In this document: positions 1 to 64,000 of the stretch, one piece after another | How positions within the stretch are numbered: the stretch's first letter is position 1 | Layout: every line of letters begins with the position of its first letter | NCBI RefSeq assembly: GCF_000014565.1 | Contig: NC_008268.1 | Location: 3,968,001-4,032,000, forward strand | DNA length: 64,000 nt | From: Rhodococcus jostii RHA1 | GTDB lineage: Bacteria > Actinomycetota > Actinomycetes > Mycobacteriales > Mycobacteriaceae | Reading direction: 5' to 3' | Translations under genes and position numbers: made by a program | The notes under the pieces: generated by a model | Database searches by the model: none | What the model saw: only the letters and a program-made list of their open reading frames with translations | What the model was told of the DNA's origin: nothing

Positions 1-1328
1 TTGTACGCGGAGTCGAACGGCACGGCGGCGACGCGCGGATATGTTCGCCGGGTCAGTGGGGCGTCGACACCGATCTTCGCCGCGAGCACCACCAGCGCGG
101 CTTCCGTCGGGTCGCCGACGACCTCTCCGGTGCCGGAGACCGTGGCGTCGCTGTCGAGGCACAATCCGTACGCGAGCAGCGTGAAATCCGGGACGGCCTC
201 GCCCGCGACGTGGGTGATCTTCCCCGACTTGGCGTAACCCTCACCATCGACGGTGTACCACCGGCAGTGGAAGTACAGCGACCGCACAGTCATCTGGTTC
301 ATCGTCAGCGTGCCGGTCTTGTCCGAGTTGATCACGCTGGTGGCGCCGAGGGTCTCGACGTCCGTAAGGTTTTTCACGATGGCCTTGGCGTCGGCCAGCT
401 GCCGCGCGCCGTAGGCCAGCATCGCCTGGACGAACGTCGGCAGACCGGTCGGGATCGCGGAGACCCCCATGGAAATGCCGAGCAGCAGAAGCGTCGTCAC
501 GTCCTGTCCGCGAATCACCCCGATGATGACGATGATCGCCACCGCCGTCCACGCGATGATGCCGAGCACTTTGGTGAGCGAGTCCAGTTCGCGCTGCAGC
601 GGGGACTTGCTCGGTGCGACCGCAGACAGCATCGACGCGATCTGGCCCATCTGGGTGTGCATCCCCGTTTCGGTGACCACCATGGTGGCGGTGCCGCGGG
701 TGACGGAGGTGTTCTGGAAGACCATGTTGCTGCGGTCGCCGAGAGAAATGTCGAGGTTGCCGAGCGTCTGGGGGTCCTTCGCGACGGGTGCACTCTCACC
801 CGTCAGCGCCGCCTCCTGGGTCTCCAAGGTGGCCGTCGCGAGCAGGCGGCCGTCCGCGGGGACGATGTCACCCGCCTCGAGCTGCACGACGTCGCCCGGC
901 ACGAGTACGGTGGCGTCGAGCTGGATCAGTGTGCCGTCGCGGACCACCCGCGCCTGCGGTGTCTGCATCTTCGCCAGCGCGTCGACGCTGGCGCGCGCCT
1001 TCACTTCCTGCCGTGTGCCCAGCACGATGTTGAGCCCGACGAGAACCGCGACCACGATCGCCGTCGGGATTTCGCCGATGACGATGCTGACCACGGCCAC
1101 CGCGACCAGCATCAGGTTCATAGGGTCCTTCAACTGCAGCAACGCGATCGACCACGTCGACGGCGCCGGCTCGGAGGCGATCTCGTTCGGACCGTGCCGT
1201 CGGCGACGTTCGTCTACTTCGCCGGCCGTCAGCCCCGCCTGCCGATTGGAGGCCAGTGCGGACACGACGGCGTCGGCGTCCTGGGCATGCCAGGCCGTCT
1301 GCGTTTGCGCGGGTTCCGTCGAGACCAT
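1..1328 (-). CDS. Cation-transporting P-type ATPase, N-terminal part (cut by window edge)
   Basis: About 442 residues are visible; the gene continues beyond position 1. In order there is a cation-ATPase N-terminal domain, a first transmembrane pair, the actuator domain with LTGES, another transmembrane pair and the phosphorylation motif DKTGTLTMNQM. This is a P2-type pump of the PacL/CtpF kind, which moves cations across the inner membrane using ATP. The motif in membrane segment 4, usually IPEGLP in calcium pumps, here reads IPTGLP, so the metal-binding glutamate is a threonine and the transported ion cannot be assumed to be calcium. The ATG at 1328 has AAAGGA about 10 bases upstream. It lies 27 bp behind the polyphosphate kinase gene on the same strand, so the two are probably cotranscribed. 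Family sure, substrate unknown. Confidence 0.93.
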   Translation of the reverse strand, partial: MVSTEPAQTQTAWHAQDADAVVSALASNRQAGLTAGEVDERRRRHGPNEIASEPAPSTWSIALLQLKDPMNLMLVAVAVVSIVIGEIPTAIVVAVLVGLNIVLGTRQEVKARASVDALAKMQTPQARVVRDGTLIQLDATVLVPGDVVQLEAGDIVPADGRLLATATLETQEAALTGESAPVAKDPQTLGNLDISLGDRSNMVFQNTSVTRGTATMVVTETGMHTQMGQIASMLSAVAPSKSPLQRELDSLTKVLGIIAWTAVAIIVIIGVIRGQDVTTLLLLGISMGVSAIPTGLPTFVQAMLAYGARQLADAKAIVKNLTDVETLGATSVINSDKTGTLTMNQMTVRSLYFHCRWYTVDGEGYAKSGKITHVAGEAVPDFTLLAYGLCLDSDATVSGTGEVVGDPTEAALVVLAAKIGVDAPLTRRTYPRVAAVPFDSAY

Positions 1329-1355
1329 GACCGCTCGTCCTTTCCGCTCGGATTC

Positions 1356-2198
1356 TCAGTAGGGGGTGGGAATCCAGTGCAGTGGTTGCCTCGGCGCCTC
1401 GTAGCCGTGCGGGCCCCGCCGCTCCGGCAAGGTGATGTCGGGGCGTTCGAGGGGTTCGTAGGGGATCTGGCTCAGCAGGTGGCTGATGATGTTGAGCCGA
1501 CCGCGTTTCTTGTCGTCGTTGACCGCGACGTACCAGGGCGCCCAGCCGGTGTCGGTGAAGTGGAACATCTCGTCCCGCGCCCGTGAGTAGTCGTACCAAT
1601 GGGTGTACGACTTCAGGTCCAGGTCCGACAGCTTCCAGACCTTCCGCGGGTCGTCGATCCTGCTCTGCAGTCGCAGCGTCTGTTGTTCCTCGCTCACCTC
1701 CAGCCAGTACTTCAGCAGGATGACGCCCGAGTCGACGATCGCGCGTTCGACCGTCGGGACGAGTTGGAGGAACTGCTGCGCTTCCTCCTCGGTGCAGAAT
1801 CCCATCACCCGTTCGACGCCCGCCCGGTTGTACCAACTACGGTCGAAGATGACGACCTCTCCGCCGGCCGGGAGATGGGGCAGGTACCGCTGCACGTACA
1901 TCTGCGACTTCTCGCGATCGGTCGGGGCCGGCAAGGCGACGACACGGAACACGCGCGGACTGACCCGCTCGGTGATCGCCTTGATCACGCCCCCTTTCCC
2001 GGCGGTGTCGCGGCCCTCGAAGACGATGCAGATCCGCGCATCCGACGATTTCACCCATTCCTGCAATGCGACGAGTTCGCCGTGGAGCGGACGGAGTAGG
2101 CGGCGGTACTCCTTGTTCTTCATCGGTGCGGCGGGCTCGGCACCGTCCGGCCGGGGCAGGTCGAGGCCGGATTTCTCGTGCTTCGACTTCTTTCCCAC
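1356..2198 (-). CDS. ppk2: Polyphosphate kinase 2 (PPK2 family)
   Basis: 280 residues. PPK2 enzymes transfer phosphate between polyphosphate and nucleoside di- or monophosphates in the cytoplasm. The P-loop GRDTAGKGG is at residues 62-70 and the Walker B/lid region FDRSWYNRAGVERVMGF begins near residue 118; both are family signatures. The length matches single-domain PPK2 proteins, which mainly make NTP from NDP, though the nucleotide preference cannot be read from sequence. The start is a GTG at 2198 with only a weak AGAAG upstream. It sits between a small membrane protein (22 bp upstream) and the P-type ATPase (27 bp downstream), an arrangement that suggests coupling of energy storage to ion pumping under stress (inference). 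Confidence 0.93.
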   Translation of the reverse strand: MGKKSKHEKSGLDLPRPDGAEPAAPMKNKEYRRLLRPLHGELVALQEWVKSSDARICIVFEGRDTAGKGGVIKAITERVSPRVFRVVALPAPTDREKSQMYVQRYLPHLPAGGEVVIFDRSWYNRAGVERVMGFCTEEEAQQFLQLVPTVERAIVDSGVILLKYWLEVSEEQQTLRLQSRIDDPRKVWKLSDLDLKSYTHWYDYSRARDEMFHFTDTGWAPWYVAVNDDKKRGRLNIISHLLSQIPYEPLERPDITLPERRGPHGYEAPRQPLHWIPTPY

Positions 2199-2220
2199 GG
2201 CTTCTACCCCGGCCGCCTGC

Positions 2221-2619
2221 TCAGACCCGATCCGGATTCCAGGTCGACACGGCCCAGATCACCACGACGTCGAGGGCGATGATGAGCACCGACCACCACG
2301 GGTAGTACGGAAGCCACAGGAAGTTGGCGAGTATGGAGACGGCCGCGATCACGATCGCGGACACCCGCGCCCATCCCGCGCCGGTGAACAGCGCGAGGCC
2401 GACGCCTGCGACGAGCACACCCAGCACGATGTGGATCCAGCCCCAAGTGGTCAGGTCGAACTTGTAGATGTAGTTCAGCCCCGCCACGAATACTTCGTTC
2501 TCGGCAACCGCGGCGATTCCTTGGAAGAGGTGGATGATGCCGACGGTCACCATGATGATGGCCGCCCCGATCGAAGTGCCTGCCGCGACGCCCTGCTTGA
2601 CCGACGTTGTCTCGGACAT
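2221..2619 (-). CDS. Small four-helix membrane protein (DUF7144-like)
   Basis: 132 residues with four hydrophobic segments (about residues 12-35, 60-80, 84-103 and 106-125) separated by very short loops, the second loop carrying YKFDLTTWGW. It resembles the actinobacterial DUF7144 family of membrane proteins, whose role is unknown. ATG at 2619 follows AAGGGA at good spacing. It is first in a probable three-gene unit with PPK2 and the P-type ATPase, so a role in the membrane stress response is an inference from context only. Confidence 0.8.
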   Translation of the reverse strand: MSETTSVKQGVAAGTSIGAAIIMVTVGIIHLFQGIAAVAENEVFVAGLNYIYKFDLTTWGWIHIVLGVLVAGVGLALFTGAGWARVSAIVIAAVSILANFLWLPYYPWWSVLIIALDVVVIWAVSTWNPDRV

Positions 2620-2834
2620 GACCGTCCCTTTCCTTACCGCGAGCCGGGCGGCCCGGTATCTCCATTGTCCGCCGTTTCACCTGGTGGTAGTCGGGAAACT
2701 GTATTTCCGGGCATACTCCGGATATTTGATTCATCCCAGACTCAGGGTTTTTCACGGTCTGACACCGAACCGAGTTGTTCGAGAGGCCGTTTCGTGTCTT
2801 GACGGTGGTTCCGCGGCGGGACGACGATGAGTCG

Positions 2835-3062
2835 ATGACCGGCGATGACGAACTGCTTCAGATCGAGCGGGTCATCGAACGCCTGACCACTCGGTATCCG
2901 GCCGCCTCACCCGTGGACGTCGAGCACATCGTGCGTACTGTCCACAAGCGCCTCGCGGAGTGCAGGATCCGTGATTTCGTACCCCTCCTCGTCGAGAAGG
3001 CGGCACGGCGTGAACTGTCGGACCGCGCAGCGGCCGAAGCGACTGGTGACCTTGTTCTCTAG
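2835..3062 (+). CDS. Small helical protein, three-helix-bundle dimerisation-domain type
   Basis: 75 residues from the ATG at 2835. An upstream in-frame ATG at 2775 gives 20 extra residues that look non-coding. The pattern of IERVIERLTTRYP, VEHIVRTVHKRL and DFVPLLVEKAARREL predicts three amphipathic helices, as in the small actinobacterial family annotated as three-helix bundle dimerization domain proteins. Members are often found beside stress or regulatory genes but have no defined function. No strong ribosome site is visible, so the exact start is uncertain. It is divergent from the DUF7144/PPK2/ATPase unit and upstream of two other small genes on the same strand. Confidence 0.7.
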   Translation: MTGDDELLQIERVIERLTTRYPAASPVDVEHIVRTVHKRLAECRIRDFVPLLVEKAARRELSDRAAAEATGDLVL

Positions 3063-3143
3063 TCGCCGCGCCCCCCAAGGGTGAATACTGATGAAGAAGC
3101 TGTGTGTGGCTGTCGCTGCTGTCTTCGGAAGAGAGGTCTCGCA

Positions 3144-3593
3144 GTGAACGACACCGATTTCGACGAACTCGGGCCCATCGACTATCTCGTCGTGGAGTTC
3201 CCCGCCGACCGGAGACCGGACGGATCGGCGTTGCCCCTTCTGATCGACCTGGTAGAACGAAACATCATCCGCGTGCTCGACCTGATCTTCGTCCGCAAGG
3301 AAGCCGACGGATCGCTCGCCGGTGTCGCCATCGAGGACCTCGGGCTCGACGGCGGTGTGGACGTGACGCTGTTCGCCGAGGCGGCAACGGGTCTGATCGA
3401 CCGAACAGACCTCGAGGATGCGGCTGCCGTCCTGGCCCCCGGGTGCTCCGGAGCGATCCTCGTCTACGAGAACTGCTGGGCCGCACCGTTCGCCTCCGCC
3501 CTCCGGCGGGAGGGCGCGCAACTGGTGGCCTCCGGCCGAATCCCCGTCCAGGGCATCCTGGCGGCGCTCGACACGCTCGACACCACCAATTGA
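3144..3593 (+). CDS. DUF6325-like hypothetical protein
   Basis: 149 residues from a GTG at 3144, chosen because AGAGAGG lies about 8 bases upstream; the earlier ATG at 3081 would add a Cys/Arg-rich stretch that looks artificial. Features are an N-terminal GPIDYLVVEFP, IDLVERNIIRVLDLIFVRK, and a C-terminal half that includes SGAILVYENCWAAPF. This matches the actinobacterial DUF6325 family, which occurs next to small SHOCT/PLDc_N membrane proteins exactly as here. The family is suspected to be stress-linked, but no reaction is known. Soluble and probably cytoplasmic. Confidence 0.75.
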   Translation: MNDTDFDELGPIDYLVVEFPADRRPDGSALPLLIDLVERNIIRVLDLIFVRKEADGSLAGVAIEDLGLDGGVDVTLFAEAATGLIDRTDLEDAAAVLAPGCSGAILVYENCWAAPFASALRREGAQLVASGRIPVQGILAALDTLDTTN

Positions 3594-3655
3594 GATTCGA
3601 GGAGGCCGGAATCCTGGCCTGCTGACCGGAACACCGAGTGGACGGAGCGTCGAAA

Positions 3656-4033
3656 ATGGAAGGTTTCTGGGAGTTCTTCTGGTTCATCTTCGTCTGTTTC
3701 GCCTTCGCGGCCTATTTGTCCGTGTTGTTCTCGATCATCACTGACCTGTTCCGGGACCGCGAGACGTCGGGGTGGGTCAAGGCGATCTGGATCATCTTAT
3801 TGTTCGTCATTCCCTTCCTGTCTGCACTGGTGTACGTGATCGCCCGCGGCGACGGCATGGCGAAGCGGTCGATGGCCGCCGCTCATCAGGTCAAGCAGGC
3901 CCAGGACTCCTACATCCGCGACGTCGCCGGGAAGTCCCCGGCTCAGCAGATCACGGAAGCCAAGGCGCTGCTCGATTCCGGCGCGATCTCCGACGCGGAG
4001 TTTCAGGCGATCAAAACGAAGACACTGGCGTAG
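3656..4033 (+). CDS. Small membrane protein with PLDc_N-like and SHOCT domains
   Basis: 125 residues. Two hydrophobic segments (about residues 4-27 and 40-63) separated by a short charged loop form the PLDc_N-type anchor seen in many actinobacterial stress genes. A linker of about 40 residues leads to a C-terminal SHOCT helix pair (ITEAKALLDSGAISDAEFQ), a short oligomerisation domain. The ATG at 3656 follows GGAG by 10 bases; an in-frame ATG six codons earlier is less well placed. It lies 62 bp behind the DUF6325-like gene, with which it often travels. Function unknown. Confidence 0.8.
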   Translation: MEGFWEFFWFIFVCFAFAAYLSVLFSIITDLFRDRETSGWVKAIWIILLFVIPFLSALVYVIARGDGMAKRSMAAAHQVKQAQDSYIRDVAGKSPAQQITEAKALLDSGAISDAEFQAIKTKTLA

Positions 4034-4379
4034 AAAGGATTTCGAGTTCGGCGACTTCTGTCCATGGCCGCGTTCGATGGGTGCTGCGCACCCGGTGGCC
4101 GGTGGCTCTCGGCTGACGTAGGACGATATCGATCTCCGGCTGCAGGACGGATCCGAACGACTTATGTAGTCGGACCGTGAATCCTTTTGCGTTTCAGAGT
4201 TGTCAGGATTTGAGGTGTCGGCCTCGGGATCTGATGGAGGCGGCGGCGGCACGCCATGCTGTCACTGGGGACGAAATCGAACTCGCACCCGGACCTCTAC
4301 TCTGCCGGGGCGTATCTCTGTCCCGCAACAGGTTTGCTCGGCTCCGTAATGTTGACGTGGGCTCGGTCTCGGCCTGGCC
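4034..4379. other. Gene-free stretch between convergent genes
   Basis: 346 bp between the ends of the SHOCT gene and the DAG-kinase-like gene. I find no reading frame with a convincing ribosome site. The only structure seen is a short hairpin at 4079-4093 (arms GGGTGC and GCACCC, loop TGC), which may help termination. Confidence 0.5.
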
Positions 4380-5774
4380 TCAGCTGTCGGGAGCCGGGTC
4401 GTCGGCATTCTTCGCGGCGACGGTGTGCGCATCTGGTGGTGGTGCGCTCTGACGGTGCCATGCCAGTTCGCGGAGCCGGACCCAGTCGACTGCCGCTTTT
4501 GCGGGACGCACGCCGGGGCGATCGCGGGGGACCCGCACGCGCAGGGCGCCGGGCTCGATCGTGCAGCGCACCGGGGTGTCGAGGAGCAGCGATTCTCCGT
4601 CGACGCCGACGGGGGTCTGGCGTGTGTGGGCGTCGACGACCACCTCGCCCGTTGTGTGTTGGGTCAGGCCGTGGGCGTTGACCCGGCCGAGGAGGCCGAC
4701 CGCTTGACGGGTGTTGGCCACCGACACGGTCACGGCGCCGAGGACGCCGCGGTCGAGCCGGTCGCGTCGGTTCAGGCCGGCGAGATCGCTGCTGCCGTAG
4801 GGGTTGTTGCTCACCAGCACCGCTTGCGGGTTCCGCACGGTGACGTCGCCGATCCGGGTGACGAGTGGGGCGGCGGCGTGCCCGGTGAGCAGGTCCGGGA
4901 GCATCTCGAGCACAGTCCCGGTCTTGTCGTTGCGGTAGGCGGGACTGCGGACCACCTCGGCGTAGACCCCGAAGGAGGCGTTGTTGACGAACGGACGGCC
5001 GTTGATCCGGCCGAGGTCGACGGCGAGCTCGACCCCGTCGCGCAGGGCGTCGAGACACCGGCTGGGATCGGCGCGGTCGAGTCCGAGGTCCATCGCGAAG
5101 TGGTTGCGGGTCCCGGCGCTGATCACCAGGAACGGCAGATCGTTCTCGGCTGCGACCCCGGCGACGAGGGCTTGGGTCCCGTCGCCGCCGGCCACACCGA
5201 GCAGGTCGGCGCCGCGGGCGACCGCCCGCCGGGCCAGTTCGGTGACGTCGACGGTGCCCGGGCCTTCGAGCAGGACCACCTCGGCGCCGAGTTCCTCGGC
5301 CTTGCGCTGGAGGTCGAATTTCGCGACCTTGCCACCACCGGAGTGCGGGTTCATGATCAGCACCGGATGCCGCGCCGGTGGGGCGGGCACCTCGCGCACG
5401 GCGGTGTCCGTGGTTCGTCCGCTCAGGGCGGCGCGGGCGCAGAGCACGGCGAGGATCGCGAGAATGGCGGCGGCGACGACCTCGGCGAGCAGGTGGGCGC
5501 GAATGAACAAGACCAGCACGACGATCGGTGACAGTATCGCGATGGTCAGCGAAATCCAGCGCAGGACACCGCGAGTGGCGAGGAACCAGTACAGTGCGGC
5601 GACCATGACGACGACGCCACCGACTCCGACGACGAGGACCCCGAGGGAGCTGAGCAGGCCGGCGGACACCAGCGGCACCGCCACTGCGAGGATCGCCAGT
5701 GCGAACGCCGCCCGCGCCCACCAGCGCCGGGATCGGGTCGCGGTGTCGGGGGAGCCGGATCGGTTGTCGCTCAT
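4380..5774 (-). CDS. Membrane-anchored diacylglycerol-kinase-family lipid kinase
   Basis: 464 residues. The first 112 residues hold four hydrophobic helices. The rest is a DAGK catalytic domain: PVLIMNPHSGGGK at 137-149, the nucleotide loop GGDGT at 196-200 and SAGTRNHFAMDLG at 219-231. Such enzymes phosphorylate lipid or sphingoid-like alcohols with ATP at the inner leaflet; the substrate is unknown. It overlaps the preceding DUF2252 gene by 4 bp (ATGA), so it is translationally coupled and last in the operon starting at 8546. The N-terminal membrane domain is longer than in the YegS/DgkB type, suggesting permanent anchoring. Confidence 0.9.
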   Translation of the reverse strand: MSDNRSGSPDTATRSRRWWARAAFALAILAVAVPLVSAGLLSSLGVLVVGVGGVVVMVAALYWFLATRGVLRWISLTIAILSPIVVLVLFIRAHLLAEVVAAAILAILAVLCARAALSGRTTDTAVREVPAPPARHPVLIMNPHSGGGKVAKFDLQRKAEELGAEVVLLEGPGTVDVTELARRAVARGADLLGVAGGDGTQALVAGVAAENDLPFLVISAGTRNHFAMDLGLDRADPSRCLDALRDGVELAVDLGRINGRPFVNNASFGVYAEVVRSPAYRNDKTGTVLEMLPDLLTGHAAAPLVTRIGDVTVRNPQAVLVSNNPYGSSDLAGLNRRDRLDRGVLGAVTVSVANTRQAVGLLGRVNAHGLTQHTTGEVVVDAHTRQTPVGVDGESLLLDTPVRCTIEPGALRVRVPRDRPGVRPAKAAVDWVRLRELAWHRQSAPPPDAHTVAAKNADDPAPDS

Positions 5775-7198
5775 CGCCCGGTCCCCGGGTGTGCGGTGAT
5801 CCGGCCGTCGTCGATGGCCTGGCGCAGCGCGGCGTGGTCGCGGGCGTTCTGGTCGGCGTAGGCCTCGGCGAAGGAGGCCAGCGCTTTATCGAAGTCGTCG
5901 TCCGAGCCCAGGTACCCGGCGATGGCGAACCGGTCGCCGGCGCGGGCGTGCGCATACGCGAGCACGCGGGCGCACAGCCGGCCGTAGAGGGTCATCAGGT
6001 GGGCGGACATGGTCTCGATGACGGCCGAGCCCTTGCCGTCACGCAGCTGGCGGACGTAGTAGTCCCGGACCGTCCCGTCCGGGTCGGGTCCCTGTTGCCA
6101 GCCGAGGAGGATGTCGCTGGCGGCCTGGATGAGGCGTTGCCCGGTGACGACGCGTTCGCCCTGGTTGGTGACCGTGGGGCCGTCGAGGTATTCCGCGAGG
6201 ACCGACGGCTGTGCCTCCTTGGCCTGTAGGAACAGGGGGTCACCGCCGGTGCCGCGGAGCAGGATGATCCAGGCCCGGGTGCCGACGCTGCCCACGCCGA
6301 CGACTTTCCGTGCCGTCTGGACGTATTCGAATCGATCGAACAGGACACGTCGGGCGGGTTGCAGGGTGTCGCGGTATTCGCGCAGTCGCTGGATCAGCTC
6401 CCGGTTGATCTGTTCGGCTTCGGTGTCGGTGAAGATCTCCTCGATGGGAACGACCAGCGGCGGTGTGCTCACGATCCGCGGGGTGCCGTCCACGAGGGTG
6501 GTCAGTTTGGACAGCGCCTGCATGCTGTCGCGGCCCCAGGATTTGCGGATCGTCTTCTTCACGCGTTTGCGTGCCGAGGAGTCCAGGGCGTCGCGGAGCT
6601 CGTCCAACTCGGCGGCGGCGTCGATGTGGGAGTACCAGACCGCGAGCTCGCCGCACTCGGCCTGGCGGGTCATCGTTTCGCGGTATTCGGCCGCGCAGGC
6701 GCGGGCGATGCGCTTACGTTCTTTGCCACGGAACCCGTTGCCGCGGCCGGCGACGGCGAGGCTCGCGACGAGTCGTTTGACGTCCCATTCGAAGGGGCCG
6801 GGATAGGTTTCGTCGAAGTCGTTGACATCGAAGGCGAGGTCGCGTTCCGGTGTGGCGAAGAGCCCGAAGTTGCTCAGGTGGGCGTCCCCGCACAGCTGGG
6901 TGTGCAGACCGGTGGTCGGGGCGTGCGCGAGGTCGTCAGCCATCACCAGGGCGGCGCCGCGATAGAACGCGAACGGTGACTCGGCCATCCGCCCGTACCG
7001 GATGGGGACGAGGTCGGGGACCCGGGTGGTCGCCTGGGACTCGAGCAGGCCGACGGGGTCACGATCACGGGTTCGATCGTGTTCGGCGATGGCGCCGAAC
7101 GGGATTCGGTGCCGAACCGTTTCGCCGTGCTCGGTGCGAGCGGCCCGGGTCGGATGGTCGGTGGGTCGCGGTGCGGGGGGAGCGTCTGGTGTTGTCAT
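5771..7198 (-). CDS. DUF2252 family protein (kinase-like fold)
   Basis: 475 residues, a typical length for DUF2252. The conserved LCGDAHLSNFG (residues 102-112) resembles the HxDxxxxN catalytic loop of aminoglycoside-phosphotransferase-like kinases, and DVNDFDE (124-130) could be the metal-binding loop. This suggests a small-molecule or protein kinase, but no activity is established that I know of. It overlaps its upstream AI-2E-type neighbour and downstream DAG-kinase-like neighbour by 4 bp each, so all three are strictly coupled. Cytoplasmic; no signal or membrane segments. Confidence 0.9.
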   Translation of the reverse strand: MTTPDAPPAPRPTDHPTRAARTEHGETVRHRIPFGAIAEHDRTRDRDPVGLLESQATTRVPDLVPIRYGRMAESPFAFYRGAALVMADDLAHAPTTGLHTQLCGDAHLSNFGLFATPERDLAFDVNDFDETYPGPFEWDVKRLVASLAVAGRGNGFRGKERKRIARACAAEYRETMTRQAECGELAVWYSHIDAAAELDELRDALDSSARKRVKKTIRKSWGRDSMQALSKLTTLVDGTPRIVSTPPLVVPIEEIFTDTEAEQINRELIQRLREYRDTLQPARRVLFDRFEYVQTARKVVGVGSVGTRAWIILLRGTGGDPLFLQAKEAQPSVLAEYLDGPTVTNQGERVVTGQRLIQAASDILLGWQQGPDPDGTVRDYYVRQLRDGKGSAVIETMSAHLMTLYGRLCARVLAYAHARAGDRFAIAGYLGSDDDFDKALASFAEAYADQNARDHAALRQAIDDGRITAHPGTGR

Positions 7199-8328
7199 GG
7201 CGTAGTCCCTGGCTTCGCGGCGACGGTGTCGTCCGGTTCGTCTTCTTCCGGTGTGCCGTCATCGGGTGTCACCGTGCTGGCGAGCATGACCTGCACCCAT
7301 CGCGTCGACGGATCGATGTCCACCAGCATTGCCTCGGCGAACGGTGTCAACGGGATCGCCAGGATCGCCCCGAGAGGTCCGAGCACCCACGACCATAACA
7401 CGAGCGAGAGGAACGTGAACGTCACCGTCAGGCCGACCGCGTCGCCGACGAACTTGGGTTGAATCACCGACTGGATGAGCACGTTGAGCGCGCTGTATAC
7501 GACGATCACCCACAGCATCAGCACCGGGCCACCGTCGAGCAGGGCCAGCAGCGCCGGTGGGATGAGGCCGATGATGAAGCCTATGTTCGGAATGTAGTTG
7601 GTGATGAACGAGAGCAGCCCCCACAGGATCGGCAGCGGGATGCCCATCAGCCACAGTGCGCGCGCGTCGAGCACCGCGACGATCAGACCGAAGAAGGTCG
7701 AGACGAAAAGGTAGATGAGCGTGCCGGCGGCGAAGTTGGTGAACGCCGAAGCGAGGTCGGGGCGCAGCCGATTCAGTGTGTTCAGCCGCCACGTGTAGGT
7801 GGCGGCGTCGGCGGACATGAACAACAGCAGGGCGAACACGAACAGCAGGTTCGAGAACACCGCGAGCGTGCCCGCGAGAATATCGCCGACCAGGTCGGTC
7901 ACCTTGGACATGTCGATGCCCGCGATCATCTGCTGCACCTGGTCCGAGCCGATACCGTGCGATTGCAGCCCGGACTGCACGTTGCCGACCATTTCGTCGA
8001 ACTTGTCGGAGTATTCCGGGAGCAGGGTGGACAGTTGCGCAATCGAGAACACCAGGGCCAGGACGAGGAACAGCAGAATCCCCCACACGGCCAGGATCGC
8101 CACGATCATCACGAGCCACCCCGGCCAACCCCTGCGCCGCAACGCGTTGGGGATCGGTTGCACCGCAACGGTGAGTATCAGCGCGAGAAACACCGGTCCG
8201 ACGATGTCGGCGAACGCCTTCAACGCCCCGAGGGCGACGACCAGGCTCGCCCCGCCGACCAGGACGATGACTCCGCGGGGCATTGCCCAATTCGGCACGG
8301 TCGCCGGTGACGCAGATGCTGGGCGCAT
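7195..8328 (-). CDS. AI-2E family transporter (PerM/TqsA type)
   Basis: 377 residues with about eight membrane helices: two near the start, one after a short basic loop, an extracytoplasmic helical region (about 110-155), then five more. Conserved family landmarks ITNYIPNIGFIIGLIPP and IQPKFVGDAVGL are present. Family members export autoinducers or act as ion/proton antiporters; which applies here is unknown. The acidic tail (DDGTPEEDEPDD) is cytoplasmic. The ATG lies 2 bp behind the stop of a 71-codon gene and the 3' end overlaps the DUF2252 gene by 4 bp. Confidence 0.92.
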   Translation of the reverse strand: MRPASASPATVPNWAMPRGVIVLVGGASLVVALGALKAFADIVGPVFLALILTVAVQPIPNALRRRGWPGWLVMIVAILAVWGILLFLVLALVFSIAQLSTLLPEYSDKFDEMVGNVQSGLQSHGIGSDQVQQMIAGIDMSKVTDLVGDILAGTLAVFSNLLFVFALLLFMSADAATYTWRLNTLNRLRPDLASAFTNFAAGTLIYLFVSTFFGLIVAVLDARALWLMGIPLPILWGLLSFITNYIPNIGFIIGLIPPALLALLDGGPVLMLWVIVVYSALNVLIQSVIQPKFVGDAVGLTVTFTFLSLVLWSWVLGPLGAILAIPLTPFAEAMLVDIDPSTRWVQVMLASTVTPDDGTPEEDEPDDTVAAKPGTTP

Positions 8329-8330
8329 CG

Positions 8331-8546
8331 CTACTTCTCTCGTCGAAGAGTGTCGCGTGTGACGATCGATTCACTGTCGATCTCGGCGATCAGGTGATCC
8401 GTGGTCTTGGTCATGCGTGAACGGTCTCGCCCACTCGGTGTTGGCGCGCCGATGTAGGTTGTCGCCGGTAGCGCGATGAGGCCGCGGGGAATCGTCCACG
8501 GCGCTGGGGGCACCGCCGGGTGCGGGGCGGATTCGTCGGAGTGCAT
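8331..8546 (-). CDS. 71-residue hypothetical protein heading the AI-2E operon
   Basis: Small Pro/Thr-rich protein with no membrane segment. ATG at 8546 has a GGAGG ribosome site eight bases upstream, and the stop is only 2 bp from the AI-2E-type transporter, so it is probably expressed as the first gene of a four-gene operon. The C-terminal half (MTKTTDHLIAEIDSESIV) is more ordered in composition than the N-terminal half. I do not recognise a family. An operator-like palindrome lies about 150 bp upstream at 8692-8720. Confidence 0.65.
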   Translation of the reverse strand: MHSDESAPHPAVPPAPWTIPRGLIALPATTYIGAPTPSGRDRSRMTKTTDHLIAEIDSESIVTRDTLRREK

Positions 8547-8691
8547 CTCTTGCGCCTCCTTCCCTCTGGTTGGGATCGCGTGCGGTGGGCTCGGGCCGAG
8601 CTGGGGGTTCCGCCGCGAGGAGGGCCACCAGGTCACGAGGTCGGGCACCCTCACATGTGGTCTGGTTCCCAGCTTTCGCAGCCCGGCCGCT

Positions 8692-8720
8692 GGTCGCATC
8701 CCCCGAAACGGGTGACGACC
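8692..8720. promoter_or_regulatory. Operator-like sequence, copy 1
   Basis: Contains an imperfect palindrome with arms TCCCCCG and CGGGTGA around AAA (six of seven pairs match). The same sequence with two changes over 29 bp occurs at 13799-13827 in the same orientation. It lies in the divergent region between the operon starting at 8546 and the MalT-like gene at 8795. Probably a binding site for a shared regulator (inference). Confidence 0.55.
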
Positions 8721-10920
8721 TGGGAAGCATCGGAGTTCAATGGAGGGGTCGAGCGGATCACGCAGAATCGCTTCGGACGGACGCCGGTGCCCCCATGCAG
8801 AACCCTGCAGTGCCCGATCCCGCAGTACCCGATCCCGCGGTTCCCGATCGCGCGGGTCCCGGGTCAATCGACCCGCTGCTCGCGGCCCGGTTCGCGGTCC
8901 CGGCGGCCCCCAAGATCCTCGTCCGCCGGCCGGGGCTGCTCGACCGGCTGACCGCCGGAACGCGCGGTCCGGCGACCCTCGTCGCCGGACCGGCCGGCGC
9001 CGGCAAGACGGTGCTCGCCGCCCAGTGGGCCCGGGAGCACACGGCACTCCCACCCCCGGTATGGCTGACCGTGGAACCCGGCGACGCCCCGGGACTGTTC
9101 TGGGCCTATGTGCTCGAGGCGTTGCACCGGGGCGGGGTACTGCCGGTCGGGGTCGGGCGGCCGGAGCGGGCAGAGGAGGTCGACCACCCACTGCTGGTGC
9201 GGCTCGCCGACGCGTTGGCCGCCTCCCGGCAGCCGGCGATCCTGGTACTCGACCAGTTCGACGCGGCGTCCGCACCCGAGATCGCCGCCAGCCTGCACTT
9301 CGTCGTCACGCACGCCGCCGGCGGGCTGCGGCTCGTGCTCACTACCCGGACCGAGCCTCTGCTGCCGCTGCACCGCTACCGGGCGCACGGCGATATCACC
9401 GAGATCCGCAACGCCGACCTGATGTTCACCCCTGCGGAAGGCGAACTGCTGCTGCACTCGCACGGGCTGGAGATCTCGCGGGCGGGTGTTGCACTGCTGG
9501 CCGAACGCACCGCCGGCTGGGCTGCCGGGCTGCGACTGTCCGCGTTGGCGATGCAGCGCAGCACCGACCCGGAGGCGTTCATCGGCGCATTCGCCGCCGA
9601 CCGCACCACGATCGCCGACTACCTCCTCTCGGAGGTGTTCGCCGCACAGCCGCCCGCGGCGCAGGAGCTGCTGCTGTGTGCCTGCATCACCGACCGGATC
9701 CATCCCGAACTGGCGGACCTTCTCACCGGCCGCCGCGACGCCGACTGGACCCTGGCCCGCCTCGCCCGCGCCCACGCCTTCCTCGAACGCGTCGAGGGAT
9801 CGGCCTGGTACCGGCTGCATCCGCTGTTCGCCGAGGTGCTCCGCGCGCACCTCTCGCAGCGATACCCCGGCCTCGAACCCCGGCTGCGAGCCCAAGCGGC
9901 GCGCTGGTTCGCCGACACCGGGCGCGTCACCGATGCCGTCGCACAGGCCGCCGCCGCCGATGACTGGCAGTTCGCGGCCGGGCAGCTGGTCGACAACCTT
10001 GCCGTCGGCCGGCTCCTCACCGGACTCGACACCGCACGACTCGCTCAGGCGTTCGCCGCCATGCCGGCGGACCTGCCCGGCGCGGCCCCGGCGCTGGTGG
10101 ACGCCGCTCTCCGACTCGCCGATGGTGACCTGACCGGTTGCACGGCCGCGCTGACCCGGGCCGACGAGTTCCTGCGCGCCGGGCCCGTTGCCCCGGAACC
10201 CCAGCTGGTCCGTTCGATGGTCGGGGTGCTCGCGGGACGGGCCGCCGGCGATCTGGCCGCCACCCGGCAGGCGGCGACCACCGCCGACCGGCTGCTCCAC
10301 ACGGTGCCGCAGCCCCTGCGCGGGCAACACCCCGAGATCCCCGCGATGGTGCTGGGTGGGCTCGGCTCGGCCGAACTCGGCGCCGGCCATCTCGACCGCG
10401 CCGAACAGATACTCACCGACGCGGTCACCGCGAGCGAGCGACCCGGAACCCAACAGCCGCTGCGGGATTCGCTGGGCTCCCTCGCCCTGGTCGAGCTGCT
10501 GCAGGGACGTCTGAGACAAGCCCTGGCACACTCGCGCCGAGCGCTCGCCGTCGCCGAGCGCTCCGCGGTGCCACCGGACGACCTGGTCGGGCTCAGTCAC
10601 CTCGTCCTGGCCGGAGTCGCGGCCGAACACGACGACCGGGCGGCCGCCCACACCCATCTCGACCTGGCAATCGAGCCCGCCGGACCCCGGCCCGCCCCCA
10701 TGACGACGGCAACGGCCGCCGTCATCTGCTCCCGGCTCGCCACCGCCGACGGTGATTGGCGCGGCGCCCTCGAGATCCTGCGCACCGCGGAAACAGCCCT
10801 GGTTCACCCCCCGCCTCAGTGGGCGGCGGATGAATTGGTCATCGCCGCATCCTGCGCCCACCTCGCGCACGCCGACACCCGGGCGGCCCTCGAAGTCCTC
10901 GACGCCGCACCCTCCGGCCG

Positions 10921-11175
10921 TCCGGAGCACGCCGTGGACCGCAACGCTTCCCCCGCTCCGGCAGCCAGAGCTACCCCACCCCGGCCGCGGAGGCCGATGC
11001 CGACGGGTCGACCACAATCCACTTCGCCCCCGAAAAGCCGGACGGGGTTGCTGACGGCAACTGGATCCAGAGCGATCCGGGCAAGGGCTGGTTTGTCATC
11101 CTGCGCTTCTTCAGCCCGCTGCAATCGTTCTTCGACAAGACCTGGAGACCCAGCGAGGTCGACCGGGTGCGGTGA
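10921..11175 (+). pseudogene. 3' fragment of a DUF1254/DUF1214 gene
   Basis: In a frame different from the MalT-like gene, the DNA reads PQRFPRSGSQSYPTPAAEA, then GNWIQSDPGKGWFVILRFF and SPLQSFFDKTWRPSEVDRV followed by TGA at 11173. This is the conserved C-terminal end of DUF1254/DUF1214 proteins (about 80 of some 450 residues). The 5' part is missing and replaced by the MalT-like gene. The last 64 bp closely match the end of the second DUF1254 relic at 12761-12824. Confidence 0.8.
11112..11175 (+). repeat. Direct repeat A (end of DUF1214 relic)
   Basis: 64 bp that match 12761-12824 at about 54 positions, both ending in the stop codon of a DUF1214 frame. The pair flanks the antiporter gene at 1.65 kb spacing. 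It reflects paralogous gene ends and could have served as a recombination substrate. Confidence 0.75.
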
Positions 11176-11187
11176 GGCGGTGACATC

Positions 11188-12441
11188 GTGACGTGGGCAT
11201 TGCCCGCAATCGCCGGAGTGTTGCTCGTCTTCGCCGCGATCTCCGGCCGCATCGAGGGCACACCGATCACCGCCCCGATCGTCTTCACCGGCAGTGGCCT
11301 CCTACTCGGGGGCATATCGGTGGGGCTGATCGACATCGAGTCCACTGCCGAGATCATCAAGCTCCTCGCCGAGGTGACGCTGGCGCTGGTGCTGTTCTCC
11401 GATGCCTCCCACGTGGACCTGCCCGCGCTGCGCGCCGAGATCTCCTTGCCGGCACGTCTGCTCGGCATCGGGCTGCCGTTGACGATCGCGGTGGGTTTCG
11501 GCGCCGCGGTGGTGATGCTCGGTGACTTCGCCTGGCCCGAGGCGCTGCTCCTCGCGGTGATCCTCGCCCCCACCGATGCCGCGCTCGGGCAGGCCGTGGT
11601 CACGCTCCCGCTTCTCCCGTCCCGGGTGCGGCAGGGCTTGAACGTCGAAAGCGGTCTCAACGACGGAATCTGCGTGCCACTGTTTCTGATCGTGCTGGCG
11701 ATTGCCCAGGCCGAGTCGGGGGCGATCGGGCACGGCGCCGCCGTCCGGTTGGTCGCCGAACAGATCGGGTACGGCATCGTGGCCGGCCTCGCCGCCGGGG
11801 TGATCGCGGCCGCGATCCTGATCACCGCCCAACGGCGCGGAACGATCGACCCGTTGTGGGCGCAGATCGTTCCCGTCGCCGCTGCTGTCCTCGCCTACAC
11901 CGTCGCCGTGCCGCTGGGCGGGTCGGGCTTCATCGCCGCGTTCGTCGGTGGACTGACCTACGGGACGATCCGCCGCCGCAAGGCGGCCGGCAGTGACGGT
12001 GCGGGCCTCCTCGACGAGTCCGGGGACCTGTTCAATGCCGTGACCTTCATCGTCTTCGGCGCCATCCTGCTCGGCCCCGCCCTCGGCCACCTGTCCTGGG
12101 CGGTGCTCGGCTACGCGGTGGTGAGCCTGACCGTCGTCCGCATGATCCCGGTGGCGTTGTCGATGATCGGGATGCACGCTCGCGCCCCTACCGTCGGCTT
12201 CATCGGCTGGTTCGGCCCCCGCGGGCTCGCCACCATCGTCTTCGCGATTCTCATCCTCGAAGAGCCCGGCGAACTACCCCACGAGGAACTGCTCCTGACC
12301 ACCGCGATCATCACGATCGGCCTCTCGGTCCTCGCTCACGGGCTCAGCGCCGCCCCGCTGGCCAACCGCTACGCCACCTGGTTCCGCAACAACCCCCGCG
12401 GCGAGGAACAACCCGCCCAGGAAGCGACACCCTCGACCTGA
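11188..12441 (+). CDS. Cation:proton antiporter (CPA1/NhaP-like)
   Basis: 417 residues with about 12 membrane helices. Core antiporter signatures are LAPTDAALGQAVV (the TDxxL type of transport motif in helix 5), NVESGLNDGICVPLFL (ESGxND) and GWFGPRGLATIVFAI. These support electroneutral Na+ or K+/H+ exchange at the inner membrane. GTG start at 11188 preceded by GAGG; it begins within the last codons of the upstream hybrid frame. The gene is intact although it stands between two ruined DUF1254 genes, which suggests the rearrangement left it functional or it arrived with them. Ends with a short hydrophilic tail. Confidence 0.93.
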   Translation: MTWALPAIAGVLLVFAAISGRIEGTPITAPIVFTGSGLLLGGISVGLIDIESTAEIIKLLAEVTLALVLFSDASHVDLPALRAEISLPARLLGIGLPLTIAVGFGAAVVMLGDFAWPEALLLAVILAPTDAALGQAVVTLPLLPSRVRQGLNVESGLNDGICVPLFLIVLAIAQAESGAIGHGAAVRLVAEQIGYGIVAGLAAGVIAAAILITAQRRGTIDPLWAQIVPVAAAVLAYTVAVPLGGSGFIAAFVGGLTYGTIRRRKAAGSDGAGLLDESGDLFNAVTFIVFGAILLGPALGHLSWAVLGYAVVSLTVVRMIPVALSMIGMHARAPTVGFIGWFGPRGLATIVFAILILEEPGELPHEELLLTTAIITIGLSVLAHGLSAAPLANRYATWFRNNPRGEEQPAQEATPST

Positions 12442-12551
12442 CCGCCGGGCACCGAACAATCGAAGTCCGCACCGACGAACCCAGATTGGCGCGCGGTGCG
12501 CGCAACCGTGGTCGCGTGTCGCCGGCGTCAAGACTGGAAGGAACCTCTCAG

Positions 12552-12824
12552 ATGACTGTCGACCGAGAAACCCTGGAACTGTTCTCCGCGCCGGACCGGA
12601 TGGAAATCCGCCTCGGCACTGTGGAGTTCACCGACGGTGCACTGGCCAGGGACACCGTGGAGAAGACGTACGACCATATGGACTTCCGGCACGGAGTGAA
12701 CGTCTTCCTCAACGCCTTCCAAGGGGCGGTCGTTGATGTTCGACGCATCCTTCGGTTGTACAGCCCGCTGCGATCCTTCTTCGACAAGACTTGGCGACCG
12801 AGCGAAATCGAGCGGGTGCAGTAA
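12552..12824 (+). pseudogene. DUF1254 gene with large internal deletion
   Basis: 90 codons, ATG at 12552 behind a good AAGGA site. Residues 1-60 are a normal DUF1254 N-terminus (LGTVEFTDGALARDTVEKTY, YDHMDFRHGVNVFLNAFQGA). At about 12735 it passes in frame into the extreme C-terminus (LRLYSPLRSFFDKTWRPSEI). A full protein is about 450 residues, so roughly 350 are missing. The frame stays open, so a mini-protein may be made but would lack the fold core. Confidence 0.85.
12761..12824 (+). repeat. Direct repeat B (end of deleted DUF1254 gene)
   Basis: Partner of the repeat at 11112-11175; differences are scattered third-position-like changes, as expected for diverged paralogues and not for a recent duplication. 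Confidence 0.75.
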
Positions 12825-12868
12825 CGCGGGAGGGAAGTCTTCCGCGAGTGTCCCAGGGAGGCGACCTG

Positions 12869-12979
12869 ATGCCCGACCACTCACCGGCGCCGACACGCAC
12901 GAGTCGGCGTGCACAGCTGCGCGGAGCGATTGCGCGTCCGACACTGACAAAGCGCCGAGAGCCCACGGACCCCGTCTAG
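12869..12979 (+). CDS. Possible 36-residue peptide
   Basis: Short frame with a GGAGG site seven bases before ATG at 12869. The product is basic and Pro/Thr/Arg-rich (begins MPDHSPAPTRTSRRAQLRG). No family recognised. It lies just behind the deleted DUF1254 gene and could be chance; included only for its ribosome site. Confidence 0.25.
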   Translation: MPDHSPAPTRTSRRAQLRGAIARPTLTKRREPTDPV

Positions 12980-13051
12980 AAGAATCGGGCTCGCCCTCGA
13001 CGTCGTGCGACCGGAGGCGCGAGGCGTCGGACCGTCATGTCGGTGCCGTTC

Positions 13052-13582
13052 TCAGGATTTGGAGGCCTCGTCGATCTCCTTGCTGACCTGCTCGGTGTCC
13101 GCCTCGAGTTGCTTCTTGGTCACCTTGGATGCGCGTTCGAGTGCCTTCTCGACGCGCGCCTCGAGGTCCGTCGCCGCAACGACGATCAGTCCGCTGTCAC
13201 CGTCGTCGAGCAGCTCGCCCACTTCCTTCAGGTCGGAGCGGCTCATCCCGGCGGCGACGTGCCCGCCGAGGGCCCCGAGACCGGCTCCGCCGGCGCCGCC
13301 CAACAACAGCCCGGCCCCGAGCCCGACGGCGGGGAACAGGGCAACGAGCGCACCCCCGACCAGGCCGATGCCGAGTCCGCCCCAGGCGCCCTGCCGGGTC
13401 GGCTGCTCATGCTTCTTGACGATCTTGATCTTGCCATTGTCCGTTCTGGTGATGACGGCGGCATCGTAGGTATCGACGAGGCCCGTCTCGACGTAGAGAT
13501 CGTGCACGGCGTCGTAGTCGGCGATCGCGGCGTCCTGCGAGTCGTAGGTCGCCGCCAGGAGAGCGAATGTATCGAGGGCCAT
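13052..13582 (-). CDS. DUF1269-type general-stress-like protein
   Basis: 176 residues. ATG at 13582 with GGAGG five bases upstream. N-terminal alpha/beta part (TFALLAATYDSQDAAIADYD), then a strongly Gly-rich hydrophobic middle (about 66-110, AGLLLGGAGGAGLGALGG), then an acidic helical tail. Proteins of this COG4803/DUF1269 type are membrane-associated and often stress-induced in actinobacteria; no reaction is known. Monocistronic. The second copy of the 29-bp operator-like sequence lies about 220 bp upstream, linking it with the AI-2E operon. Confidence 0.8.
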   Translation of the reverse strand: MALDTFALLAATYDSQDAAIADYDAVHDLYVETGLVDTYDAAVITRTDNGKIKIVKKHEQPTRQGAWGGLGIGLVGGALVALFPAVGLGAGLLLGGAGGAGLGALGGHVAAGMSRSDLKEVGELLDDGDSGLIVVAATDLEARVEKALERASKVTKKQLEADTEQVSKEIDEASKS

Positions 13583-13889
13583 GGTTTCCTCCATGTGATG
13601 TGGATTCGGTGGGTCAGTGAAAGCTCGGGCTAGGTCGGCCACCCGGCCGGTAGGGTCGACCGGCTCGGCCGGCAGTTGGCCTTCGTGCGGCATGGCTCCA
13701 ACCGATCGCGGATATCGATTGACGACACCTCGATCCGGTTGGGCATGCCGTAGCGCCTCGCATTGTGTCCGGCTTCCAGCCTCGACACCCGCAGCGCCGG
13801 TCACATCCCCCGAAACGGGTGACTACCCGCGTAGTGGGTGCGTGCGCATGAGGATTACGGGCATAGTGCTGCCACATCGCGCCGGTGGC
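13583..13889. other. Upstream region of the DUF1269 gene
   Basis: 307 bp without a convincing gene. It contains the operator-like sequence at 13799-13827; nothing else stands out. Confidence 0.5.
13799..13827. promoter_or_regulatory. Operator-like sequence, copy 2
   Basis: Same core palindrome TCCCCCG-AAA-CGGGTGA as at 8692-8720, with two differences over 29 bp. Its only plausible target here is the minus-strand DUF1269 gene, since the other neighbour is a gene end. Confidence 0.55.
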
Positions 13890-14854
13890 CTATTGGCCGG
13901 CGGGTGCGAGCAGTAACGCCCTCTCCGCGATGTCGGAGGCTGCGGAAATGTCTGGGGGAGAAAGGAAGTCGTCGGCACCGTAGGCAGGATCGGGATAGTT
14001 GTAGTATCCGTGTGCTGTCTGCAATCCCAGCAGACCCTGATCGAGGAAGTTCTTCTCGATGTAGTGGGCATTCCGGAGCATCTGCTCGTCGTTGTTCACA
14101 TGTCCCCAGTGGTCGAGCACATTGAACACGGTGGTCATGCCGATGACGTCCATCAACCCCAATGGGCCCATGGAGCAGCCACGATTGACGATCATGTACG
14201 TTCGGTCGACGTCCTCGGCTGTTGCGACATCGTTTGTCACGAGAGTCTGTGCGGCATTCAGCAGGGGAACGAGCCAGGTATTGATGGCGTACCCATTCTG
14301 CTGCTTCTGTATCGGGACGGGGACCATGCCGATTTCGATGCCGAACTCGGTGGCCGCGATCAACGTATCTCGCGCGGTTTCCGGGTGCGCCATGATCTCG
14401 ACGGCATTCAGTTTCCAGATGAGATTGGCGAAGTGCAGCGCGCAGTATTTTTCCGGACGTCCGGTCGCTGCCGCAAAGTCCTGCGGCAACAATGTCGACG
14501 AGTTCGTCGCGATCATCGTGTGTTCGGGGAGGTGCGGTGCCATGGTCTCGTAGACGCTGGTCTTCACGTCGGGCCTCTCCGATACCGCTTCGATGACCAA
14601 GTCTGCATGCTGAACGGCCTCGGAAATGTCGGTGCTGTAGGTCAACCGTTTCCGGGTCTTCGCGATGTCCTCGTCGCGGCGACGTCCACGCGGTAGATGT
14701 CGGCGTACATTTCGTGCGCAGCACGGCAATTGTCGATGGCCTTCTGGTGTAGGTCGTAGACGACAACGTCCTTTCCCTTGAACGCGCTGTGCCATGCAAT
14801 CTGCCCGCCGAGGACACCTGCGCCCAATACGGTGACCCGATTCAGGTCGGACAT
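13890..14854 (-). pseudogene. 3-hydroxyacyl-CoA dehydrogenase with a frameshift
   Basis: Start ATG 14854 (GGAGAAG upstream) reads VTVLGAGVLGGQIAWHSAF, a Rossmann NAD site, up to ADIYRVDVAA. Homology then jumps to another frame at DEDIAKTRKRLTYSTDIS near 14,680 and continues to the stop at 13890 with IATNSSTLLPQDFAAATG and HFANLIWKLNAVEIMAHPET (the His is the usual catalytic position). The two parts together give a full-length single-domain enzyme of about 320 residues. One base gained or lost at 14,680-14,690 explains it. It could be real inactivation or a sequencing error. It is third in the monooxygenase/hydrolase unit. Confidence 0.85.
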
Positions 14855-14909
14855 AACTTCTCCGTTCGTGTTCGGTGATGCACATTTCTGATGTGCGATA
14901 GGTGCCGTC

Positions 14910-15842
14910 TCACATCGTCAGTGACGGCGTGCTGCGGACGGGGTCGAGGACTTGGTGGAGAAAGGCGAGCTGGTCGGCCAGTGCCTGCTGCTGCCACGGC
15001 CCCTGGTAGACGTCGAAGTGATCGACGGGGTACTCGCGTAGTTGCGCGAGCGGACCGGCCTTCGCGGCGGTCCGGCGCGCGGCGTCAGGCGGCGCGATGC
15101 GGTCGCGTGAGCCGACTTGCACCAGGATCGGGCAGGTGAGACGACGGGCGAACGTAGTGGGCCGGTTCAACCCGACCTCCAGTGCTGTGCGTGCACACAC
15201 TTCGTTGCGCCAGGTGGCGCCGGCCATGGAGGTGTAGGCCTCCTCGGCGCCGGGCGTGCTGATGATCGCCGCCGACCCGGGCTGCCCGACCACCGGAACG
15301 TGGTGCGGTGCGCGCTTGGTCAGCGCACGGGCGACGTCCCGCAACCCGTGTCCGGTGGCGCGAACCAGCTGGCCGGGTCCGGCATAGCGGGCGATCTGCA
15401 CCAGGGCGGCCGACCCGTCGGTGGCCGGTGTCATGGAAACGACCGCCGAGATGCGCCGATCCTCCGCCGCGACCGCGATGACGTGACCACCGGAGTACGA
15501 CGTCCCCCACAGTGCGATCCGGTCCGGGTCGACGCCCGGCAGGCGGCGGGCCGCATCGATCGCGGCACGGTAGTCCTGTCGCTGACGCCGGAACGAAACA
15601 TCCTGGCGTGGACTGCCGTCCGAGTCACCGAAGCCGCGGTAGTCGAAGACGAACGCATCGATGCCTGCCTCAGCGAATGCCTCGGCGTAGCTCAGCAGGC
15701 CGGTGTCCCGGGTGCCGCCGAAGCCGTGTGCCATGACCACGCACGGCCGGCCGGGTTCCCGGTCCGCCGCGTCGGTGGTGGCCGGAACGTGCCAGGCCGC
15801 ACAGGTGACGCCGTGGCTGGTGAAGGTGATCTCGTTCTTCAT
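14910..15842 (-). CDS. Alpha/beta hydrolase (peptidase S15/DLH-like)
   Basis: 310 residues from ATG 15842, chosen for GGAG eight bases upstream; an in-frame start six codons earlier is less good. VMAHGFGGTRDTG forms the oxyanion region, ALWGTSYSGGHV carries the nucleophile elbow GTSYSG, VQVGSRDRIAPPDAAR holds the probable acid and PVDHFDVY the His. The family hydrolyses esters, acyl-CoA or C-C bonds; the substrate is unknown. Fifteen bp behind a Baeyer-Villiger-type monooxygenase, so it could cleave the ester that enzyme makes (inference). Confidence 0.87.
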   Translation of the reverse strand: MKNEITFTSHGVTCAAWHVPATTDAADREPGRPCVVMAHGFGGTRDTGLLSYAEAFAEAGIDAFVFDYRGFGDSDGSPRQDVSFRRQRQDYRAAIDAARRLPGVDPDRIALWGTSYSGGHVIAVAAEDRRISAVVSMTPATDGSAALVQIARYAGPGQLVRATGHGLRDVARALTKRAPHHVPVVGQPGSAAIISTPGAEEAYTSMAGATWRNEVCARTALEVGLNRPTTFARRLTCPILVQVGSRDRIAPPDAARRTAAKAGPLAQLREYPVDHFDVYQGPWQQQALADQLAFLHQVLDPVRSTPSLTM

Positions 15843-15856
15843 CGTGCTCGCTCCGA

Positions 15857-17359
15857 TCACGAGGCCAGCAGAGCCGGCTGGTTGGCGGTGAATCGCAGGT
15901 CGGCGTCCTCGATCGGCCCCTCACGCAGCCGCTCGACGTCCTTCTCGTAGGCCATCGCGGCCGTCCACGGGCCGCTGGTGCCTGCACGGGGGAACGCGGC
16001 GACCGCACGCTGGACGTATCCGGAGGTGAGGTCGAGCAACGGGACCCGTTCCATGCCCGGATCGGTGAGGACCGGTTCGACTGTGGTGTAGCCGCGCTCG
16101 TCCATGTGGTCGAGCAGTCGGCAGAAGTGCTCGCTGATGAGGTCGACCTTGAGCGTCCAGGAGATGTTCGTGTAGCCGAGTGCGAACACGAAGTTCGGTA
16201 GGCCGCTGAGCATCATCGACTTGTAGACGGTCGTGTCGGGCGGATTCACCGGCTCTCCGTCGACACTGAGCTGGATCGCACCGAACGCGAGCATGTTCAG
16301 ACCGGTGGCGGTGACGACGATGTCGGCCTCGAGTTCCTGGCCGGACTCGAGCCGGATCCCGGTTGCGGTGAAACGCTCGATCCGGTCCGTCACGACCGAG
16401 GCGTGGCCTGTCGAGATCGCCTTGAACAGGTCGCCGTTGGGCACCATGCACAGGCGCTGATCCCAGGGGTTGTAGCGGGGGGTGAAGTGGGTGTCGACGT
16501 CGAAGTTCTTGGGCAGTTGGCGGCGGGCGTTGGCGATCAACAGCTTGCGCATGAGCTTCGGGGAGCGGCGGCAGGCCTTGAAGATCCCGCGGTGCATCAT
16601 GATGTTCTTGCGCCGGATGATCGGGTAGGCACGCTTCGGGCCGATCAGCTTGTTGAGCGTGTTCGCGATCGCGTCCTCGGCCGGCAGCGAGAGCACGTAG
16701 CTCGGCGAGCGCTGCAACATCGTGATGTGCGCGGCGGTGCCGGCCATCGCGGGGATCAGCGTTGCCGCGGTCGCGCCGCTGCCGATGACAACCACCTTCT
16801 TGCCGGAGTAGTCGAGCTCTTCGGGCCAGTGCTGGGGATGAACCACTTGGCCGGTGAAGTCCTCGATGCCGTCGAACTCGGGCGTGAAGCCGGCCTCGTG
16901 GTTGTAGTAGCCGGTGCCGGAGAACAGGAATCGCGCGGTGATCTGCACGGTCTCGTCGCTGCCGGAACGTTGCGCGGTCACGGTCCAGCGCCCCGCCGAC
17001 GAGGAGAACTCCGCCGACGACACCCGGTATCCGAATCGGATGTGCTCGTCGATGTGGTTCTCGGTGACGGTCTCCTGCAGGTAGTCCAGGATGATGTGCG
17101 CGTCGGCGATCGCCTTCTTGTGCGTCCACGGCTTGAATCCGAAGCCGAAGGTCGGCATGTCGGAGTCCGAGCGGATCCCCGGGTAGCGGAACTGGGTCCA
17201 CGTCCCGCCGATCGCGTCCTTACCCTCCAGGATCGCGAACGTCGTGTCGGGCCGGCGGGTCTTCAGGTGGTAGGCCGCACCGATTCCGGAGATGCCGGCG
17301 CCGATGATCAACACATCGAAGTCCATGGTCTCCACCTCGGGGATTGTCGTGATCGTCAC
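15857..17359 (-). CDS. Flavin-containing Baeyer-Villiger-type monooxygenase
   Basis: 500 residues from a GTG at 17359 with AGGAG six bases upstream; a GTG at 17404 would add 15 residues but has no ribosome site. FAD site GAGISG at 20-25, the Baeyer-Villiger fingerprint FTGQVVHPQHW at 168-178, and the NADPH Rossmann GSGATA at 193-198. Such enzymes insert oxygen next to a ketone to give an ester, or oxidise S/N, using NADPH and O2. The EthA-like length and motif make a ketone or thioamide substrate plausible. First gene of a unit with a hydrolase and a hydroxyacyl-CoA dehydrogenase, divergent from a PucR regulator that probably controls it. Confidence 0.92.
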   Translation of the reverse strand: MTITTIPEVETMDFDVLIIGAGISGIGAAYHLKTRRPDTTFAILEGKDAIGGTWTQFRYPGIRSDSDMPTFGFGFKPWTHKKAIADAHIILDYLQETVTENHIDEHIRFGYRVSSAEFSSSAGRWTVTAQRSGSDETVQITARFLFSGTGYYNHEAGFTPEFDGIEDFTGQVVHPQHWPEELDYSGKKVVVIGSGATAATLIPAMAGTAAHITMLQRSPSYVLSLPAEDAIANTLNKLIGPKRAYPIIRRKNIMMHRGIFKACRRSPKLMRKLLIANARRQLPKNFDVDTHFTPRYNPWDQRLCMVPNGDLFKAISTGHASVVTDRIERFTATGIRLESGQELEADIVVTATGLNMLAFGAIQLSVDGEPVNPPDTTVYKSMMLSGLPNFVFALGYTNISWTLKVDLISEHFCRLLDHMDERGYTTVEPVLTDPGMERVPLLDLTSGYVQRAVAAFPRAGTSGPWTAAMAYEKDVERLREGPIEDADLRFTANQPALLAS

Positions 17360-17485
17360 TGGGGTCTCCTGGTCGCTGTCGTGCGAGGTTGTGATGTGTT
17401 TCACAGTAGGTCTGCACCCGCGCCCAGCGACATGTCCGCTCGCCTAATCCTTGCCCCCAACTATGTGCGGTAGCACACTCGTTTC

Positions 17486-18733
17486 ATGACCAGCGGAACG
17501 ACCCCGACTGTGATCGTGGGTCTCATGGGTGATGTCGCCGAGTCGATGCTCGCCGAACTCGATCAGTTCGTCGAAGACATGGACGCCGAGGAGGTCAAGC
17601 TGGCCCCAGCGCTGGGCGCCGATGCAGCAATCGCGGCGGAGATGTCGGCAAGCAACCGCGCGAACGTCGCGCGCCTACTCACTACACTCGCACGCCGCGA
17701 CGGCCGCGCCGCACCGATCGACGTCCCACCGGAGGCGCTGGATGTAGTCCGCACCGTCGTTCGCCGCGGCAGCGACCTCGACGTGATCTTCCACGCCTAC
17801 CGCCGAGGGCAGAACCTGGTGTGGCAGAGCTTCATCGCGCATGCCGCACGGATCGTCCCACCGGGCCCGCAGCTCGTCGAGTTGTTGGAGGCGTTTTCGC
17901 AGCACCTGTTCGAGTACGTCGACCACGTGATCGGCCGTGTCATTGCCGACGCGCAGCGCGAGCGCGAGGAGGTGCTCGGTGGTGCGCTCGCACGCCGTGT
18001 CGAGACCATTCGTCTGATCCTCGACGGTGCCCCGATCGACAGTCGCCGAGCCGGCGAACGCTTGGGGTACGAGCTGGCCCGGCGCCATACCGCACTCGTG
18101 TTGTGGGCCCAACCGCCCGGCGAGGTGCAGGGCGCGCTGGAGTCCGCCGCCACCAGCCTCGCCCGCGCCGCCGGTGCGCGCCCTCCGCTGACCCTCCCCG
18201 CCGGGACCTCGACGCTGTGGGCATGGTTCGGCACCGACTCCGACCCCGCGCTCGACACACTGCGCGACGCGCTCACCCGAGCGCAACCCAATGTCCGCGT
18301 CGCGGTCGGCCCCACCCAGCCCGGCATCACCGGGTTCCGCCGCTCACATGATGCGGCGCTGACCATCCAGCGGCTGCTCAGCGGGCATCCGAGCGGCGCG
18401 CGCCTAGCGCTCTACCGCGACCTCGAAGTCACGGCGCTGGCAGCGCAGAACCCAGACCGCGCGGCCGATTTCGTCGCAACGACGCTGGGCCCGCTCGCCG
18501 CGGACACACCCAGTGCAGCTCGGCTCCGCGAGACCTTGCGGGTGTTTCTCGACGAAGCGGACAACGCACCCCGCGCCGCCGTCCGCCTGCACACCCACCG
18601 CAACACCGTCCTGCAACGCGTCGCGCGTGCAACCGAACTCCTCGGTCACCCTCCCGGCGAACGCCGGCTGGCGCTCGAACTCGCGCTCGAGCTCGCCCAC
18701 CAGATCGGGCCACGGGTCCTCACCCGGACCTGA
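17486..18733 (+). CDS. PucR/CdaR-family transcriptional regulator
   Basis: 415 residues. N-terminal RsbRD/GGDEF-like helical region (LLTTLARRDGRAAPIDVPPE, FEYVDHVIGRVI), then a central part and the C-terminal PucR helix-turn-helix (LRETLRVFLDEADNAPRAAV, RLHTHRNTVLQRVARATELL). PucR proteins are activators of catabolic genes. It is divergent from the monooxygenase operon across 126 bp that contain both promoters, so that operon is the likely target. Confidence 0.9.
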   Translation: MTSGTTPTVIVGLMGDVAESMLAELDQFVEDMDAEEVKLAPALGADAAIAAEMSASNRANVARLLTTLARRDGRAAPIDVPPEALDVVRTVVRRGSDLDVIFHAYRRGQNLVWQSFIAHAARIVPPGPQLVELLEAFSQHLFEYVDHVIGRVIADAQREREEVLGGALARRVETIRLILDGAPIDSRRAGERLGYELARRHTALVLWAQPPGEVQGALESAATSLARAAGARPPLTLPAGTSTLWAWFGTDSDPALDTLRDALTRAQPNVRVAVGPTQPGITGFRRSHDAALTIQRLLSGHPSGARLALYRDLEVTALAAQNPDRAADFVATTLGPLAADTPSAARLRETLRVFLDEADNAPRAAVRLHTHRNTVLQRVARATELLGHPPGERRLALELALELAHQIGPRVLTRT

Positions 18734-18911
18734 CGAACGATTCAGGATCCCGGGGTCGCGTGCGGACACCGGTCTCACAGGTCGCCGATGACGCCGGGGT
18801 GAGCGGACTCGGCCGAAATGCGAACATCCCACGTGGGCTTCGATGTTCACGGGACGCGGTGTGATTGCGGATTGCCGTCGAACGCGACTCTGTGACGGCT
18901 ACGCTTGGTAG

Positions 18912-20627
18912 GTGCCGAACGAAGTGATCGACGGTGCACCCGAGCGCGAAGCCGGTCCCGTCCGGCCACCCGGGTATCGCCGCTGGCTTCCGGACCGCTA
19001 TGCCTTCGGGGGGCTGGTGGTCGCGGTGCTGTTCGTGTGGCTGTCGTTGACGCCGACACTGCTGCCGCGTGGTCCCTTCTTCCAGGGATTGGTCACCGGC
19101 GTTTCGGCGGCAATCGGCTACGCCATCGGATTCCTCGGTTCCAAGTTGATCCGCTACCTCGTGCACCGGGAGGCGCCTGCCCGGGTGAAGACAGTGGTGC
19201 GCCGGGTGGCGTCGGTGATCGGGATCGTCGGAACCGCGGCGATGCTGGTGTGGTTCTGGGATTGGCAGTCGCAGTTGCGGGCGATCATGAGTGCCGCACC
19301 GTTCCCGTGGTTCGGCTATCTCGTCATGGTGATCGTGGCGGTGCTGATCTACGTCGGGTTGGTGGCGCTGGCCCGCGTGCTGCTGCGGGCGGTGTGGTGG
19401 GTCGAACGCAAGATCAGCCGGGTGGTGCCGCGGCGGATCTCGGCGACGGTCATCGGTGTACTGGTGGTCGCGCTGCTGTTCGCACTCGTCAACGGCGCGG
19501 CGGTGCGGGTGATCATGTCGGGGTTGAACAATTCGTTCGCCGCCGTCAACCAGGAGACCAAGGCCGGTGACGAGCCGCCGACGTCGTCGCTGCGTTCGGG
19601 CGGGCCGGACTCACTCGTCACGTGGGATTCGCTGGGTCGGCAGGGCCGTTCCTTCATGTCGCGTGGTCCGACCGTCGACGAATTGTCCACGTTCAATGGC
19701 GGGCGGCCCGCGGTGGAGCCGATCCGGACGTACGCCGGGCTCGCCAGCGGCGGCGATTCGATCCGCGAGAACGCCCAACTGGCAGCGGACGAACTCGAAC
19801 GCGCAGGCGGGTTCGATCGTGCGGTCGTCGGTGTGGCCACGACCACCGGTACCGGGTGGATCAACGAGAGCCTCGCCTCCTCGCTGGAGTACATGTACAA
19901 CGGCGACACTGCGATGGTCGGGTTGCAGTACTCCTATCTGCCGAGTTGGCTGTCCTTCCTGGTGGACAAGGAGCGGGCCCACCAGGCCGGGGAGGCCTTG
20001 TTCGACGCGGTGTACGACAAATGGAAGGTGTTGCCGCCGGGGTCCCGCCCGAAGCTCGTCGTGATGGGGGAGAGCCTCGGCTCGTTCGGGGGCGAAAGTG
20101 CATTCGGCAGTGTCGACGACGTCGAGGCGCGCACCGACGGTGTGTTGTTCACGGGACCGCCGAACGCGAACGAGATCTGGACCGACGTCACCACGAACCG
20201 CGATCCGGGCTCGCCCGAATGGCTTCCGATCTACGAGCAGGGCGAGACCGTTCGATTCGGTGCGCGGGCGCCGGAGGACCTGCCGCGCCCCGACGCCCCG
20301 TGGGGACGGCCACGGATGGTTTATCTGCAGCACCCGTCGGACCCGATCGTCTGGTGGTCGCCGGAATTGCTGCTGAGCGAGCCGGATTGGCTGAAGGAGG
20401 ACCGTGGATACGACGTTCTCGACAGCACCCAGTGGTTCCCGTTCGTGACGTTCCTTCAGGTGGCGGCCGACATGGCGGTGTCGACGGGCGTTCCCGACGG
20501 GCACGGACACACGTACGTCGTCGACATCGCCGACGCGTGGAGCGCAATCCTGTCGCCCGAGGGCTGGACCCCGGCGGATACCGAGCGTCTGCGGACGACG
20601 CTTGCGGCGATCGGGGAGGACGGCTGA
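18912..20627 (+). CDS. Membrane-bound alpha/beta hydrolase (PF15420 plus PF10081 type)
   Basis: 571 residues, GTG start. Five hydrophobic helices in the first 197 residues (about 32-50, 56-78, 98-116, 132-155, 177-197) form the family's N-terminal membrane domain. A large extracytoplasmic or cytoplasmic hydrolase domain follows with the nucleophile elbow GESLG at 386-390 (Ser388) and His in GHGHTYV near the end. The family is common in Mycobacteriales; its substrate is unknown, perhaps cell-envelope lipid. Monocistronic; its end is 20 bp from the convergent PHA-depolymerase-like gene. Confidence 0.9.
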   Translation: MPNEVIDGAPEREAGPVRPPGYRRWLPDRYAFGGLVVAVLFVWLSLTPTLLPRGPFFQGLVTGVSAAIGYAIGFLGSKLIRYLVHREAPARVKTVVRRVASVIGIVGTAAMLVWFWDWQSQLRAIMSAAPFPWFGYLVMVIVAVLIYVGLVALARVLLRAVWWVERKISRVVPRRISATVIGVLVVALLFALVNGAAVRVIMSGLNNSFAAVNQETKAGDEPPTSSLRSGGPDSLVTWDSLGRQGRSFMSRGPTVDELSTFNGGRPAVEPIRTYAGLASGGDSIRENAQLAADELERAGGFDRAVVGVATTTGTGWINESLASSLEYMYNGDTAMVGLQYSYLPSWLSFLVDKERAHQAGEALFDAVYDKWKVLPPGSRPKLVVMGESLGSFGGESAFGSVDDVEARTDGVLFTGPPNANEIWTDVTTNRDPGSPEWLPIYEQGETVRFGARAPEDLPRPDAPWGRPRMVYLQHPSDPIVWWSPELLLSEPDWLKEDRGYDVLDSTQWFPFVTFLQVAADMAVSTGVPDGHGHTYVVDIADAWSAILSPEGWTPADTERLRTTLAAIGEDG

Positions 20628-20647
20628 CCTGTTGTGTGGGCCGACGG

Positions 20648-21478
20648 CTACGGAGCCGCGAGAAAGGTCGTGACAGCAGGGGCGAGATCGGCTGCATTGG
20701 TGACGATGTCGAGGTGCCCGCCGGGGTGGAGGTGCAGGGTCGCGTGCGGCAGGAGCGCGTTCATGACATGGGCGTTGGCGACGGGAATGATCGGGTCGTC
20801 GGTGCCCGCGACGATCAGCGTGGGCTGCCGGATGAGTGGTAGTACCGGCAGGCTCGTCCACACCGCCCCCGCGAGGAGTTGGTGGAGATAACCGATGCGC
20901 GAGCCCGTGTGCGTCTGCTTCCGAAAGATGCGCGCAACGCCCTCGCCGCCGTCGCGGGCCGTGCCGCCGTACAGGTCGCCGGCGATGGCCGCGGCGTAGC
21001 CGGTGTCGGTGAACCGTCTCGGAGTCAGCATCTTCGCGAGCACACGCGGGTGGCCGGGAATCATCACGGCACCGGTTCCGGTGGCGACGAGGACGAGTCG
21101 GCGGCAGCGCCGCGGGTTCTGCAGGGCGAACTGCTGGGCCAGCGCTCCGCCCCAGGACAATCCGAGGACGTCGACGGCACCGACCCCGATCTCGTCGAGG
21201 AGGCGGCTCAGGCCGCACGCGAGCGCGGGAATGGCGTACGGGACCGGTGATGCCGGCGAACCCCCGGTGCCGGGAACGTCGAAGCGGATGATCGGCGCCG
21301 CCGGGTCCATCGCGGCGACCAGCGGGTCCAGCACTTCCAGGCCCGCTCCGATGCCGTTGCACAGAACCAGGGGCACACCGGTCCCGCGGCGGATCCGCAC
21401 CCGGATCCGCCGACCCCCGACCGGAACGACCCTGTCCTCGAACCGGTCGCTCCTGCCGAACAATTCGGTCACGCTCAC
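20648..21478 (-). CDS. phaZ: Poly(3-hydroxyalkanoate) depolymerase-like alpha/beta hydrolase
   Basis: 276 residues from a GTG at 21478 that overlaps the MaoC stop (GTGA). LVLCNGIGAGLEVL near 38-50 is the oxyanion region seen in intracellular mcl-PHA depolymerases; GLSWGG places the nucleophile at Ser108; IVAGTDDPIIP and GGHLDIV hold the acid and His. It hydrolyses intracellular PHA or a related ester. Translational coupling to a MaoC hydratase and proximity to phaC support the PHA role; the gene name is by similarity and context. Confidence 0.8.
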   Translation of the reverse strand: MSVTELFGRSDRFEDRVVPVGGRRIRVRIRRGTGVPLVLCNGIGAGLEVLDPLVAAMDPAAPIIRFDVPGTGGSPASPVPYAIPALACGLSRLLDEIGVGAVDVLGLSWGGALAQQFALQNPRRCRRLVLVATGTGAVMIPGHPRVLAKMLTPRRFTDTGYAAAIAGDLYGGTARDGGEGVARIFRKQTHTGSRIGYLHQLLAGAVWTSLPVLPLIRQPTLIVAGTDDPIIPVANAHVMNALLPHATLHLHPGGHLDIVTNAADLAPAVTTFLAAP

Positions 21479-21927
21479 GTGTAGAGCACCACGACGTCGG
21501 CGACGCACACCGGACGCGTTCCGCCGTCGATCTCGTAGGTCAAGCGGAAGACGGCCTCGATGCCGGCCGGTTTCTGCCCGGCCGAGATGACGGACACGGT
21601 GACGCGGAGCGCGGAACCGACGGGCACGGGAGCGGGGAACCGCACCTTGTTCAGGCCGTAATTGAGGGCGGCGTGGACGCCGTCGACGGTGAGAACCTCG
21701 GCGAGGACGCTCGGCGCCAGCGACAGCGTGAGGTAGCCGTGCGCGATCGTGCTGCCGAAGGGGCCGCGGGCCGCGCGTTCGGGATCGGTGTGGATCCACT
21801 GGTGGTCCCCGGTCGCGTCGGCGAACAGATTCACCTGATCCTGCGCGATTTTCAGCGTGCCGGTGGTTCCGATGGTCTGTCCGACGAGATCGAGGAGATC
21901 GGTGGGTTGTGTGAGATGCATGGGCAT
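21475..21927 (-). CDS. MaoC family (R)-specific enoyl-CoA hydratase
   Basis: 150 residues. Hydratase-2 active-site motif with Asp41 and His46 (ADATGDHQWIHTD) followed by FGSTIAHGYLTLSL. These enzymes hydrate trans-2-enoyl-CoA to (R)-3-hydroxyacyl-CoA, the direct PHA precursor, as PhaJ does. Position between phaC (26 bp upstream) and the depolymerase-like gene (4 bp overlap) strongly suggests PhaJ function, but MaoC proteins also serve other pathways. Confidence 0.88.
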   Translation of the reverse strand: MPMHLTQPTDLLDLVGQTIGTTGTLKIAQDQVNLFADATGDHQWIHTDPERAARGPFGSTIAHGYLTLSLAPSVLAEVLTVDGVHAALNYGLNKVRFPAPVPVGSALRVTVSVISAGQKPAGIEAVFRLTYEIDGGTRPVCVADVVVLYT

Positions 21928-21953
21928 GGATTACCTCTGTGGTGTCGAGCGGG

Positions 21954-23651
21954 TCAGCTGTGGTGGACGTAGGTGCCCGGGGCGGGACCGAGCGGGGGGA
22001 ACTGCCGGGCGCCGAGGCCGCCGGGGGCGTCGATGCCGGGTCCGCTGCGCTCGGCGAGCCAGCGGGCGTAGTCGGGCCACCACGAGTCCGGTGCGGTCTC
22101 CGCCGCGGTCAGCCACTCGTCCGGGGTCTCCGGGGCGGGCTGCCCGAATCGGAAGGACGCTCGCGGATTGCCCGGCGGGTTCACGAGTGAGGCGATGTGA
22201 CCGTTCGACGACAGCACGAACCGGGAGTCCTTGCTGCCGAGCAGGCGAGCGCTCCGGTAGGTGGACTGCCACGGGCAGAGGTGGTCGGCGGAGCCGCCGA
22301 CGACGTATGCGTCGGCGGTCACGGTGGCCAGGTCGACGGGTGTGCCGAGCATGGTCGCAGCGCCCGGCGCCGTCAGCGCGTTGCGCAGTCCGAGCAGGAC
22401 GAGATCGCGGTGCAGTGCCGCCGCCATGCGGGTTGTGTCCGAGTTCCAGAACAGCACGTCGAAGGCTGCGGGAGCCCGGCCCTGCACGTAGTTGTTCACC
22501 CAGTACCGCCAGATCAGGTCGGTCGGACGCAGCCAGGCGAACATCTCGGCGAGGGTGCGGCCGTCGAGATATCCCTTGGCGGCCGAGGCGCGGATGGCGG
22601 CTGCGGCGGCGCGCTCGCTCATGACGGCCGCCGCGGTACCGGCCTGGGTCTGGTCGAGGACGGTGACGGCCAGGGTGAGGCCGGCGACGCGGTCGCCCTC
22701 GCCGACCTGGGTGAGATGCGCGGCGACCATCGCCGCGAGAATCCCGCCCGAGCAGGTGCCCAGGAGGTGGGCGCTGTCGGTCCCGGCGATGCACTGCACC
22801 GCGTCGAGCGCCTCCACGATCGCGGCACCGTACGTGTCGGCACCCCAGTCCCGGTGGCGGGCGTGCGGGTTGCGCCAGGAGATCGCGAAGACCTGCTGAC
22901 CCTGCTGCAGGAGGTACTCGACGAGACTGCGGCCCGGTGCGATGTCGAGTATGTAGTACTTGTTGATGACGGGTGGGACGATCAACAGCGGTGTGGCGTG
23001 GACCTTTTCCGTCTGCGGCGTGTAGTGGATCAGTTCGAAGGTGCGGGTCTGCAGGACCACGGCACCCTTCGTTGCAGCCACGTCCTCCCCGACGGCGAAC
23101 GCGTCGGGTTCGACCATGGCAGGCACGCGAGGGCTCGACAGTATGTCGCGCACGAACGCCCGGACGCCGCGTGCCGCACTGAGACCGCCGGTATCCACCA
23201 TTGCCTTCCAGCCCAGCGGGCTGAGAAGTGGATTGTTGGTGGGGGACAGACCTTCGACGAGGTTGTCGAGAACGAACCGCATCCGCTCGTGGTCACGCCA
23301 GTCGAGTTCGGCGTCGTCGAGCAGGGCGGCGGCGGTGTGCGATGTCGCGAGATACGCCTGCATCGCCCGGCGCAGGGCCGGATTCTGCTGCCACGCGGCG
23401 TCGCCGAAGCGCTTGTCGGCCTTCGCGGGAGATCGGTCCGAGGTGCCGGCGGCAATTGCGCCGAGTTCGCGGGCGAGGGCGCCGCCGAGCCGGGCGAGGG
23501 TCCCCGGACGGCCGGCGAGGCTGACCCCGAGGCGGCCCCACGAGCTGTCGGGCAGCATGCGGGCGGCGACGCCGCGGGTTCCGCTGGTGAGGAGGAGGTC
23601 GAGGGGAGCGGTGAGCTCGTCGGGGATGGTGGGGAGGGGAGTGTCGCTCAC
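21954..23651 (-). CDS. phaC: Poly(3-hydroxyalkanoate) synthase
   Basis: 565 residues, the length of class I/II synthases. The lipase-like box is GTCSGG with catalytic Cys300; other conserved parts are PPVINKYYILDIAPGRSLV, VFAISWRNP, GGSADHLCPW (catalytic Asp) and NGHIASLVNPPG (catalytic His). It polymerises (R)-3-hydroxyacyl-CoA into storage polyester on the granule surface. The 40-70 N-terminal residues are variable. It lies 16 bp downstream of an acyl-CoA ligase gene and 26 bp upstream of the MaoC hydratase gene, giving a coherent ligase-synthase-hydratase-depolymerase set. Confidence 0.93.
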   Translation of the reverse strand: MSDTPLPTIPDELTAPLDLLLTSGTRGVAARMLPDSSWGRLGVSLAGRPGTLARLGGALARELGAIAAGTSDRSPAKADKRFGDAAWQQNPALRRAMQAYLATSHTAAALLDDAELDWRDHERMRFVLDNLVEGLSPTNNPLLSPLGWKAMVDTGGLSAARGVRAFVRDILSSPRVPAMVEPDAFAVGEDVAATKGAVVLQTRTFELIHYTPQTEKVHATPLLIVPPVINKYYILDIAPGRSLVEYLLQQGQQVFAISWRNPHARHRDWGADTYGAAIVEALDAVQCIAGTDSAHLLGTCSGGILAAMVAAHLTQVGEGDRVAGLTLAVTVLDQTQAGTAAAVMSERAAAAAIRASAAKGYLDGRTLAEMFAWLRPTDLIWRYWVNNYVQGRAPAAFDVLFWNSDTTRMAAALHRDLVLLGLRNALTAPGAATMLGTPVDLATVTADAYVVGGSADHLCPWQSTYRSARLLGSKDSRFVLSSNGHIASLVNPPGNPRASFRFGQPAPETPDEWLTAAETAPDSWWPDYARWLAERSGPGIDAPGGLGARQFPPLGPAPGTYVHHS

Positions 23652-23667
23652 GCTTGTGCTTTCGGTA

Positions 23668-25239
23668 TCAGAGTGCGGCCGGGGCGCGGCCGAGTTCGCG
23701 TTTGAGGATCTTGCCGGTGGCGGTCATCGGAAGGGTGGTGACGAATTCGACGGTGCGGGGGTACTTGTAGCTCGCCATCTGCTGCTTGGCCCAGGCGATC
23801 ACCTCGTCCGCGGTGACCTTTGCGCCCGGCTCGAGGATGACGTACGCCTTGATCTCCTCGCCGTGGCTGTCGTCGGGGACGCCGACGACGGCGGCGAGAG
23901 AGATGGCGTCGTGGCCGAGGAGGACCTCTTCGATCTCACGGGGGTACACATTGAATCCGCCGCGCACGATCAGGTCCTTGGCCCGGTCGACGATGTAGTA
24001 GAAGCCGTCGTCGTCGATACGGGCGAGGTCGCCGGTCCGGAACCAGCCGTCCCGCAGCACTTCTGCCGTGGCGTCCGGGCGGTTGTAGTAGCCCTTCATG
24101 ATGTTGTGGCCGCGCAACGCGATCTCGCCGATGTCACCGGCTCCGGTGACGGTGTTCCAGTTCCTGTCGACGAGCCGGGCCTCGATTCCCCACACCGGGA
24201 CACCGATCGAGCCGGGCCGTGGATCGCCGCCGGGGTCGCTGAACGTCGCGAGCGGTGACGTCTCGGACAGTCCGTATCCCTCGAGGATCTGGACACCGAA
24301 GCGGTCGGCGAACCGGGTGAGGATCTCCACCGGCAGCGCGGCGCCGCCGGAGATCGCGAGTCGCATGTTGCCGGCGATGCGGTCGATGTCGGCGGGGTGT
24401 TCGTCGAGGGCGCCGAGCAGACCCCAGTACATGGTGGGCACCCCGGCGAATACGGTGATGTTCTCCCGTTCGATGAGGTCGAGTGCGGCGGCGGCCTCGA
24501 ACCGGGGCAGCAGAACGAGGGTCGCCCCGACCGAGATTCCGGCATTGAGGGTGACGGTCTGGCCGAACGAGTGGAACAGCGGGAGGGTCACCAGGTACCG
24601 GTCGTGGATGGCTGGAGTGATGTCGAAGAGCCGGTTGGCGGTCAGCGCGTTGAGCACCATGTTGGCGTGGGTGAGCTCGGCGCCCTTGGGTTTTCCGGTG
24701 GTCCCGCTCGTGTAGAGGATGACAGCGGTGTCCCCGGGTTCGCGGACCACGGTCTCGACCTCGGTGTCGCGACCCGCGACGGCCTCCGCGAGCGTTCCAC
24801 TGCCGTCGATCGTGGCGGGAGCGTCCGGGTCGGCGGTGATGCGGAACATGGTGCGGCAGTGGGGACTCTGTGTGAACGCGGACCGCCCGTACTCGCCCAT
24901 CGGCAGGTCGGGGGTGCCGTCGTAGCACAAGTACGCCTTGGCGTCCGAATCGGCAAGGTGGTACGCGATCTCGCGGTCCTTGAGCAACACGTTGAGCGGT
25001 ACGACCACGGCGCCGGCCTTGAGGATGCCGTAGTAGACGACGGGGAACTGGGGGATGTTGGGACAGGAGAGCGCGACCTTGTCACCGGGTTCGATGCCGC
25101 ACGACATCAGCAGGTTCGCGACCTGGTTCGACCGGGCGTCGAGGTCGGCGTACGTCATCCGTGTGTCGCCGAGAATCAGGGCGTCGCGGTCGGGGAATCG
25201 GCGGGCGGAGTCTTCGAGAAGGACGGAAAGGTTGAGCAC
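23668..25239 (-). CDS. Long-chain fatty acid-CoA ligase (AMP-binding)
   Basis: 523 residues. Complete ANL enzyme: P-loop YTSGTTGKPKGAELTHANMV, motif GYGLSETSP, hinge GWFRTGDLARIDDDGFYYIV, DRAKDLIVRGGFNVYPREIE, and the catalytic Lys in PMTATGKILKREL near the end. It activates a carboxylic acid as the acyl-AMP and then acyl-CoA; chain length is not predictable. Upstream of phaC with 16 bp between, so it may feed acyl-CoA to PHA synthesis or to the BKACE/CoA-transferase genes upstream. Confidence 0.92.
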   Translation of the reverse strand: MLNLSVLLEDSARRFPDRDALILGDTRMTYADLDARSNQVANLLMSCGIEPGDKVALSCPNIPQFPVVYYGILKAGAVVVPLNVLLKDREIAYHLADSDAKAYLCYDGTPDLPMGEYGRSAFTQSPHCRTMFRITADPDAPATIDGSGTLAEAVAGRDTEVETVVREPGDTAVILYTSGTTGKPKGAELTHANMVLNALTANRLFDITPAIHDRYLVTLPLFHSFGQTVTLNAGISVGATLVLLPRFEAAAALDLIERENITVFAGVPTMYWGLLGALDEHPADIDRIAGNMRLAISGGAALPVEILTRFADRFGVQILEGYGLSETSPLATFSDPGGDPRPGSIGVPVWGIEARLVDRNWNTVTGAGDIGEIALRGHNIMKGYYNRPDATAEVLRDGWFRTGDLARIDDDGFYYIVDRAKDLIVRGGFNVYPREIEEVLLGHDAISLAAVVGVPDDSHGEEIKAYVILEPGAKVTADEVIAWAKQQMASYKYPRTVEFVTTLPMTATGKILKRELGRAPAAL

Positions 25240-25275
25240 GGGAAACTTTCTCGTGGTGGGCGGGTGGGAGAAGCG

Positions 25276-25923
25276 CTACGACAGCGCCGCTGCGGTGGCG
25301 GCGCGCACCAGGTCTGCGGTGACCCCGGGCGCGCACTCGCGCAACACGAGACCGGAGTCGGTGACGTCGACGACGGCCAGGTTGGTAATGATCCGGTGCA
25401 CGACACCGCGTCCGGTGAGAGGCAGGGTGCAGCGTTCGACGATCTTCGGGGCACCGGACTTGTCGCAGTGCTCCATGACCACGATGACTGTGCGGGCGCC
25501 GTGCACGAGGTCCATCGCACCGCCCATGCCCTTGACCATCTTTCCCGGAACCATCCAGTTCGCGAGGTCGCCTGCCGCGGAGACCTGCATTCCGCCGAGG
25601 ACGGCGGTGTCGATGTGGGCGCCGCGGATCATCCCGAAGCTGAGCGCCGAATCGAAGAACGATGCGCCCGCGTTGACGGTGACCGTTTCCTTGCCTGCGT
25701 TGATCAGATCCGCGTCGACCGCGTCCTCGTCCGGATACGGGCCGGTCCCGAGGATGCCGTTCTCGCTGTGCAGCGTCACGTCGACCCCCGGCGGCAGGAA
25801 GTTGGGGATCAGCGTGGGCAGCCCGATACCGAGGTTGACGTACTCGCCCGGCGACAGTTCTCGGGCGGCACGGGCTGCCATGTCCTCGCGCGTCCAGCCG
25901 ATCGTCTCGACGATGGTCGTCAT
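25276..25923 (-). CDS. 3-oxoacid CoA-transferase, subunit B
   Basis: 215 residues. Family I CoA-transferase beta subunit: [19 protein letters not shown], and [12 protein letters not shown], whose Glu is the covalent catalytic residue. With subunit A it moves CoA from succinyl-CoA or acetyl-CoA to a 3-oxoacid. ATG at 25923 is one base after the stop of subunit A. Equivalent to PcaJ/ScoB/AtoA; since no protocatechuate genes are near, the 3-oxoacid may come from the BKACE pathway in the same region. Confidence 0.92.
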
Positions 25924-25924
25924 G

Positions 25925-26683
25925 TCAGTCCTTCCTCGCGGCGACGGTGCGTTTCTCGATCTGCTTGTCCTGAGTCCCGGTGTGGACGATCCGGTCGACG
26001 AAGATCCCCGGCAGGTGCACCCGCGCCGGGTCGAGGACACCGGGCTCGACGAGTTGCTCGACCTGCGCGATGCAGACACGGCTGGCCATCGCGGCGAGCG
26101 GGTTGAAGTTGCCTGCGGCCTTGGCGAAGACGAGGTTGCCTTCGGCGTCGCCGATGCGGGCGTGGACGAGTGCGAAGTCGGCGGTGATCGACTCCTCGAG
26201 CACATACTGGCGGCCGGCGAACTCGCGGATCTCTTTCGGCGGAGACGCGACGGCCACCGATCCGTCGGCGGCGTACCGCCACGGCAGCCCGCCGTCGGAC
26301 ACGGGCGTTCCGACCCCGGCGGGGGTGAAGAACGCGGGGATCCCCGCACCGCCGGCACGCAGCTTCTCGGCCAGAGTGCCCTGCGGCGTCAGTTCGACCT
26401 CGAGCTCACCCGTCAGGTATTGGCGCGCAAATTCCTTGTTCTCCCCGACATACGACGCGGTGACGCGGCGAATCCGACTGTGGGCGAGCAGGATACCGAG
26501 TCCGTGGCCGTCGACGCCGCAGTTGTTGGAAAACACCTCCAGATCGGTGGCGTCACCGGCGGCGATCGCGGCGATCAGCTCGTCCGGGATTCCGCACAAC
26601 CCGAACCCGCCGACCGCCAGCGACGCACCGGAGGTGATGTCTGCGACCGCTTCGGCTGCCGAACCGAAGACCTTGCGCGTCAT
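25925..26683 (-). CDS. 3-oxoacid CoA-transferase, subunit A
   Basis: 252 residues. Alpha-subunit motifs [33 protein letters not shown] and [15 protein letters not shown] are clear. It pairs with the adjacent beta subunit and binds CoA. The start ATG at 26683 overlaps the stop of the preceding small hydrolase gene by 4 bp, so the three genes are coupled. Confidence 0.92.
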
Positions 26684-27300
26684 CGGCCACCTGCGTTCGC
26701 GAGCCCGGGAACGACCGTGCTCTCGATCAGTTCCCGGAGCAGTTCCTCGGCGTACGGCCAGTACCCGTAACCGGCGGCAGGGTTGAGGTGTCCGACCGCA
26801 CCGAGGTCGACGAGCCGGCTCCCCCAGGCCTCGGCCATTCCGGCGACCCGACGGAATCGGGCCAGCGGATCGTTCGTGCTGGCGGCGACGACGCTGGGGA
26901 ACGGCAGCCGGCGGCGGGGGACGGGATCCCAACCACCCTGCTCGAGTTCCTCGGGGGTGGGATACCCCGCGGGCAGTGGTTCCTCGAGGTCCGGTGGGGT
27001 GGCGAGCAGGGCGCCCTGGATCGGGCGGGTCGACTGCTGCGCCCAGTGGACGGTAATCGCGACTCCCGCACTGTGAGCGACCAGCACGACCGGGCCGTCG
27101 ATGTCGGCGAGGACGGTGTCGAGGGCGGCGACCCGGGCCGCGAGGCTGAGCTTGTCCCGTTCGAGCGGCGGCACCGTCCGCGCGGTGTCGAGTCTCTCGG
27201 CGAGCAAGGTCTGCCAGTGGTCGGCGACGTGGTCCCGCAGTCCGGGCACGATCACCACGGTCGGTGAGGTGGAGGTGGAGGTGGTCACGGTCGGCTCCAA
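26680..27300 (-). CDS. RBBP9/YdeN-family serine hydrolase
   Basis: 206 residues. VVIVPGLRDHVADHWQ starts the fold; the nucleophile is Ser77 in LVAHSAGV; ASTNDPLARF and GAVGHLNPAAGYG carry acid and His. Small cytoplasmic hydrolases of this family have unknown natural substrates. Coupled by 4 bp to the CoA-transferase genes, so a thioester or lactone in that pathway is a reasonable guess. Confidence 0.85.
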   Translation of the reverse strand: MEPTVTTSTSTSPTVVIVPGLRDHVADHWQTLLAERLDTARTVPPLERDKLSLAARVAALDTVLADIDGPVVLVAHSAGVAITVHWAQQSTRPIQGALLATPPDLEEPLPAGYPTPEELEQGGWDPVPRRRLPFPSVVAASTNDPLARFRRVAGMAEAWGSRLVDLGAVGHLNPAAGYGYWPYAEELLRELIESTVVPGLANAGGR

Positions 27301-27315
27301 TTCTTCGGAGGTGGA

Positions 27316-28647
27316 TCAGGCGGGTGCGGCGGCGAGGGCGGCGAGCTTGCGGCGTCCGGCCGGGTAGGCGCGCTTGCCGAGGATCAGGGCCACGATCGCG
27401 ACGATGTAGATCAGGGGAGCGATCTGCAGGGCTGTGACCAGGCCGAAGCGGTCGGCCAGCACCCCGACGGCGAAGGGTCCCAGTGCCAGTCCGAGGAGGT
27501 TGTTGGCCAGGGTGAGGGTGCCGAAGGCTGAGGCGCGCACCGACGAGTGGGTGAGGTTCGCGACCATCGCGGCGATGGGGCCGGACGAGCCGGCGGAGAA
27601 GAAGGCACCGATGCCGATCAGGACCAGTTGGGGCGTGCCGGTCGGCAACTGGAACCCGGCGCCGAGGAAGACGAGGGAGATCACTCCGAAGACCACCGCG
27701 GTGGTCCATTTCCGCGCCGGGTCGTTGCGGCTCACGCGGTCGGTGATGATGCCGCACACCACCATGCCGCTGCCGACGAGGAGGACGAAGATCGAGGCCA
27801 TCGCACCGGCCTTGTCGAGAGCGAGACCGTAGGATCGGTTGAAGAAACTCGGCAGCCACGCCAGAAGCACACCGGCAGTAAACATCTGGAGACCACCACC
27901 GATGTAGGCGAACACGACGGCGGGGGTGGTGAACAGGCTCGAGATCGGCGCCCGGAATCCGGCGGGGCCGGGTGCGTCGGCAGGGTCGTCGTCGGCCGCA
28001 TGCTGAGCAAGTTTGCGTTCGGAGACCAGAGCCCGGAACAGGGCGACGAGCATGAGCCCGAAGACGGCCATCGCGGCGAACGACCAGCGCCAGCCGAGGT
28101 TTACGGCGATCACGCCGCCGAGGGCGACGCCGATCACGGACCCGAACGATCCGCCGCCCATGAAGGCGCCGCTGAGCGTGGAGTGCACTCGCGGGGCGAA
28201 CACGCTGAGAACCACCGCGATGCCGACGCTGCCGTAGGCGGCTTCACCCACGCCGACCAGGAAGCGGGCCCCGAGCATCTGCTCGTAGCTGCTCGCCACG
28301 GCGCAGAGCAGTGTGGCGATGCTCCAGAGCACGGCCATCAGGACGAGGCTCTTCACACGACCCCACCGGTCGGCGAGCAGCGACAGCGGAAGGGTGAGCA
28401 GTCCGACCATCAGCGCGACGACGCTGCTGAGCGACGCCAGCTGTGAATCGGTCAGTGTCCATTCGGTTTTGAGGAGCGGGAAGACGGCACTGAGGACCTG
28501 CCGGGACATGTAGTCCGACAGCAGCAGGCCGAAGGTGAGTGCGAAGACGATCCAGGGGTAGAACCGCGACCGGGAGGCCGGAGCGGTGCTCCCGGTGGTG
28601 GTATTCGGGGTGGTGGTGTTCAGGGCGGTGGTGGCAGGCAGTCCCAT
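27316..28647 (-). CDS. MFS transporter
   Basis: 443 residues, 12 membrane helices. ATG 28647 has AGGAGG close upstream. MFS signature A DRWGRVKSLVLMAVLW lies between helices 2 and 3 and a second half-repeat TDRVSRND between 8 and 9. Resembles the proton-linked organic-anion/aromatic-acid type (LLLSDYMSRQVLSAVFPLLK). Probably imports the acid used by the surrounding catabolic genes. A hairpin at 28685-28738 separates it from the upstream BKACE unit, so it may have its own promoter. Confidence 0.9.
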   Translation of the reverse strand: MGLPATTALNTTTPNTTTGSTAPASRSRFYPWIVFALTFGLLLSDYMSRQVLSAVFPLLKTEWTLTDSQLASLSSVVALMVGLLTLPLSLLADRWGRVKSLVLMAVLWSIATLLCAVASSYEQMLGARFLVGVGEAAYGSVGIAVVLSVFAPRVHSTLSGAFMGGGSFGSVIGVALGGVIAVNLGWRWSFAAMAVFGLMLVALFRALVSERKLAQHAADDDPADAPGPAGFRAPISSLFTTPAVVFAYIGGGLQMFTAGVLLAWLPSFFNRSYGLALDKAGAMASIFVLLVGSGMVVCGIITDRVSRNDPARKWTTAVVFGVISLVFLGAGFQLPTGTPQLVLIGIGAFFSAGSSGPIAAMVANLTHSSVRASAFGTLTLANNLLGLALGPFAVGVLADRFGLVTALQIAPLIYIVAIVALILGKRAYPAGRRKLAALAAAPA

Positions 28648-28684
28648 GAGGCCTCCTATGGCCGTCAGGAGTGATAAAGGGGTG

Positions 28685-28738
28685 GGGGAGAGAGCCGGCC
28701 GTGCTCGTGTGAGCGGCGGTCTGTCCGGCTCTCTCCCC
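28685..28738 (-). terminator. Hairpin between BKACE gene and MFS gene
   Basis: Perfect 14-bp arms (GGGGAGAGAGCCGG and CCGGCTCTCTCCCC) around a 26-base loop, 31 bp after the BKACE stop. No long U tract follows. Likely terminates or attenuates the BKACE-TauD-oxidoreductase unit. Confidence 0.6.
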
Positions 28739-28768
28739 GGCGTGATGCAAATCCCCCGGCGCCGAAAA

Positions 28769-29821
28769 TCAGGCGTGGTGGGTGAAGCCGACCTGTCCGG
28801 GACGGCGGTTGGGCGCGTAGCCGAGCTTGGCGAGGGTCTCGTCGGCATCGGCGTAGGTCTGACCGATCCGGTAGATGTCGCGGGCCTCCTTGCCGGTGGC
28901 CACCTCGCGGCCCAGTTCACCCGCGACGCGGACCAACTGCTCGACCTGCTGGACGGAGGTCATCTTCTCGCCCTTGCGTCCCCAGATGGTGTCTTCGTTA
29001 CCGCAACGGGGGTGCAGGCCCATCGCGATCGCCATCGCGTTGACCGGCAGCACGCTGCGCATCAGGGTCTCGAGGGTCAGGCAGGCACCGTCCGGGACTC
29101 GCTGGATGAAGTTCATGATGTTGTACGGGTTGGGGCCGTCGAAGCCGCCGCCGATGCCGACCCAGGTCAGGTTGAGCGGACCGGTGTAGATCCCGCGCCG
29201 GATGAGCCGCTCGACGGTCTCGAGCTGGGGGATGCTCGAGAGCTGGAAGTGCGGCTGAATTCCTGCCGCCTGCAGGCGACGCAGATGCTCCTCGACCCAC
29301 GCCGGGCCTGCCGGTACCGTCATCTCCCGGTACGCCTCGGCGAGCTCGGGCCGCTCCATCGAGGTGCCGGCGATGTCGTCGGCGGTCATGAGTTCCATGA
29401 TGTTCATCTGAGAGGTGTTGATCGCGATCGTCACCTGGTCGGGTGCGGGATCGAGGTCGGCCAGCATGTGCCGCGTGTCGTCCGAGAGCCACTTCGCATC
29501 CGCGCCTTCGCCTTCGGGTGCGAAGGAGATCGATCCGCCGACCTGCAGGATCATGTCCGGCACCGCCTGGCGCAGTCCGGCGAGCAACTCGTTGAACTTC
29601 GAGAGCCGCTTGGAGCCCTTGCCGTCGAGCTCACGGACGTGGATGTGCAGAACGGTGGCGCCGGCCTCGTAGCAGTCCACTGCCTTCTGGACGTGCTCGT
29701 CCATCGTCAGCGGCAGGTCTTCGCGGAAGTCGTCCGGCTCCCACTCGGGACCGTACGGGGCACACGTGATGACCAGCTTCTCCTGGGTCTCGGGGAAGAG
29801 GGCGTCGTCGTGGAAGTGCAT
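28769..29821 (-). CDS. BKACE family (3-keto-5-aminohexanoate cleavage protein-like)
   Basis: 350 residues. TIM-barrel family that condenses a beta-keto acid with acetyl-CoA, giving acetoacetate and a new acyl-CoA. The zinc-binding HIHV (His59, His61) and the C-terminal GLHPRCGNEDTIWG are present, as is ITCAPYGPEW near the start. The length exceeds the common 270-310, with an extended insert. ATG 29821 after GGAG. Acetoacetate produced here could be activated by the 3-oxoacid CoA-transferase 3 kb away, which makes a coherent pathway; the keto acid itself is unknown. Confidence 0.88.
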   Translation of the reverse strand: MHFHDDALFPETQEKLVITCAPYGPEWEPDDFREDLPLTMDEHVQKAVDCYEAGATVLHIHVRELDGKGSKRLSKFNELLAGLRQAVPDMILQVGGSISFAPEGEGADAKWLSDDTRHMLADLDPAPDQVTIAINTSQMNIMELMTADDIAGTSMERPELAEAYREMTVPAGPAWVEEHLRRLQAAGIQPHFQLSSIPQLETVERLIRRGIYTGPLNLTWVGIGGGFDGPNPYNIMNFIQRVPDGACLTLETLMRSVLPVNAMAIAMGLHPRCGNEDTIWGRKGEKMTSVQQVEQLVRVAGELGREVATGKEARDIYRIGQTYADADETLAKLGYAPNRRPGQVGFTHHA

Positions 29822-29870
29822 GGGTGTTCTCCGTTCGAAATCGGATCTGATGAATAGGGGCTGTGAGAAT

Positions 29871-30785
29871 TCAGAAGGGCCGGTCGCCGACGATTCCGGC
29901 GCGTTCCATCTTGCGGACGGCCGGCCAGTAGTCCTGGACCGCGTAGTGCTGGGTGGACCGGTTGTCCCAGATCGCCACACTGTTCGGGGTCCACCGCCAC
30001 CGCACCTGGTACTCGGGGATCGCGGCCTGGCTGATCAAGTAGTTCAGCAGGTTGCTGCTACCGGGTGCGTAGTCGATGCCGTACCGGATGTTCTCGGGGG
30101 TGTGGTAGTTGACGAAGTGGGTCGCGAAAGCGTTGACGAACAGGATCTTTTCACCGGTCTCGGGATGCGTGCGCACCACGGGGTGCTCGGCGTCCGGGAA
30201 CCGCTGGTGCAATGCGTGCCGCTGCTCCGTCGGCTGGGCCGCGCCGAACGACGCCTCGATGCTGTGCCGGGCACGGAGTCCGTCGATCTGCTTCTTCACC
30301 GCGTCGGGGAGTTTCGCGTAGGCCTCGGCCATGTTCACCCAGATGGTGTCGCCGCCGACCGGGGGCGTCGCCACACAGCGGAGCACACAACCCATGGGCG
30401 GGTTCTCCCGCCAGGTGGCGTCGCAGTGAAAAGCGTTCTCGTAGTGCTCGGCCGGGCTGTCGAGGTCCTTGTAGATCTGCACGAGCCCGGGATGATCCGG
30501 GTCGCTGCCCGCGACGGGGTGATCCTCGAGCGGACCGAACCGTTCGGCGAGCGCCACGTGCTCGGCGCGGGAGATGTCCTGGTCGCGCAGGAACAGGACC
30601 TTGTATTCGAGCAGCAGTTCCCGGAGTTCGGCGAACAGGGCGTCGTCGCGGGAGGCGTCGCCGAGGTTCACGTCGAACAGTTCGGCGCCGAGGGAACACG
30701 TCATCGGTGCCAGCCGGAAGGAACCGGACGGGGAGAGGATCGTGTGCCGTTCGGGTGAATGCGTCAGTTGCGCAGTGTCGTTCAT
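29871..30785 (-). CDS. TauD/TfdA-family Fe(II)/2-oxoglutarate dioxygenase
   Basis: 304 residues. The iron facial triad is visible: His120 and Asp122 in FHCDATW and the distal His280 in STQHYAVQDY; the Arg binding 2-oxoglutarate follows. Hydroxylates and cleaves sulfonates, aryloxyacids, betaines or similar compounds using O2 and 2-oxoglutarate. Positioned between the BKACE and quinone oxidoreductase genes, it probably makes the first attack on the substrate. Short 49-bp gap to the BKACE gene. Confidence 0.92.
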   Translation of the reverse strand: MNDTAQLTHSPERHTILSPSGSFRLAPMTCSLGAELFDVNLGDASRDDALFAELRELLLEYKVLFLRDQDISRAEHVALAERFGPLEDHPVAGSDPDHPGLVQIYKDLDSPAEHYENAFHCDATWRENPPMGCVLRCVATPPVGGDTIWVNMAEAYAKLPDAVKKQIDGLRARHSIEASFGAAQPTEQRHALHQRFPDAEHPVVRTHPETGEKILFVNAFATHFVNYHTPENIRYGIDYAPGSSNLLNYLISQAAIPEYQVRWRWTPNSVAIWDNRSTQHYAVQDYWPAVRKMERAGIVGDRPF

Positions 30786-30821
30786 GGTGGTGTCTCCGTC
30801 GTGGTGAGAGGTGTCGCGCCG

Positions 30822-31796
30822 TCAGAGGCGGAACACGGAGGAGCCGATGCTGCGGCCGGACTCGAGATCCCGGTGTGCCTGGACCGCGTCCTCGAGCCCG
30901 TAGCTCTGGTTGATCTCGATCCGGATTCGTCCCGCCTCGACGTGGTCGAACAGTTCACCGGCGAGTTCGGCGCGTTCGGCCGGGTCGGCGATGTAGTCGG
31001 CGAGCGCGGGGCGGGTGACGAACAGCGACCCCTTGACGGCCAGCTGCATCGCGTTGATCGGAGGAATCGGTCCGGAGGCCGTTCCGAAGCACACCAGCAG
31101 ACCGCGCCGGGCGAGGCAGTCGAGCGAGGTCTGGAAGGTGGACTCGCCGATGCTGTCGTACACGACGGGGACGCCGGCACCGTTCGTGATCTCCCGAACC
31201 CGCTCGGCGACGTTCTCCCGGGTGTAGACGATCACGTGCTCACACCCGTGGGCGCGGGCGATCGCGGCCTTCTCGTCGGTGGACACGGTGCCGATCACGT
31301 TGATGCCCAGCAACTTTGCCCACTGCGTGAAGATCAGGCCGACGCCGCCGGCCGCCGCGTGCAGGAGCACGGTGTCGCCCGCCTTCAGCGGGTGGATGCG
31401 GCGCAGCAGGTAGGCGGTGGTCAGACCGCGCATCGTCATCGCGGCCGCGGTGTCGAAGCGGATCGCTTCCGGCAGCGGGATCAGCGGTGCGGCCGGCATC
31501 ACGCGTTCGGTGCTGTAGGCGCCGAGGGGGCTGCCCGTGTAGGTGACGCGGTCACCGACCTGCACGTGGGTCACGCCGGAGCCGACTTCCTCGACGACAC
31601 CGGCCGCCTCGACGCCCATGCCCGCGGGCAACTCGGCCGGATACAGGCCGGTGCGGAAGTAGGTGTCGGCGAAGTTCAGTCCGACGGCCTCGTGCCGGAT
31701 CCGGACCCCGTGGGGGCCGGGCTCCCCGACCTCGACGTTCTCCCACCGCATGACCTCGGGTGCGCCGTGCTCGTAGAACCGAACAGCCTGTGCCAC
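30822..31796 (-). CDS. NADPH:quinone oxidoreductase (zinc-independent MDR)
   Basis: 324 residues from a GTG at 31796 behind GAGGAGAAG. GroES-like half (NFADTYFRTGLYPAELPAGM) then the NADPH domain with LHAAAGGVGLIFTQWAKLLG. Zinc ligands are missing, as in QOR/crotonyl-reductase-like members of the medium-chain family. Reduces quinones or enones. First gene of the BKACE unit and divergent from the AraC regulator, with 137 bp between. Confidence 0.9.
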   Translation of the reverse strand: MAQAVRFYEHGAPEVMRWENVEVGEPGPHGVRIRHEAVGLNFADTYFRTGLYPAELPAGMGVEAAGVVEEVGSGVTHVQVGDRVTYTGSPLGAYSTERVMPAAPLIPLPEAIRFDTAAAMTMRGLTTAYLLRRIHPLKAGDTVLLHAAAGGVGLIFTQWAKLLGINVIGTVSTDEKAAIARAHGCEHVIVYTRENVAERVREITNGAGVPVVYDSIGESTFQTSLDCLARRGLLVCFGTASGPIPPINAMQLAVKGSLFVTRPALADYIADPAERAELAGELFDHVEAGRIRIEINQSYGLEDAVQAHRDLESGRSIGSSVFRL

Positions 31797-31933
31797 TGTA
31801 CTTCTCCTCGTCGATGTGAAGGCCGCCGCTTCGGCCTCGTGCTGTGATGCACCTAACAGTAGGGTCGCGATGAGGCGCATGCTTATCCCTGCGAGACAGG
31901 CGGCGTATCATTTCGGGACATGCTGGAGGCGGT

Positions 31934-32944
31934 ATGAAACCCCTTGCGCGGTACGCGTCACTGAACGGGTACGTAGAGCTGTGCCGGTCGCTCGGACTCG
32001 AGCCGGCACCGCTGCTGCGCTCCGCCGGTCTGGACCCCTCCGGGCTCGGCCTCCAGGACCGCTGGATCCCGGCCGCGGCGATCGCGTGGTTGCTCGAGGC
32101 GTCGGTAAGCGCATCCGGGTACGACGACTTCGGGCTGCGCCTCGCCGAGCGCAGGCAGTTCTCCAACCTCGGCCCTCTCAGCCTCGTCGTGCGCGAGGAG
32201 CCCGACGTCCGCAGTGCCCTGCGCGTCCTGACCAGGTACGAGCACACCTACAACGAGGCGCTGCGGACACGGATGTCGGAGCGCGGCGGTCTGGTGACCT
32301 TGCGCGTCGAATTGGACGTGGGCGAGACGACCGAGATTCGGCAGTCGGTGGAACTGGCCGTCGGGGTGCTGCACCGGCTGCTGCGCGGCTTCCTCGGGGG
32401 CGGCTGGAAACCGCTCGCCGTCTGCTTCCCCCATCCGGCTCCGCCGGACACGGCGACCCACCGACGCCTGTTCGGGCCGGTGGTGAACTTCGACCACGAG
32501 TTCGCGGGCATCGTCATCGAGGCCGGCGACCTGGCTGCGCCGAACAAGATGTCCGATCCACTGCTCCGTCCCTACACCCAGCAACTCCTCGAGTCCTGGG
32601 AGCCGTCGGACGACGTGACCATCGTGAGCCGGGTCCGCGAGCTGATCGAACTACTGCTGCCGACGGGCCGCTGTTCCGTCGAGCAGGTGGCTCGCAGCCT
32701 GGGTGTGGACCGGCGGACGGTGCATCGCCGCCTCGCCGAGAGCGGCGAGACGTTCTCGACCGTCCTGGACGCGACCCGCGTCGAACTCGCCGAACGGATG
32801 GTCGCGAATCCCCGCCTGAGTCTCACCGAGATCGCGGACATGCTGGCGTTCTCGGCGCCGAGCAACTTCTCCCGCTGGTTCAGTGGGCGGTTCGGATGCA
32901 GCCCGAGCCGCTGGCGAACTCAGCGGTCGGGCGACACCGGCTGA
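31934..32944 (+). CDS. AraC-family regulator (OruR/ArgR-like)
   Basis: 336 residues. N-terminal Arabinose_bd-type sensing domain (PAAAIAWLLEASVSASGYDD, NLGPLSLVVREEPDVRSALR) and a C-terminal AraC double helix-turn-helix (SVEQVARSLGVDRRTVHRRL, EIADMLAFSAPSNFSRWFSG). Divergent from the oxidoreductase/TauD/BKACE unit, so probably its activator. The 3' end overlaps the convergent acetyltransferase gene by 25 bp. Confidence 0.92.
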   Translation: MKPLARYASLNGYVELCRSLGLEPAPLLRSAGLDPSGLGLQDRWIPAAAIAWLLEASVSASGYDDFGLRLAERRQFSNLGPLSLVVREEPDVRSALRVLTRYEHTYNEALRTRMSERGGLVTLRVELDVGETTEIRQSVELAVGVLHRLLRGFLGGGWKPLAVCFPHPAPPDTATHRRLFGPVVNFDHEFAGIVIEAGDLAAPNKMSDPLLRPYTQQLLESWEPSDDVTIVSRVRELIELLLPTGRCSVEQVARSLGVDRRTVHRRLAESGETFSTVLDATRVELAERMVANPRLSLTEIADMLAFSAPSNFSRWFSGRFGCSPSRWRTQRSGDTG

Positions 32945-33507
32945 ACCGGCCGGCACCCGTCCAGATCGAGCCTGCTGATGTAGTGGGCGCCGTCGTCGAT
33001 GGGATTGTCCGGTGGGAGGTAGCCCTCGCCGACGCGGCGGAAGCCGGCCTTCTCGAGCGCGCGCCACGACGCCCGGTTGGGGACGACGACGGGGACGACG
33101 ATCGCGGTGGCGTCGGGTAGGTCGGCGCGGCACTTGGCGACGAACGCGCTGATCATCGCGGTTCCCAGCCCCCGGCCGGTGTGTTGCGGGTCGCCGACGT
33201 AGTAGTCGATGGAGATGCTTCCCGGTGGGATCTCGACGAGGGCTGCGAGGAGCGCGAGGTCCTCGGGGTAGTCGGCGATCCGGTACCGCTGGATGAATCC
33301 GAACGGCAGGCCGCCGCGCAGGACGAGGAAGTCCTCGCACGGCTCGGTGCCGTCGATGCTGCCGCCGAAATCGCGCTCGATGTCGGCGTCCGCGGTGTCG
33401 TGGTTCCAGAACCGCGCGACGTGCGGTTCGCGGAGCCATCGTTGCAGTTGAGGGAAGAATTCGCGGGTCGTGCGGACGAATTCGAAGGTGACTGCGTCGG
33501 CGCTCAC
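32920..33507 (-). CDS. GNAT acetyltransferase (aminoglycoside 6'-N-acetyltransferase-like)
   Basis: 195 residues of the AAC(6')-Ib-like GNAT group: FVRTTREFFPQLQRWLREPH, IDYYVGDPQHTGRGLGTAMI (acetyl-CoA loop HTGRGLGTA), VVPNRASWRALEKAGFRRVG. Members acetylate aminoglycosides or, in actinobacteria, often siderophore or other amines (IucB-like). Real substrate unknown. Monocistronic. Confidence 0.88.
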   Translation of the reverse strand: MSADAVTFEFVRTTREFFPQLQRWLREPHVARFWNHDTADADIERDFGGSIDGTEPCEDFLVLRGGLPFGFIQRYRIADYPEDLALLAALVEIPPGSISIDYYVGDPQHTGRGLGTAMISAFVAKCRADLPDATAIVVPVVVPNRASWRALEKAGFRRVGEGYLPPDNPIDDGAHYISRLDLDGCRPVQPVSPDR

Positions 33508-33609
33508 GACAGGAAAACTAGCAGGAATCCCGTCGATTCAACTTCGGCATCGATAACGAGAATCTTTGACTTGGACATGTATCGACCATGCCTCTAGCGT
33601 GACTCCTAT

Positions 33610-33648
33610 GACTCAGGTCACGCCTGGTAGCCGGGCGTGATCGGAGTC
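33610..33648. promoter_or_regulatory. Large dyad in the leader of the glucarate operon
   Basis: Two nested inverted arms: GACTC at 33610 with GAGTC at 33644, and TCACGCC at 33618 with GGCGTGA at 33634, the gaps between them being equal (3 bp each) around a 9-bp centre. It starts 89 bp and ends 50 bp before the MFS start. Either an operator for the LysR-type or another regulator, or a leader hairpin. Confidence 0.5.
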
Positions 33649-33698
33649 CTCCAACGTTCCCCGCACCGCCAGCGCCAGCACACAGAGAGGAGTCACCG

Positions 33699-35060
33699 AT
33701 GACCCTCCCCCTCGCCGTTTCCCCGGCAGTCGACAGCGCGGTCTCCAAGATCTTCCGTCGCGTCGTCCCGCTGTTCATCGTCATGCTCATCTGCAACCAG
33801 CTCAACAGATCGAACATCGGTTACGCGCAGACGCATCTCGAGGCGGACGTGGGAATCGGCGCCGCGGCGTACGGCTTCGGTGCGGGTGTCTTCTTCATCG
33901 CCTATGCGATCTTCGAACTGCCGTCGAACGTGCTCATGGAGAAGTTCGGCGCCAAGGTGTGGCTCACCCGCATCATGATCTCGTGGGGCCTGGTGTCCGC
34001 GGCGATGGTGTTCGTCAACGGCCCGGAGATGTTCTACGTCCTGCGGTTCCTCCTCGGTGTCGCCGAGGCCGGCTTCTTCCCGGCCATCATCTTCTACTTC
34101 ACCCGCTGGCTGCCGAACAACCACCGCAGCCGCGCCACGGCACTGTTCATCGCCGGGTCCTCCATCGCGGCCGCCATCTCGGGGCCGCTGTCCGGACCGC
34201 TGCTGTCCCTCGACGGACTCGGTGGGCATCACGGCTGGCAGTGGATGTTCGGGCTGGAAGGCCTGCTGTCCGTCGTCGTCGGATGCATCGCCTACCGTCT
34301 GCTCGACTCGAAGATCGACGACGCGAAGTGGCTCACCGCCCCGGAAAAGGCCGACCTGCAGGCCGTCATCGCCGAGGAGGACGTGCTGCGCAGCGAGGCG
34401 TCCGCGAAGCGTGGCGAGTCGGGCTCGCGCTGGAAGCTGCTCCTGCAGCCGCGGATCCTGGTGTGCTGCGGCATCTTCTTCGCGATCACCATGGCGATCT
34501 ACGCCAACACGTTCTGGCTCCCGTCGATCATCCGCCGCATCCCGGGCACCAACGACGTCACCGTCGGGTTGCTCTCCTCGCTGCCGTGGATCTGCGCGAT
34601 CTTCGCGATGTACTTCTCCAACCGCTCCGCCGACCGCACCGGACGGCACAAGCCCTACCTCGTCGCCGCGCTGCTCATCGGCGGTGTCGGCACGATGGCC
34701 GCCGCGTTCGTCACGCCCTGGCTGGCGCTTCCGCTGCTGTGCATCGCGACGATGGGATTCAAGAGCGCGAGCCCGCTGTTCTGGTCCATTCCGCAGCGCA
34801 CCCTCCACCCGATGGTGCTGGCACCGGCGATCGCGATCATCAACTCGCTCGGCAACCTGGGCGGCTTCGTGGCCCCGTTCGGCTTCGGAGTGATCAAGGA
34901 GCAGACCGGCACGGTGACGATGGGCCTCGTCGTGTTGTCGCTCTTCGCCCTGGCCGCCGCCGCGGCGGTGACGTACTTCCGGCGCGACAAGGAAGACATC
35001 GACGAAGTCGCGGACCTGGCAGAGGTGGGCTCCGACGAGCCCACCGTGGCAGCCAAGTGA
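33699..35060 (+). CDS. MFS anion:cation symporter, probable D-glucarate importer
   Basis: 453 residues, 12 helices. It has the ACS-family start ([20 protein letters not shown]) and [20 protein letters not shown]. Family members include D-glucarate/D-galactarate (GudP) and tartrate transporters, which import organic acids with protons. First gene of the operon and behind a strong GAGAGGAG site. Followed within 49 bp by the three enzymes of glucarate breakdown, so glucarate is the likely cargo. Confidence 0.9.
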
Positions 35061-35109
35061 CCTCTCACCGGCACATACGAAACGCAGACGAGAACTCGAG
35101 GACCCAATC

Positions 35110-36705
35110 ATGACAGCAACGGTGAACCGGACCGACGTGACCGGACAGATGATCATCGCAGGGAAGCCCGTCCAGGGTTCCGGCACGACGATCCACGGCA
35201 TCGACCCCACCACCGACGGCCGGCTGGAACCGGGCTTCGCGCACGGTGACGAACGAGACGTCGACGCCGCCTGCGCCGCCGCCGCTGAGGCGTTCGCGCC
35301 GTTCCGCGCCACGAGCAGCGAGAAGCGGGCCCAGTTCCTCGAGGCGATCGCCGACAACATCGAGGCCCTCGGCGAGACGCTCATTGCACGGGCGTGCGCC
35401 GAATCCGGTCTTCCCCAGGGCCGCATCACCGGTGAGGTGGGCCGCACGTCCGGACAGCTGCGGCTGTTCGCCGGCGTGCTGCGTGACGGCGGCTGGAACG
35501 GTGCCCGCATCGATCCCGCGATGCCCGACAGGACGCCCCTGCCCCGTGCCGACATCCGGCAGCGGAAGGTGCCGCTCGGACCCGTCGCGGTGTTCGGTGC
35601 GAGCAACTTCCCCCTCGCCTTCTCCGTTGCCGGCGGCGACACCGCGTCCGCGCTGGCTGCTGGCTGCCCCGTCGTCGTGAAGGCCCACGACGCGCACCCC
35701 GGCACCTCCGAACTCGTCGGCCGCGCCATCGCCGACGCCGTCACGAGCACCGGCATGCCCGCGGGCACGTTCTCCCTGCTGTTCGGCTCGGGCCGCGGGC
35801 TCGGCACCGCACTGGTCACCGACCCGCGCATCAAGGCCGTCGGATTCACCGGATCCCGTTCCGGTGGAACCGCTCTGGTCGCCGCTGCCGCCGGACGTCC
35901 GGAACCCATCCCGGTGTACGCCGAGATGAGTTCGATCAACCCGGTGTTCGTGCTCGAGAACGCACTCGCCACCCGCGGCGCCGACCTCGGCCGCGCGTTC
36001 GTCGGGTCCCTGACGCTCGGATCCGGCCAGTTCTGCACCAACCCCGGTCTCGTCATCGCCGTCGACGGTCCCGGCCTCGCCGAGTTCGTCGCGGCCGCGA
36101 ATGCCGCGGTCGCCGAGGCGGTGCCGACGCCGATGCTCACCCCGGTCATCGCCGGCTCCTACGCCGACGGGGTTGCCGCCCTCGAGGGCGCGGCCACCGT
36201 GGAGGCCCGCGGCGTCGAGTCCGACGCCCCCAATTCGTGCCGGGCTGCCCTGTTCAGCAGCGACGCCGACACGTTCCTGGGATCGGAGGTGTTGCAGCAG
36301 GAGGTGTTCGGCTCGTCCAGTCTGATCGTCAAGTGCCGCGACGCCGAGCAGGTGCGTGCCGTGGCGGCGCAGTTGGAAGGACAGCTGACCGCGACCGTCC
36401 ACGTCGACGACGCCGATCTCGACGAGGCCGGACGGCTGCTGCCCGTCCTCGAGCTCAAGGCCGGCCGGATCCTGTTCAACGGCTGGCCCACCGGGGTCGA
36501 GGTCGGCCACGCGATGGTGCACGGTGGCCCGCACCCCGCGACCTCCGACTCGCGCACCACGTCCGTCGGCTCGCTGGCGATCGAACGGTTCCTGCGTCCC
36601 GTTGCCTACCAGGATGTTCCGAGCTCGCTGCTCCCCGCCGCCATCGCCGACGGCAACCCCGACCAGTTGTGGCGTCGCATCGACGGCCGACTCACCCAAG
36701 CCTGA
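35110..36705 (+). CDS. 2,5-dioxovalerate dehydrogenase (2-oxoglutaric semialdehyde dehydrogenase)
   Basis: 531 residues, typical for the NADP-preferring long ALDH subfamily. Conserved FGASNFP at 162-168, catalytic Glu272 (AEMSSINP) and Cys309 (SGQFCTNPG). It oxidises 2,5-dioxopentanoate to 2-oxoglutarate, the last step of glucarate breakdown. Its place directly before kdgD and gudD makes the function secure. Confidence 0.93.
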
Positions 36706-36730
36706 TTTTCCCTTCGTGAAGGAGTTCCCC

Positions 36731-37666
36731 ATGCTCGACGGCGTCTTGTTCTTTCCCGTCACCCCGTTCACCGCATCCGGCGACGTCGACTACGACCGGC
36801 TCGCCGAGCACGTCGCCAAGGGTGTCGACGCCGGCCCCGGAGGCGTCTTCATCGCCTGCGGCACCGGTGAATTCCACGCCCTCGGGCTGGAGGAGTTCGG
36901 CAAGATCGTCGCCAAGGCCACCGAGGTCGTCGCCGGACGCGTCCCCGTGTTCGCCGGCGCCGGCGGCTCGGTGCAGCAGGCCAAGGAGTTCGCCGCCAGC
37001 GCGAAGGCCAATGGCGCCGACGGCATCCTGCTGCTCCCGCCGTACCTGGTGACGATGCCGCAGGCCGGACTGGTGGAGTACACCCGCGCGGTCGCAGACA
37101 CCACCGATCTCCCGCTCGTCGTCTACAACCGCGGCAACGCCCGGTTCGACGAGGCGGCCGCCGTGGAGGTCGCGCAGTTCCCGACCGTGGTCGGGTTCAA
37201 GGACGGCACCGGTGATCTCGACAAGGTGGGCCGCATCGTCCGTGCGGTGAAGGACGCGCTCGCCCCGTCCGGCAAGCCGTTCCTGTTCTTCAACGGCATG
37301 CCCACCGCCGAGGTCACCCAGCAGGCGTACCGAGCGATCGGCGTCACGCTGTACTCGTCCGCGACGTTCGCGTTCGCGCCCGAACTCGCTCTCGGGTTCT
37401 ACGAGGCGCTCGAATCCGGCAACGAGGAACTCACCGACGCGTTGCTCCGCGACTTCTTCCATCCCCTGGTGCGTCTGCGTGATCAGGTGCCCGGATACGC
37501 GGTGTCGCTGATCAAGTCGGGGGTCGCGATGGAAGGTATCGACGCCGGGTCCGTGCGGCCGCCGCTCGTCCCGACGAGCGAGGCCCACCTGCTCGAACTC
37601 GCGCAGATCACCGCAGCCGGTCGCGCCGTTCTCGCCGACGCGCTGGCCGTGCAGGCGGCGGTCTGA
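36731..37666 (+). CDS. kdgD: 5-dehydro-4-deoxyglucarate dehydratase
   Basis: 311 residues of the DapA/NAL family. Schiff-base Lys157 in VVGFKDGTGD and Tyr132 in VVYNRGN; GTGEF at 44-48 is the substrate carboxylate loop. Decarboxylates and dehydrates 5-keto-4-deoxyglucarate to 2,5-dioxovalerate. ATG at 36731 has AGGAG six bases upstream. Overlaps gudD by one base (TGATG). Confidence 0.94.
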   Translation: MLDGVLFFPVTPFTASGDVDYDRLAEHVAKGVDAGPGGVFIACGTGEFHALGLEEFGKIVAKATEVVAGRVPVFAGAGGSVQQAKEFAASAKANGADGILLLPPYLVTMPQAGLVEYTRAVADTTDLPLVVYNRGNARFDEAAAVEVAQFPTVVGFKDGTGDLDKVGRIVRAVKDALAPSGKPFLFFNGMPTAEVTQQAYRAIGVTLYSSATFAFAPELALGFYEALESGNEELTDALLRDFFHPLVRLRDQVPGYAVSLIKSGVAMEGIDAGSVRPPLVPTSEAHLLELAQITAAGRAVLADALAVQAAV

Positions 37667-38937
37667 TGACTGCCGCACCCATCCGGATCACCGGCGCACG
37701 GATCACGCCCGTCGCGTTCGTCGACCCGCCGCTCCTCAACACCGTCGGCGTGCACCAGCCCTACGCGCTGCGTGCGATCATTCAACTCGACACGGACGGC
37801 GGGCTCGTCGGCCTCGGTGAAACGTACGCCGACACAGCCCACCTCATCCGGCTCGAGGCGGCCGCCGACGCGATCGTCGGGCTGGACGTGTTCGCGCTCA
37901 ACGCGATCCGCGCGGCGATCGACGAGAAGATCGCCACCCTGACCGTCACGGGCGGTGACGGCGTCGCGGGCATGATCACCACGGCCAGCACCACCGACCG
38001 CGTGTTCTCCCCGTTCGAGGTGGCGTGCCTCGACGTGCAGGGCAAGACGCTCGGACGGCCGGTGTCCGATCTGCTCGGCGGCAAGGTGCGCGACGCCGTC
38101 CCGTTCAGCGCCTACCTGTTCTACAAGTGGGCCGGGCACCCCGGCGCCGAGCCCGACGAATGGGGCGAGGCGATCGACCCCGACGGTCTGGTCCGTCAGG
38201 CACAGAAGATGATCGGCGAGTACGGCTTCGAGGCCATCAAGGTCAAGGGCGGCGTGTTCTCGCCGGACGAGGAGATCGCCGGCATCAAGGCGCTGCGTGC
38301 CGCATTCCCCGACCTGCCGCTGCGCCTCGACCCCAACGCCGCGTGGACCGTCGACACGTCGATCAGGGTCGCGTCGGAACTCGACGGCATCGTCGAATAC
38401 CTCGAGGACCCGACGCCGGGCCTCGACGGCATGGCCGAGGTTGCGCGGGAGGCGAAGATGCCGCTGGCCACGAACATGTGCGTCGTCGCGTTCGATCAGC
38501 TGAAGCCTGCGGTGCTGAAGGATTCGGTCCAGGTCGTGCTGTCGGATCACCACTACTGGGGTGGCCTGCAGCGGTCGCGGTTGCTCGCCGGTATCTGCGA
38601 CAACTTCGGTCTGGGCCTGTCGATGCACTCCAACTCGCACCTCGGCATCAGCCTGGCCGCGATGGTGCACCTCGCCGGCGCCACACCGAACCTCACGTAC
38701 GCGTGCGACACGCACTGGCCGTGGAAGACCGAGGACGTCGTCAAACCCGGTGTGCTGAAGTTCGTCGACGGCGCGGTCCCGGTGCCGACGACGCCGGGTC
38801 TCGGTGTGGAGATCGACGAGGACGCCCTCGCCGCCCTGCACCAGCAGTACCTCGACTGCGGGGTGCGCGACCGCGACGACACCGGATACATGAAGTCGGT
38901 GGATCCGACGTTCGAGAACACCTGCCCTCGCTGGTAA
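37666..38937 (+). CDS. gudD: D-glucarate dehydratase
   Basis: 423 residues of the enolase superfamily. General base KVKGG at 192-196, metal ligands starting at Asp222 (LDPNA) and Glu247-Asp248, the DHH of SDHHYWGG at 294-296, and HSNSHLG with His321. Removes water from D-glucarate (and idarate) to 5-keto-4-deoxyglucarate with Mg2+. Last gene of the operon; the strong hairpin begins 8 bp after its stop. Confidence 0.94.
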   Translation: MTAAPIRITGARITPVAFVDPPLLNTVGVHQPYALRAIIQLDTDGGLVGLGETYADTAHLIRLEAAADAIVGLDVFALNAIRAAIDEKIATLTVTGGDGVAGMITTASTTDRVFSPFEVACLDVQGKTLGRPVSDLLGGKVRDAVPFSAYLFYKWAGHPGAEPDEWGEAIDPDGLVRQAQKMIGEYGFEAIKVKGGVFSPDEEIAGIKALRAAFPDLPLRLDPNAAWTVDTSIRVASELDGIVEYLEDPTPGLDGMAEVAREAKMPLATNMCVVAFDQLKPAVLKDSVQVVLSDHHYWGGLQRSRLLAGICDNFGLGLSMHSNSHLGISLAAMVHLAGATPNLTYACDTHWPWKTEDVVKPGVLKFVDGAVPVPTTPGLGVEIDEDALAALHQQYLDCGVRDRDDTGYMKSVDPTFENTCPRW

Positions 38938-38945
38938 CTGTCTCA

Positions 38946-38983
38946 CCGAAGGCGCCGACCGCGGTCTCGGTCGGCGCCTTCGG
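38946..38983 (+). terminator. Terminator hairpin of the glucarate operon
   Basis: Perfect 16-bp stem (CCGAAGGCGCCGACCG and CGGTCGGCGCCTTCGG) with a 6-base loop, directly after gudD. There is no U tract, as is common in actinobacteria. Confidence 0.85.
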
Positions 38984-39027
38984 GGTGGGATACATTGAGT
39001 CCACCCCGAGGCAAAGGAGTGGATCGA

Positions 39028-39921
39028 ATGTTCTCCCTCGCGCGGCTGTCGTGTTTCATCGCCGTCGCGGAGGAACTGCATTTCGGTCGCGCCGCCGAGC
39101 GCCTGCACATGACGCAGCCGCCGCTGAGCCGTCAGATCCAGCAACTCGAAAGCGAACTCGGCGTGCAGTTGATCGACCGCACCAGCCGATCCGTCACCCT
39201 CACCGCCGCCGGTGCGGCGTTCCTGCCCGACGCCCGACGCATCCTGAGCCTGTCGGAGAGTGCCGCGCTGACGGTGCGGCGCGTCCCGGCCGGTGACCTC
39301 GGCACCGTCGTCGTCGGATTCACCGGCGCGTCCGCGCACGCGGTGCTGCCGAGGTTGCTCGAGGCCGCGCGGGACAGACTCCCGGACGTGAAAGTCGTTC
39401 TGCGGGAAATGGTCACCTCCGTGCAGATCGAATCGTTGATCAGCGGTGAACTGGACCTCGGTCTGATCCGCCCGATCCTCACCCGCCCCGGCATCGACAC
39501 GCGCCCCATCCACCACGAACGGCTCGTCGCCGCGCTGCCCGCCGGTCACCCCCTCGCCGACGCCGAGCAGCTGGCTGTGGAGGACTTCGACGATCAGCCC
39601 GTCGTCATGTATTCGCCCGTCGATGCGCGGTACTTCCACGAACTGCTCATCAGCACGTTCACGATCGTCGGCGCCTCTCCCCGCTACGTGCAGTACGTCA
39701 CGCAGGTGCACACGATGCTCGTGCTCGTCCGGTCCGGGCTCGGCATGGCCCTCGTCCCCGAATCCGCGCAGACGATGCACCCGGAGGGGGTCGTGTTCCG
39801 TCCCGTCTCCGCCGTCCGCGACCGGCCCGTCCAGATGAACGCCGCCTGGCGTTCGGACAACCGGAACCCCGCGCTGCGCAGGTTCATGGAGGACGTCCTG
39901 CCGCAGCGGGAGTGGGAATGA
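39028..39921 (+). CDS. LysR-family regulator
   Basis: 297 residues from ATG 39028, chosen because AAAGGAG lies eight bases upstream. N-terminal winged helix (HFGRAAERLHMTQPPLSRQI) and a two-lobe effector domain (LGLIRPILTRPGIDTR). Located 90 bp behind gudD past the terminator, so it is transcribed on its own and probably senses glucarate or a pathway intermediate. The effector domain resembles the BenM/CatM type. Confidence 0.9.
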   Translation: MFSLARLSCFIAVAEELHFGRAAERLHMTQPPLSRQIQQLESELGVQLIDRTSRSVTLTAAGAAFLPDARRILSLSESAALTVRRVPAGDLGTVVVGFTGASAHAVLPRLLEAARDRLPDVKVVLREMVTSVQIESLISGELDLGLIRPILTRPGIDTRPIHHERLVAALPAGHPLADAEQLAVEDFDDQPVVMYSPVDARYFHELLISTFTIVGASPRYVQYVTQVHTMLVLVRSGLGMALVPESAQTMHPEGVVFRPVSAVRDRPVQMNAAWRSDNRNPALRRFMEDVLPQREWE

Positions 39922-39933
39922 GAACCGGAGTGC

Positions 39934-40416
39934 TCAGAGTGTGAGCTTGCACGTCTGACCGATGTCGAGCACCCGCAGCACCCGGCCCGTCCCCAGCCAC
40001 AACGCGCACGACAACGCCAGGTCGGTCAGGATCTCGTCGGTGAAATGCTCGTGACACCGCGCCCAGAAGTCCTCGTCGTCGCGGAGCGCCGTGTGATCGG
40101 TGGCGAACCGGTGGGCGAACTCCGCCGCCGTCCGCTCCTCGGCGCTGTACCCGGGCCACGACTCCCACTCGAGAACGTGATCGTAGAAGTGCTCGTCGAT
40201 CCCCGCATCGGCGCCACTCCTGTCGCGGGTGCCGAGGCACACGGCGCACTCATTGGCCTCCGCGACCGCCATCCGGGCGATCTCCCGAACCCGTAACGGT
40301 AACCGGTTCCGGTTGTACACGGCGTCCGTGAAAGCGCCGAGCGCACCACCAAGCTCGGGTGAGATCGACAGCCAACCTGCCACGTCATCGTCACTGTAGC
40401 TACCTACTCGACTCAT
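39934..40416 (-). CDS. Carboxymuconolactone decarboxylase/AhpD-like protein
   Basis: 160 residues. The CMD core has the redox-type pair Cys57 and Cys60 (NECAVCLGTR), but the usual Glu-x2-Cys-x2-Cys-x3-His pattern lacks the His, which is Asp/Arg here. Probably an alkylhydroperoxidase-fold protein without known substrate. Ends 12 bp from the convergent LysR gene. Confidence 0.85.
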   Translation of the reverse strand: MSRVGSYSDDDVAGWLSISPELGGALGAFTDAVYNRNRLPLRVREIARMAVAEANECAVCLGTRDRSGADAGIDEHFYDHVLEWESWPGYSAEERTAAEFAHRFATDHTALRDDEDFWARCHEHFTDEILTDLALSCALWLGTGRVLRVLDIGQTCKLTL

Positions 40417-40481
40417 CCCCGAATGCTACAGCTGGAGGTGTCGCGGGCGGAAGATCTGACACGTGTTCTATCTTTTGAACG

Positions 40482-41399
40482 TCACGCTCGCAGTGTGCGG
40501 ACGATGTCGTCGCGGGCGGCACGTGCCTGGCGGATCAGGGGGAAGAGTGCGTAGTCGTGCTGCATCCCGATCTCCTCGATGTAGTCGACTGTCGTGCCTG
40601 CCTCGCGTGCTCGCTGAGTGAGCGCGCGGGAGTCGGTGACGAGAATGTCGTGGGTGCCGGTGTACACGCTCATGGGCGCGAGGCCGGTGAGGTCGCCGAA
40701 GAGGGGGCTGACGCGCCAGTCGGTGACCTCGAGGTCGCCCGCGTAGAGTCGGCCGGCTTCTTCCAGTCCTCCGCGCGCAAGGAGGATGTCGCGCTTCTCG
40801 ATGGTGGCTTGGGTGGGGTCGCTCATGGTGGCGTCCAGCCACGGGGCGACAAGGATCAGCCGCGACGGCTGTGGTGCGCCCCTACGTTTGAGTTCCTGCG
40901 CTGCGGCGAGCGCGAGCCCGCCACCGGCGGAATCGCCGATCACCGCCACGTTGTCGGCGCCTCGGGTGGAGATTGCCGATTCGACGAGGTCGGCCGCATC
41001 GGCGACGGTGCGGGCGGCCGTCCGGTGCGGGGCGAGGGGGTAGATCGGAAGCAGAAGCCGGACCGATGCCGCCGCGGTGATGGTGCGCGCGAACAGCCAG
41101 TGGACGGACATTATTTCGCGGACATAGGCACCGCCGTGGAAGTCGACCACAGTCTTCCCGTATCGCCCGTTGTCCGGTTCGACGGTGAAGACGGGAAACC
41201 CGCCGGTGCGGTCGGCGGAGAGCCGCACCCCGCGCAGGAGTGGAGATGGTGGCGGGTTGAACGAGGCCGGCCGCAGCGTCGTCGCGTGGACGTCGCGCCG
41301 CGTGTCCTCGGCCGTGCGGAGTTTGCTGCGTCCGAGCAGTATCCGAACCCCTGTGTGAACGATTGCGGGGCGAATGTCGGGAAGGTTCACGCCCCTCAT
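40482..41399 (-). CDS. HSL-family alpha/beta hydrolase (esterase)
   Basis: 305 residues. HGG at 88-90 (oxyanion), nucleophile Ser158 in GDSAGGG, Asp in GTHDILV and His in MQHDYALFP. Acts on short-acyl or steroid esters; exact substrate unknown. The start at 41399 is uncertain as no good ribosome site precedes it; an in-frame GTG three codons later is possible. Confidence 0.87.
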   Translation of the reverse strand: MRGVNLPDIRPAIVHTGVRILLGRSKLRTAEDTRRDVHATTLRPASFNPPPSPLLRGVRLSADRTGGFPVFTVEPDNGRYGKTVVDFHGGAYVREIMSVHWLFARTITAAASVRLLLPIYPLAPHRTAARTVADAADLVESAISTRGADNVAVIGDSAGGGLALAAAQELKRRGAPQPSRLILVAPWLDATMSDPTQATIEKRDILLARGGLEEAGRLYAGDLEVTDWRVSPLFGDLTGLAPMSVYTGTHDILVTDSRALTQRAREAGTTVDYIEEIGMQHDYALFPLIRQARAARDDIVRTLRA

Positions 41400-41458
41400 T
41401 GTGACGTGTTCGCGGACTCGGCGCGGCTGCTCCGGCGAGTTGCACGGCAATTCGATCC

Positions 41459-41943
41459 TCAGTTGGCCAGCCGCTGGAGGATCGCGTCCAATGCCGCATC
41501 AGCGTTCTCGCTGTTGAAGATGTTCTGCCCGTGTGCGGAGCCCGGCAGAAGGATCACTTTGTTGTCGGCGCCCGGTGATCCGTCGGCGAGTTGCTCCGAC
41601 ACGCCGGCGACGGGCTCGTCCTCGCTGGCGATGAACAACTTGGGCTCACTGCCGAGGCCGTCGACCACCCGGTTGGGGGAGAGCAGCACCAGCTGGTCGG
41701 GTAGGTCGGGCTGTTGCGAGGCCAGTTGCAGGATTGCGTCGGCGCCCGCGCTTCCGCCGACCAGCGCGACGTCGGGGTGCCCACTGTCCTGGAGGCTGGC
41801 GACGGTGGCCGCTATCGACTCCGGCGTGATGTCCTCGACGGCGATGACGGACGGTCATTGCCCGCCGACGGTGTGCTGTCATCGCCGGAGCAGCCCAACA
41901 CGACGGCGAGCAGCAGAGACAGAAGGGCGAGTATGGCCTTCAT
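41459..41943 (-). pseudogene. Lipoprotein alpha/beta hydrolase, deleted and frameshifted
   Basis: Frame 1 from ATG 41943 gives a lipoprotein signal (ILALLSLLLAVVLGCSGDD) and ends after 43 codons. In another frame from about 41845, VIAVEDITPESIAATVASL continues to GGSAGADAILQLA (nucleophile elbow) and PGSAHGQNIF (His), stopping at 41459. The segment between signal peptide and first catalytic strand is missing and the frame is lost, so no working enzyme can be made. Confidence 0.8.
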
Positions 41944-41994
41944 GTCTCGAACATACTGCCGAGGGCACGTTCGACGCGGCGAAAAGGTCCCGGT

Positions 41995-42309
41995 CTAGGT
42001 GACTTTCACGCTGCCCGAGAAGAAGAACGGGGCCATGTTGCCGAAGCAGAACGCGGTCACATTCGATCCCGTCGCGAATCCGTCGAGCGTGCCGGCACCA
42101 GCCGCGAAGGCACCCGTCTTGAACGTGAAGTTCGAGTCGAATGCGAAGCACGTCCAGCTTTCACCGGTCGGAACCCTGACCTCTACCTGGCCGGTTCCGC
42201 CCGCGCTCAGTGTTGGTGCCGCCGTGGCGGGAGTGCCGCCCGCGAAAACCAGGGTGGGAGCGATGACGGCGGCCACGACTGCCGATCGCACAGCGAATGT
42301 GTTTTTCAT
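41995..42309 (-). CDS. Small secreted protein of unknown function
   Basis: 104 residues from ATG 42309 (GAGGTGAG upstream). Sec signal peptide (about residues 1-31, ending PATAA/APT), mature part of about 73 residues with two cysteines (SWTCFAF and TAFCFGN) likely forming a disulfide. Gly, Thr and Phe are common. Resembles small exported proteins of Mycobacteriales; no domain recognised. Confidence 0.7.
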   Translation of the reverse strand: MKNTFAVRSAVVAAVIAPTLVFAGGTPATAAPTLSAGGTGQVEVRVPTGESWTCFAFDSNFTFKTGAFAAGAGTLDGFATGSNVTAFCFGNMAPFFFSGSVKVT

Positions 42310-42439
42310 AATACTCACCTCATTCGATAATCCCCGACTCCTGCAGCGGGATTGTTACTTTCTCTCCCGAGTTCGCGCCACCGGTCTGTCAAATGGTCCG
42401 ACGCCACTGGCGCAGGCATATTACCCCTGTTCAGGGTGT

Positions 42440-42472
42440 GGATTCTCGGCTGCCGGTGGGAGCCGAGAATCC
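42440..42472. promoter_or_regulatory. Inverted repeat upstream of the secreted protein gene
   Basis: Perfect arms GGATTCTCGGCT and AGCCGAGAATCC with a 9-base loop. Could be a terminator reading from either side or an operator of the secreted protein gene 131 bp away. Confidence 0.45.
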
Positions 42473-42661
42473 CTGTCCTGGATCACTCGATCGTCAGCCG
42501 AGTCCGAGAAATTCTCTTCCCTGTTGTTTATGTGAAACACGGGATCGTCGATCTCCGCTTACTTTGCCTATCGCACACGGGTCTGCAGAACGTTTCGATT
42601 AATGACGCTCTTTCTCACATTCTGATATTGAACAACTGTCCACCATGATTTCGTCACGTCG

Positions 42662-42680
42662 GTAGGAATTGAATTCCTAC
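42662..42680. terminator. 19-bp palindrome behind the DinB gene
   Basis: GTAGGAATT-G-AATTCCTAC, perfect over nine bases on each side, 19 bp after the DinB stop. A one-base loop is unusual for a terminator, so a protein-binding site is also possible. Confidence 0.4.
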
Positions 42681-42699
42681 GTGTCGGCAGCTACCCCGT

Positions 42700-43230
42700 T
42701 CAGTCGAGAGTGAGCTGTTGTCGGTGGAAGTCGAAGTGCTTTCCCGGGTAACGAAAGACCTGCTCGACGGTCATCGTCTCGGTGAAGAACGGATCCCAAC
42801 GCACCGGAAAGGACATGCTGCGCTGTAGGTCTGCATCGGTCTGCCGGGCGAGGGAGCCTTGCAGCGAAGCGATGACGCGGTCGAAGTGGCGGCCCATCCG
42901 GCGTCGGTTGTAGACGCGCGCCGCCAGGGCCGAGCCCCGAAAGTTGACCTCGTCGAAGACTGGGGTGGCGGCGTCGAGCACGTGCGCGAACCGTCGGCTC
43001 GCCCCCTCCGGCAACCGGGAGAACATCCGGATCAGCAGGAGCAGCCGGCGAACGACCATGTAGCCGAAGACCATGTGGAACAGCAATTGCTCGTTGGTCC
43101 ATCGGGTTCCGGACGAACGCCTCGCGAGATCCGGGGCGCTCGCACCGTCGAGTAATTCGTGCAGCACGCTCCGGGCGCGTTCGAGGTCCGCGGCGATCGC
43201 GGCACGATCGACAGGTTGCTGCTCGGACAT
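42700..43230 (-). CDS. DinB-superfamily protein
   Basis: 176 residues, four-helix bundle: RWTNEQLLFHMVFGYMVVRR with the first metal-type His and HFDFHRQQLTL with a His pair near the end. DinB/YfiT proteins are putative thiol S-transferases that use bacillithiol or mycothiol. The context (next to the ArsR-ArsN1 fusion gene, 25 bp downstream of it) may link it to thiol-based detoxification. Confidence 0.82.
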   Translation of the reverse strand: MSEQQPVDRAAIAADLERARSVLHELLDGASAPDLARRSSGTRWTNEQLLFHMVFGYMVVRRLLLLIRMFSRLPEGASRRFAHVLDAATPVFDEVNFRGSALAARVYNRRRMGRHFDRVIASLQGSLARQTDADLQRSMSFPVRWDPFFTETMTVEQVFRYPGKHFDFHRQQLTLD

Positions 43231-43255
43231 CGTGTGCCCCAGTCGATTCGGAGGA

Positions 43256-44119
43256 TTATCCGACGACGGGGGAGCGGCGCTCGAGAAACACGGTGTCGCG
43301 CCATATGTCGTCGAGTCGGGCGATGCGTTCGCGCACACCGAGGGTGCGGAATCCGGCGGAGTGGTGCAGGGCGATACTGGCCCGGTTCTCGGGGAAGATC
43401 GAGGTCTGCAAGGTCCACAGTCCGGCCTCGTCGGCGGCGATGACCTGGGAGCGCAGCAAGGCCTTGCCGACGCCGCGCCCGCGCATCCCGTCGGCGACGT
43501 AGATCGAGTTCTCGGCCACCCCGGCGTAGCAGGCTCGCCCGGACACCGGGGACAGGGCGGCCCAGCCGACCACGACGTCGTCGATCTCGGCGACCCACCG
43601 ATGCCCGGGCAGCCACAGTCCATCGAGCGTCGCCTGGGTGGGGACCTCGGTGGTGAAGGTGGCGTTGCGGGTGGCGATGCCTTCGCCGTAGATCCGGCGC
43701 ACGTCATCCCAGTCCTGATCGGTCATGGTGCGCACGGTGACGTCGTCGGGCAGGTCGTCCGGGCAGCAGGGACGCGGCGTCAGTACACCCATCACTGCGT
43801 CGGCGGCGTGCGGCAGTCCGGTGCAGCAGGCCGGATTGACCATGACGACGGTGCTGGTGCCGCTCTTGCGGACCGAGACGAACCCGACATCGGCAAGCTT
43901 GCGCACGTGGTGCGAGACGGTGGGCTGGCCGATACCCAGAGCCTCGGCCAGCTCGCCCACGTTGATCCCGGTCTGGTGGGAGGCGACGTGGTGCAGCAGC
44001 CGCACCCGGGTCGGGTCGGCCAGGCACGCGAACCACCCGGCGTAGGTGGCCGCATCCTGCGGCGCCAACGCATCCACCTTGTCCGCGGGGTGGGCGACCG
44101 GAATGTCGGGGGAAGCCAT
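43256..44119 (-). CDS. ArsR-ArsN1 fusion: arsenic repressor joined to GNAT acetyltransferase
   Basis: 287 residues. Residues 20-112 are an ArsR winged helix (WFACLADPTRVRLLHHVASH, GIGQPTVSHHVRKLADVGFV) with Cys32, the pair Cys98-Cys99 and the pair Cys118-Cys119 as possible As(III) ligands. Residues 127-287 are an ArsN1-type N-acetyltransferase (RNATFTTEVPT, acetyl-CoA loop RGRGVGKALL at 213-222), a group that includes arsinothricin/phosphinothricin N-acetyltransferases. The protein would sense trivalent arsenic and also acetylate an organoarsenical or similar amino acid. Divergent from the ArsO-like gene over an array of ATCGAT sites. Confidence 0.9.
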   Translation of the reverse strand: MASPDIPVAHPADKVDALAPQDAATYAGWFACLADPTRVRLLHHVASHQTGINVGELAEALGIGQPTVSHHVRKLADVGFVSVRKSGTSTVVMVNPACCTGLPHAADAVMGVLTPRPCCPDDLPDDVTVRTMTDQDWDDVRRIYGEGIATRNATFTTEVPTQATLDGLWLPGHRWVAEIDDVVVGWAALSPVSGRACYAGVAENSIYVADGMRGRGVGKALLRSQVIAADEAGLWTLQTSIFPENRASIALHHSAGFRTLGVRERIARLDDIWRDTVFLERRSPVVG

Positions 44120-44130
44120 GCCCTCACTAT

Positions 44131-44202
44131 ATCGATATCCATCGATGGTTGCCTTCATCGACGCGCATCGATACTCTCTGGAAAGGATCGATGAACATCG
44201 AT
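44131..44202. promoter_or_regulatory. ArsR operator array (ATCGAT repeats)
   Basis: ATCGAT occurs at 44131, 44141, 44167, 44187 and 44197, with a near copy ATCGAC at 44157. They form three pairs spaced 10 bp, one helical turn, across the divergent promoters. Likely binding sites of the ArsR domain of the fusion protein, repressing both directions. Confidence 0.7.
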
Positions 44203-44216
44203 GAAAGGACTCCGAA

Positions 44217-45509
44217 ATGATCGCCTTGCCTGTTGTTGTCGTGGGGGCCGGACCGATCGGCCTCGCTGCCGCGGCCCAGTTGCGCGAGCGTGGCCTGACC
44301 CCGCTGGTCCTCGAACGCGGTCCGGTAGCCGGTGCCGCGATCACGCAGTGGAATCACGTGCGGTTGTTCTCCCGTTGGGGTGAGCTGATCGACCCGTCGG
44401 CCCGCCGCCTGCTCGACGCCACCGGCTGGGCGGCGCCGGACGACGACGCGTACCCGTCCGGCCAGGACTGGACCGAGAACTACCTGCAACCCCTCGCGAC
44501 CGCACTCGGCGACATCGTGCAGCTGTCCACCGAGGTGGTCGGGGTGGCCCGGCGCGGCCGGGACCGTGTCGTCGACGCCGGCCGCGACACCGAACCCCTC
44601 TCGGTACACATCCGCCGCGCCGACGGCACCGAGGATCGGATCACCGCGCAGGCCCTGATCGATGCCTCCGGCACCTGGGCCACCCCCAATCCCCTCGGCG
44701 GGGAAGGCCTGCCCGCGCTCGGCGAGCGCGCCGCCGCCGACGTTCTCGAATACCGGGTTCCGCATGTCGACGATCCCGAGGTGCGCGCCCGGTACGCGGG
44801 TAAGCACATCGTGATCGCCGGCAGCGGGCACTCGGCGCTGACCGCCATCGTGGCGCTGGCGGGCCTGGAGAAGCAGACGCCGGGCACCCGGATCAGTTGG
44901 GTGCTACGCCGCGGAGATGTCGGGTCCACCTTCGGCGGCGGCGAGGACGACCAGCTGCCCGCCCGCGGCGCCCTGGGCCTGCGTGCCAAGGCGGCGCTCG
45001 ACGACGGGCTGCTGACGGTGGTTCCCGGGTTCCGCACCGCCACCATCGAACCCAACGGCGACGTCGGCCGGGTGGCGTTGATCTCCGACACCGGCGCCCG
45101 CATCGAGGACGTCGATCGGGTGGTGGTGCTCACCGGATTCCGGCCCGATCTGTCCTGGCTGTCGGAGATCCGCCTCGGCCTGGACCCGGTGCTGCAGGCG
45201 CCGGTGGAGTTGGCGCCGTTGATCGACCCGAACGTGCACTCCTGCGGCACCGTCTACCCGCACGGGATAGCCGAACTGTCGCATCCGGAGCCGAATGTGT
45301 TCCTGGTCGGGATGAAGAGCTACGGGCGGGCGCCGACGTTCCTGGCGATGACCGGGTACGAGCAGGTCCGCAGCATCGCCGCCGCCCTTGCCGGCGACCA
45401 CGCCGCCGCCGCCCGCGTCGAACTCACGTTGCCGGAGACGGGGGTATGCGGCGGCGCCGGGGTCTTCGACGAACCCGAACCCGCCGCCGATGGCGCCACC
45501 ATCTCCTGA
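44217..45509 (+). CDS. arsO: FAD/NAD(P)-dependent monooxygenase, ArsO-like
   Basis: 430 residues. FAD site GAGPIG at 10-15, then FSRWGELIDPSARRLL, second Rossmann IVIAGSGHSAL near 198-208 and ATP/flavin-type motif VVVLTGFRPDL. The C-terminus carries PETGVCGGAGVF, a Cys typical of ArsO. ArsO proteins occur in actinobacterial ars operons beside arsR and arsT and are thought to act on arsenicals, though the reaction is not settled. ATG after AAAGGAC; divergent from ArsR-ArsN1. Symbol assigned by similarity and context. Confidence 0.8.
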   Translation: MIALPVVVVGAGPIGLAAAAQLRERGLTPLVLERGPVAGAAITQWNHVRLFSRWGELIDPSARRLLDATGWAAPDDDAYPSGQDWTENYLQPLATALGDIVQLSTEVVGVARRGRDRVVDAGRDTEPLSVHIRRADGTEDRITAQALIDASGTWATPNPLGGEGLPALGERAAADVLEYRVPHVDDPEVRARYAGKHIVIAGSGHSALTAIVALAGLEKQTPGTRISWVLRRGDVGSTFGGGEDDQLPARGALGLRAKAALDDGLLTVVPGFRTATIEPNGDVGRVALISDTGARIEDVDRVVVLTGFRPDLSWLSEIRLGLDPVLQAPVELAPLIDPNVHSCGTVYPHGIAELSHPEPNVFLVGMKSYGRAPTFLAMTGYEQVRSIAAALAGDHAAAARVELTLPETGVCGGAGVFDEPEPAADGATIS

Positions 45510-45616
45510 CCTGCCTGATTCTGCTTCGGGTGCGTCCAACTCGAGGTTCGTTCGTCTGAGGAAGCGGACTCCCACTCACCACCGGGTGGGTGCACACCTT
45601 CCGAGAGGAACCTCCG

Positions 45617-45673
45617 ATGACCATCCACCCGACTGCCCGCCCCGCCCCTTACCGGTTCGGGGGTGTGCGATGA
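45617..45673 (+). CDS. 18-residue leader peptide coupled to the ABC gene
   Basis: MTIHPTARPAPYRFGGVR with a strong GAGAGGA site. Its TGA overlaps the ATG of the ABC ATPase (ATGA), so ribosomes finishing the leader would restart on the transporter gene. The ABC gene itself has a weaker site. Likely a translational-coupling or attenuation leader; not in the usual family annotation. Confidence 0.5.
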   Translation: MTIHPTARPAPYRFGGVR

Positions 45674-46596
45674 ACGCGCCGACCGTCGTGGTCGAGGATC
45701 TGCACGTCGCCTACAACAAGACGTGGGCTCTCGACGGTGTCGATCTGGAGGCTGCCGCCGGGACCACGCTCGGTGTGCTCGGCCACAACGGTGCCGGCAA
45801 GACCACCTTGATCCGCACCCTCACCACCTTGGTGCGGCCCACCATCGGCCGCGTGCAGATTGAGGGCCTCGACGTGGTCGTCCACGCCACCGAGGTGCGT
45901 CGCCGGATCGGTGTGACCGGCCAATACGCCGGTCTCGACGAATTCCTCACCGCCCGAGAGAATCTGGAGCTGATCGGCCGACTGACCGGGCTGCGCCGCA
46001 CCGCCCGCGAACGGGCCGACGCGCTGATCGACCGGCTCGGGTTGCAGGAATACGCGTCCCGGCGGGTGGGGGAACTCTCCGGGGGCTCGCGCCGGCGGGT
46101 CGATCTGGCCGCCAGCCTCGTCGGCTCCCCGTCGGTACTGTTCCTCGACGAGCCGACCACCGGTCTCGATCCCCTCGCCCGCGCCGGATTGTGGGACGTC
46201 GTCGACGAGCTCACCGACGCGGGCACTACGGTCGTGCTCACCACCCAGTACCTCGAGGAGGCCGACCGGCTCGCCGACCACATCGTGGTCCTGCGCCGGG
46301 GCAGGGTCGCCGCCCGCGGCACCCCCGCCGAGCTCAAACGGATTGTCGGCGGCAAGGTCCTCAGCGCCACCATCCCCGCCGGTCAGCTCGCCGCGCTGCC
46401 CTTCGTCCCGGACACCGATCCGCGGGTCGACGGCGACCGCCTGCGGGTGTCGGTCACCGTCGGCGACGCCCCCGCCGCGACCGCGCTGGTCGCCGACCTG
46501 CACCGCGGCGGCATCGAGGTCACCGACCTGGACGTGACCTCACCGAGCCTCGACGACGTCTTCACCCACCTCGCCCACACAGGAGCCCACAAATGA
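45670..46596 (+). CDS. ABC transporter ATPase (DrrA type)
   Basis: 308 residues. Walker A GHNGAGKT at 38-45, signature LSGGSRRRVDLAASL at 136-150 (Arg replaces the usual Gln), Walker B VLFLDEPTTGLDP at 156-168, and the DrrA C-terminal extension (VTSPSLDDVFTHL). Powers export of drugs or lipids with the membrane protein next to it (4-bp overlap). Placed between the ars genes and a sigma factor; could expel toxic conjugates, but the substrate is unknown. Confidence 0.92.
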   Translation: MNAPTVVVEDLHVAYNKTWALDGVDLEAAAGTTLGVLGHNGAGKTTLIRTLTTLVRPTIGRVQIEGLDVVVHATEVRRRIGVTGQYAGLDEFLTARENLELIGRLTGLRRTARERADALIDRLGLQEYASRRVGELSGGSRRRVDLAASLVGSPSVLFLDEPTTGLDPLARAGLWDVVDELTDAGTTVVLTTQYLEEADRLADHIVVLRRGRVAARGTPAELKRIVGGKVLSATIPAGQLAALPFVPDTDPRVDGDRLRVSVTVGDAPAATALVADLHRGGIEVTDLDVTSPSLDDVFTHLAHTGAHK

Positions 46597-47399
46597 CCAC
46601 CACCACTGCGATCGGGCGGCCCTCGGCCTTCGACCAGCTCGCCGCACTCACCGTCCGGAACCTGCGCACCAGTGCCCGCGTTCCGCAGCTGTTGATGTTC
46701 TCGCTGACCATGCCGATGGCGATGCTGGTGCTGTTCAGTCAGGTGTTCCGCAGCGTCGCCGCCGGACCGGGTTTCCCTGCCGGGGTCAGCTACATCGTCT
46801 TCCTCACCCCGGCGATGCTCGCCGTCTCCACGGTGATGGCCGGCACCAACGCCGGAGTGTCCGCCGCGATCGATCACACCAACGGCCTGCACGACCGCTT
46901 CGCGGCCCTGCCGATGCGGGCGGCGCTGCCGGGGGTGGCTCGCACCATCAACGAGGCCGTCTTCACCCTCGCCCGGGCTGCGTTGCTCGGGATCGCCGCC
47001 GTCGCTTTGGGTTTCGAGTTCCACGGCACCGCAGGGGATGCCGTCGCCGCGGTCCTGGTGCTGGTGGTGTTGGCCGGGGCGATGAGCGCCCTGTTCGGGC
47101 TGATCGGGGATCGGCTCCGCCGGCCGGACGTGGTCCAGTTCGCCGGGATGATGGTGATGATGCCGCTGATGTTCGTCTCGAGTGCGTTCGCGCCGATCGA
47201 GACCATGCCCGGCTGGATGCAGGCGATGGCGACAGTGAATCCGGTCGCGCACGCCACCGATGCCCTGCGCGGCCACGTGCTCGGCACCGCCACCGCCGGC
47301 GACACTCTTACCGCCCTGGTCGCGGCGATCGGTTTGTGGGCGGTGGTGACCGCCGTTCCCGTCCTCACCCGCATGATTCGGTCGGCACGCACCCGCTGA
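46593..47399 (+). CDS. ABC transporter permease (DrrB/ABC-2 type)
   Basis: 268 residues, six membrane helices. It has the ABC-2 features SYIVFLTPAMLAVSTVMAG and NGLHDRFAALPMR; PIETMPGWMQAMATVNPVAH is the conserved loop before helix 6. ATGA overlap with the ATPase gene. Ends 9 bp before a strong terminator hairpin. Confidence 0.92.
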   Translation: MTTTTAIGRPSAFDQLAALTVRNLRTSARVPQLLMFSLTMPMAMLVLFSQVFRSVAAGPGFPAGVSYIVFLTPAMLAVSTVMAGTNAGVSAAIDHTNGLHDRFAALPMRAALPGVARTINEAVFTLARAALLGIAAVALGFEFHGTAGDAVAAVLVLVVLAGAMSALFGLIGDRLRRPDVVQFAGMMVMMPLMFVSSAFAPIETMPGWMQAMATVNPVAHATDALRGHVLGTATAGDTLTALVAAIGLWAVVTAVPVLTRMIRSARTR

Positions 47400-47408
47400 A
47401 CAACGAAC

Positions 47409-47445
47409 CCGCCCTGCCCATCCCACAACGGGAGGGGCAGGGCGG
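47409..47445 (+). terminator. Terminator after the ABC exporter genes
   Basis: 11-bp perfect stem (CCGCCCTGCCC and GGGCAGGGCGG), 15-base loop, followed by TTT at 47446. Confidence 0.75.
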
Positions 47446-47565
47446 TTTGGTGTGTGCCCTCCTGGTCCGGAGCCGGGCACTCTGATGGCCCCTACCCGGT
47501 GCAGGGGGAGGGGCTAGGAGAGCGCTGTGGTCAGCGGGTGCGCCCGGCGCGGGCGTCGACGGCGC

Positions 47566-47658
47566 TCATGCGGCGGCGTCGAGCAGATGCAGCTCCTCCG
47601 CCACGATCAGGTCGACCTCTTCGCTGGTCAGACCCGACAACAGATGTGTGGTCAGCAT
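47566..47658 (-). CDS. 30-residue peptide upstream of and divergent from the sigma factor
   Basis: ATG at 47658 with a very strong GGAGGTGA site. Acidic, Leu/Glu-rich (LTSEEVDLIVAEELHLLDAA) with a hydrophobic start. The region is divergent from the SigZ-like gene (211 bp). No family recognised; the length and composition would fit a leader peptide or small regulator, but also an unknown RiPP-type precursor. Translation is likely, function unknown. Confidence 0.45.
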   Translation of the reverse strand: MLTTHLLSGLTSEEVDLIVAEELHLLDAAA

Positions 47659-47869
47659 TGCTCTCACCTCCTCACCGTGCTTCTACTGGTACGTCGAACC
47701 GGAGAATCCGGAATCGACATCGACACCCATACAGACGAGGAACTTCGGATTCGGACGCAGGTGCGTCCGACCGCGGTCACCGTCGTCCGTACCTGAGAGA
47801 GGACGCCCTCAGGGGGTCGCGACCGCGCCGCCAGGCGGGGATGCTGGAGACGGAAAGGAACCACAGATC

Positions 47870-48499
47870 ATGAACGAGGACACGGCCACCACCGCGACGA
47901 CACCCCAGCAGGCACCAGCTGATCTCGACCAGCTCTGGCGCCGCTTCTCGAGCGACTTGCGGGCCTTCATCGCCCGCCGGGTCTCGCGTCCCGAGGACGC
48001 CGACGACATTCTGTCGATCGTGTTCCTGCGGATGGCCAAGAGCCTCGACAACCTGCGGGAGCAGGACCGCCTCCTTGGCTGGATGTATGCCATCACCCGC
48101 AACGCGATCACCGACTACTACCGGTCCGCATCTCACCGCCGCGAGCTGGCTGTCGACACCGTCCCCGACAACCCACCCGACGGAGAACCTGACGCCGACG
48201 AGACGGCGGAGAAGGAACTCGCCTCCTGCCTGGTTCCGATGCTCTCCGGGCTGCCCGCCGAGCAGGCCGCGGCGGTGAAGATGGTCGACCTCGACAACCG
48301 AACCAACGCCGCCGCCGCCAACGAGGTGGGAATCTCGGTGTCCGGGATGAAATCCCGGGTCCAACGCGGCCGCGCCGCCCTCCAGGCCCAACTGCACACC
48401 TGCTGTCAGATCAGCCAGGACCGCACGGGCCACGTCCACGACTACCAGCCCCGCAGCGGATCCTGCGCCTGCGGAGCCACGCCATCGGACGACGAGTAG
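47870..48499 (+). CDS. SigZ-type ECF sigma factor with Cys-rich tail
   Basis: 209 residues. Region 2 (LWRRFSSDLRAFIARRVSRP, DDILSIVFLRMAKSL, LLGWMYAITRNAITDYYRSA) and region 4 (LPAEQAAAVKMVDL, NEVGISVSGMKSRVQRGRAA). After region 4 comes a tail with Cys178-Cys179, Cys199 and Cys201 plus His188 and His190, which resembles a metal site. Members of the SigZ group are suspected to respond to metal or redox cues directly, without an anti-sigma factor; no anti-sigma gene is adjacent. ATG behind AAAGGAA. Confidence 0.88.
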   Translation: MNEDTATTATTPQQAPADLDQLWRRFSSDLRAFIARRVSRPEDADDILSIVFLRMAKSLDNLREQDRLLGWMYAITRNAITDYYRSASHRRELAVDTVPDNPPDGEPDADETAEKELASCLVPMLSGLPAEQAAAVKMVDLDNRTNAAAANEVGISVSGMKSRVQRGRAALQAQLHTCCQISQDRTGHVHDYQPRSGSCACGATPSDDE

Positions 48500-48562
48500 A
48501 CCGGCGAATCATCTCTGGTGACGGCGACGGGGCGACCGGGCGAGGTCACGCTGACAAGACTG

Positions 48563-48599
48563 CGGTGCGGCGCGAGCCATCTTCGCTCGCACCGCACCG
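48563..48599. terminator. Bidirectional hairpin between SigZ and Cys-rich gene
   Basis: 15-bp stem with one mismatch (CGGTGCGGCGCGAGC and GCTCGCACCGCACCG), 7-base loop, midway between two converging genes. Confidence 0.75.
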
Positions 48600-48613
48600 T
48601 TGTCACCTGAGGG

Positions 48614-48793
48614 CTACTGGCAGCCGCATCCCTCGCCGCCGGCCGTCGCCGCCGGACCGCAGCACGTCGACTTCTCGCTGAGGTCGCAGCAGGTGGCTTG
48701 TCGTTCGGTGCTGCAACACGTGGGTGCCGCAGCCTGTGGGGTGGCGTCCGTCCGCTCCGTCGCCGAGGTCTCGAACTCGTTGGGGTTGGTCAT
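48614..48793 (-). CDS. Small protein with eight cysteines, metal-binding candidate
   Basis: 59 residues, ATG 48793 after a perfect AAGGAG. The second half has four Cys pairs: TCCSTERQATCC, STCCGP and GCGCQ at the C-terminus. Such small proteins resemble metallothioneins or arsenic-buffering peptides and are often annotated hypothetical in Rhodococcus. Its neighbours (SigZ-like with a Cys tail; ars genes 4 kb away) fit metal or metalloid buffering. No homologue named with confidence. Confidence 0.7.
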   Translation of the reverse strand: MTNPNEFETSATERTDATPQAAAPTCCSTERQATCCDLSEKSTCCGPAATAGGEGCGCQ

Positions 48794-48986
48794 GGTGGCT
48801 CCTTGATCCGTGGGGATGGGTACCAGATCAGACGGAGGAGACCGGAAATGGACGCACTTGCCCGTCGCGAAAGATGAGGTGCGCCCGTGCCTGGCCGCGC
48901 CCCACTGAGATAAGTCGCGTGTCGAAACTTGTGTGCGAAACCGTCGGCGACCAGCACGGGTGAATCCTGCGGAGGACAATGGGACG

Positions 48987-49241
48987 ATGCGATCCGAGCC
49001 GAAGCCTGACGACGCCGGAACGGCGGCCGCGGGTGAGGAGCCCAGGTATGAGCTGGCGGCCGCTCTGCTGGGCCAGTTCGCTGGATTTGTCCTGGGAGTC
49101 GCACTGGGCTGGTATGCGATTACCTGGGGGGTGGATACGTTGAGGGACGTCATGAATGTCCCGGAATTGTCGCCGGTGCCCATCGCGATGTTCGCACCGC
49201 TGTGGATCTCGATCGATGTCGGCGGGTTCTCCCCGAGCTAG
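48987..49241 (+). CDS. Small membrane protein
   Basis: 84 residues from ATG 48987, GGAGG 11 bases upstream. Charged N-terminus, one or two hydrophobic segments (LLGQFAGFVLGVALGWYAI; VPIAMFAPLWISI). No family recognised. Divergent from the 8-Cys gene. Confidence 0.55.
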   Translation: MRSEPKPDDAGTAAAGEEPRYELAAALLGQFAGFVLGVALGWYAITWGVDTLRDVMNVPELSPVPIAMFAPLWISIDVGGFSPS

Positions 49242-49301
49242 ATCGCGCTCGTCGGCGCACCGCATGCAACATCTTCAACCTGAGAGTCGAAGGGGCCTTG
49301 C

Positions 49302-49325
49302 ACATACAACCAATCGGTTGTATGT
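49302..49325. promoter_or_regulatory. Operator of the ArsR-type repressor gene, overlapping its promoter
   Basis: Perfect inverted repeat ACATACAACC (49302-49311), 4-base spacer, GGTTGTATGT (49316-49325). It overlaps a TTGCAC (49299) and TATGTT (49321) pair at 16-bp spacing and ends seven bases before the GTG start, so the mRNA is probably leaderless and autorepressed. Confidence 0.75.
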
Positions 49326-49332
49326 TCTGGGT

Positions 49333-49674
49333 GTGTCAGAAACAGATGAGGACCGGGCCGATGCCCTGTTCCACGCGCTGTCCGACCGAACGAGGCGCGA
49401 CATCATGCGTCGCGTGCTGGCCGGCGAGCATTCCGTCTCGGCACTGGCAGCGAAGTACGACATGAGTTTCGCTGCGGTACAGAAGCACGTCGCCGTTCTC
49501 CAGAAGTCCGGCCTACTCGTCAAAAGACGCAGCGGCCGTGAACAACTCGCCACGGGCGATGTGGAAGCAGTACGCGCGGTGTCGTCCATGCTCGCGGAGC
49601 TGGAACAGGTCTGGCGTGGACGTATCGCGCGCATCGACGAACTGATCGCAACGCAACCCCAACGGAAGGAATGA
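49333..49674 (+). CDS. ArsR-family repressor (SRPBCC-associated)
   Basis: 113 residues from GTG 49333. Winged helix LFHALSDRTRRDIMRRVLAG, SVSALAAKYDMSFAAVQKHV, LVKRRSGREQ. No metal-binding Cys are visible, so the ligand is probably not a metal. Overlaps nothing but is followed in 3 bp by an SRPBCC gene, the common ArsR-AHSA1 pair. Autoregulation is indicated by the palindrome over its promoter. Confidence 0.88.
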   Translation: MSETDEDRADALFHALSDRTRRDIMRRVLAGEHSVSALAAKYDMSFAAVQKHVAVLQKSGLLVKRRSGREQLATGDVEAVRAVSSMLAELEQVWRGRIARIDELIATQPQRKE

Positions 49675-49677
49675 ACG

Positions 49678-50163
49678 ATGCCTGTCACCAAGGTCAGCCA
49701 CGACATCGACGCACTGACCCTGACCATCACCGCCGAGTTCGCCGCGCCCCGAGCGCGGATCTGGCAGATCTATGCCGATCCTCGCCAGCTCGAGAAGATC
49801 TGGGGTCCGCCGACGTACCCGGCGACGGTGGTCGACCACGAGTTCACCCCCGGCGGGCGGGTCAACTACTACATGACCGGCCCCGAGGGCGACAAGCATG
49901 CGGGCTACTGGAACATCGTCTCCGTCGATGAGCCGACCGGCTTCACCTTCACCGACGGATTCGCCGATGCGGATTTCACGCCGATCGAATCGATGCCGGT
50001 GTCCACCAACGAGTACTCCTTCGAGGAGAAGGACGGCAGCACCATCGCCACCTACGTCAGCACCTACGCAACCGCCGAAGGTCTCCAGCAGGTGCTCGAC
50101 ATGGGTGTGGTCGAGGGTGCCTCGCAGGCGATCGGCCAGATCGACGACCTCATCAAGGGTTGA
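49678..50163 (+). CDS. SRPBCC/AHSA1-domain protein
   Basis: 161 residues, START-like ligand pocket (AEFAAPRARIWQIYADPRQL, GPPTYPATVVDHEFTPGGRV, DEPTGFTFTDGF). Proteins of this type bind hydrophobic small molecules, and a co-chaperone link for AHSA1 exists only in eukaryotes. Coupled to the ArsR-type repressor upstream; function unknown. Terminator hairpin after the stop. Confidence 0.9.
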   Translation: MPVTKVSHDIDALTLTITAEFAAPRARIWQIYADPRQLEKIWGPPTYPATVVDHEFTPGGRVNYYMTGPEGDKHAGYWNIVSVDEPTGFTFTDGFADADFTPIESMPVSTNEYSFEEKDGSTIATYVSTYATAEGLQQVLDMGVVEGASQAIGQIDDLIKG

Positions 50164-50189
50164 GCCTGCCGGTTCACCGCGCAACCGAT

Positions 50190-50224
50190 CTCGCCGCCTC
50201 GCTCTCCACGCGCGAGGCGGCGAG
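50190..50224 (+). terminator. Terminator after the SRPBCC gene
   Basis: Perfect 13-bp stem (CTCGCCGCCTCGC and GCGAGGCGGCGAG) with a 9-base loop, 26 bp behind the stop. Confidence 0.8.
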
Positions 50225-50346
50225 CCGGAACGGAGGACGCGACACTCGTGTTGCGACCACACGTCGTCCAGTACGACGGCGATGAGTTTCGCAGTGGTTC
50301 CCAGTCTGTACCTACACCGACCACAACCGCATTCGAGGAGAACGAC

Positions 50347-50931
50347 ATGACCGCGACCTACACCTTCGACGTCTTTTCCAGTCTCGACGGCTTCGGCGGC
50401 ATCAGCGGCGGCGACTGGGGCGGCTACTGGGGTAAGCAAGGCCCCGAGTTGCTCGACCACCGCCTTGGCTTGTACGACGCGGAGCAGCGGATGATTTTCG
50501 GGGCCAACACCTATCGGGCGTTCGCACAGATGCTGGCCTCGAGCACCGAGGAGTCCGAAGTGCGTGACCCCTGGGTCACCAGGATGAGGAGCCTGCCGGC
50601 GACGGTGGTGTCGACGACGCTGGAAGGACCTCTCGACTGGCCGGACGCGACCGTCGTGAGCGGTGACGCTGTCGACGTCGTCGCCCGGCTCAAGGAGGAG
50701 TCCGAGGTGCCGTTGCGCTCGCACGGCAGCCTGGCGATGAATCGGGCGCTGATGGCCGCCGGCCTCGTCGACCGCCTGCAGGTGACGATCTTCCCTGTGA
50801 TCACCGGTCAGACCGGTGATGACCCGATCTTCCAGGGTGGGGCCGACTTCGACCTGGAACTGCTCGAGAACCGGACGCTGGACGGTCACATCCAAGAGCT
50901 CATCTACCGACCCACCCTCCATTCGACCTGA
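50347..50931 (+). CDS. RibD C-terminal/DHFR-like family protein
   Basis: 194 residues from ATG 50347 after GAGGAG. NADPH-binding bacterial DHFR-like fold: VFSSLDGFGGIS, FGANTYRAFAQML, GSLAMNRALMAAGLVDRLQV, TIFPVITGQTGDDPIF. Reductase for an unknown pterin- or pyrimidine-like substrate. Downstream of the ArsR/SRPBCC pair, with which such genes often co-occur, but past a terminator. Confidence 0.88.
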   Translation: MTATYTFDVFSSLDGFGGISGGDWGGYWGKQGPELLDHRLGLYDAEQRMIFGANTYRAFAQMLASSTEESEVRDPWVTRMRSLPATVVSTTLEGPLDWPDATVVSGDAVDVVARLKEESEVPLRSHGSLAMNRALMAAGLVDRLQVTIFPVITGQTGDDPIFQGGADFDLELLENRTLDGHIQELIYRPTLHST

Positions 50932-51052
50932 AGGAATTCCGGGCGCGGCCCATCAGCGATCGGCCCTCGCGTGCTGGAAATAGGTTGGACGGGATTCGGC
51001 TCAGGTTGATAGCGTGCGCCAGACCGTGACATCACGCGAGGAGGTGAGACCC

Positions 51053-51112
51053 ATGAACGCAGTAACCATGTGGGTGCTCCCACTCGTGTTCACGGTTCGG
51101 CGATTGACATAG
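51053..51112 (+). CDS. Possible 19-residue leader peptide
   Basis: MNAVTMWVLPLVFTVRRLT, with a strong GAGGAGGTGA site six bases from ATG. It lies 49 bp before the alpha/beta hydrolase gene. Hydrophobic with a basic end; may be a regulatory leader. Confidence 0.4.
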   Translation: MNAVTMWVLPLVFTVRRLT

Positions 51113-51161
51113 GTGTCGCCGGGAGCGCCTCGACAACAAGGCAATCCCGAAAGGCAACACC

Positions 51162-51923
51162 ATGCATTTCACCTCCGAGACATCGTCGAACGGTGTCATC
51201 GAACGTACATTCACACTGGATGAGATCACCGGCGTGCTCTGGTCGCCCACATCCGGAACCGTCCGCGCACCTCTGCTGCTGTCGGGGCACTCCGGCGGCA
51301 TGCACAAGAAGGCGCCGGGGCTGGTAGCCGGTGCACTCCACTGCGTGACCACCTATGGGTACACCGTCGCCGCCATCGACGCGCCCGGACATGGCGACCG
51401 GCCGCGAAACCCTCAGGATCAACGGTGGGCAGAGGCGATCCATCGGGCCCGGGCGGCGGGCGAACCGATCGCCCCGATCGTGATCGACTACAACATGTCG
51501 CTGGCGGAGCGTGCGGTGCCGGAATGGCAGGCGGCACTGGACGACCTTCAGGCGCTGCCCGAGATCGGCGTCGAAACGCCGATCGGCTACGGCGGCATGA
51601 CGTTGGGTGTCGTGACCGGGCTGATGTTGACGGCGGTCGAATCCCGGATCGCTGCCGTGAGTTTCGGTGGGGTCTTCGTGCACGACGCTCTGATCGAGGC
51701 GGCGAGAAAGATCACCGTCCCGGTCGAGTACCGGATTCCGTGGAACGACGAGGAATTCGACCGCACCTCCGGGGTCGCGTTGTTCGACGCCTTCGCGTCG
51801 AAGGAGAAGACGTTGCACGCCTACTCGGGCAGGCACTACCCGGTGCCCGAATACGAGAGCGACAGCTCCGCTCGGTTCTTCGCCCGCCACCTCGGCCGGG
51901 CCGCCGACACGGTTTCGGACTGA
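51162..51923 (+). CDS. Alpha/beta hydrolase with Thr at the nucleophile position
   Basis: 253 residues. Fold start LLLSGHSGGMHKK, AAIDAPGHGDRPRNP; the nucleophile elbow is GMTLG at 145-149, so Thr147 replaces Ser; the His may be in GRHYPVP. Related proteins have GxSxG here. Either a weak Thr hydrolase or a non-catalytic relative. A possible 19-residue leader precedes it. Confidence 0.82.
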   Translation: MHFTSETSSNGVIERTFTLDEITGVLWSPTSGTVRAPLLLSGHSGGMHKKAPGLVAGALHCVTTYGYTVAAIDAPGHGDRPRNPQDQRWAEAIHRARAAGEPIAPIVIDYNMSLAERAVPEWQAALDDLQALPEIGVETPIGYGGMTLGVVTGLMLTAVESRIAAVSFGGVFVHDALIEAARKITVPVEYRIPWNDEEFDRTSGVALFDAFASKEKTLHAYSGRHYPVPEYESDSSARFFARHLGRAADTVSD

Positions 51924-51930
51924 CGTGAAC

Positions 51931-51967
51931 GGTATCGGCGTCCGGATCCGCGCCGGACGCCGATACC
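51931..51967. terminator. Terminator between convergent hydrolase genes
   Basis: Perfect 15-bp inverted repeat (GGTATCGGCGTCCGG and CCGGACGCCGATACC) with a 7-base loop, 7 bp after one stop and 28 bp from the other. Confidence 0.85.
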
Positions 51968-51995
51968 GCCGTTGCCGTGCTCCAGCCGGCCTGGA

Positions 51996-53465
51996 TCAGG
52001 ACAGGTATTCGGCGCCGGTGCCCTCGGGAGCGGTGTCCTCGCAGAGGTGCGGGCCGGCATCGAACCTCATCGCTTTTCTGGCGTCGTCGTAGGTGGGCCA
52101 GCCGGGATCTCCGTGGGTTGCGAAGTCGAGCCAGGCTTGGTGCATCGCCTGGGTGAGGGCGCCGGGTGCGTCGTCGCCGATGAGCCCGCGGCATGCCTGT
52201 GTGGTGTCGAAGACGAAGGGGACGTCGAGGCCGTGTGCGGCGCCGTGCAGTGGTGATCGCCATGCGAATTCGTAGACGTAGGTGGGGCCTGGGTGGCGGC
52301 GGGCGGCGCGTCGGCTCGGTGATCGGAACATCAGGTCCGTGTACGCGGCTGTGAGTGCATGCGCGGGGGTGACGGCCGGGTCGTGGAGACCGTGTCGTTC
52401 GAGGAGCGCTTCGGCATCGGGGTAGGTGGCGGCCAGCTCGGCTACGGCGTCAAGCGCGTCGAAGGCGGCGAACTCGTCGGCACCGAAACCGAGGTTGGCC
52501 TCCTCGAGTGTTGTGCCGATCAACAGGTCGACGCCGCGCGAATGTGTGCTCGGGACCCCGACCGGGTCGGGGAGGACGTCGTCACCCGTGGTGGGGAGGA
52601 ACAGCGCACGACGGTGGCCCGGGTCGACACCGTTGCCGTCGCGCAGGTCTGGGTGGGGTTCGTTTCTGAGCAGAGCTGCCTGTGCGCGCAGCAGGTCGGA
52701 GGCAGAGAATGCTCGGAATGCTTCTGTGGTCGGGGAGGTTCCGAGCCGGGCGGCGAGTGCCTTCGTGAGTTCTTCGGTGAGCTCGAGCCGGCGGGCCATC
52801 TCGTCGTGTCCGCTCTGGACGATCGCGCGCCGGAACAGTCCGGCGGCCGGCGGGGAGTGCAGCAGGAACGCGACGGAGGTGCCGCCGGCCGATTCGCCGA
52901 AGACGGTGACGTTGTCCGGGTTCCCGCCGAACCCGGCGATGTTGTCGCGAACCCAGCGCAGTGCTGCGATCTGATCACGCAATCCGATGTTCGTGTTCGC
53001 GACCTCACCGGACAGAGCGAGGAAGCCCTCCGCCCCGAGTCGGTAATTGACGGTGACCAGGACGACGCCGTCGCGCGCGAACGAGGTGCCGTCGAAGGCG
53101 GGGGCGGCGCCCGAGCCGATCATGAACCCGCCACCGTGGACGTAGACCATCACCGGAAGCCCACTCGTGCCGGGGTCGGGTGTCCAGACGTTGAGATTGA
53201 GGTAGTCGCCGTCTCCGGTGACCCATCCGGGCCCGATCAGCGGCGCGAGATTCGCGTGAGCGGGGTGCAATGACGGCTGCGGTGCGGTAGCGCCGTAACC
53301 GGGGGCGTTCCTGGTCCCTGCCCACCGCTCGGCAGGGCCAGGGGGTGCGAATCGGCGTTCGCCCGCTGGAGCTGCCGCGTAGGGGATTCCCAGGAATCGG
53401 GCGACCCCGTCGGTGTGGTCACCGGAGAGTCGCCCTGCCTCAGTGTTCACGGTACGGACGGTCAT
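51996..53465 (-). CDS. Type-B carboxylesterase
   Basis: 489 residues. HGGG at 110-113, nucleophile Ser192 in FGESAGG, acid Glu in TTLEEANLGF and His in HGAAHGLDVPF. Length and motifs match carboxylesterase/lipase type B, hydrolysing xenobiotic or aryl esters. ATG 53465; upstream the frame runs into a DHFR-like relic, whose end is fused in frame but probably not translated with it. Confidence 0.92.
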   Translation of the reverse strand: MTVRTVNTEAGRLSGDHTDGVARFLGIPYAAAPAGERRFAPPGPAERWAGTRNAPGYGATAPQPSLHPAHANLAPLIGPGWVTGDGDYLNLNVWTPDPGTSGLPVMVYVHGGGFMIGSGAAPAFDGTSFARDGVVLVTVNYRLGAEGFLALSGEVANTNIGLRDQIAALRWVRDNIAGFGGNPDNVTVFGESAGGTSVAFLLHSPPAAGLFRRAIVQSGHDEMARRLELTEELTKALAARLGTSPTTEAFRAFSASDLLRAQAALLRNEPHPDLRDGNGVDPGHRRALFLPTTGDDVLPDPVGVPSTHSRGVDLLIGTTLEEANLGFGADEFAAFDALDAVAELAATYPDAEALLERHGLHDPAVTPAHALTAAYTDLMFRSPSRRAARRHPGPTYVYEFAWRSPLHGAAHGLDVPFVFDTTQACRGLIGDDAPGALTQAMHQAWLDFATHGDPGWPTYDDARKAMRFDAGPHLCEDTAPEGTGAEYLS

Positions 53466-53479
53466 CGGCGACGTCCCCT

Positions 53480-53680
53480 TTCGGATGTGCACACCACGCT
53501 GGAGGTCTTCGGTGACCGGCGGTAGGAACGGCGTGCCGCCACCGACGACGATCGGATTGCGGAACACGCGCAGCTCGTCGACGCGGCCGAGCTCGATCGC
53601 TGCCACGGCCAGGCCGGCGCCGCCGATCGAGACATCCTCGTCGGTCGCGTCGAGATGAGGTACGCCCTCAGGCTCGACAT
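53480..53680 (-). pseudogene. Relic of a DHFR-like gene
   Basis: ATG 53680 (AGGAG upstream) starts MSSLRAYLI, then after a frame change DEDVSIGGAGLAVAAIELG, GRVDELRVFRNPIVVGGGTP and FLPPVTEDL match the C-terminal part of RibD/DHFR-like proteins. The middle is deleted and the end is cut 20 bp before the carboxylesterase start. Related to the intact gene at 50347 only at family level. Confidence 0.7.
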
Positions 53681-53826
53681 CGGGCTCTCCTCCGTGCTGC
53701 GGTGCTTCGCCGTTGGTGACCGATCGCGAGACGAGAACGCATCGTCGCGGCTCCACGATCGTACGACCATTGCCGGTCTCCGCGAGACGAGTGCCTGTGG
53801 GCGTTCGTCCAGCCTGCGGCCCCGGG

Positions 53827-54203
53827 TCAGTCGACGACAGCGCCCCCGGTGAGGTTGATCTCGGTCGCGGTCATCGTCGGGGCCCAGTCGGACGCGGCGA
53901 AGACGGCCGCGTTCGCGACCTCGGCGTAACTCGGGCGCCGTGGCAGCAGACGTCGATGCCTCCGCTCTGGTCCCCCACCGCCGCGGCATGTCGTTCAACC
54001 GCGTCCCGGTCCACCGCATCGAGTACAGCGACGTGCGCAATCCCGCCCTCGTCCCTGATGCGGTGGGCGACATCCTCGAGCGTGGCTCGCGTGCGTCAGG
54101 TGAGGTGCACCTCGGCGTCTTCCCGCGCGTACGCCCGCGCGACCGCGGAGCCGACGGCGCCACTGCCCCCGTGGACGATCGTGGTGCGGTTCTGCAGCAG
54201 CAT
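53827..54203 (-). pseudogene. Decayed SDR oxidoreductase gene
   Basis: Three frames needed: TIVHGGSGAVGSAVARAYAR from ATG 54203 (ends at a stop), then TLEDVAHRIRDEGGIAHVAV, then YAEVANAAVFAASDWAPTMT and TEINLTGGAVVD up to the stop at 53827. The catalytic YxxxK part is missing. A normal SDR would be about 250 residues. Confidence 0.8.
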
Positions 54204-54235
54204 TATTCATCCGCCCTTCGCCTCTCGTGATCATG

Positions 54236-54261
54236 GTAAGACCGCGTGATGTAAGACCGCG
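54236..54261. repeat. 11-bp tandem direct repeat
   Basis: GTAAGACCGCG at 54236 and 54251, 15 bp apart, upstream of the decayed SDR gene. May be an old operator. Confidence 0.35.
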
Positions 54262-54411
54262 CGAGATTCCGGACTTCCTCGGTACGAGCTCGAGTGGCGT
54301 CGAGCTGCAGCCAGGGCGTCATGCCACGGATCGAGGTCCAGGCACCGCACGTAGCACCCGCTGACAAGTCCCGCCGCTTGCTCCGGCGCCTACCTCAGAC
54401 AGGCTCAGCGA

Positions 54412-55071
54412 TCATTCCGGCACGCCATACTTCTCGATGAGCGGGGCAAGTAGCTCCGCGGCGCGTGGGGCCGTGATGACATTCTCGTCGCGTACTTTCG
54501 TGACTGCCTTTGAGTGGACGTCCTCGTAGACATTTTCGCCGATCATCTTCCCCTTCTCGTTGTAGGGCCACACGAAGGCGAGGGTGCGGCGGACGAGATA
54601 GTAGGAGTCGGCGTCGTATTGCGACTCTGGTGCAATGTCCTTGTCGGAAAATTGAAAAACGTTGTCGCCCAGCGATGATCCCGGAACGAACTGATTGAAT
54701 TCAGCTTCGCCGGCGAAGCCCCAATCGTTTACCGCCATCTTCTGCTTTCCGGTCCACATTACGAGCATGTCCATGTCGGCGAGGGACTTGTAGAAGTTGC
54801 GAACCGCGTCCATGCCGTCGAGGATCACACCTTGCCCACCTTCGAAGATCCGGTAGTGCGGTTCGGCGACCGTCATGGTCGGGGCGAGAAGTTCTTCGTA
54901 GCGTCCGGAGACTTCGAGAAGTGCGTGCCGGCGATAGTTGATCAGGATTTTACGGTGCAGGGGGTTGGTGAGGGAGTCGATCAGTGCATCGACATCGTCC
55001 ATCATGTGGACGAATTCCTTTTCGTACGGGGTATGCGCTGCGGCGGTGCGTGTTTCATGTGCAGTGCTCAT
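54412..55071 (-). CDS. NTF2-like (SnoaL-type) protein
   Basis: 219 residues from ATG 55071 after GAGGAG. Cone-shaped NTF2 fold likely: NYRRHALLEVSGRYEELLAP, TMTVAEPHYRIFEGGQGVI, GMDAVRNFYKSLADMDML, SYYLVRRTLAFVWPYNEKGK. Could be a dehydratase or binding protein in aromatic/steroid degradation, but no catalytic pair is evident. Stands downstream of an SDR fragment; monocistronic as seen. Confidence 0.82.
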   Translation of the reverse strand: MSTAHETRTAAAHTPYEKEFVHMMDDVDALIDSLTNPLHRKILINYRRHALLEVSGRYEELLAPTMTVAEPHYRIFEGGQGVILDGMDAVRNFYKSLADMDMLVMWTGKQKMAVNDWGFAGEAEFNQFVPGSSLGDNVFQFSDKDIAPESQYDADSYYLVRRTLAFVWPYNEKGKMIGENVYEDVHSKAVTKVRDENVITAPRAAELLAPLIEKYGVPE

Positions 55072-55081
55072 TGTGGTTCTC

Positions 55082-55190
55082 CTCAGAGTTGGTTGCCGAG
55101 ATCGGGGAGTTGGCGATTGCATATCCCGCCGGAGACGACGAGGACGGCGGCCGATGATGTAGCCGGCGTTACGGCTTGCGAGGAATACTT
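55082..55190 (-). pseudogene. 3' relic of an SDR gene
   Basis: VFLASRNAGYIIG followed after a frame slip by AVLVVSGGICNRQLPDL and TGA at 55082-55084. This is the usual C-terminal end of an SDR (xxLASxxAGYITGxxLxVDGG). Nothing of the 5' part remains. It touches the start of the NTF2-like gene. Confidence 0.65.
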
Positions 55191-55312
55191 CGGGCCGGCT
55201 CGGAAGGCTCGGCCTCTGGCTGGGAGAGCGCGCTCACCGACCCGTCCGCCTCCCCGTGGCGGTGAAAGCGTCCTCACTGAAGTACAGGACGCAGTGCGAC
55301 AACAGTGCCCGC

Positions 55313-56161
55313 CTACTGGTGGGGCATCTTGAATGGTGCGGTCGCGCCGGCGTCGATCGGTAGGGCGACACCGGTGACGTAGCGGGCTTCCTCGGAGGCG
55401 AGCCATAGCGCCGCGTTGCTGACATCGACGTCCTCGATCCACGGCACGGGCAACGCATTCAGGTTCTTCATCAGCTCCGCCGCTACCTCGCGGTTCGGAC
55501 TCTCCACTCCCGGGAGGAACAGCTCGCGTGTCTCGGCGTTGTCGACCATGGGGGTGTCCACGGTCGTGGGGTGAATCGAATTGACGCGGATGCGGTGGGG
55601 GGCAAGTTCGGCCGCCAGAGCGCGCATGAGCCCGACCACCCCGTGTTTGGCCGCGGTGTAGTGGGCCAAATTGAGGAAGGCGACGAGACCGGCAACCGAA
55701 CTCGTCAAGATCACCGAACCGCCCTCGCCTCGCTCCACCATCGCCGGGGCCACCGCGCGCACGGTCTTCCAGACACCGGTCAGGTCGATGTCGATGACGT
55801 CCTGCCATTGCTGCTCGCTGATCTCCAGAGCGGGACCGAAACTTCCGACACCGGCATTGGCGACGAGCACGTCGATCTTGCCGAACTCGTCGATCGCCAG
55901 TCGGTGCGCATGCTCGAGTGAGGCGAGGTCGCGAACATCCGCCTGAACACTCAGGACAGACACTCCGCGGTCTTTCACGAGACGCACGGTCTCATCCAGA
56001 TCATCGGTGGTCGCCAAGGCGTAGGGAACGGAATCGATGTCCGCGCAATGATCGACGACCACGATGTCGGCGCCTTCCTCGGCGAAACGCACCGCATGCG
56101 CCCGCCCCTGCCCGCGGGCACCGCCGGTGATGAACGCGACCTTTCCCGCGAGGCGGCCCAT
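55313..56161 (-). CDS. Mycofactocin-coupled SDR family oxidoreductase
   Basis: 282 residues. TGGARGQG at 12-19, Ser154/155, Tyr168 and Lys172 (AHYTAAKHG). The long loop (VDHCADIDSVPYALAT) and GARGQGRAHAV start are typical of the mycofactocin-linked subfamily, whose NAD stays bound and is reoxidised via mycofactocin. Converts an alcohol to a ketone. One-base overlap with the cupin gene upstream; transcribed with it. Confidence 0.88.
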   Translation of the reverse strand: MGRLAGKVAFITGGARGQGRAHAVRFAEEGADIVVVDHCADIDSVPYALATTDDLDETVRLVKDRGVSVLSVQADVRDLASLEHAHRLAIDEFGKIDVLVANAGVGSFGPALEISEQQWQDVIDIDLTGVWKTVRAVAPAMVERGEGGSVILTSSVAGLVAFLNLAHYTAAKHGVVGLMRALAAELAPHRIRVNSIHPTTVDTPMVDNAETRELFLPGVESPNREVAAELMKNLNALPVPWIEDVDVSNAALWLASEEARYVTGVALPIDAGATAPFKMPHQ

Positions 56162-56691
56162 CAGCTGTCGGCTCTGTCATGCATGTTCACCGACGGATCG
56201 GTGGCGTAGTCGACAATCTGTGCGTGTGCGATCGCGTCGTTGTCGCGGGCCATGTAGTAATGCAGGCGGGCATCGGCCACCACGCAGAGGTTCCCGTCGG
56301 GCAGGTATCCGGCGATCGGTCCCTCGACGAACGCCAGCATCGTCGTACCGTTCGGCGCGATCGGCTCGTGAACCGCACCTGCAACTTCACAGGTGTAGGT
56401 GCCGGCGACACCGGGATCGTCTTCGTGGTAATGGAATCCGCCGTCGAGGATGTATGCCTGCACATTGCCCATGTGCCAGTGCGGAGTCGCTTGCACACCT
56501 GGATCCACCTGCAGAATGACCGTGAAACTCCCGGTCGCCAGATTCGCGTAGAGCAGCCGGAAGCGAGTCCCCGGCATGAGCCAATCCGTCCACGGGATCT
56601 TGTTCGGGTCGATGAACTCCTTGCGCGAACCCTTGGGGGTCGTACCGGGATCGGTCATCCAGAACAATGGACCGGCAGCTGTAGTACGCAT
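56161..56691 (-). CDS. Cupin, 2,4'-dihydroxyacetophenone dioxygenase-like
   Basis: 176 residues from ATG 56691. Metal-binding HWHMGNVQAYILDG (His71, His73) and VHEPIAP (His108). Matches the DAD-like cupin family that cleaves the C-C bond of 2,4'-dihydroxyacetophenone to 4-hydroxybenzoate and formate; actual substrate here not proven. Paired with an SDR that could make the ketone. A perfect palindrome (56701-56715) covers its ribosome site. Confidence 0.85.
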   Translation of the reverse strand: MRTTAAGPLFWMTDPGTTPKGSRKEFIDPNKIPWTDWLMPGTRFRLLYANLATGSFTVILQVDPGVQATPHWHMGNVQAYILDGGFHYHEDDPGVAGTYTCEVAGAVHEPIAPNGTTMLAFVEGPIAGYLPDGNLCVVADARLHYYMARDNDAIAHAQIVDYATDPSVNMHDRADS

Positions 56692-56700
56692 TGCTTGTAC

Positions 56701-56715
56701 CTTCAATCTTTGAAG
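56701..56715. promoter_or_regulatory. Palindrome at the ribosome site of the cupin gene
   Basis: CTTCAA-TCT-TTGAAG, perfect, 9 bases before the start; the GAAG of the ribosome site lies in one arm. May block translation as RNA or be an operator. Confidence 0.5.
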
Positions 56716-56850
56716 AGATGATTCTGACTCGCCTCGCCATGACACGCCCGACGAGTCCCATCTGGCCGGCGGCTGTACCGGCGATAGTGATGGCCCAACC
56801 AATGTGACCCAGCGCGTCATGTGACGTCCATTACATTCCCGGCGGCGGGT

Positions 56851-56868
56851 GTTAACCTTTTACTTAAC
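56851..56868. promoter_or_regulatory. Candidate LysR binding site
   Basis: GTTAA-N8-TTAAC in the divergent region between the cupin and LysR genes, with the T-N11-A character of LysR sites. Confidence 0.5.
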
Positions 56869-56931
56869 GTCGCAGCAGGGCGGTGCTGTTCAGCTCGCGC
56901 GAAGACGCAATTGACTGTCCGAGGAGATCGT

Positions 56932-57828
56932 GTGAGCGCGGTGGATCTCAACCTGCGGCAGGTGTCCTATCTCATCAGCGTCATCGACGAAGGACACTTC
57001 GGTCGCGCAGCCGACAAGCTCTTCATCAGCCCCCCGGCATTGACACAGCAGATCCGCAGTCTCGAACGCAAACTCGGTGTCGAACTTGTCGATCGCTCCG
57101 CCCATCCACTCAAACCGACTCTCGCGGGAGAACGATTCCTGCTCGAGGCCCGCGCGGCCGTCGCGGCGGCCGAACGAGCACTCGACGCAGTCCGGCAGGA
57201 GGAGACTCACCTCCGCATCGGATTCATGACCGCCGCGATCGGTATACACACCCAGGCGTTGTTCGAGCATCTCCGCCGACAGCACCGCCAGTGGTCGATC
57301 GATCTCGTCGAGCTCGCCTGGTCCGAGCAGGCATCAGCGGTGCGGCGTGGTGCCGTCGACGCCGCGGTCGTGCGCCCGCCCATGGCAGACGACCGCGGAC
57401 TGCGCTTCGACGAGCTCTACAGGGAAAGCCGGGTTGTCGCACTCCCGGCGACGCACCGCCTCGCACACCGCCAGTCAGTGTCCGTCAGCGAACTCGACGA
57501 CGATCCACACGTCACCGACCTGGACGCAGACCAAGAATGGGTTCGGTGGTGGGCATGCGATCCGCGTCCGAGCGGGAAACAAGTGGCCTATGGCCCCTCC
57601 GTACGCACAATCGGCGAACTGCTGGAAGTTGTCGCGTCCGGAGAAGCCATAGCAATCACAAGCGCTCTCGTGCCGAACACTCACCGCCATCCGCAGGTCA
57701 CCTTCGTCCCCGTGCACGACGTGCCACCATCGCCCGTATGCCTGTGCACCAGAGAAGAAGACACCTCCATCAAGACCGAAACAGTCAGGCAGGCAGTGCG
57801 GTACGCATTGACAGTCTCCGGGTCATAG
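56932..57828 (+). CDS. LysR-family regulator of the cupin/SDR unit
   Basis: 298 residues from GTG 56932 with GAGGAG five bases upstream; an ATG at 56821 has no site. Winged helix HFGRAADKLFISPPALTQQI, effector domain IGFMTAAIGIHTQALF, AAVVRPPMADDRGLRF. Divergent from the cupin/SDR genes, which are its probable targets, via the site at 56851-56868. Confidence 0.9.
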   Translation: MSAVDLNLRQVSYLISVIDEGHFGRAADKLFISPPALTQQIRSLERKLGVELVDRSAHPLKPTLAGERFLLEARAAVAAAERALDAVRQEETHLRIGFMTAAIGIHTQALFEHLRRQHRQWSIDLVELAWSEQASAVRRGAVDAAVVRPPMADDRGLRFDELYRESRVVALPATHRLAHRQSVSVSELDDDPHVTDLDADQEWVRWWACDPRPSGKQVAYGPSVRTIGELLEVVASGEAIAITSALVPNTHRHPQVTFVPVHDVPPSPVCLCTREEDTSIKTETVRQAVRYALTVSGS

Positions 57829-58001
57829 CCCCAGCGCATGCCCCGTCGATCGAGCGCCGCATCGCTGAACGTGTTCACAGCGTCTCGGCCGAAACTGTGT
57901 CCTCGACTCGCCGGACGGAAGCGGCAGTACTGCCATCGGTTGTCGGCATGCTCAGTGTCGCAACAACTTTCGAACACCGTCCGATGTCTTCTCGCTGCCC
58001 C

Positions 58002-59027
58002 TCAATCTCGATAGGTCGCCGGGGGTGGGCCTGCGATCGGCCCGAGGGGGGCGGCGAGCCACCGGTCGTACAGGCGCATCCAGGTTCCGTCGGCGCGTAT
58101 GCGTTCGAGGGTGCCGTTGACGAACCGCACCAGGTCGTCCCTGCCCTTGTTGACACCGATTCCCCAGTGCTCCGCCTCCAGCTGTGGCCCCACGATCCGA
58201 AAATTCCGGTCCTGGGAGGCGAGCCCGGCGAGGAGCGAGTCGGAGGTGCTGACCGCGTCGGCCTGCTTTTTCTGCATGGTGACGAGGCAGTCGTCCCAGT
58301 CGGGGACCGCGAGGATCGTGGCGTCCGGCGCGACCCGTTGGACGGTGGCGAGCGACGTGGTGTCGACGAAGGTGCAGACCCGTTTTCCTGCCAGGTCCGC
58401 CGGGCCGGTGATGTCGGAACCCTGCGGGACCAGAATGCGTTGAAAGGCGCGGAAGTACTCGGTGGAGAAGCCGACGCGTCGTGCGCGTTCACACGTGATC
58501 GAGGTGGCATGGACGACGACGTCGACCTCGTTGTTCTCGAGTGCGGAGAACCGGCCGGCGGAGGTGAGCAGCCGGAACTCGACCCTGGTCGGATCGCCGA
58601 AGATGTCCCGGGCGACCTCCTTCGCCAGGTCGACGTCGAACCCCTGCAGGGTGCCCGTGGTCGGGTCTCGGAAGCTGAACAGGTTGGTGTTCTGGTCGAC
58701 ACCCACGATCAACCGGCCGCGTGCGGCGATCGCGGCGAGGGACCCACCGGGCGGCATCTGCCCGGGCGGGGGCTGCGGGCCGGGACGCAGGCTCGCGAGC
58801 GCCCCGCACGACTCGGGGAGCGGCGGTTCCGGCGGCGGACTGTTCGTGGGCGGGATGATCTGGGCGCCGTCCGTCATCGGTCGTGCGGTGTACGTGGCCG
58901 CGACGGTCGGGGTGAGAGGGTCGGGTGCGGCGCAGCCGGCGAGGACGGCGACCGCGACGGCGAGTAGGCCGGCGAGGCGCCGGGCACACGGTCTCGCCGC
59001 CGGTCTCGATAGCCTCACCTGTGTCAT
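58002..59027 (-). CDS. glnH: GlnH-like amino-acid-binding lipoprotein
   Basis: 341 residues. Lipoprotein signal with Cys32 (VAVLAGCAAP) and a periplasmic binding protein type 2 domain (LIVGVDQNTNLFSFRDPTTG, LQGFDVDLAKEVARDIFG, WDDCLVTMQKKQADAVSTSD). In mycobacteria the orthologue senses extracellular aspartate/glutamate and, with GlnX, signals to the kinase PknG. Overlaps glnX by one base (TGATG). No pknG follows: the next gene is convergent. Confidence 0.9.
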   Translation of the reverse strand: MTQVRLSRPAARPCARRLAGLLAVAVAVLAGCAAPDPLTPTVAATYTARPMTDGAQIIPPTNSPPPEPPLPESCGALASLRPGPQPPPGQMPPGGSLAAIAARGRLIVGVDQNTNLFSFRDPTTGTLQGFDVDLAKEVARDIFGDPTRVEFRLLTSAGRFSALENNEVDVVVHATSITCERARRVGFSTEYFRAFQRILVPQGSDITGPADLAGKRVCTFVDTTSLATVQRVAPDATILAVPDWDDCLVTMQKKQADAVSTSDSLLAGLASQDRNFRIVGPQLEAEHWGIGVNKGRDDLVRFVNGTLERIRADGTWMRLYDRWLAAPLGPIAGPPPATYRD

Positions 59028-60379
59028 CAGTGGTACTCGTTCAGTCGCGGCCAGATACCCCCGCCGACGGCGAATCCGCAGGACACGCCGATAATCATGC
59101 TACCGACTGCCAGCGACGACATCGATCGGTAGACGTCCGTCACGGCGTTGGCCTCGTCGTCGCGCAGTCGGTCGATCGCGTTCCGGAGGGACTCGTCCAG
59201 GGCGGCGAACTGCGCCGACGACGTGCCCGAGCCGGATCCGGCGGCGATCGCCGCGGCCGTCGGGTAGTCACCGCGCTCGAGGGCGATCTCGATGTCCCGG
59301 TGCGCGGCCAGCCAGCCGTCGCGGGCCGTCACGGCCTCGCGGAGTTGTTGCTCGGCGGCGCGACCGTGCGAGCTCTCCAGCTGTCGGGTGAGCTCGTCGG
59401 ACAGCGCCTGGGAGTGCCGCGCGTAGTCGATTTCCGACTGGGTGTCGGACCCGCGTTGCAGAATGGCGAGCGTTTCGTCGGCGCGGGCCTGCTGCGCCAG
59501 GATGCGAGCGCGCGCAACTGCGTTGATGGGTTGCGTACCTTCGGTTCTCGCGTGTTCGCTTGCCGACGTCGACACCAGGCTCCCGGCGATCAGCCACAGC
59601 AGGAGTCCGGCCAGGAGCAGGGTGGCGACAGCGAGGCCGGGGTTGAATCGGCGCTTGCTCTTCCGGATGAGGTACAGCTGGGCGAGGGCGAGGGCGAAAA
59701 GTGCGGCCGCGGTCACCGTGAAGGCGGCCGCGGGCAGCTGGGCCGTGTGCGTCTGGGTGTCGGCGACCGCCTCGGCCTGGCGGACGTAGAGTCGCTCCGC
59801 CAACGGGAGGATGGTGTCCTGCATGAGCGCGGACCCATCGGCCAGATACGCCACCCCGACCGGGTTCCCGGCCCGGTCGTTGGCCTGAGCCGTGGCGACG
59901 AGATTGAAGTACTCGGCGAGGTTGCGCACGACGTCCGACAACAGCGCCAGCGATCCGGCGTCTTGCGACGACACCCCATTGGTCGCCGTGACCAGCGCGT
60001 TCGAGGCGTCTCCGATCGCCTGGGTGAACTGCTCCGCGCCGGTCGTCGACTCGGCACCACCGCCACCGGAGACGAAGGACGTGGTCGCGGCGGCGTCGGC
60101 GATCGACAGCGAGCTGTAGAGGGCCTGGGCTGCGTTTGCCAGGGGCTCGGTGTGGGTGCGCAGTGTCTCGACCCGCTGTTGCCGCGCGCCGACCGCCGCC
60201 GAGGTGATCGCGCCCGCGGCGATGACCGCGGCGATGAGCGCGATCCCCAGCACGGTCAGCCGTCCGGGCGTGGATGCGAAGAATTCGACCCACGGGCGGC
60301 GGCGGGCCACGGGCTCGACGAGCAGGTCCTCGTCGAGCGTGGGGGCTTCGGTGACGGCGTGCTCGCCGCGGTGGAACAT
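59027..60379 (-). CDS. glnX: GlnX-like membrane protein
   Basis: 450 residues from ATG 60379 (AGGAGG five bases upstream). It has one helix near 36-56, a large extracytoplasmic helical region, two helices near 220-265, another external region and a last helix near 425-440. Like the mycobacterial GlnX (about 440 residues), which passes the GlnH signal across the membrane. Gene order glnX-glnH is conserved, but pknG is absent. Confidence 0.88.
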   Translation of the reverse strand: MFHRGEHAVTEAPTLDEDLLVEPVARRRPWVEFFASTPGRLTVLGIALIAAVIAAGAITSAAVGARQQRVETLRTHTEPLANAAQALYSSLSIADAAATTSFVSGGGGAESTTGAEQFTQAIGDASNALVTATNGVSSQDAGSLALLSDVVRNLAEYFNLVATAQANDRAGNPVGVAYLADGSALMQDTILPLAERLYVRQAEAVADTQTHTAQLPAAAFTVTAAALFALALAQLYLIRKSKRRFNPGLAVATLLLAGLLLWLIAGSLVSTSASEHARTEGTQPINAVARARILAQQARADETLAILQRGSDTQSEIDYARHSQALSDELTRQLESSHGRAAEQQLREAVTARDGWLAAHRDIEIALERGDYPTAAAIAAGSGSGTSSAQFAALDESLRNAIDRLRDDEANAVTDVYRSMSSLAVGSMIIGVSCGFAVGGGIWPRLNEYH

Positions 60380-60558
60380 CCGGTCCTCCTGCACCGCCTC
60401 CGCGGTTCCGGTAAGAGAACCGATCCGGGCCGCGTGGCTGAGTTCAGTGTGCACCGACGGTGCCGACCGGCGCACCGACTCGGGAGACAGACACCGCAGG
60501 AACCGGATATCCGGTGATCGGGGCGGCTGAGCCGGGTGGAACCGGGTACTCGCACGGT

Positions 60559-61347
60559 ATGAAGAGGTGGGTGTGCCGCGCCGCGCTGTCGCTGTTGGTC
60601 GCGGGCCTCGTCGCGTCCGCGTCCGGAGTGACGGCCCACTCGGCCCCGACGCCCGACAGGATCGACGACGTGCCGGGGCGGACGGCGCTGTCGTTCATGC
60701 ACACCCCGAGCGGAACCCGCGTCGGGACGGCGAATCAGAGGGAGGCCCGGCCGGGTTTGTCGATCGTGAAGCTGTATGTAGCCGACTACATGCTCCGGCA
60801 CGGCGACGGCTCTCCCGAGGACCTCGCGCTCGGACAGCGGATGATCCGCGACAGCGACGACTCCGCCGCCTCGCAGGCGTACGCCAAGTACCCGCAGTCG
60901 ATCGATGCGATCGCCGCCGAGTATCGGCTGACCGGTACGCGCGGCTCCGGATTCTGGGGCGATGCGGTTACCAGCACCGCGGACACCGTGACGTTCCTCG
61001 AGGCGAAGAAGACCACCGATCCGGCCAGCCGCATTCTGGAGTGGATGGCCACCGCGGCCCCCGTCGCGGCCGACGGAACCCATCAGAACTGGGGTACCGG
61101 GCGGCTGCCGTCGGTGACCGGAACCAAGTGGGGGTGGTCGGACCTCGGGCCCAGTGTTGTCGCGTCCGCGTCGTTCGGGCCCGATTTCTCGGTAGCGGCC
61201 AACACGTACGGCACTGCCGACCAGCACACTGGTGACGTTCTCGGTGCCTTCGCGGAGGATCCGGCGTCACCACCACCGCCGGTGGCGCAGGATCCCATCC
61301 AGGAGTTGATCGACCGGTTCGTGCCCCTGTTGATCACGCCACGATGA
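60559..61347 (+). CDS. Secreted protein with beta-lactamase/PBP-like motifs
   Basis: 262 residues. Signal peptide (about 1-28), then the serine motif SIVK at 68-71, SDD at 99-101 and KWG at 190-192 in the order of penicillin-recognising enzymes (SxxK, SxN, KTG). The changed second and third motifs suggest a non-beta-lactamase role in the envelope, perhaps peptidoglycan. Divergent from glnX. The start has a weak ribosome site. Confidence 0.75.
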   Translation: MKRWVCRAALSLLVAGLVASASGVTAHSAPTPDRIDDVPGRTALSFMHTPSGTRVGTANQREARPGLSIVKLYVADYMLRHGDGSPEDLALGQRMIRDSDDSAASQAYAKYPQSIDAIAAEYRLTGTRGSGFWGDAVTSTADTVTFLEAKKTTDPASRILEWMATAAPVAADGTHQNWGTGRLPSVTGTKWGWSDLGPSVVASASFGPDFSVAANTYGTADQHTGDVLGAFAEDPASPPPPVAQDPIQELIDRFVPLLITPR

Positions 61348-61419
61348 TCGACATCCCGACGTGCCGGAGGAACAGCCCTGACCCGGTTGGTGGGGTGACG
61401 GCCTGGGTAATCGGGTCCC

Positions 61420-61821
61420 ATGTTGCCCCCAACGGACGAAACACCGAACGCCGGACCGCACCTGCCGGCAGGACAGACGCCGGGCGGTGGGGTGCCTTCT
61501 TCCGACCCGCATGCCCATGACGCGGGTTCCGGGATACCGCCGGATGTGGCGAGGGGTAAGGGGATCAAGCACACCCGTACCGGGGCGACGTGGACTGGTC
61601 TGGTCATCGGCATTCTCGTTCTGATCCTGCTTCTCGTGTTCATCCTGCAGAACCTCGACAGCGTCGTCCTGGAACTGTTCGTCTGGGAGTTCACGGTCCC
61701 GCTCGGTGTCACTCTGCTGTTCGCCGCCATCGCAGGTGCGGTGGTCATGGCGCTCGTCGGTGGTGTCCGGATCCTTCAGATCCGGCGGGCAGCGAACCGG
61801 CAACGGAAACTGAACCCCTGA
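61420..61821 (+). CDS. LapA-domain membrane protein
   Basis: 133 residues. A Pro/Gly-rich N-terminus of 50 residues, then two helices (WTGLVIGILVLILLLVFILQ; LGVTLLFAAIAGAVVMALVG) of the LapA/DUF1049 type, with NLDSVVLELFVWEFTVPL between. Role unknown; LPS-assembly in Gram-negatives is not applicable here. Confidence 0.87.
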   Translation: MLPPTDETPNAGPHLPAGQTPGGGVPSSDPHAHDAGSGIPPDVARGKGIKHTRTGATWTGLVIGILVLILLLVFILQNLDSVVLELFVWEFTVPLGVTLLFAAIAGAVVMALVGGVRILQIRRAANRQRKLNP

Positions 61822-61886
61822 CCGTTGCTCGTTTCCGTGTTCGCTCGACCGATGCGTTGACCGGTCAGGCCCTCGGCCAACAGATT

Positions 61887-61904
61887 CGAGTAGTCCACTA
61901 CTCG
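61887..61904. promoter_or_regulatory. 18-bp palindrome upstream of the unknown gene pair
   Basis: CGAGTAGT-CC-ACTACTCG, perfect arms, 71 bp before the start at 61975. Operator candidate. Confidence 0.55.
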
Positions 61905-61974
61905 GTTCAACTGGCGAGGGTCCTCGTACGGTCGGTCCTGTATCGCATTCGTGATTCGACGAAAGGACACCGAA

Positions 61975-62256
61975 ATGGCTTGGTCGACAACCCCTCAGGG
62001 GCTTTTTCTCGCCGCTGGACAGGCGAATCAATTCTCCTTCTCGTTTGGAGACATCTGGAAGGGCCCGCAGTTGGCGACTGCGAGACTCGACGCCAGCCAG
62101 GGCGGTGGTGGCACGAAGATCCTGATGACGCAGTGGCAGGGCACCGCCAACGCGCCGGTATTCGGCGGCCCCAGCAAGCAGTACTACGTGCTCGGCATTC
62201 ACAACAGTTCCACTTCGGGCGTGTGGTTCCATCTGGAAGGAGGCGTGCTCGCATGA
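61975..62256 (+). CDS. Hypothetical protein, first of a coupled pair
   Basis: 93 residues, ATG 61975 after AAAGGA. Trp/Gly/Ser-rich and probably all-beta (SFGDIWKGPQLATARLDAS, KQYYVLGIHNSSTSGVWFHL). No signal or membrane segment. No family recognised. ATGA overlap with the next gene. Confidence 0.65.
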   Translation: MAWSTTPQGLFLAAGQANQFSFSFGDIWKGPQLATARLDASQGGGGTKILMTQWQGTANAPVFGGPSKQYYVLGIHNSSTSGVWFHLEGGVLA

Positions 62257-62537
62257 CGACACAGGAAACACCACGGCTTTCTCGGATGCAGGTCCTGACG
62301 GACGAACAGGGCGGCATTCTCGCGGCCGTCCTGCGGACTGCGGACGTGGCATCGGGCGTGGCATCGGGTGAGGACGTTCCGCCTCAGGTTTCGCTGGTTC
62401 CTTCGGAAGGTCAAGCGTTGCATGAACTCTCTGTACCCGGTGGAGCATCGGGGGACGAGATGTTCGAGTCGCTGGATCAGTGGGTGGTTCGGGTCGACGC
62501 CGGCGTACCGGCATTGGCGCGACGCGCGGGCGCGTAG
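62253..62537 (+). CDS. Hypothetical protein, second of a coupled pair
   Basis: 94 residues, GGAGG seven bases before ATG. Acidic, no Cys or membrane helix (MQVLTDEQGGILAAVL, GQALHELSVPGGASGDEMFE). Pattern resembles small helical/beta domains of unknown role. Coupled by 4 bp to the beta-rich protein upstream, so the two probably work together. Confidence 0.65.
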   Translation: MTTQETPRLSRMQVLTDEQGGILAAVLRTADVASGVASGEDVPPQVSLVPSEGQALHELSVPGGASGDEMFESLDQWVVRVDAGVPALARRAGA

Positions 62538-62758
62538 TCGCTGATGGAGGCGCGCCGGGTTGACACCTGTTGCGCGGAAGGGGAACGCCGCTGGTCCGGC
62601 GATCAGCGGTCCCCTCCGCGCGATGGCGGCGTGAGGCCCGGAAAAGCCATCAAAATCACCTCGAGAGCCACTTTGTCAGCACAAACGATTGACTTCGCTC
62701 GTGGTGGGCAGCACTGTCGTAGAGACACACCCCGCACCGATCAGTCCCGGAGTCGACC

Positions 62759-63922
62759 TTGACCAACGTCAATCCCACCGAAATCGCAGTAGCCGTCGCC
62801 GGATTCGGCTGGATGGGCCGAGTGCACACGAACGCGTATCTGCGTCAGCGCCACCACTTCCCGGAAGCGCCGTCCATCCGCCTGGGGGCCGTCGCCGACG
62901 AGGTACCCGGCCGCGCCGAGGAAGCTGCCGCCCAGTTCGGGTTCGGCGCAGCCCTGACCGACTGGCGCGACATCGCCGCCGACGAGAACATCGACGCGGT
63001 CAGCATCACCGCACCCAACTTCCTGCACCGCGAGATCGGCGTCGCGATGGCGGAGGCGGGCAAGCACATCTGGATCGAGAAGCCGGTCGGGCTGTCGTCC
63101 GAGGACGCGAAGGCAGTCGCCGCCGCTGTCGAGAAGGCAGGCGTCCAGTCGACCGTCGGATTCAACTACCGAAACGCACCGGCCGTTGCGATGGCGCACG
63201 ACCTCATCACGGCGGGCGAATTGGGCACCATCACGCACTCGCGGTTCCGCTTCCTCAGCGACTACGCCGCGCATCCGGACGGCGCGCTGAGCTGGCGCTA
63301 CGAGAACGCGCGTGGTGGGTCGGGCGTTCTGGGCGACCTTGCTTCGCACGGTGTCGATCTGGTCCGGTACCTGCTCGGCGACATCGACGCAGTCGTGGCC
63401 GACACCGCGATCTTCATCCCGCAGCGCGCCATCCCGTCGGGTGCCACCAGCGGGCACGCGCGCGCGACGGGTGGCAAGTTGGGGCCGGTGGAGAACGACG
63501 ACTTCGTCAGCGCCCTGGTTCGCCTGTCGTCCGGCGGACGGGTAACGCTGGACGCGAGTCGCGTGGCCGTCGGCGAGCAGAACAACTACGGGTTCGAAAT
63601 CCACGGCACGAAGGGTGCGGTGTATTGGGACTTCCGCCGGATGAACGAACTCGGAACGAGCCTCGGGAGCGAGTACCAGGACCAGTCGATCACCACGGTG
63701 TGGGTGGGCCCCGACGCCGGAGCGTATGCCCGCTTCCAGCCGGGTTCCGCGTCCTCGATGAGCTACGACGACCTCAAGGTCATCGAGGGGAACAACTTCA
63801 TCGCCTCGATCGTCGACGGAAAGCCCCGGGGCGCAACGATCGCCGACGCTGTGGCCGCGGCCGAAACTCTCGACGCCATCACGGCCTCGGTCGCATCTCG
63901 TGCGTGGGTCGACGTGCGCTGA
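62759..63922 (+). CDS. Gfo/Idh/MocA-family oxidoreductase
   Basis: 387 residues from a TTG at 62759 with GGAG seven bases upstream. NAD-binding AVAGFGWMGRVHTNAYLR, WIEKPVGLS (catalytic Lys of the EKP motif), and HGVDLVRYLLGD with the His. Oxidises a sugar or inositol with NAD(P). The C-terminal half (GFEIHGTKGAVYWDFRRMNE) is typical. Monocistronic in view; a TTGACT at 62689 may be its -35. Substrate unknown. Confidence 0.9.
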   Translation: MTNVNPTEIAVAVAGFGWMGRVHTNAYLRQRHHFPEAPSIRLGAVADEVPGRAEEAAAQFGFGAALTDWRDIAADENIDAVSITAPNFLHREIGVAMAEAGKHIWIEKPVGLSSEDAKAVAAAVEKAGVQSTVGFNYRNAPAVAMAHDLITAGELGTITHSRFRFLSDYAAHPDGALSWRYENARGGSGVLGDLASHGVDLVRYLLGDIDAVVADTAIFIPQRAIPSGATSGHARATGGKLGPVENDDFVSALVRLSSGGRVTLDASRVAVGEQNNYGFEIHGTKGAVYWDFRRMNELGTSLGSEYQDQSITTVWVGPDAGAYARFQPGSASSMSYDDLKVIEGNNFIASIVDGKPRGATIADAVAAAETLDAITASVASRAWVDVR

Positions 63923-64000
63923 TCCGATCCGCAGAGCCAGGTCCCGGAGTTACGCTTTATCGGTTGGCGGGTCAATTCCCGTAGGCGCCTTTCTCCGCGG

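Follow-up and report, generated by a model that had tools for sequence, protein, structure and literature searches.

Arsenic genes of bacteria are usually regarded as repressed by ArsR. A different mode of metal control is described for Myxococcus xanthus, whose ECF sigma factors CorE and CorE2 (formerly group ECF44, the CorE2 type now being ECF238) respond to Cu and Cd/Zn and carry a CxC motif together with a metal-binding, cysteine-rich C-terminal extension (PMC8999054); ECF287 and ECF288 are groups merely named in the same paper. Two enzyme systems are also close to the locus studied here. PMC10190100 describes ArsRM of Brevundimonas, an ArsR-methyltransferase fusion, and PMC6465285 describes ArsN1, an arsinothricin N-acetyltransferase whose substrate residues in PpArsN1 are Arg75, Arg77, Phe33 and others. 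In the literature searched, with most subscription journals outside it, we found no account of SigZ with arsenic or of an ArsR-ArsN1 fusion, no description of a SigZ regulon with DrrAB, a 30-aa peptide and an 8-Cys protein, and no signal for SigZ; in the passages of PMC3022917 checked, the matches fall in its reference list.

The window analysed is a stretch of 64,000 nucleotides from Rhodococcus jostii RHA1, in which positions 42700-48856 hold two modules with different distributions among the loci compared, not a single neighbourhood. Module A (45531-48856) contains a DrrAB-type ABC exporter, a 30-aa peptide on the minus strand, a SigZ-type ECF sigma factor and an 8-Cys protein, and module B (42700-45509) contains an ArsR-ArsN1-type fusion, a flavoprotein and a DinB protein. 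Like CorE and CorE2, the window SigZ is an ECF factor with a cysteine-bearing C-terminal extension for which a metal-type signal is proposed, and no anti-sigma gene was recognised beside it. Unlike them, it has one linker cysteine instead of a CxC motif, a different tail pattern and neighbours of arsenic type, those of CorE being of copper/cadmium type (PMC8999054). Module A is probably a self-contained stress regulon in which SigZ would directly sense a thiol-binding metalloid in the manner of CorE and run its buffering and export.

The exporter pair lies on the plus strand, with a DrrA-type ABC ATPase at 45670..46596 and a DrrB-type ABC-2 permease at 46593..47399, each present in 25 of the 30 loci. 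The ATPase scores 298.4 on TIGR01188 (cut-off 312.45), and the permease scores 93.9 bits on PF01061 and 75.5 on TIGR01247 (cut-off 223.05). Judged from these scores, the exporter shares its transporter type with the DrrA/DrrB drug exporters, both proteins falling below the curated cut-offs, and we claim no substrate for it. The SigZ-type gene follows at 47870..48499 on the plus strand, and the 59-aa protein with eight cysteines is encoded on the minus strand at 48614..48793 (28 of 30 loci). The ABC exporter, the SigZ-type factor with four tail cysteines and the small 8-Cys protein had been named in the first-pass annotation, and all three are found at the locus. A second copy of module A is present in the R. 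jostii RHA1 genome, in R. opacus B4 the module is found on plasmid NC_012520, and the gene order and promoters of the locus recur in Nocardiaceae more than expected by chance. Between the permease and sigZ, the conserved 30-aa peptide is encoded at 47566..47658 on the minus strand in at least 25 of 29 loci (20 in one comparison and five from another); across 20 loci, the differences from the window copy number 23, 25 and 77 at codon positions 1, 2 and 3. This peptide and the shared promoter had been overlooked in the first reading.

The element TGCGTCC-N15-CGTC precedes all four units of module A and is conserved across Rhodococcus and Nocardia. It is found before drrA at 45531..45556 on the plus strand (same place in 20 of 28 Nocardiaceae loci), before the 30-aa peptide at 47734..47759 on the minus strand (28 of 28), back to back with the latter before sigZ at 47762..47787 on the plus strand (24 of 28), and before the 8-Cys gene at 48831..48856 on the minus strand (24 of 28). 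The 28 Nocardiaceae loci contain 97 sites, their shuffled versions average 1.6, and 20 control ECF loci contain none. Because of this shared promoter and the synteny, we regard the exporter, the 30-aa peptide, SigZ and the 8-Cys protein as one unit. The predicted SigZ regulon, rather than the ArsR-ArsN1 pair, is what organises the locus.

Genome-wide, the pattern occurs at 19 sites and its reversed control at 7. Seven of the 19 sites are found within or next to the two modules, and the remaining 12 are not clearly above background. A longer pattern, TGCGTCC-N15 ending in CGTCTG, was scanned in 28 genomes of the genus, 8 of which carry SigZ, and gave 38 sites, with 26 inside modules and 12 outside; the reversed control gave 11. 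The idea of a wider regulon of SigZ was rejected, the sites outside the modules being near background. In other actinobacterial SigZ loci, the element precedes a PF03773 permease, a DUF2703/8-Cys fusion and a module-B type flavoprotein; it is missing from three of ten further such loci (L136, L137 and L138). Hymenobacter has a similar element, GCGTC...CGTCTAT, twice, and none was recognised by eye in the SigZ stretches of Klebsiella, Vibrio, Priestia and Ideonella.

The window protein scores best with the SigZ family, yet it falls just under both curated cut-offs (168.4 versus 168.65 on TIGR02959 and 180.1 versus 212 on NF007215). A six-frame search gives 168.6 on TIGR02959, or 168.8 with in-frame neighbours included (cut-off 168.65). 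SigZ is likewise the best-scoring family for all ten distant copies tested; L066 and L067 (24-25% identity) were dropped as not SigZ. The tail cysteines are C178, C179, C199 and C201, and a fifth, C120, lies between regions 2 and 4 in the context LASCLVP. Four cysteines, C178, C179 and C201 among them, are invariant in 53 of 53 aligned sequences; the linker cysteine is absent from L090 and L091. Under the criterion defined in this analysis from the alignments, a CC directly after region 4 plus a further cysteine-bearing tail, both parts are present in the window SigZ, and the tail CC is found in 18 of 18 distant SigZ proteins versus 0 of 23 control ECFs. The linker cysteine and the tail pair are 58-59 residues apart in the seven copies measured. 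A weak AlphaFold2 model (pTM 0.40) places a beta hairpin after region 4, and the Foldseek matches shown for it comprise known sigma factors along with some further entries, none matching the tail.

The 8-Cys protein has no Pfam or NCBIfam match, and one relative, P0130, is named Metallothionein in UniRef. It resembles the N-terminal cysteine segment of actinobacterial ArsM (arsenite methyltransferase), with the same eight-Cys pattern and similar intervening residues; unlike ArsM, it is a stand-alone protein without a methyltransferase domain. Two proteins passing the arsenite methyltransferase cut-off begin with such an 8-Cys segment. When the cysteines were held fixed and the other residues shuffled (500 shuffles each), the real score was reached once for L161 and never for L164 or the DUF2703 fusion. 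By this measure, the likeness between the protein and the ArsM segment extends beyond the cysteines. A 91-residue ArsM-like query gave no match on plasmids.

Arsenic-type genes lie nearby in 18 of the 30 Nocardiaceae SigZ loci, in 9 of 20 other SigZ loci and in 0 of 20 control loci, counts in which some matches are self-hits because the reference genes were taken from the same loci. None of the genes sought is present in 12 of the 30 Nocardiaceae loci, the second R. jostii copy of module A among them, or in 8 of the 20 others. Annotated ars loci surround SigZ in Ideonella, on a Klebsiella plasmid and in Hymenobacter, with SigZ positioned between ars genes in the first two. SigZ lies in or near ars genes in two Vibrio records as well, and away from them in Priestia and other Vibrionaceae. 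At the R. jostii locus, a homology search with the reference gene set found no acr3 or arsC homologue in 39001-57000, in agreement with the earlier reading; the single ACR3 of the genome lies outside the window, roughly 0.4 Mb away, at C1:3558451.

We propose that the thiols of SigZ (C120 in the linker; C178-C179 and C199/C201 in the tail) would bind a thiol-seeking metalloid and that, as with CorE and CorE2, the metalloid-bound protein would be the active form of the sigma factor. In this form SigZ would then recognise TGCGTCC-N15-CGTC and switch on the four units, including sigZ itself. The 8-Cys protein would buffer the metalloid on its own thiols, and DrrAB would remove the poison or a thiol conjugate of it. 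The inducer would most likely be trivalent arsenic, either As(III) or a trivalent organoarsenical. More tentatively, at somewhat less than even chances, SigZ may be an arsenic-sensing sigma factor that takes a trivalent arsenical on its linker cysteine and tail cysteine pair and drives its own regulon without a repressor or anti-sigma factor. At this locus the sensor appears to be the sigma factor itself, which also appears to define a regulon comprising a buffering protein and an exporter; in other phyla, related factors are located within ars loci. SigZ thereby gains a role that can be tested and a promoter with which to test it, and the system suggests a single compact protein as a building block for arsenic biosensors. 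If true, the principle would extend to relatives from four phyla, among them those in the ars loci of Klebsiella plasmids, and would offer a class of candidate signals for the SigZ of Bacillus relatives.

Organic drugs are carried by DrrAB-type exporters. SigZ might instead sense general thiol stress or electrophiles (disulfide stress, quinones, conjugatable xenobiotics), arsenic being one agent, with DrrAB exporting an organic toxin or thiol conjugate. A glutathione S-transferase gene near SigZ in three loci (L128, L129 and L130), an aldo/keto reductase gene adjoining the Priestia SigZ and the module A copies without ars genes are all consistent with such a role, which we nevertheless consider rather unlikely given the SigZ-ars linkage across several phyla and the ArsM likeness of the 8-Cys protein. 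Less probable again is a signal from a different thiophilic metal (Cu, Zn, Cd or Hg), with the arsenic linkage stemming from mixed metal-resistance islands. The metals sensed by CorE and CorE2 point that way (PMC8999054), as does one Rhodococcus plasmid on which genes of the P-type ATPase and cation-diffusion kinds are found at 3.5 to 12 kb from SigZ. The PF03773 permeases adjacent to SigZ match the SO_0444 Cu/Zn efflux model best, with scores below its cut-off, and therefore need not carry arsenic. Against this stand the ars genes that flank SigZ in Ideonella and Klebsiella and the arsenite methyltransferases that carry the 8-Cys segment.

That all six genes form a single arsenical-modification system driven by ArsR-ArsN1, as first read, is very improbable: they are contiguous here and in L043, L041, L044, L045 and L069, with or without an MFS gene inserted, but more than half of the 30 loci have module A and lack module B, module B lies on the opposite side of A in L048, L051, L053 and L058, and module A has a separate promoter set. 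One six-gene operon is rejected on the module distribution, the gene order and these promoters. The first-pass annotation was right that the genes are present and adjacent, and its sensing, modification, export and buffering response to metalloid or thiol stress fits the evidence with SigZ in place of ArsR-ArsN1 as organiser and without ArsO; the conserved linkage it asked about holds for part of the locus, module B genes occurring in 13, 13 and 11 of 30 loci.

Alongside the SigZ regulon, module B would be an adjoining arsenical-modification unit controlled by its own ArsR. Its fusion gene (43256..44119, minus strand; 13 of 30 loci) does hold an ArsR/SmtB regulator and an ArsN1-type acetyltransferase in one frame, as annotated. 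The ArsR half passes the curated HTH_metalloreg model (64.4 versus 55), and the GNAT half has ArsN1a as its best model at 134 bits, below the cut-off of 170, as are stand-alone relatives in the ars loci of Klebsiella (147.9) and Hymenobacter (137.4). The fusion resembles Brevundimonas ArsRM (PMC10190100) in joining an ArsR-type regulator to an arsenical-modifying enzyme, and differs in that this enzyme is an ArsN1-type acetyltransferase. Relative to the ArsN1 of PMC6465285, the GNAT half is nearest family A, yet it scores under the curated threshold and is joined to ArsR; 5jtf is a weak match. The gene at 44217..45509 (plus strand; 13 of 30 loci) had been called ArsO-like, an assignment rejected on the curated ArsO model (42.2 bits, cut-off 425), and encodes an FAD/NAD(P) flavoprotein. 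The DinB-type protein is confirmed as a DinB_2 superfamily member (42700..43230, minus strand; PF12867 39.9 bits, cut-off 24.8; 11 of 30 loci). An ArsK-like exporter is added to module B in 9 of 30 loci and is missing from the R. jostii locus. In the fusion protein, cysteine pairs 98-99 and 118-119 lie after the DNA-binding part, and the intergenic stretch at 44120..44216 contains ATCGAT repeats that, judged by eye, are a candidate ArsR operator.

Genes in the window were called by frame and start and named by Pfam and NCBIfam. A DinB_2 protein (42700-43230) and an ArsR regulator fused to an ArsN1-type acetyltransferase (43256-44119) are encoded on the minus strand, an FAD/NAD(P) flavoprotein (44217-45509), a DrrA/DrrB-type ABC exporter (45670-47399) and a SigZ-type ECF sigma factor (47870-48499) on the plus strand, and a 59-aa protein with eight cysteines (8-Cys protein; frame and start only) on the minus strand (48614-48793). 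The first-pass annotation had placed these six genes in one neighbourhood. All are present, but they do not behave as a single unit. A sigma-protein scan returned 27 loci, of which 25 (L041-L065; 24 from Rhodococcus and Nocardia, one from Actinotalea) were retained as SigZ relatives. Together with L039, L068, L069, L070 and the window they gave 30 loci, whose gene content was compared using a home-made gene caller and blastp clustering. Of these, 25 have DrrA and DrrB and 28 have the 8-Cys protein; the latter was not found in L057 or in L063, whose contig stops 138 bases past sigZ. The ArsR-ArsN1 fusion and the flavoprotein are each found in 13 and DinB in 11; in L048, L051, L053 and L058 these three genes (module B) lie on the opposite side of the exporter, sigma factor and 8-Cys genes (module A). 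Given the differing distributions and this switch of side, we regard the neighbourhood as two joined units.

Module A includes a further gene absent from the first-pass gene list. Of 29 loci, at least 25 have this conserved 30-aa peptide, encoded in the window at 47566-47658 on the minus strand. Across 20 loci, differences from the window copy number 23, 25 and 77 at codon positions 1, 2 and 3, a pattern resembling that of a coding gene. A short leader ORF (45590-45672), whose end overlaps drrA via ATGA, lies 5' of drrA in 25/25 loci and frequently starts with MTTHL or MTIHL, similar to the start of the 30-aa peptide. Downstream of module A, the ArsR-type regulator and AHSA1 (SRPBCC) protein encoded in that order at 49333-50163 look like a separate unit.

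The junction of the two modules differs among loci. An MFS exporter gene, with ArsK as its nearest model (155.4 bits versus a cut-off of 400), stands 3' of the flavoprotein in 9 of the 30 loci; the window, L043 and L069 have no such gene, and their flavoproteins lack the near-terminal cysteines, one or two of which are found in the other ten copies. The drrA promoter element of the window lies 22 bases past the flavoprotein stop, as though a deletion had brought the two together (44217-45531). SigZ is patchy in the genus (8/28 genomes) and some copies are plasmid-borne. The 9.7 Mb genome of the window (G000) carries a second copy of module A (L039, G000:C1:7532000-7549000) with a 97% identical sigma factor, no module B and none of the sought ars genes nearby.

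A common promoter-type element, TGCGTCC-N15-CGTC, precedes each unit of module A: drrA (45531-45556), the 30-aa peptide gene (47734-47759), sigZ (47762-47787) and the 8-Cys gene (48831-48856), those of the peptide and sigZ being arranged back to back. Accepting spacings of 14-16, we found it in 28 Nocardiaceae loci upstream of drrA in 20, the peptide in 28, sigZ in 24 and the 8-Cys gene in 24. These loci hold 97 sites, whereas 30 dinucleotide shuffles gave 1.6 on average (maximum 5). Because the loci are related, the counts are not independent; kinship aside, four separate units per locus bear the element. Ten further actinobacterial SigZ loci contain 10 sites (at least one in 7/10) versus 0.6 (maximum 2) in shuffles, and 20 control loci with other ECF sigma factors contain none versus 0.67 (maximum 3). 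Across 28 genomes of the genus, a CGTCTG-ended pattern gave 38 sites and its reversed control 11; the 8 SigZ genomes account for 31 (26 inside modules) and the 20 genomes lacking SigZ for 7, and all five in the window's genome lie within its two modules. The shorter pattern TGCGTCC-N15-CGTC occurs 19 times in that genome versus 7 for the control, and we therefore do not claim a wider regulon. A class I methyltransferase gene is preceded by an additional site in three of the five loci that have it (L039, where the gene is about 3 kb from module A, L041 and L044), and in Actinotalea (L065) a site precedes a 133-aa gene followed by a related methyltransferase gene. This methyltransferase is UbiE-like and scores far below ArsM models. 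Taken together, there is good evidence for the regulon, which SigZ would drive.

We aligned the window's SigZ with 52 others picked from 120 listed matches of 1,989. C120, C178, C179 and C201 are invariant in 53/53. Nineteen further loci yielded a SigZ frame in 18 (none from L124): a CC pair immediately follows region 4 in 16/18, L123 and L127 having a single Cys there and CC 11-12 residues later, and the linker Cys is present in 16/18, being absent from L090 and L091. No CC pair occurs within the C-terminal 48 residues of any of 23 control ECFs. The linker Cys and the first Cys after region 4 are 58 or 59 residues apart in the window's SigZ and six further copies. An AlphaFold2 model (pTM 0.40) has a beta hairpin after region 4 and an unordered linker. 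Since As(III) is commonly bound by three thiols, the linker Cys and the tail pair form a plausible candidate As(III) site.

All eight cysteines are invariant in nine 8-Cys protein copies selected for diversity. A profile search (95 proteins) extended to a 91-residue relative and to two short matches that JGI names arsenite methyltransferase. With the 91-residue relative as query, 5/396 genomes matched; in two of them (L161, L164) the segment forms the N terminus of full-length proteins exceeding the curated arsenite methyltransferase cut-off (296.5 and 317.5 versus 263), one of which adjoins an ACR3-type gene truncated by the locus end (270.6 of 282.8). When the cysteines were fixed and the remaining residues shuffled 500 times, the real score was reached in 1/500 and 0/500 shuffles for L161 and L164, and in 0/500 for a DUF2703 fusion. 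Because the similarity to the arsenite methyltransferase N-terminal segment thus extends beyond cysteines, we read the 8-Cys protein as a putative stand-alone arsenic- or metal-binding buffer. On a Hymenobacter plasmid (L122:8015-8150), an element resembling the one before sigZ also stands ahead of an ORF for a 22-aa peptide that contains three CC pairs (residues read by eye from the DNA), a possible parallel.

Elsewhere, SigZ homologues recur in or near sets of arsenic genes. The Ideonella order is ArsR-type regulator, ArsI/CadI, ArsC, ArsC, ACR3, SigZ, PF03773 permease, thioredoxin, ArsA. On a Klebsiella plasmid SigZ lies between ArsH and ArsD (one record examined among 1,203 matching, 994 of them Klebsiella). 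In Hymenobacter the distance from SigZ to ArsC, ACR3 and an ArsN1-type GNAT is about 2 kb, and in two Vibrio records (L124, L131) SigZ follows an ArsR-type gene, with a PF03773 permease nearby. These permeases are closest to a Cu/Zn efflux model, under its cut-off. SigZ was the best NCBIfam family for 10/10 distant copies tested (TIGR02959, 131.7 to 204.6 bits; 5/10 above cut-off). An arsenic-type reference set matched 18/30 Nocardiaceae and 9/20 other SigZ loci (12/20 counting the DUF2703/8-Cys fusion), some being self-hits because references came from the same loci; ACR3, ArsC, ArsH, ArsD, ArsI and ArsA only gave 13/30 and 5/20. None of 20 control ECF loci matched; these, taken with flanks from the set of 23, are shorter stretches (mean 12.4 kb) than the SigZ loci. 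Plasmid records also favour resistance genes, and several SigZ loci are closely related. As a counter-case, SigZ adjoins an aldo/keto reductase on two Priestia plasmids. Likewise, in V. cortegadensis (L128) and the Vibrionaceae loci L129 and L130 no sought arsenic-type gene was found and a glutathione S-transferase gene is close to sigZ, though the L129 sigZ follows an ArsR-type gene. Judging by L129 and L130, a version of the regulon based on thiol conjugation may exist. Overall, evidence for arsenic as the SigZ signal is moderate.

Computation shows the gene architecture, the promoter common to the four units, the conservation of the cysteines, the relation to ArsM and the recurrence near ars genes. 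In our working model, SigZ would recognise the TGCGTCC-N15-CGTC promoter, its tail would bind an arsenic-like inducer, DrrAB would export the inducer or its conjugate, and the 30-aa peptide may be a feedback element. The proposed mode of action is most like that of CorE (review PMC8999054); unlike CorE-type proteins, SigZ has no CxC in its linker and is therefore not one of them. The same review names ECF287 and ECF288 as cysteine-bearing groups. The literature searched contained no SigZ regulon or SigZ-arsenic link.

When 396 genomes of the phylum were scanned with the SigZ model, seven, the window's genome among them, scored at least 148 bits, and there the element recurs with other cargo. 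It is followed by a PF03773 permease and then sigZ in L133 and L134, and by a DUF2703 protein with a C-terminal 8-Cys segment and then sigZ in L092/L135; in their relatives L136 and L137 the fusion is present but the element is missing, and L138 lacks both the element and any sought gene. In L139 a module-B-type flavoprotein is divergent from sigZ, with elements back to back, and in Nonomuraea (L121) sigZ has such a flavoprotein on one side and, on the other, an ArsO-like protein (237.2 bits versus a cut-off of 425); both loci tie SigZ to the module B flavoprotein. DUF2703-8-Cys fusions lie directly upstream of sigZ at L092:783-1445 and L093:2087-2935.
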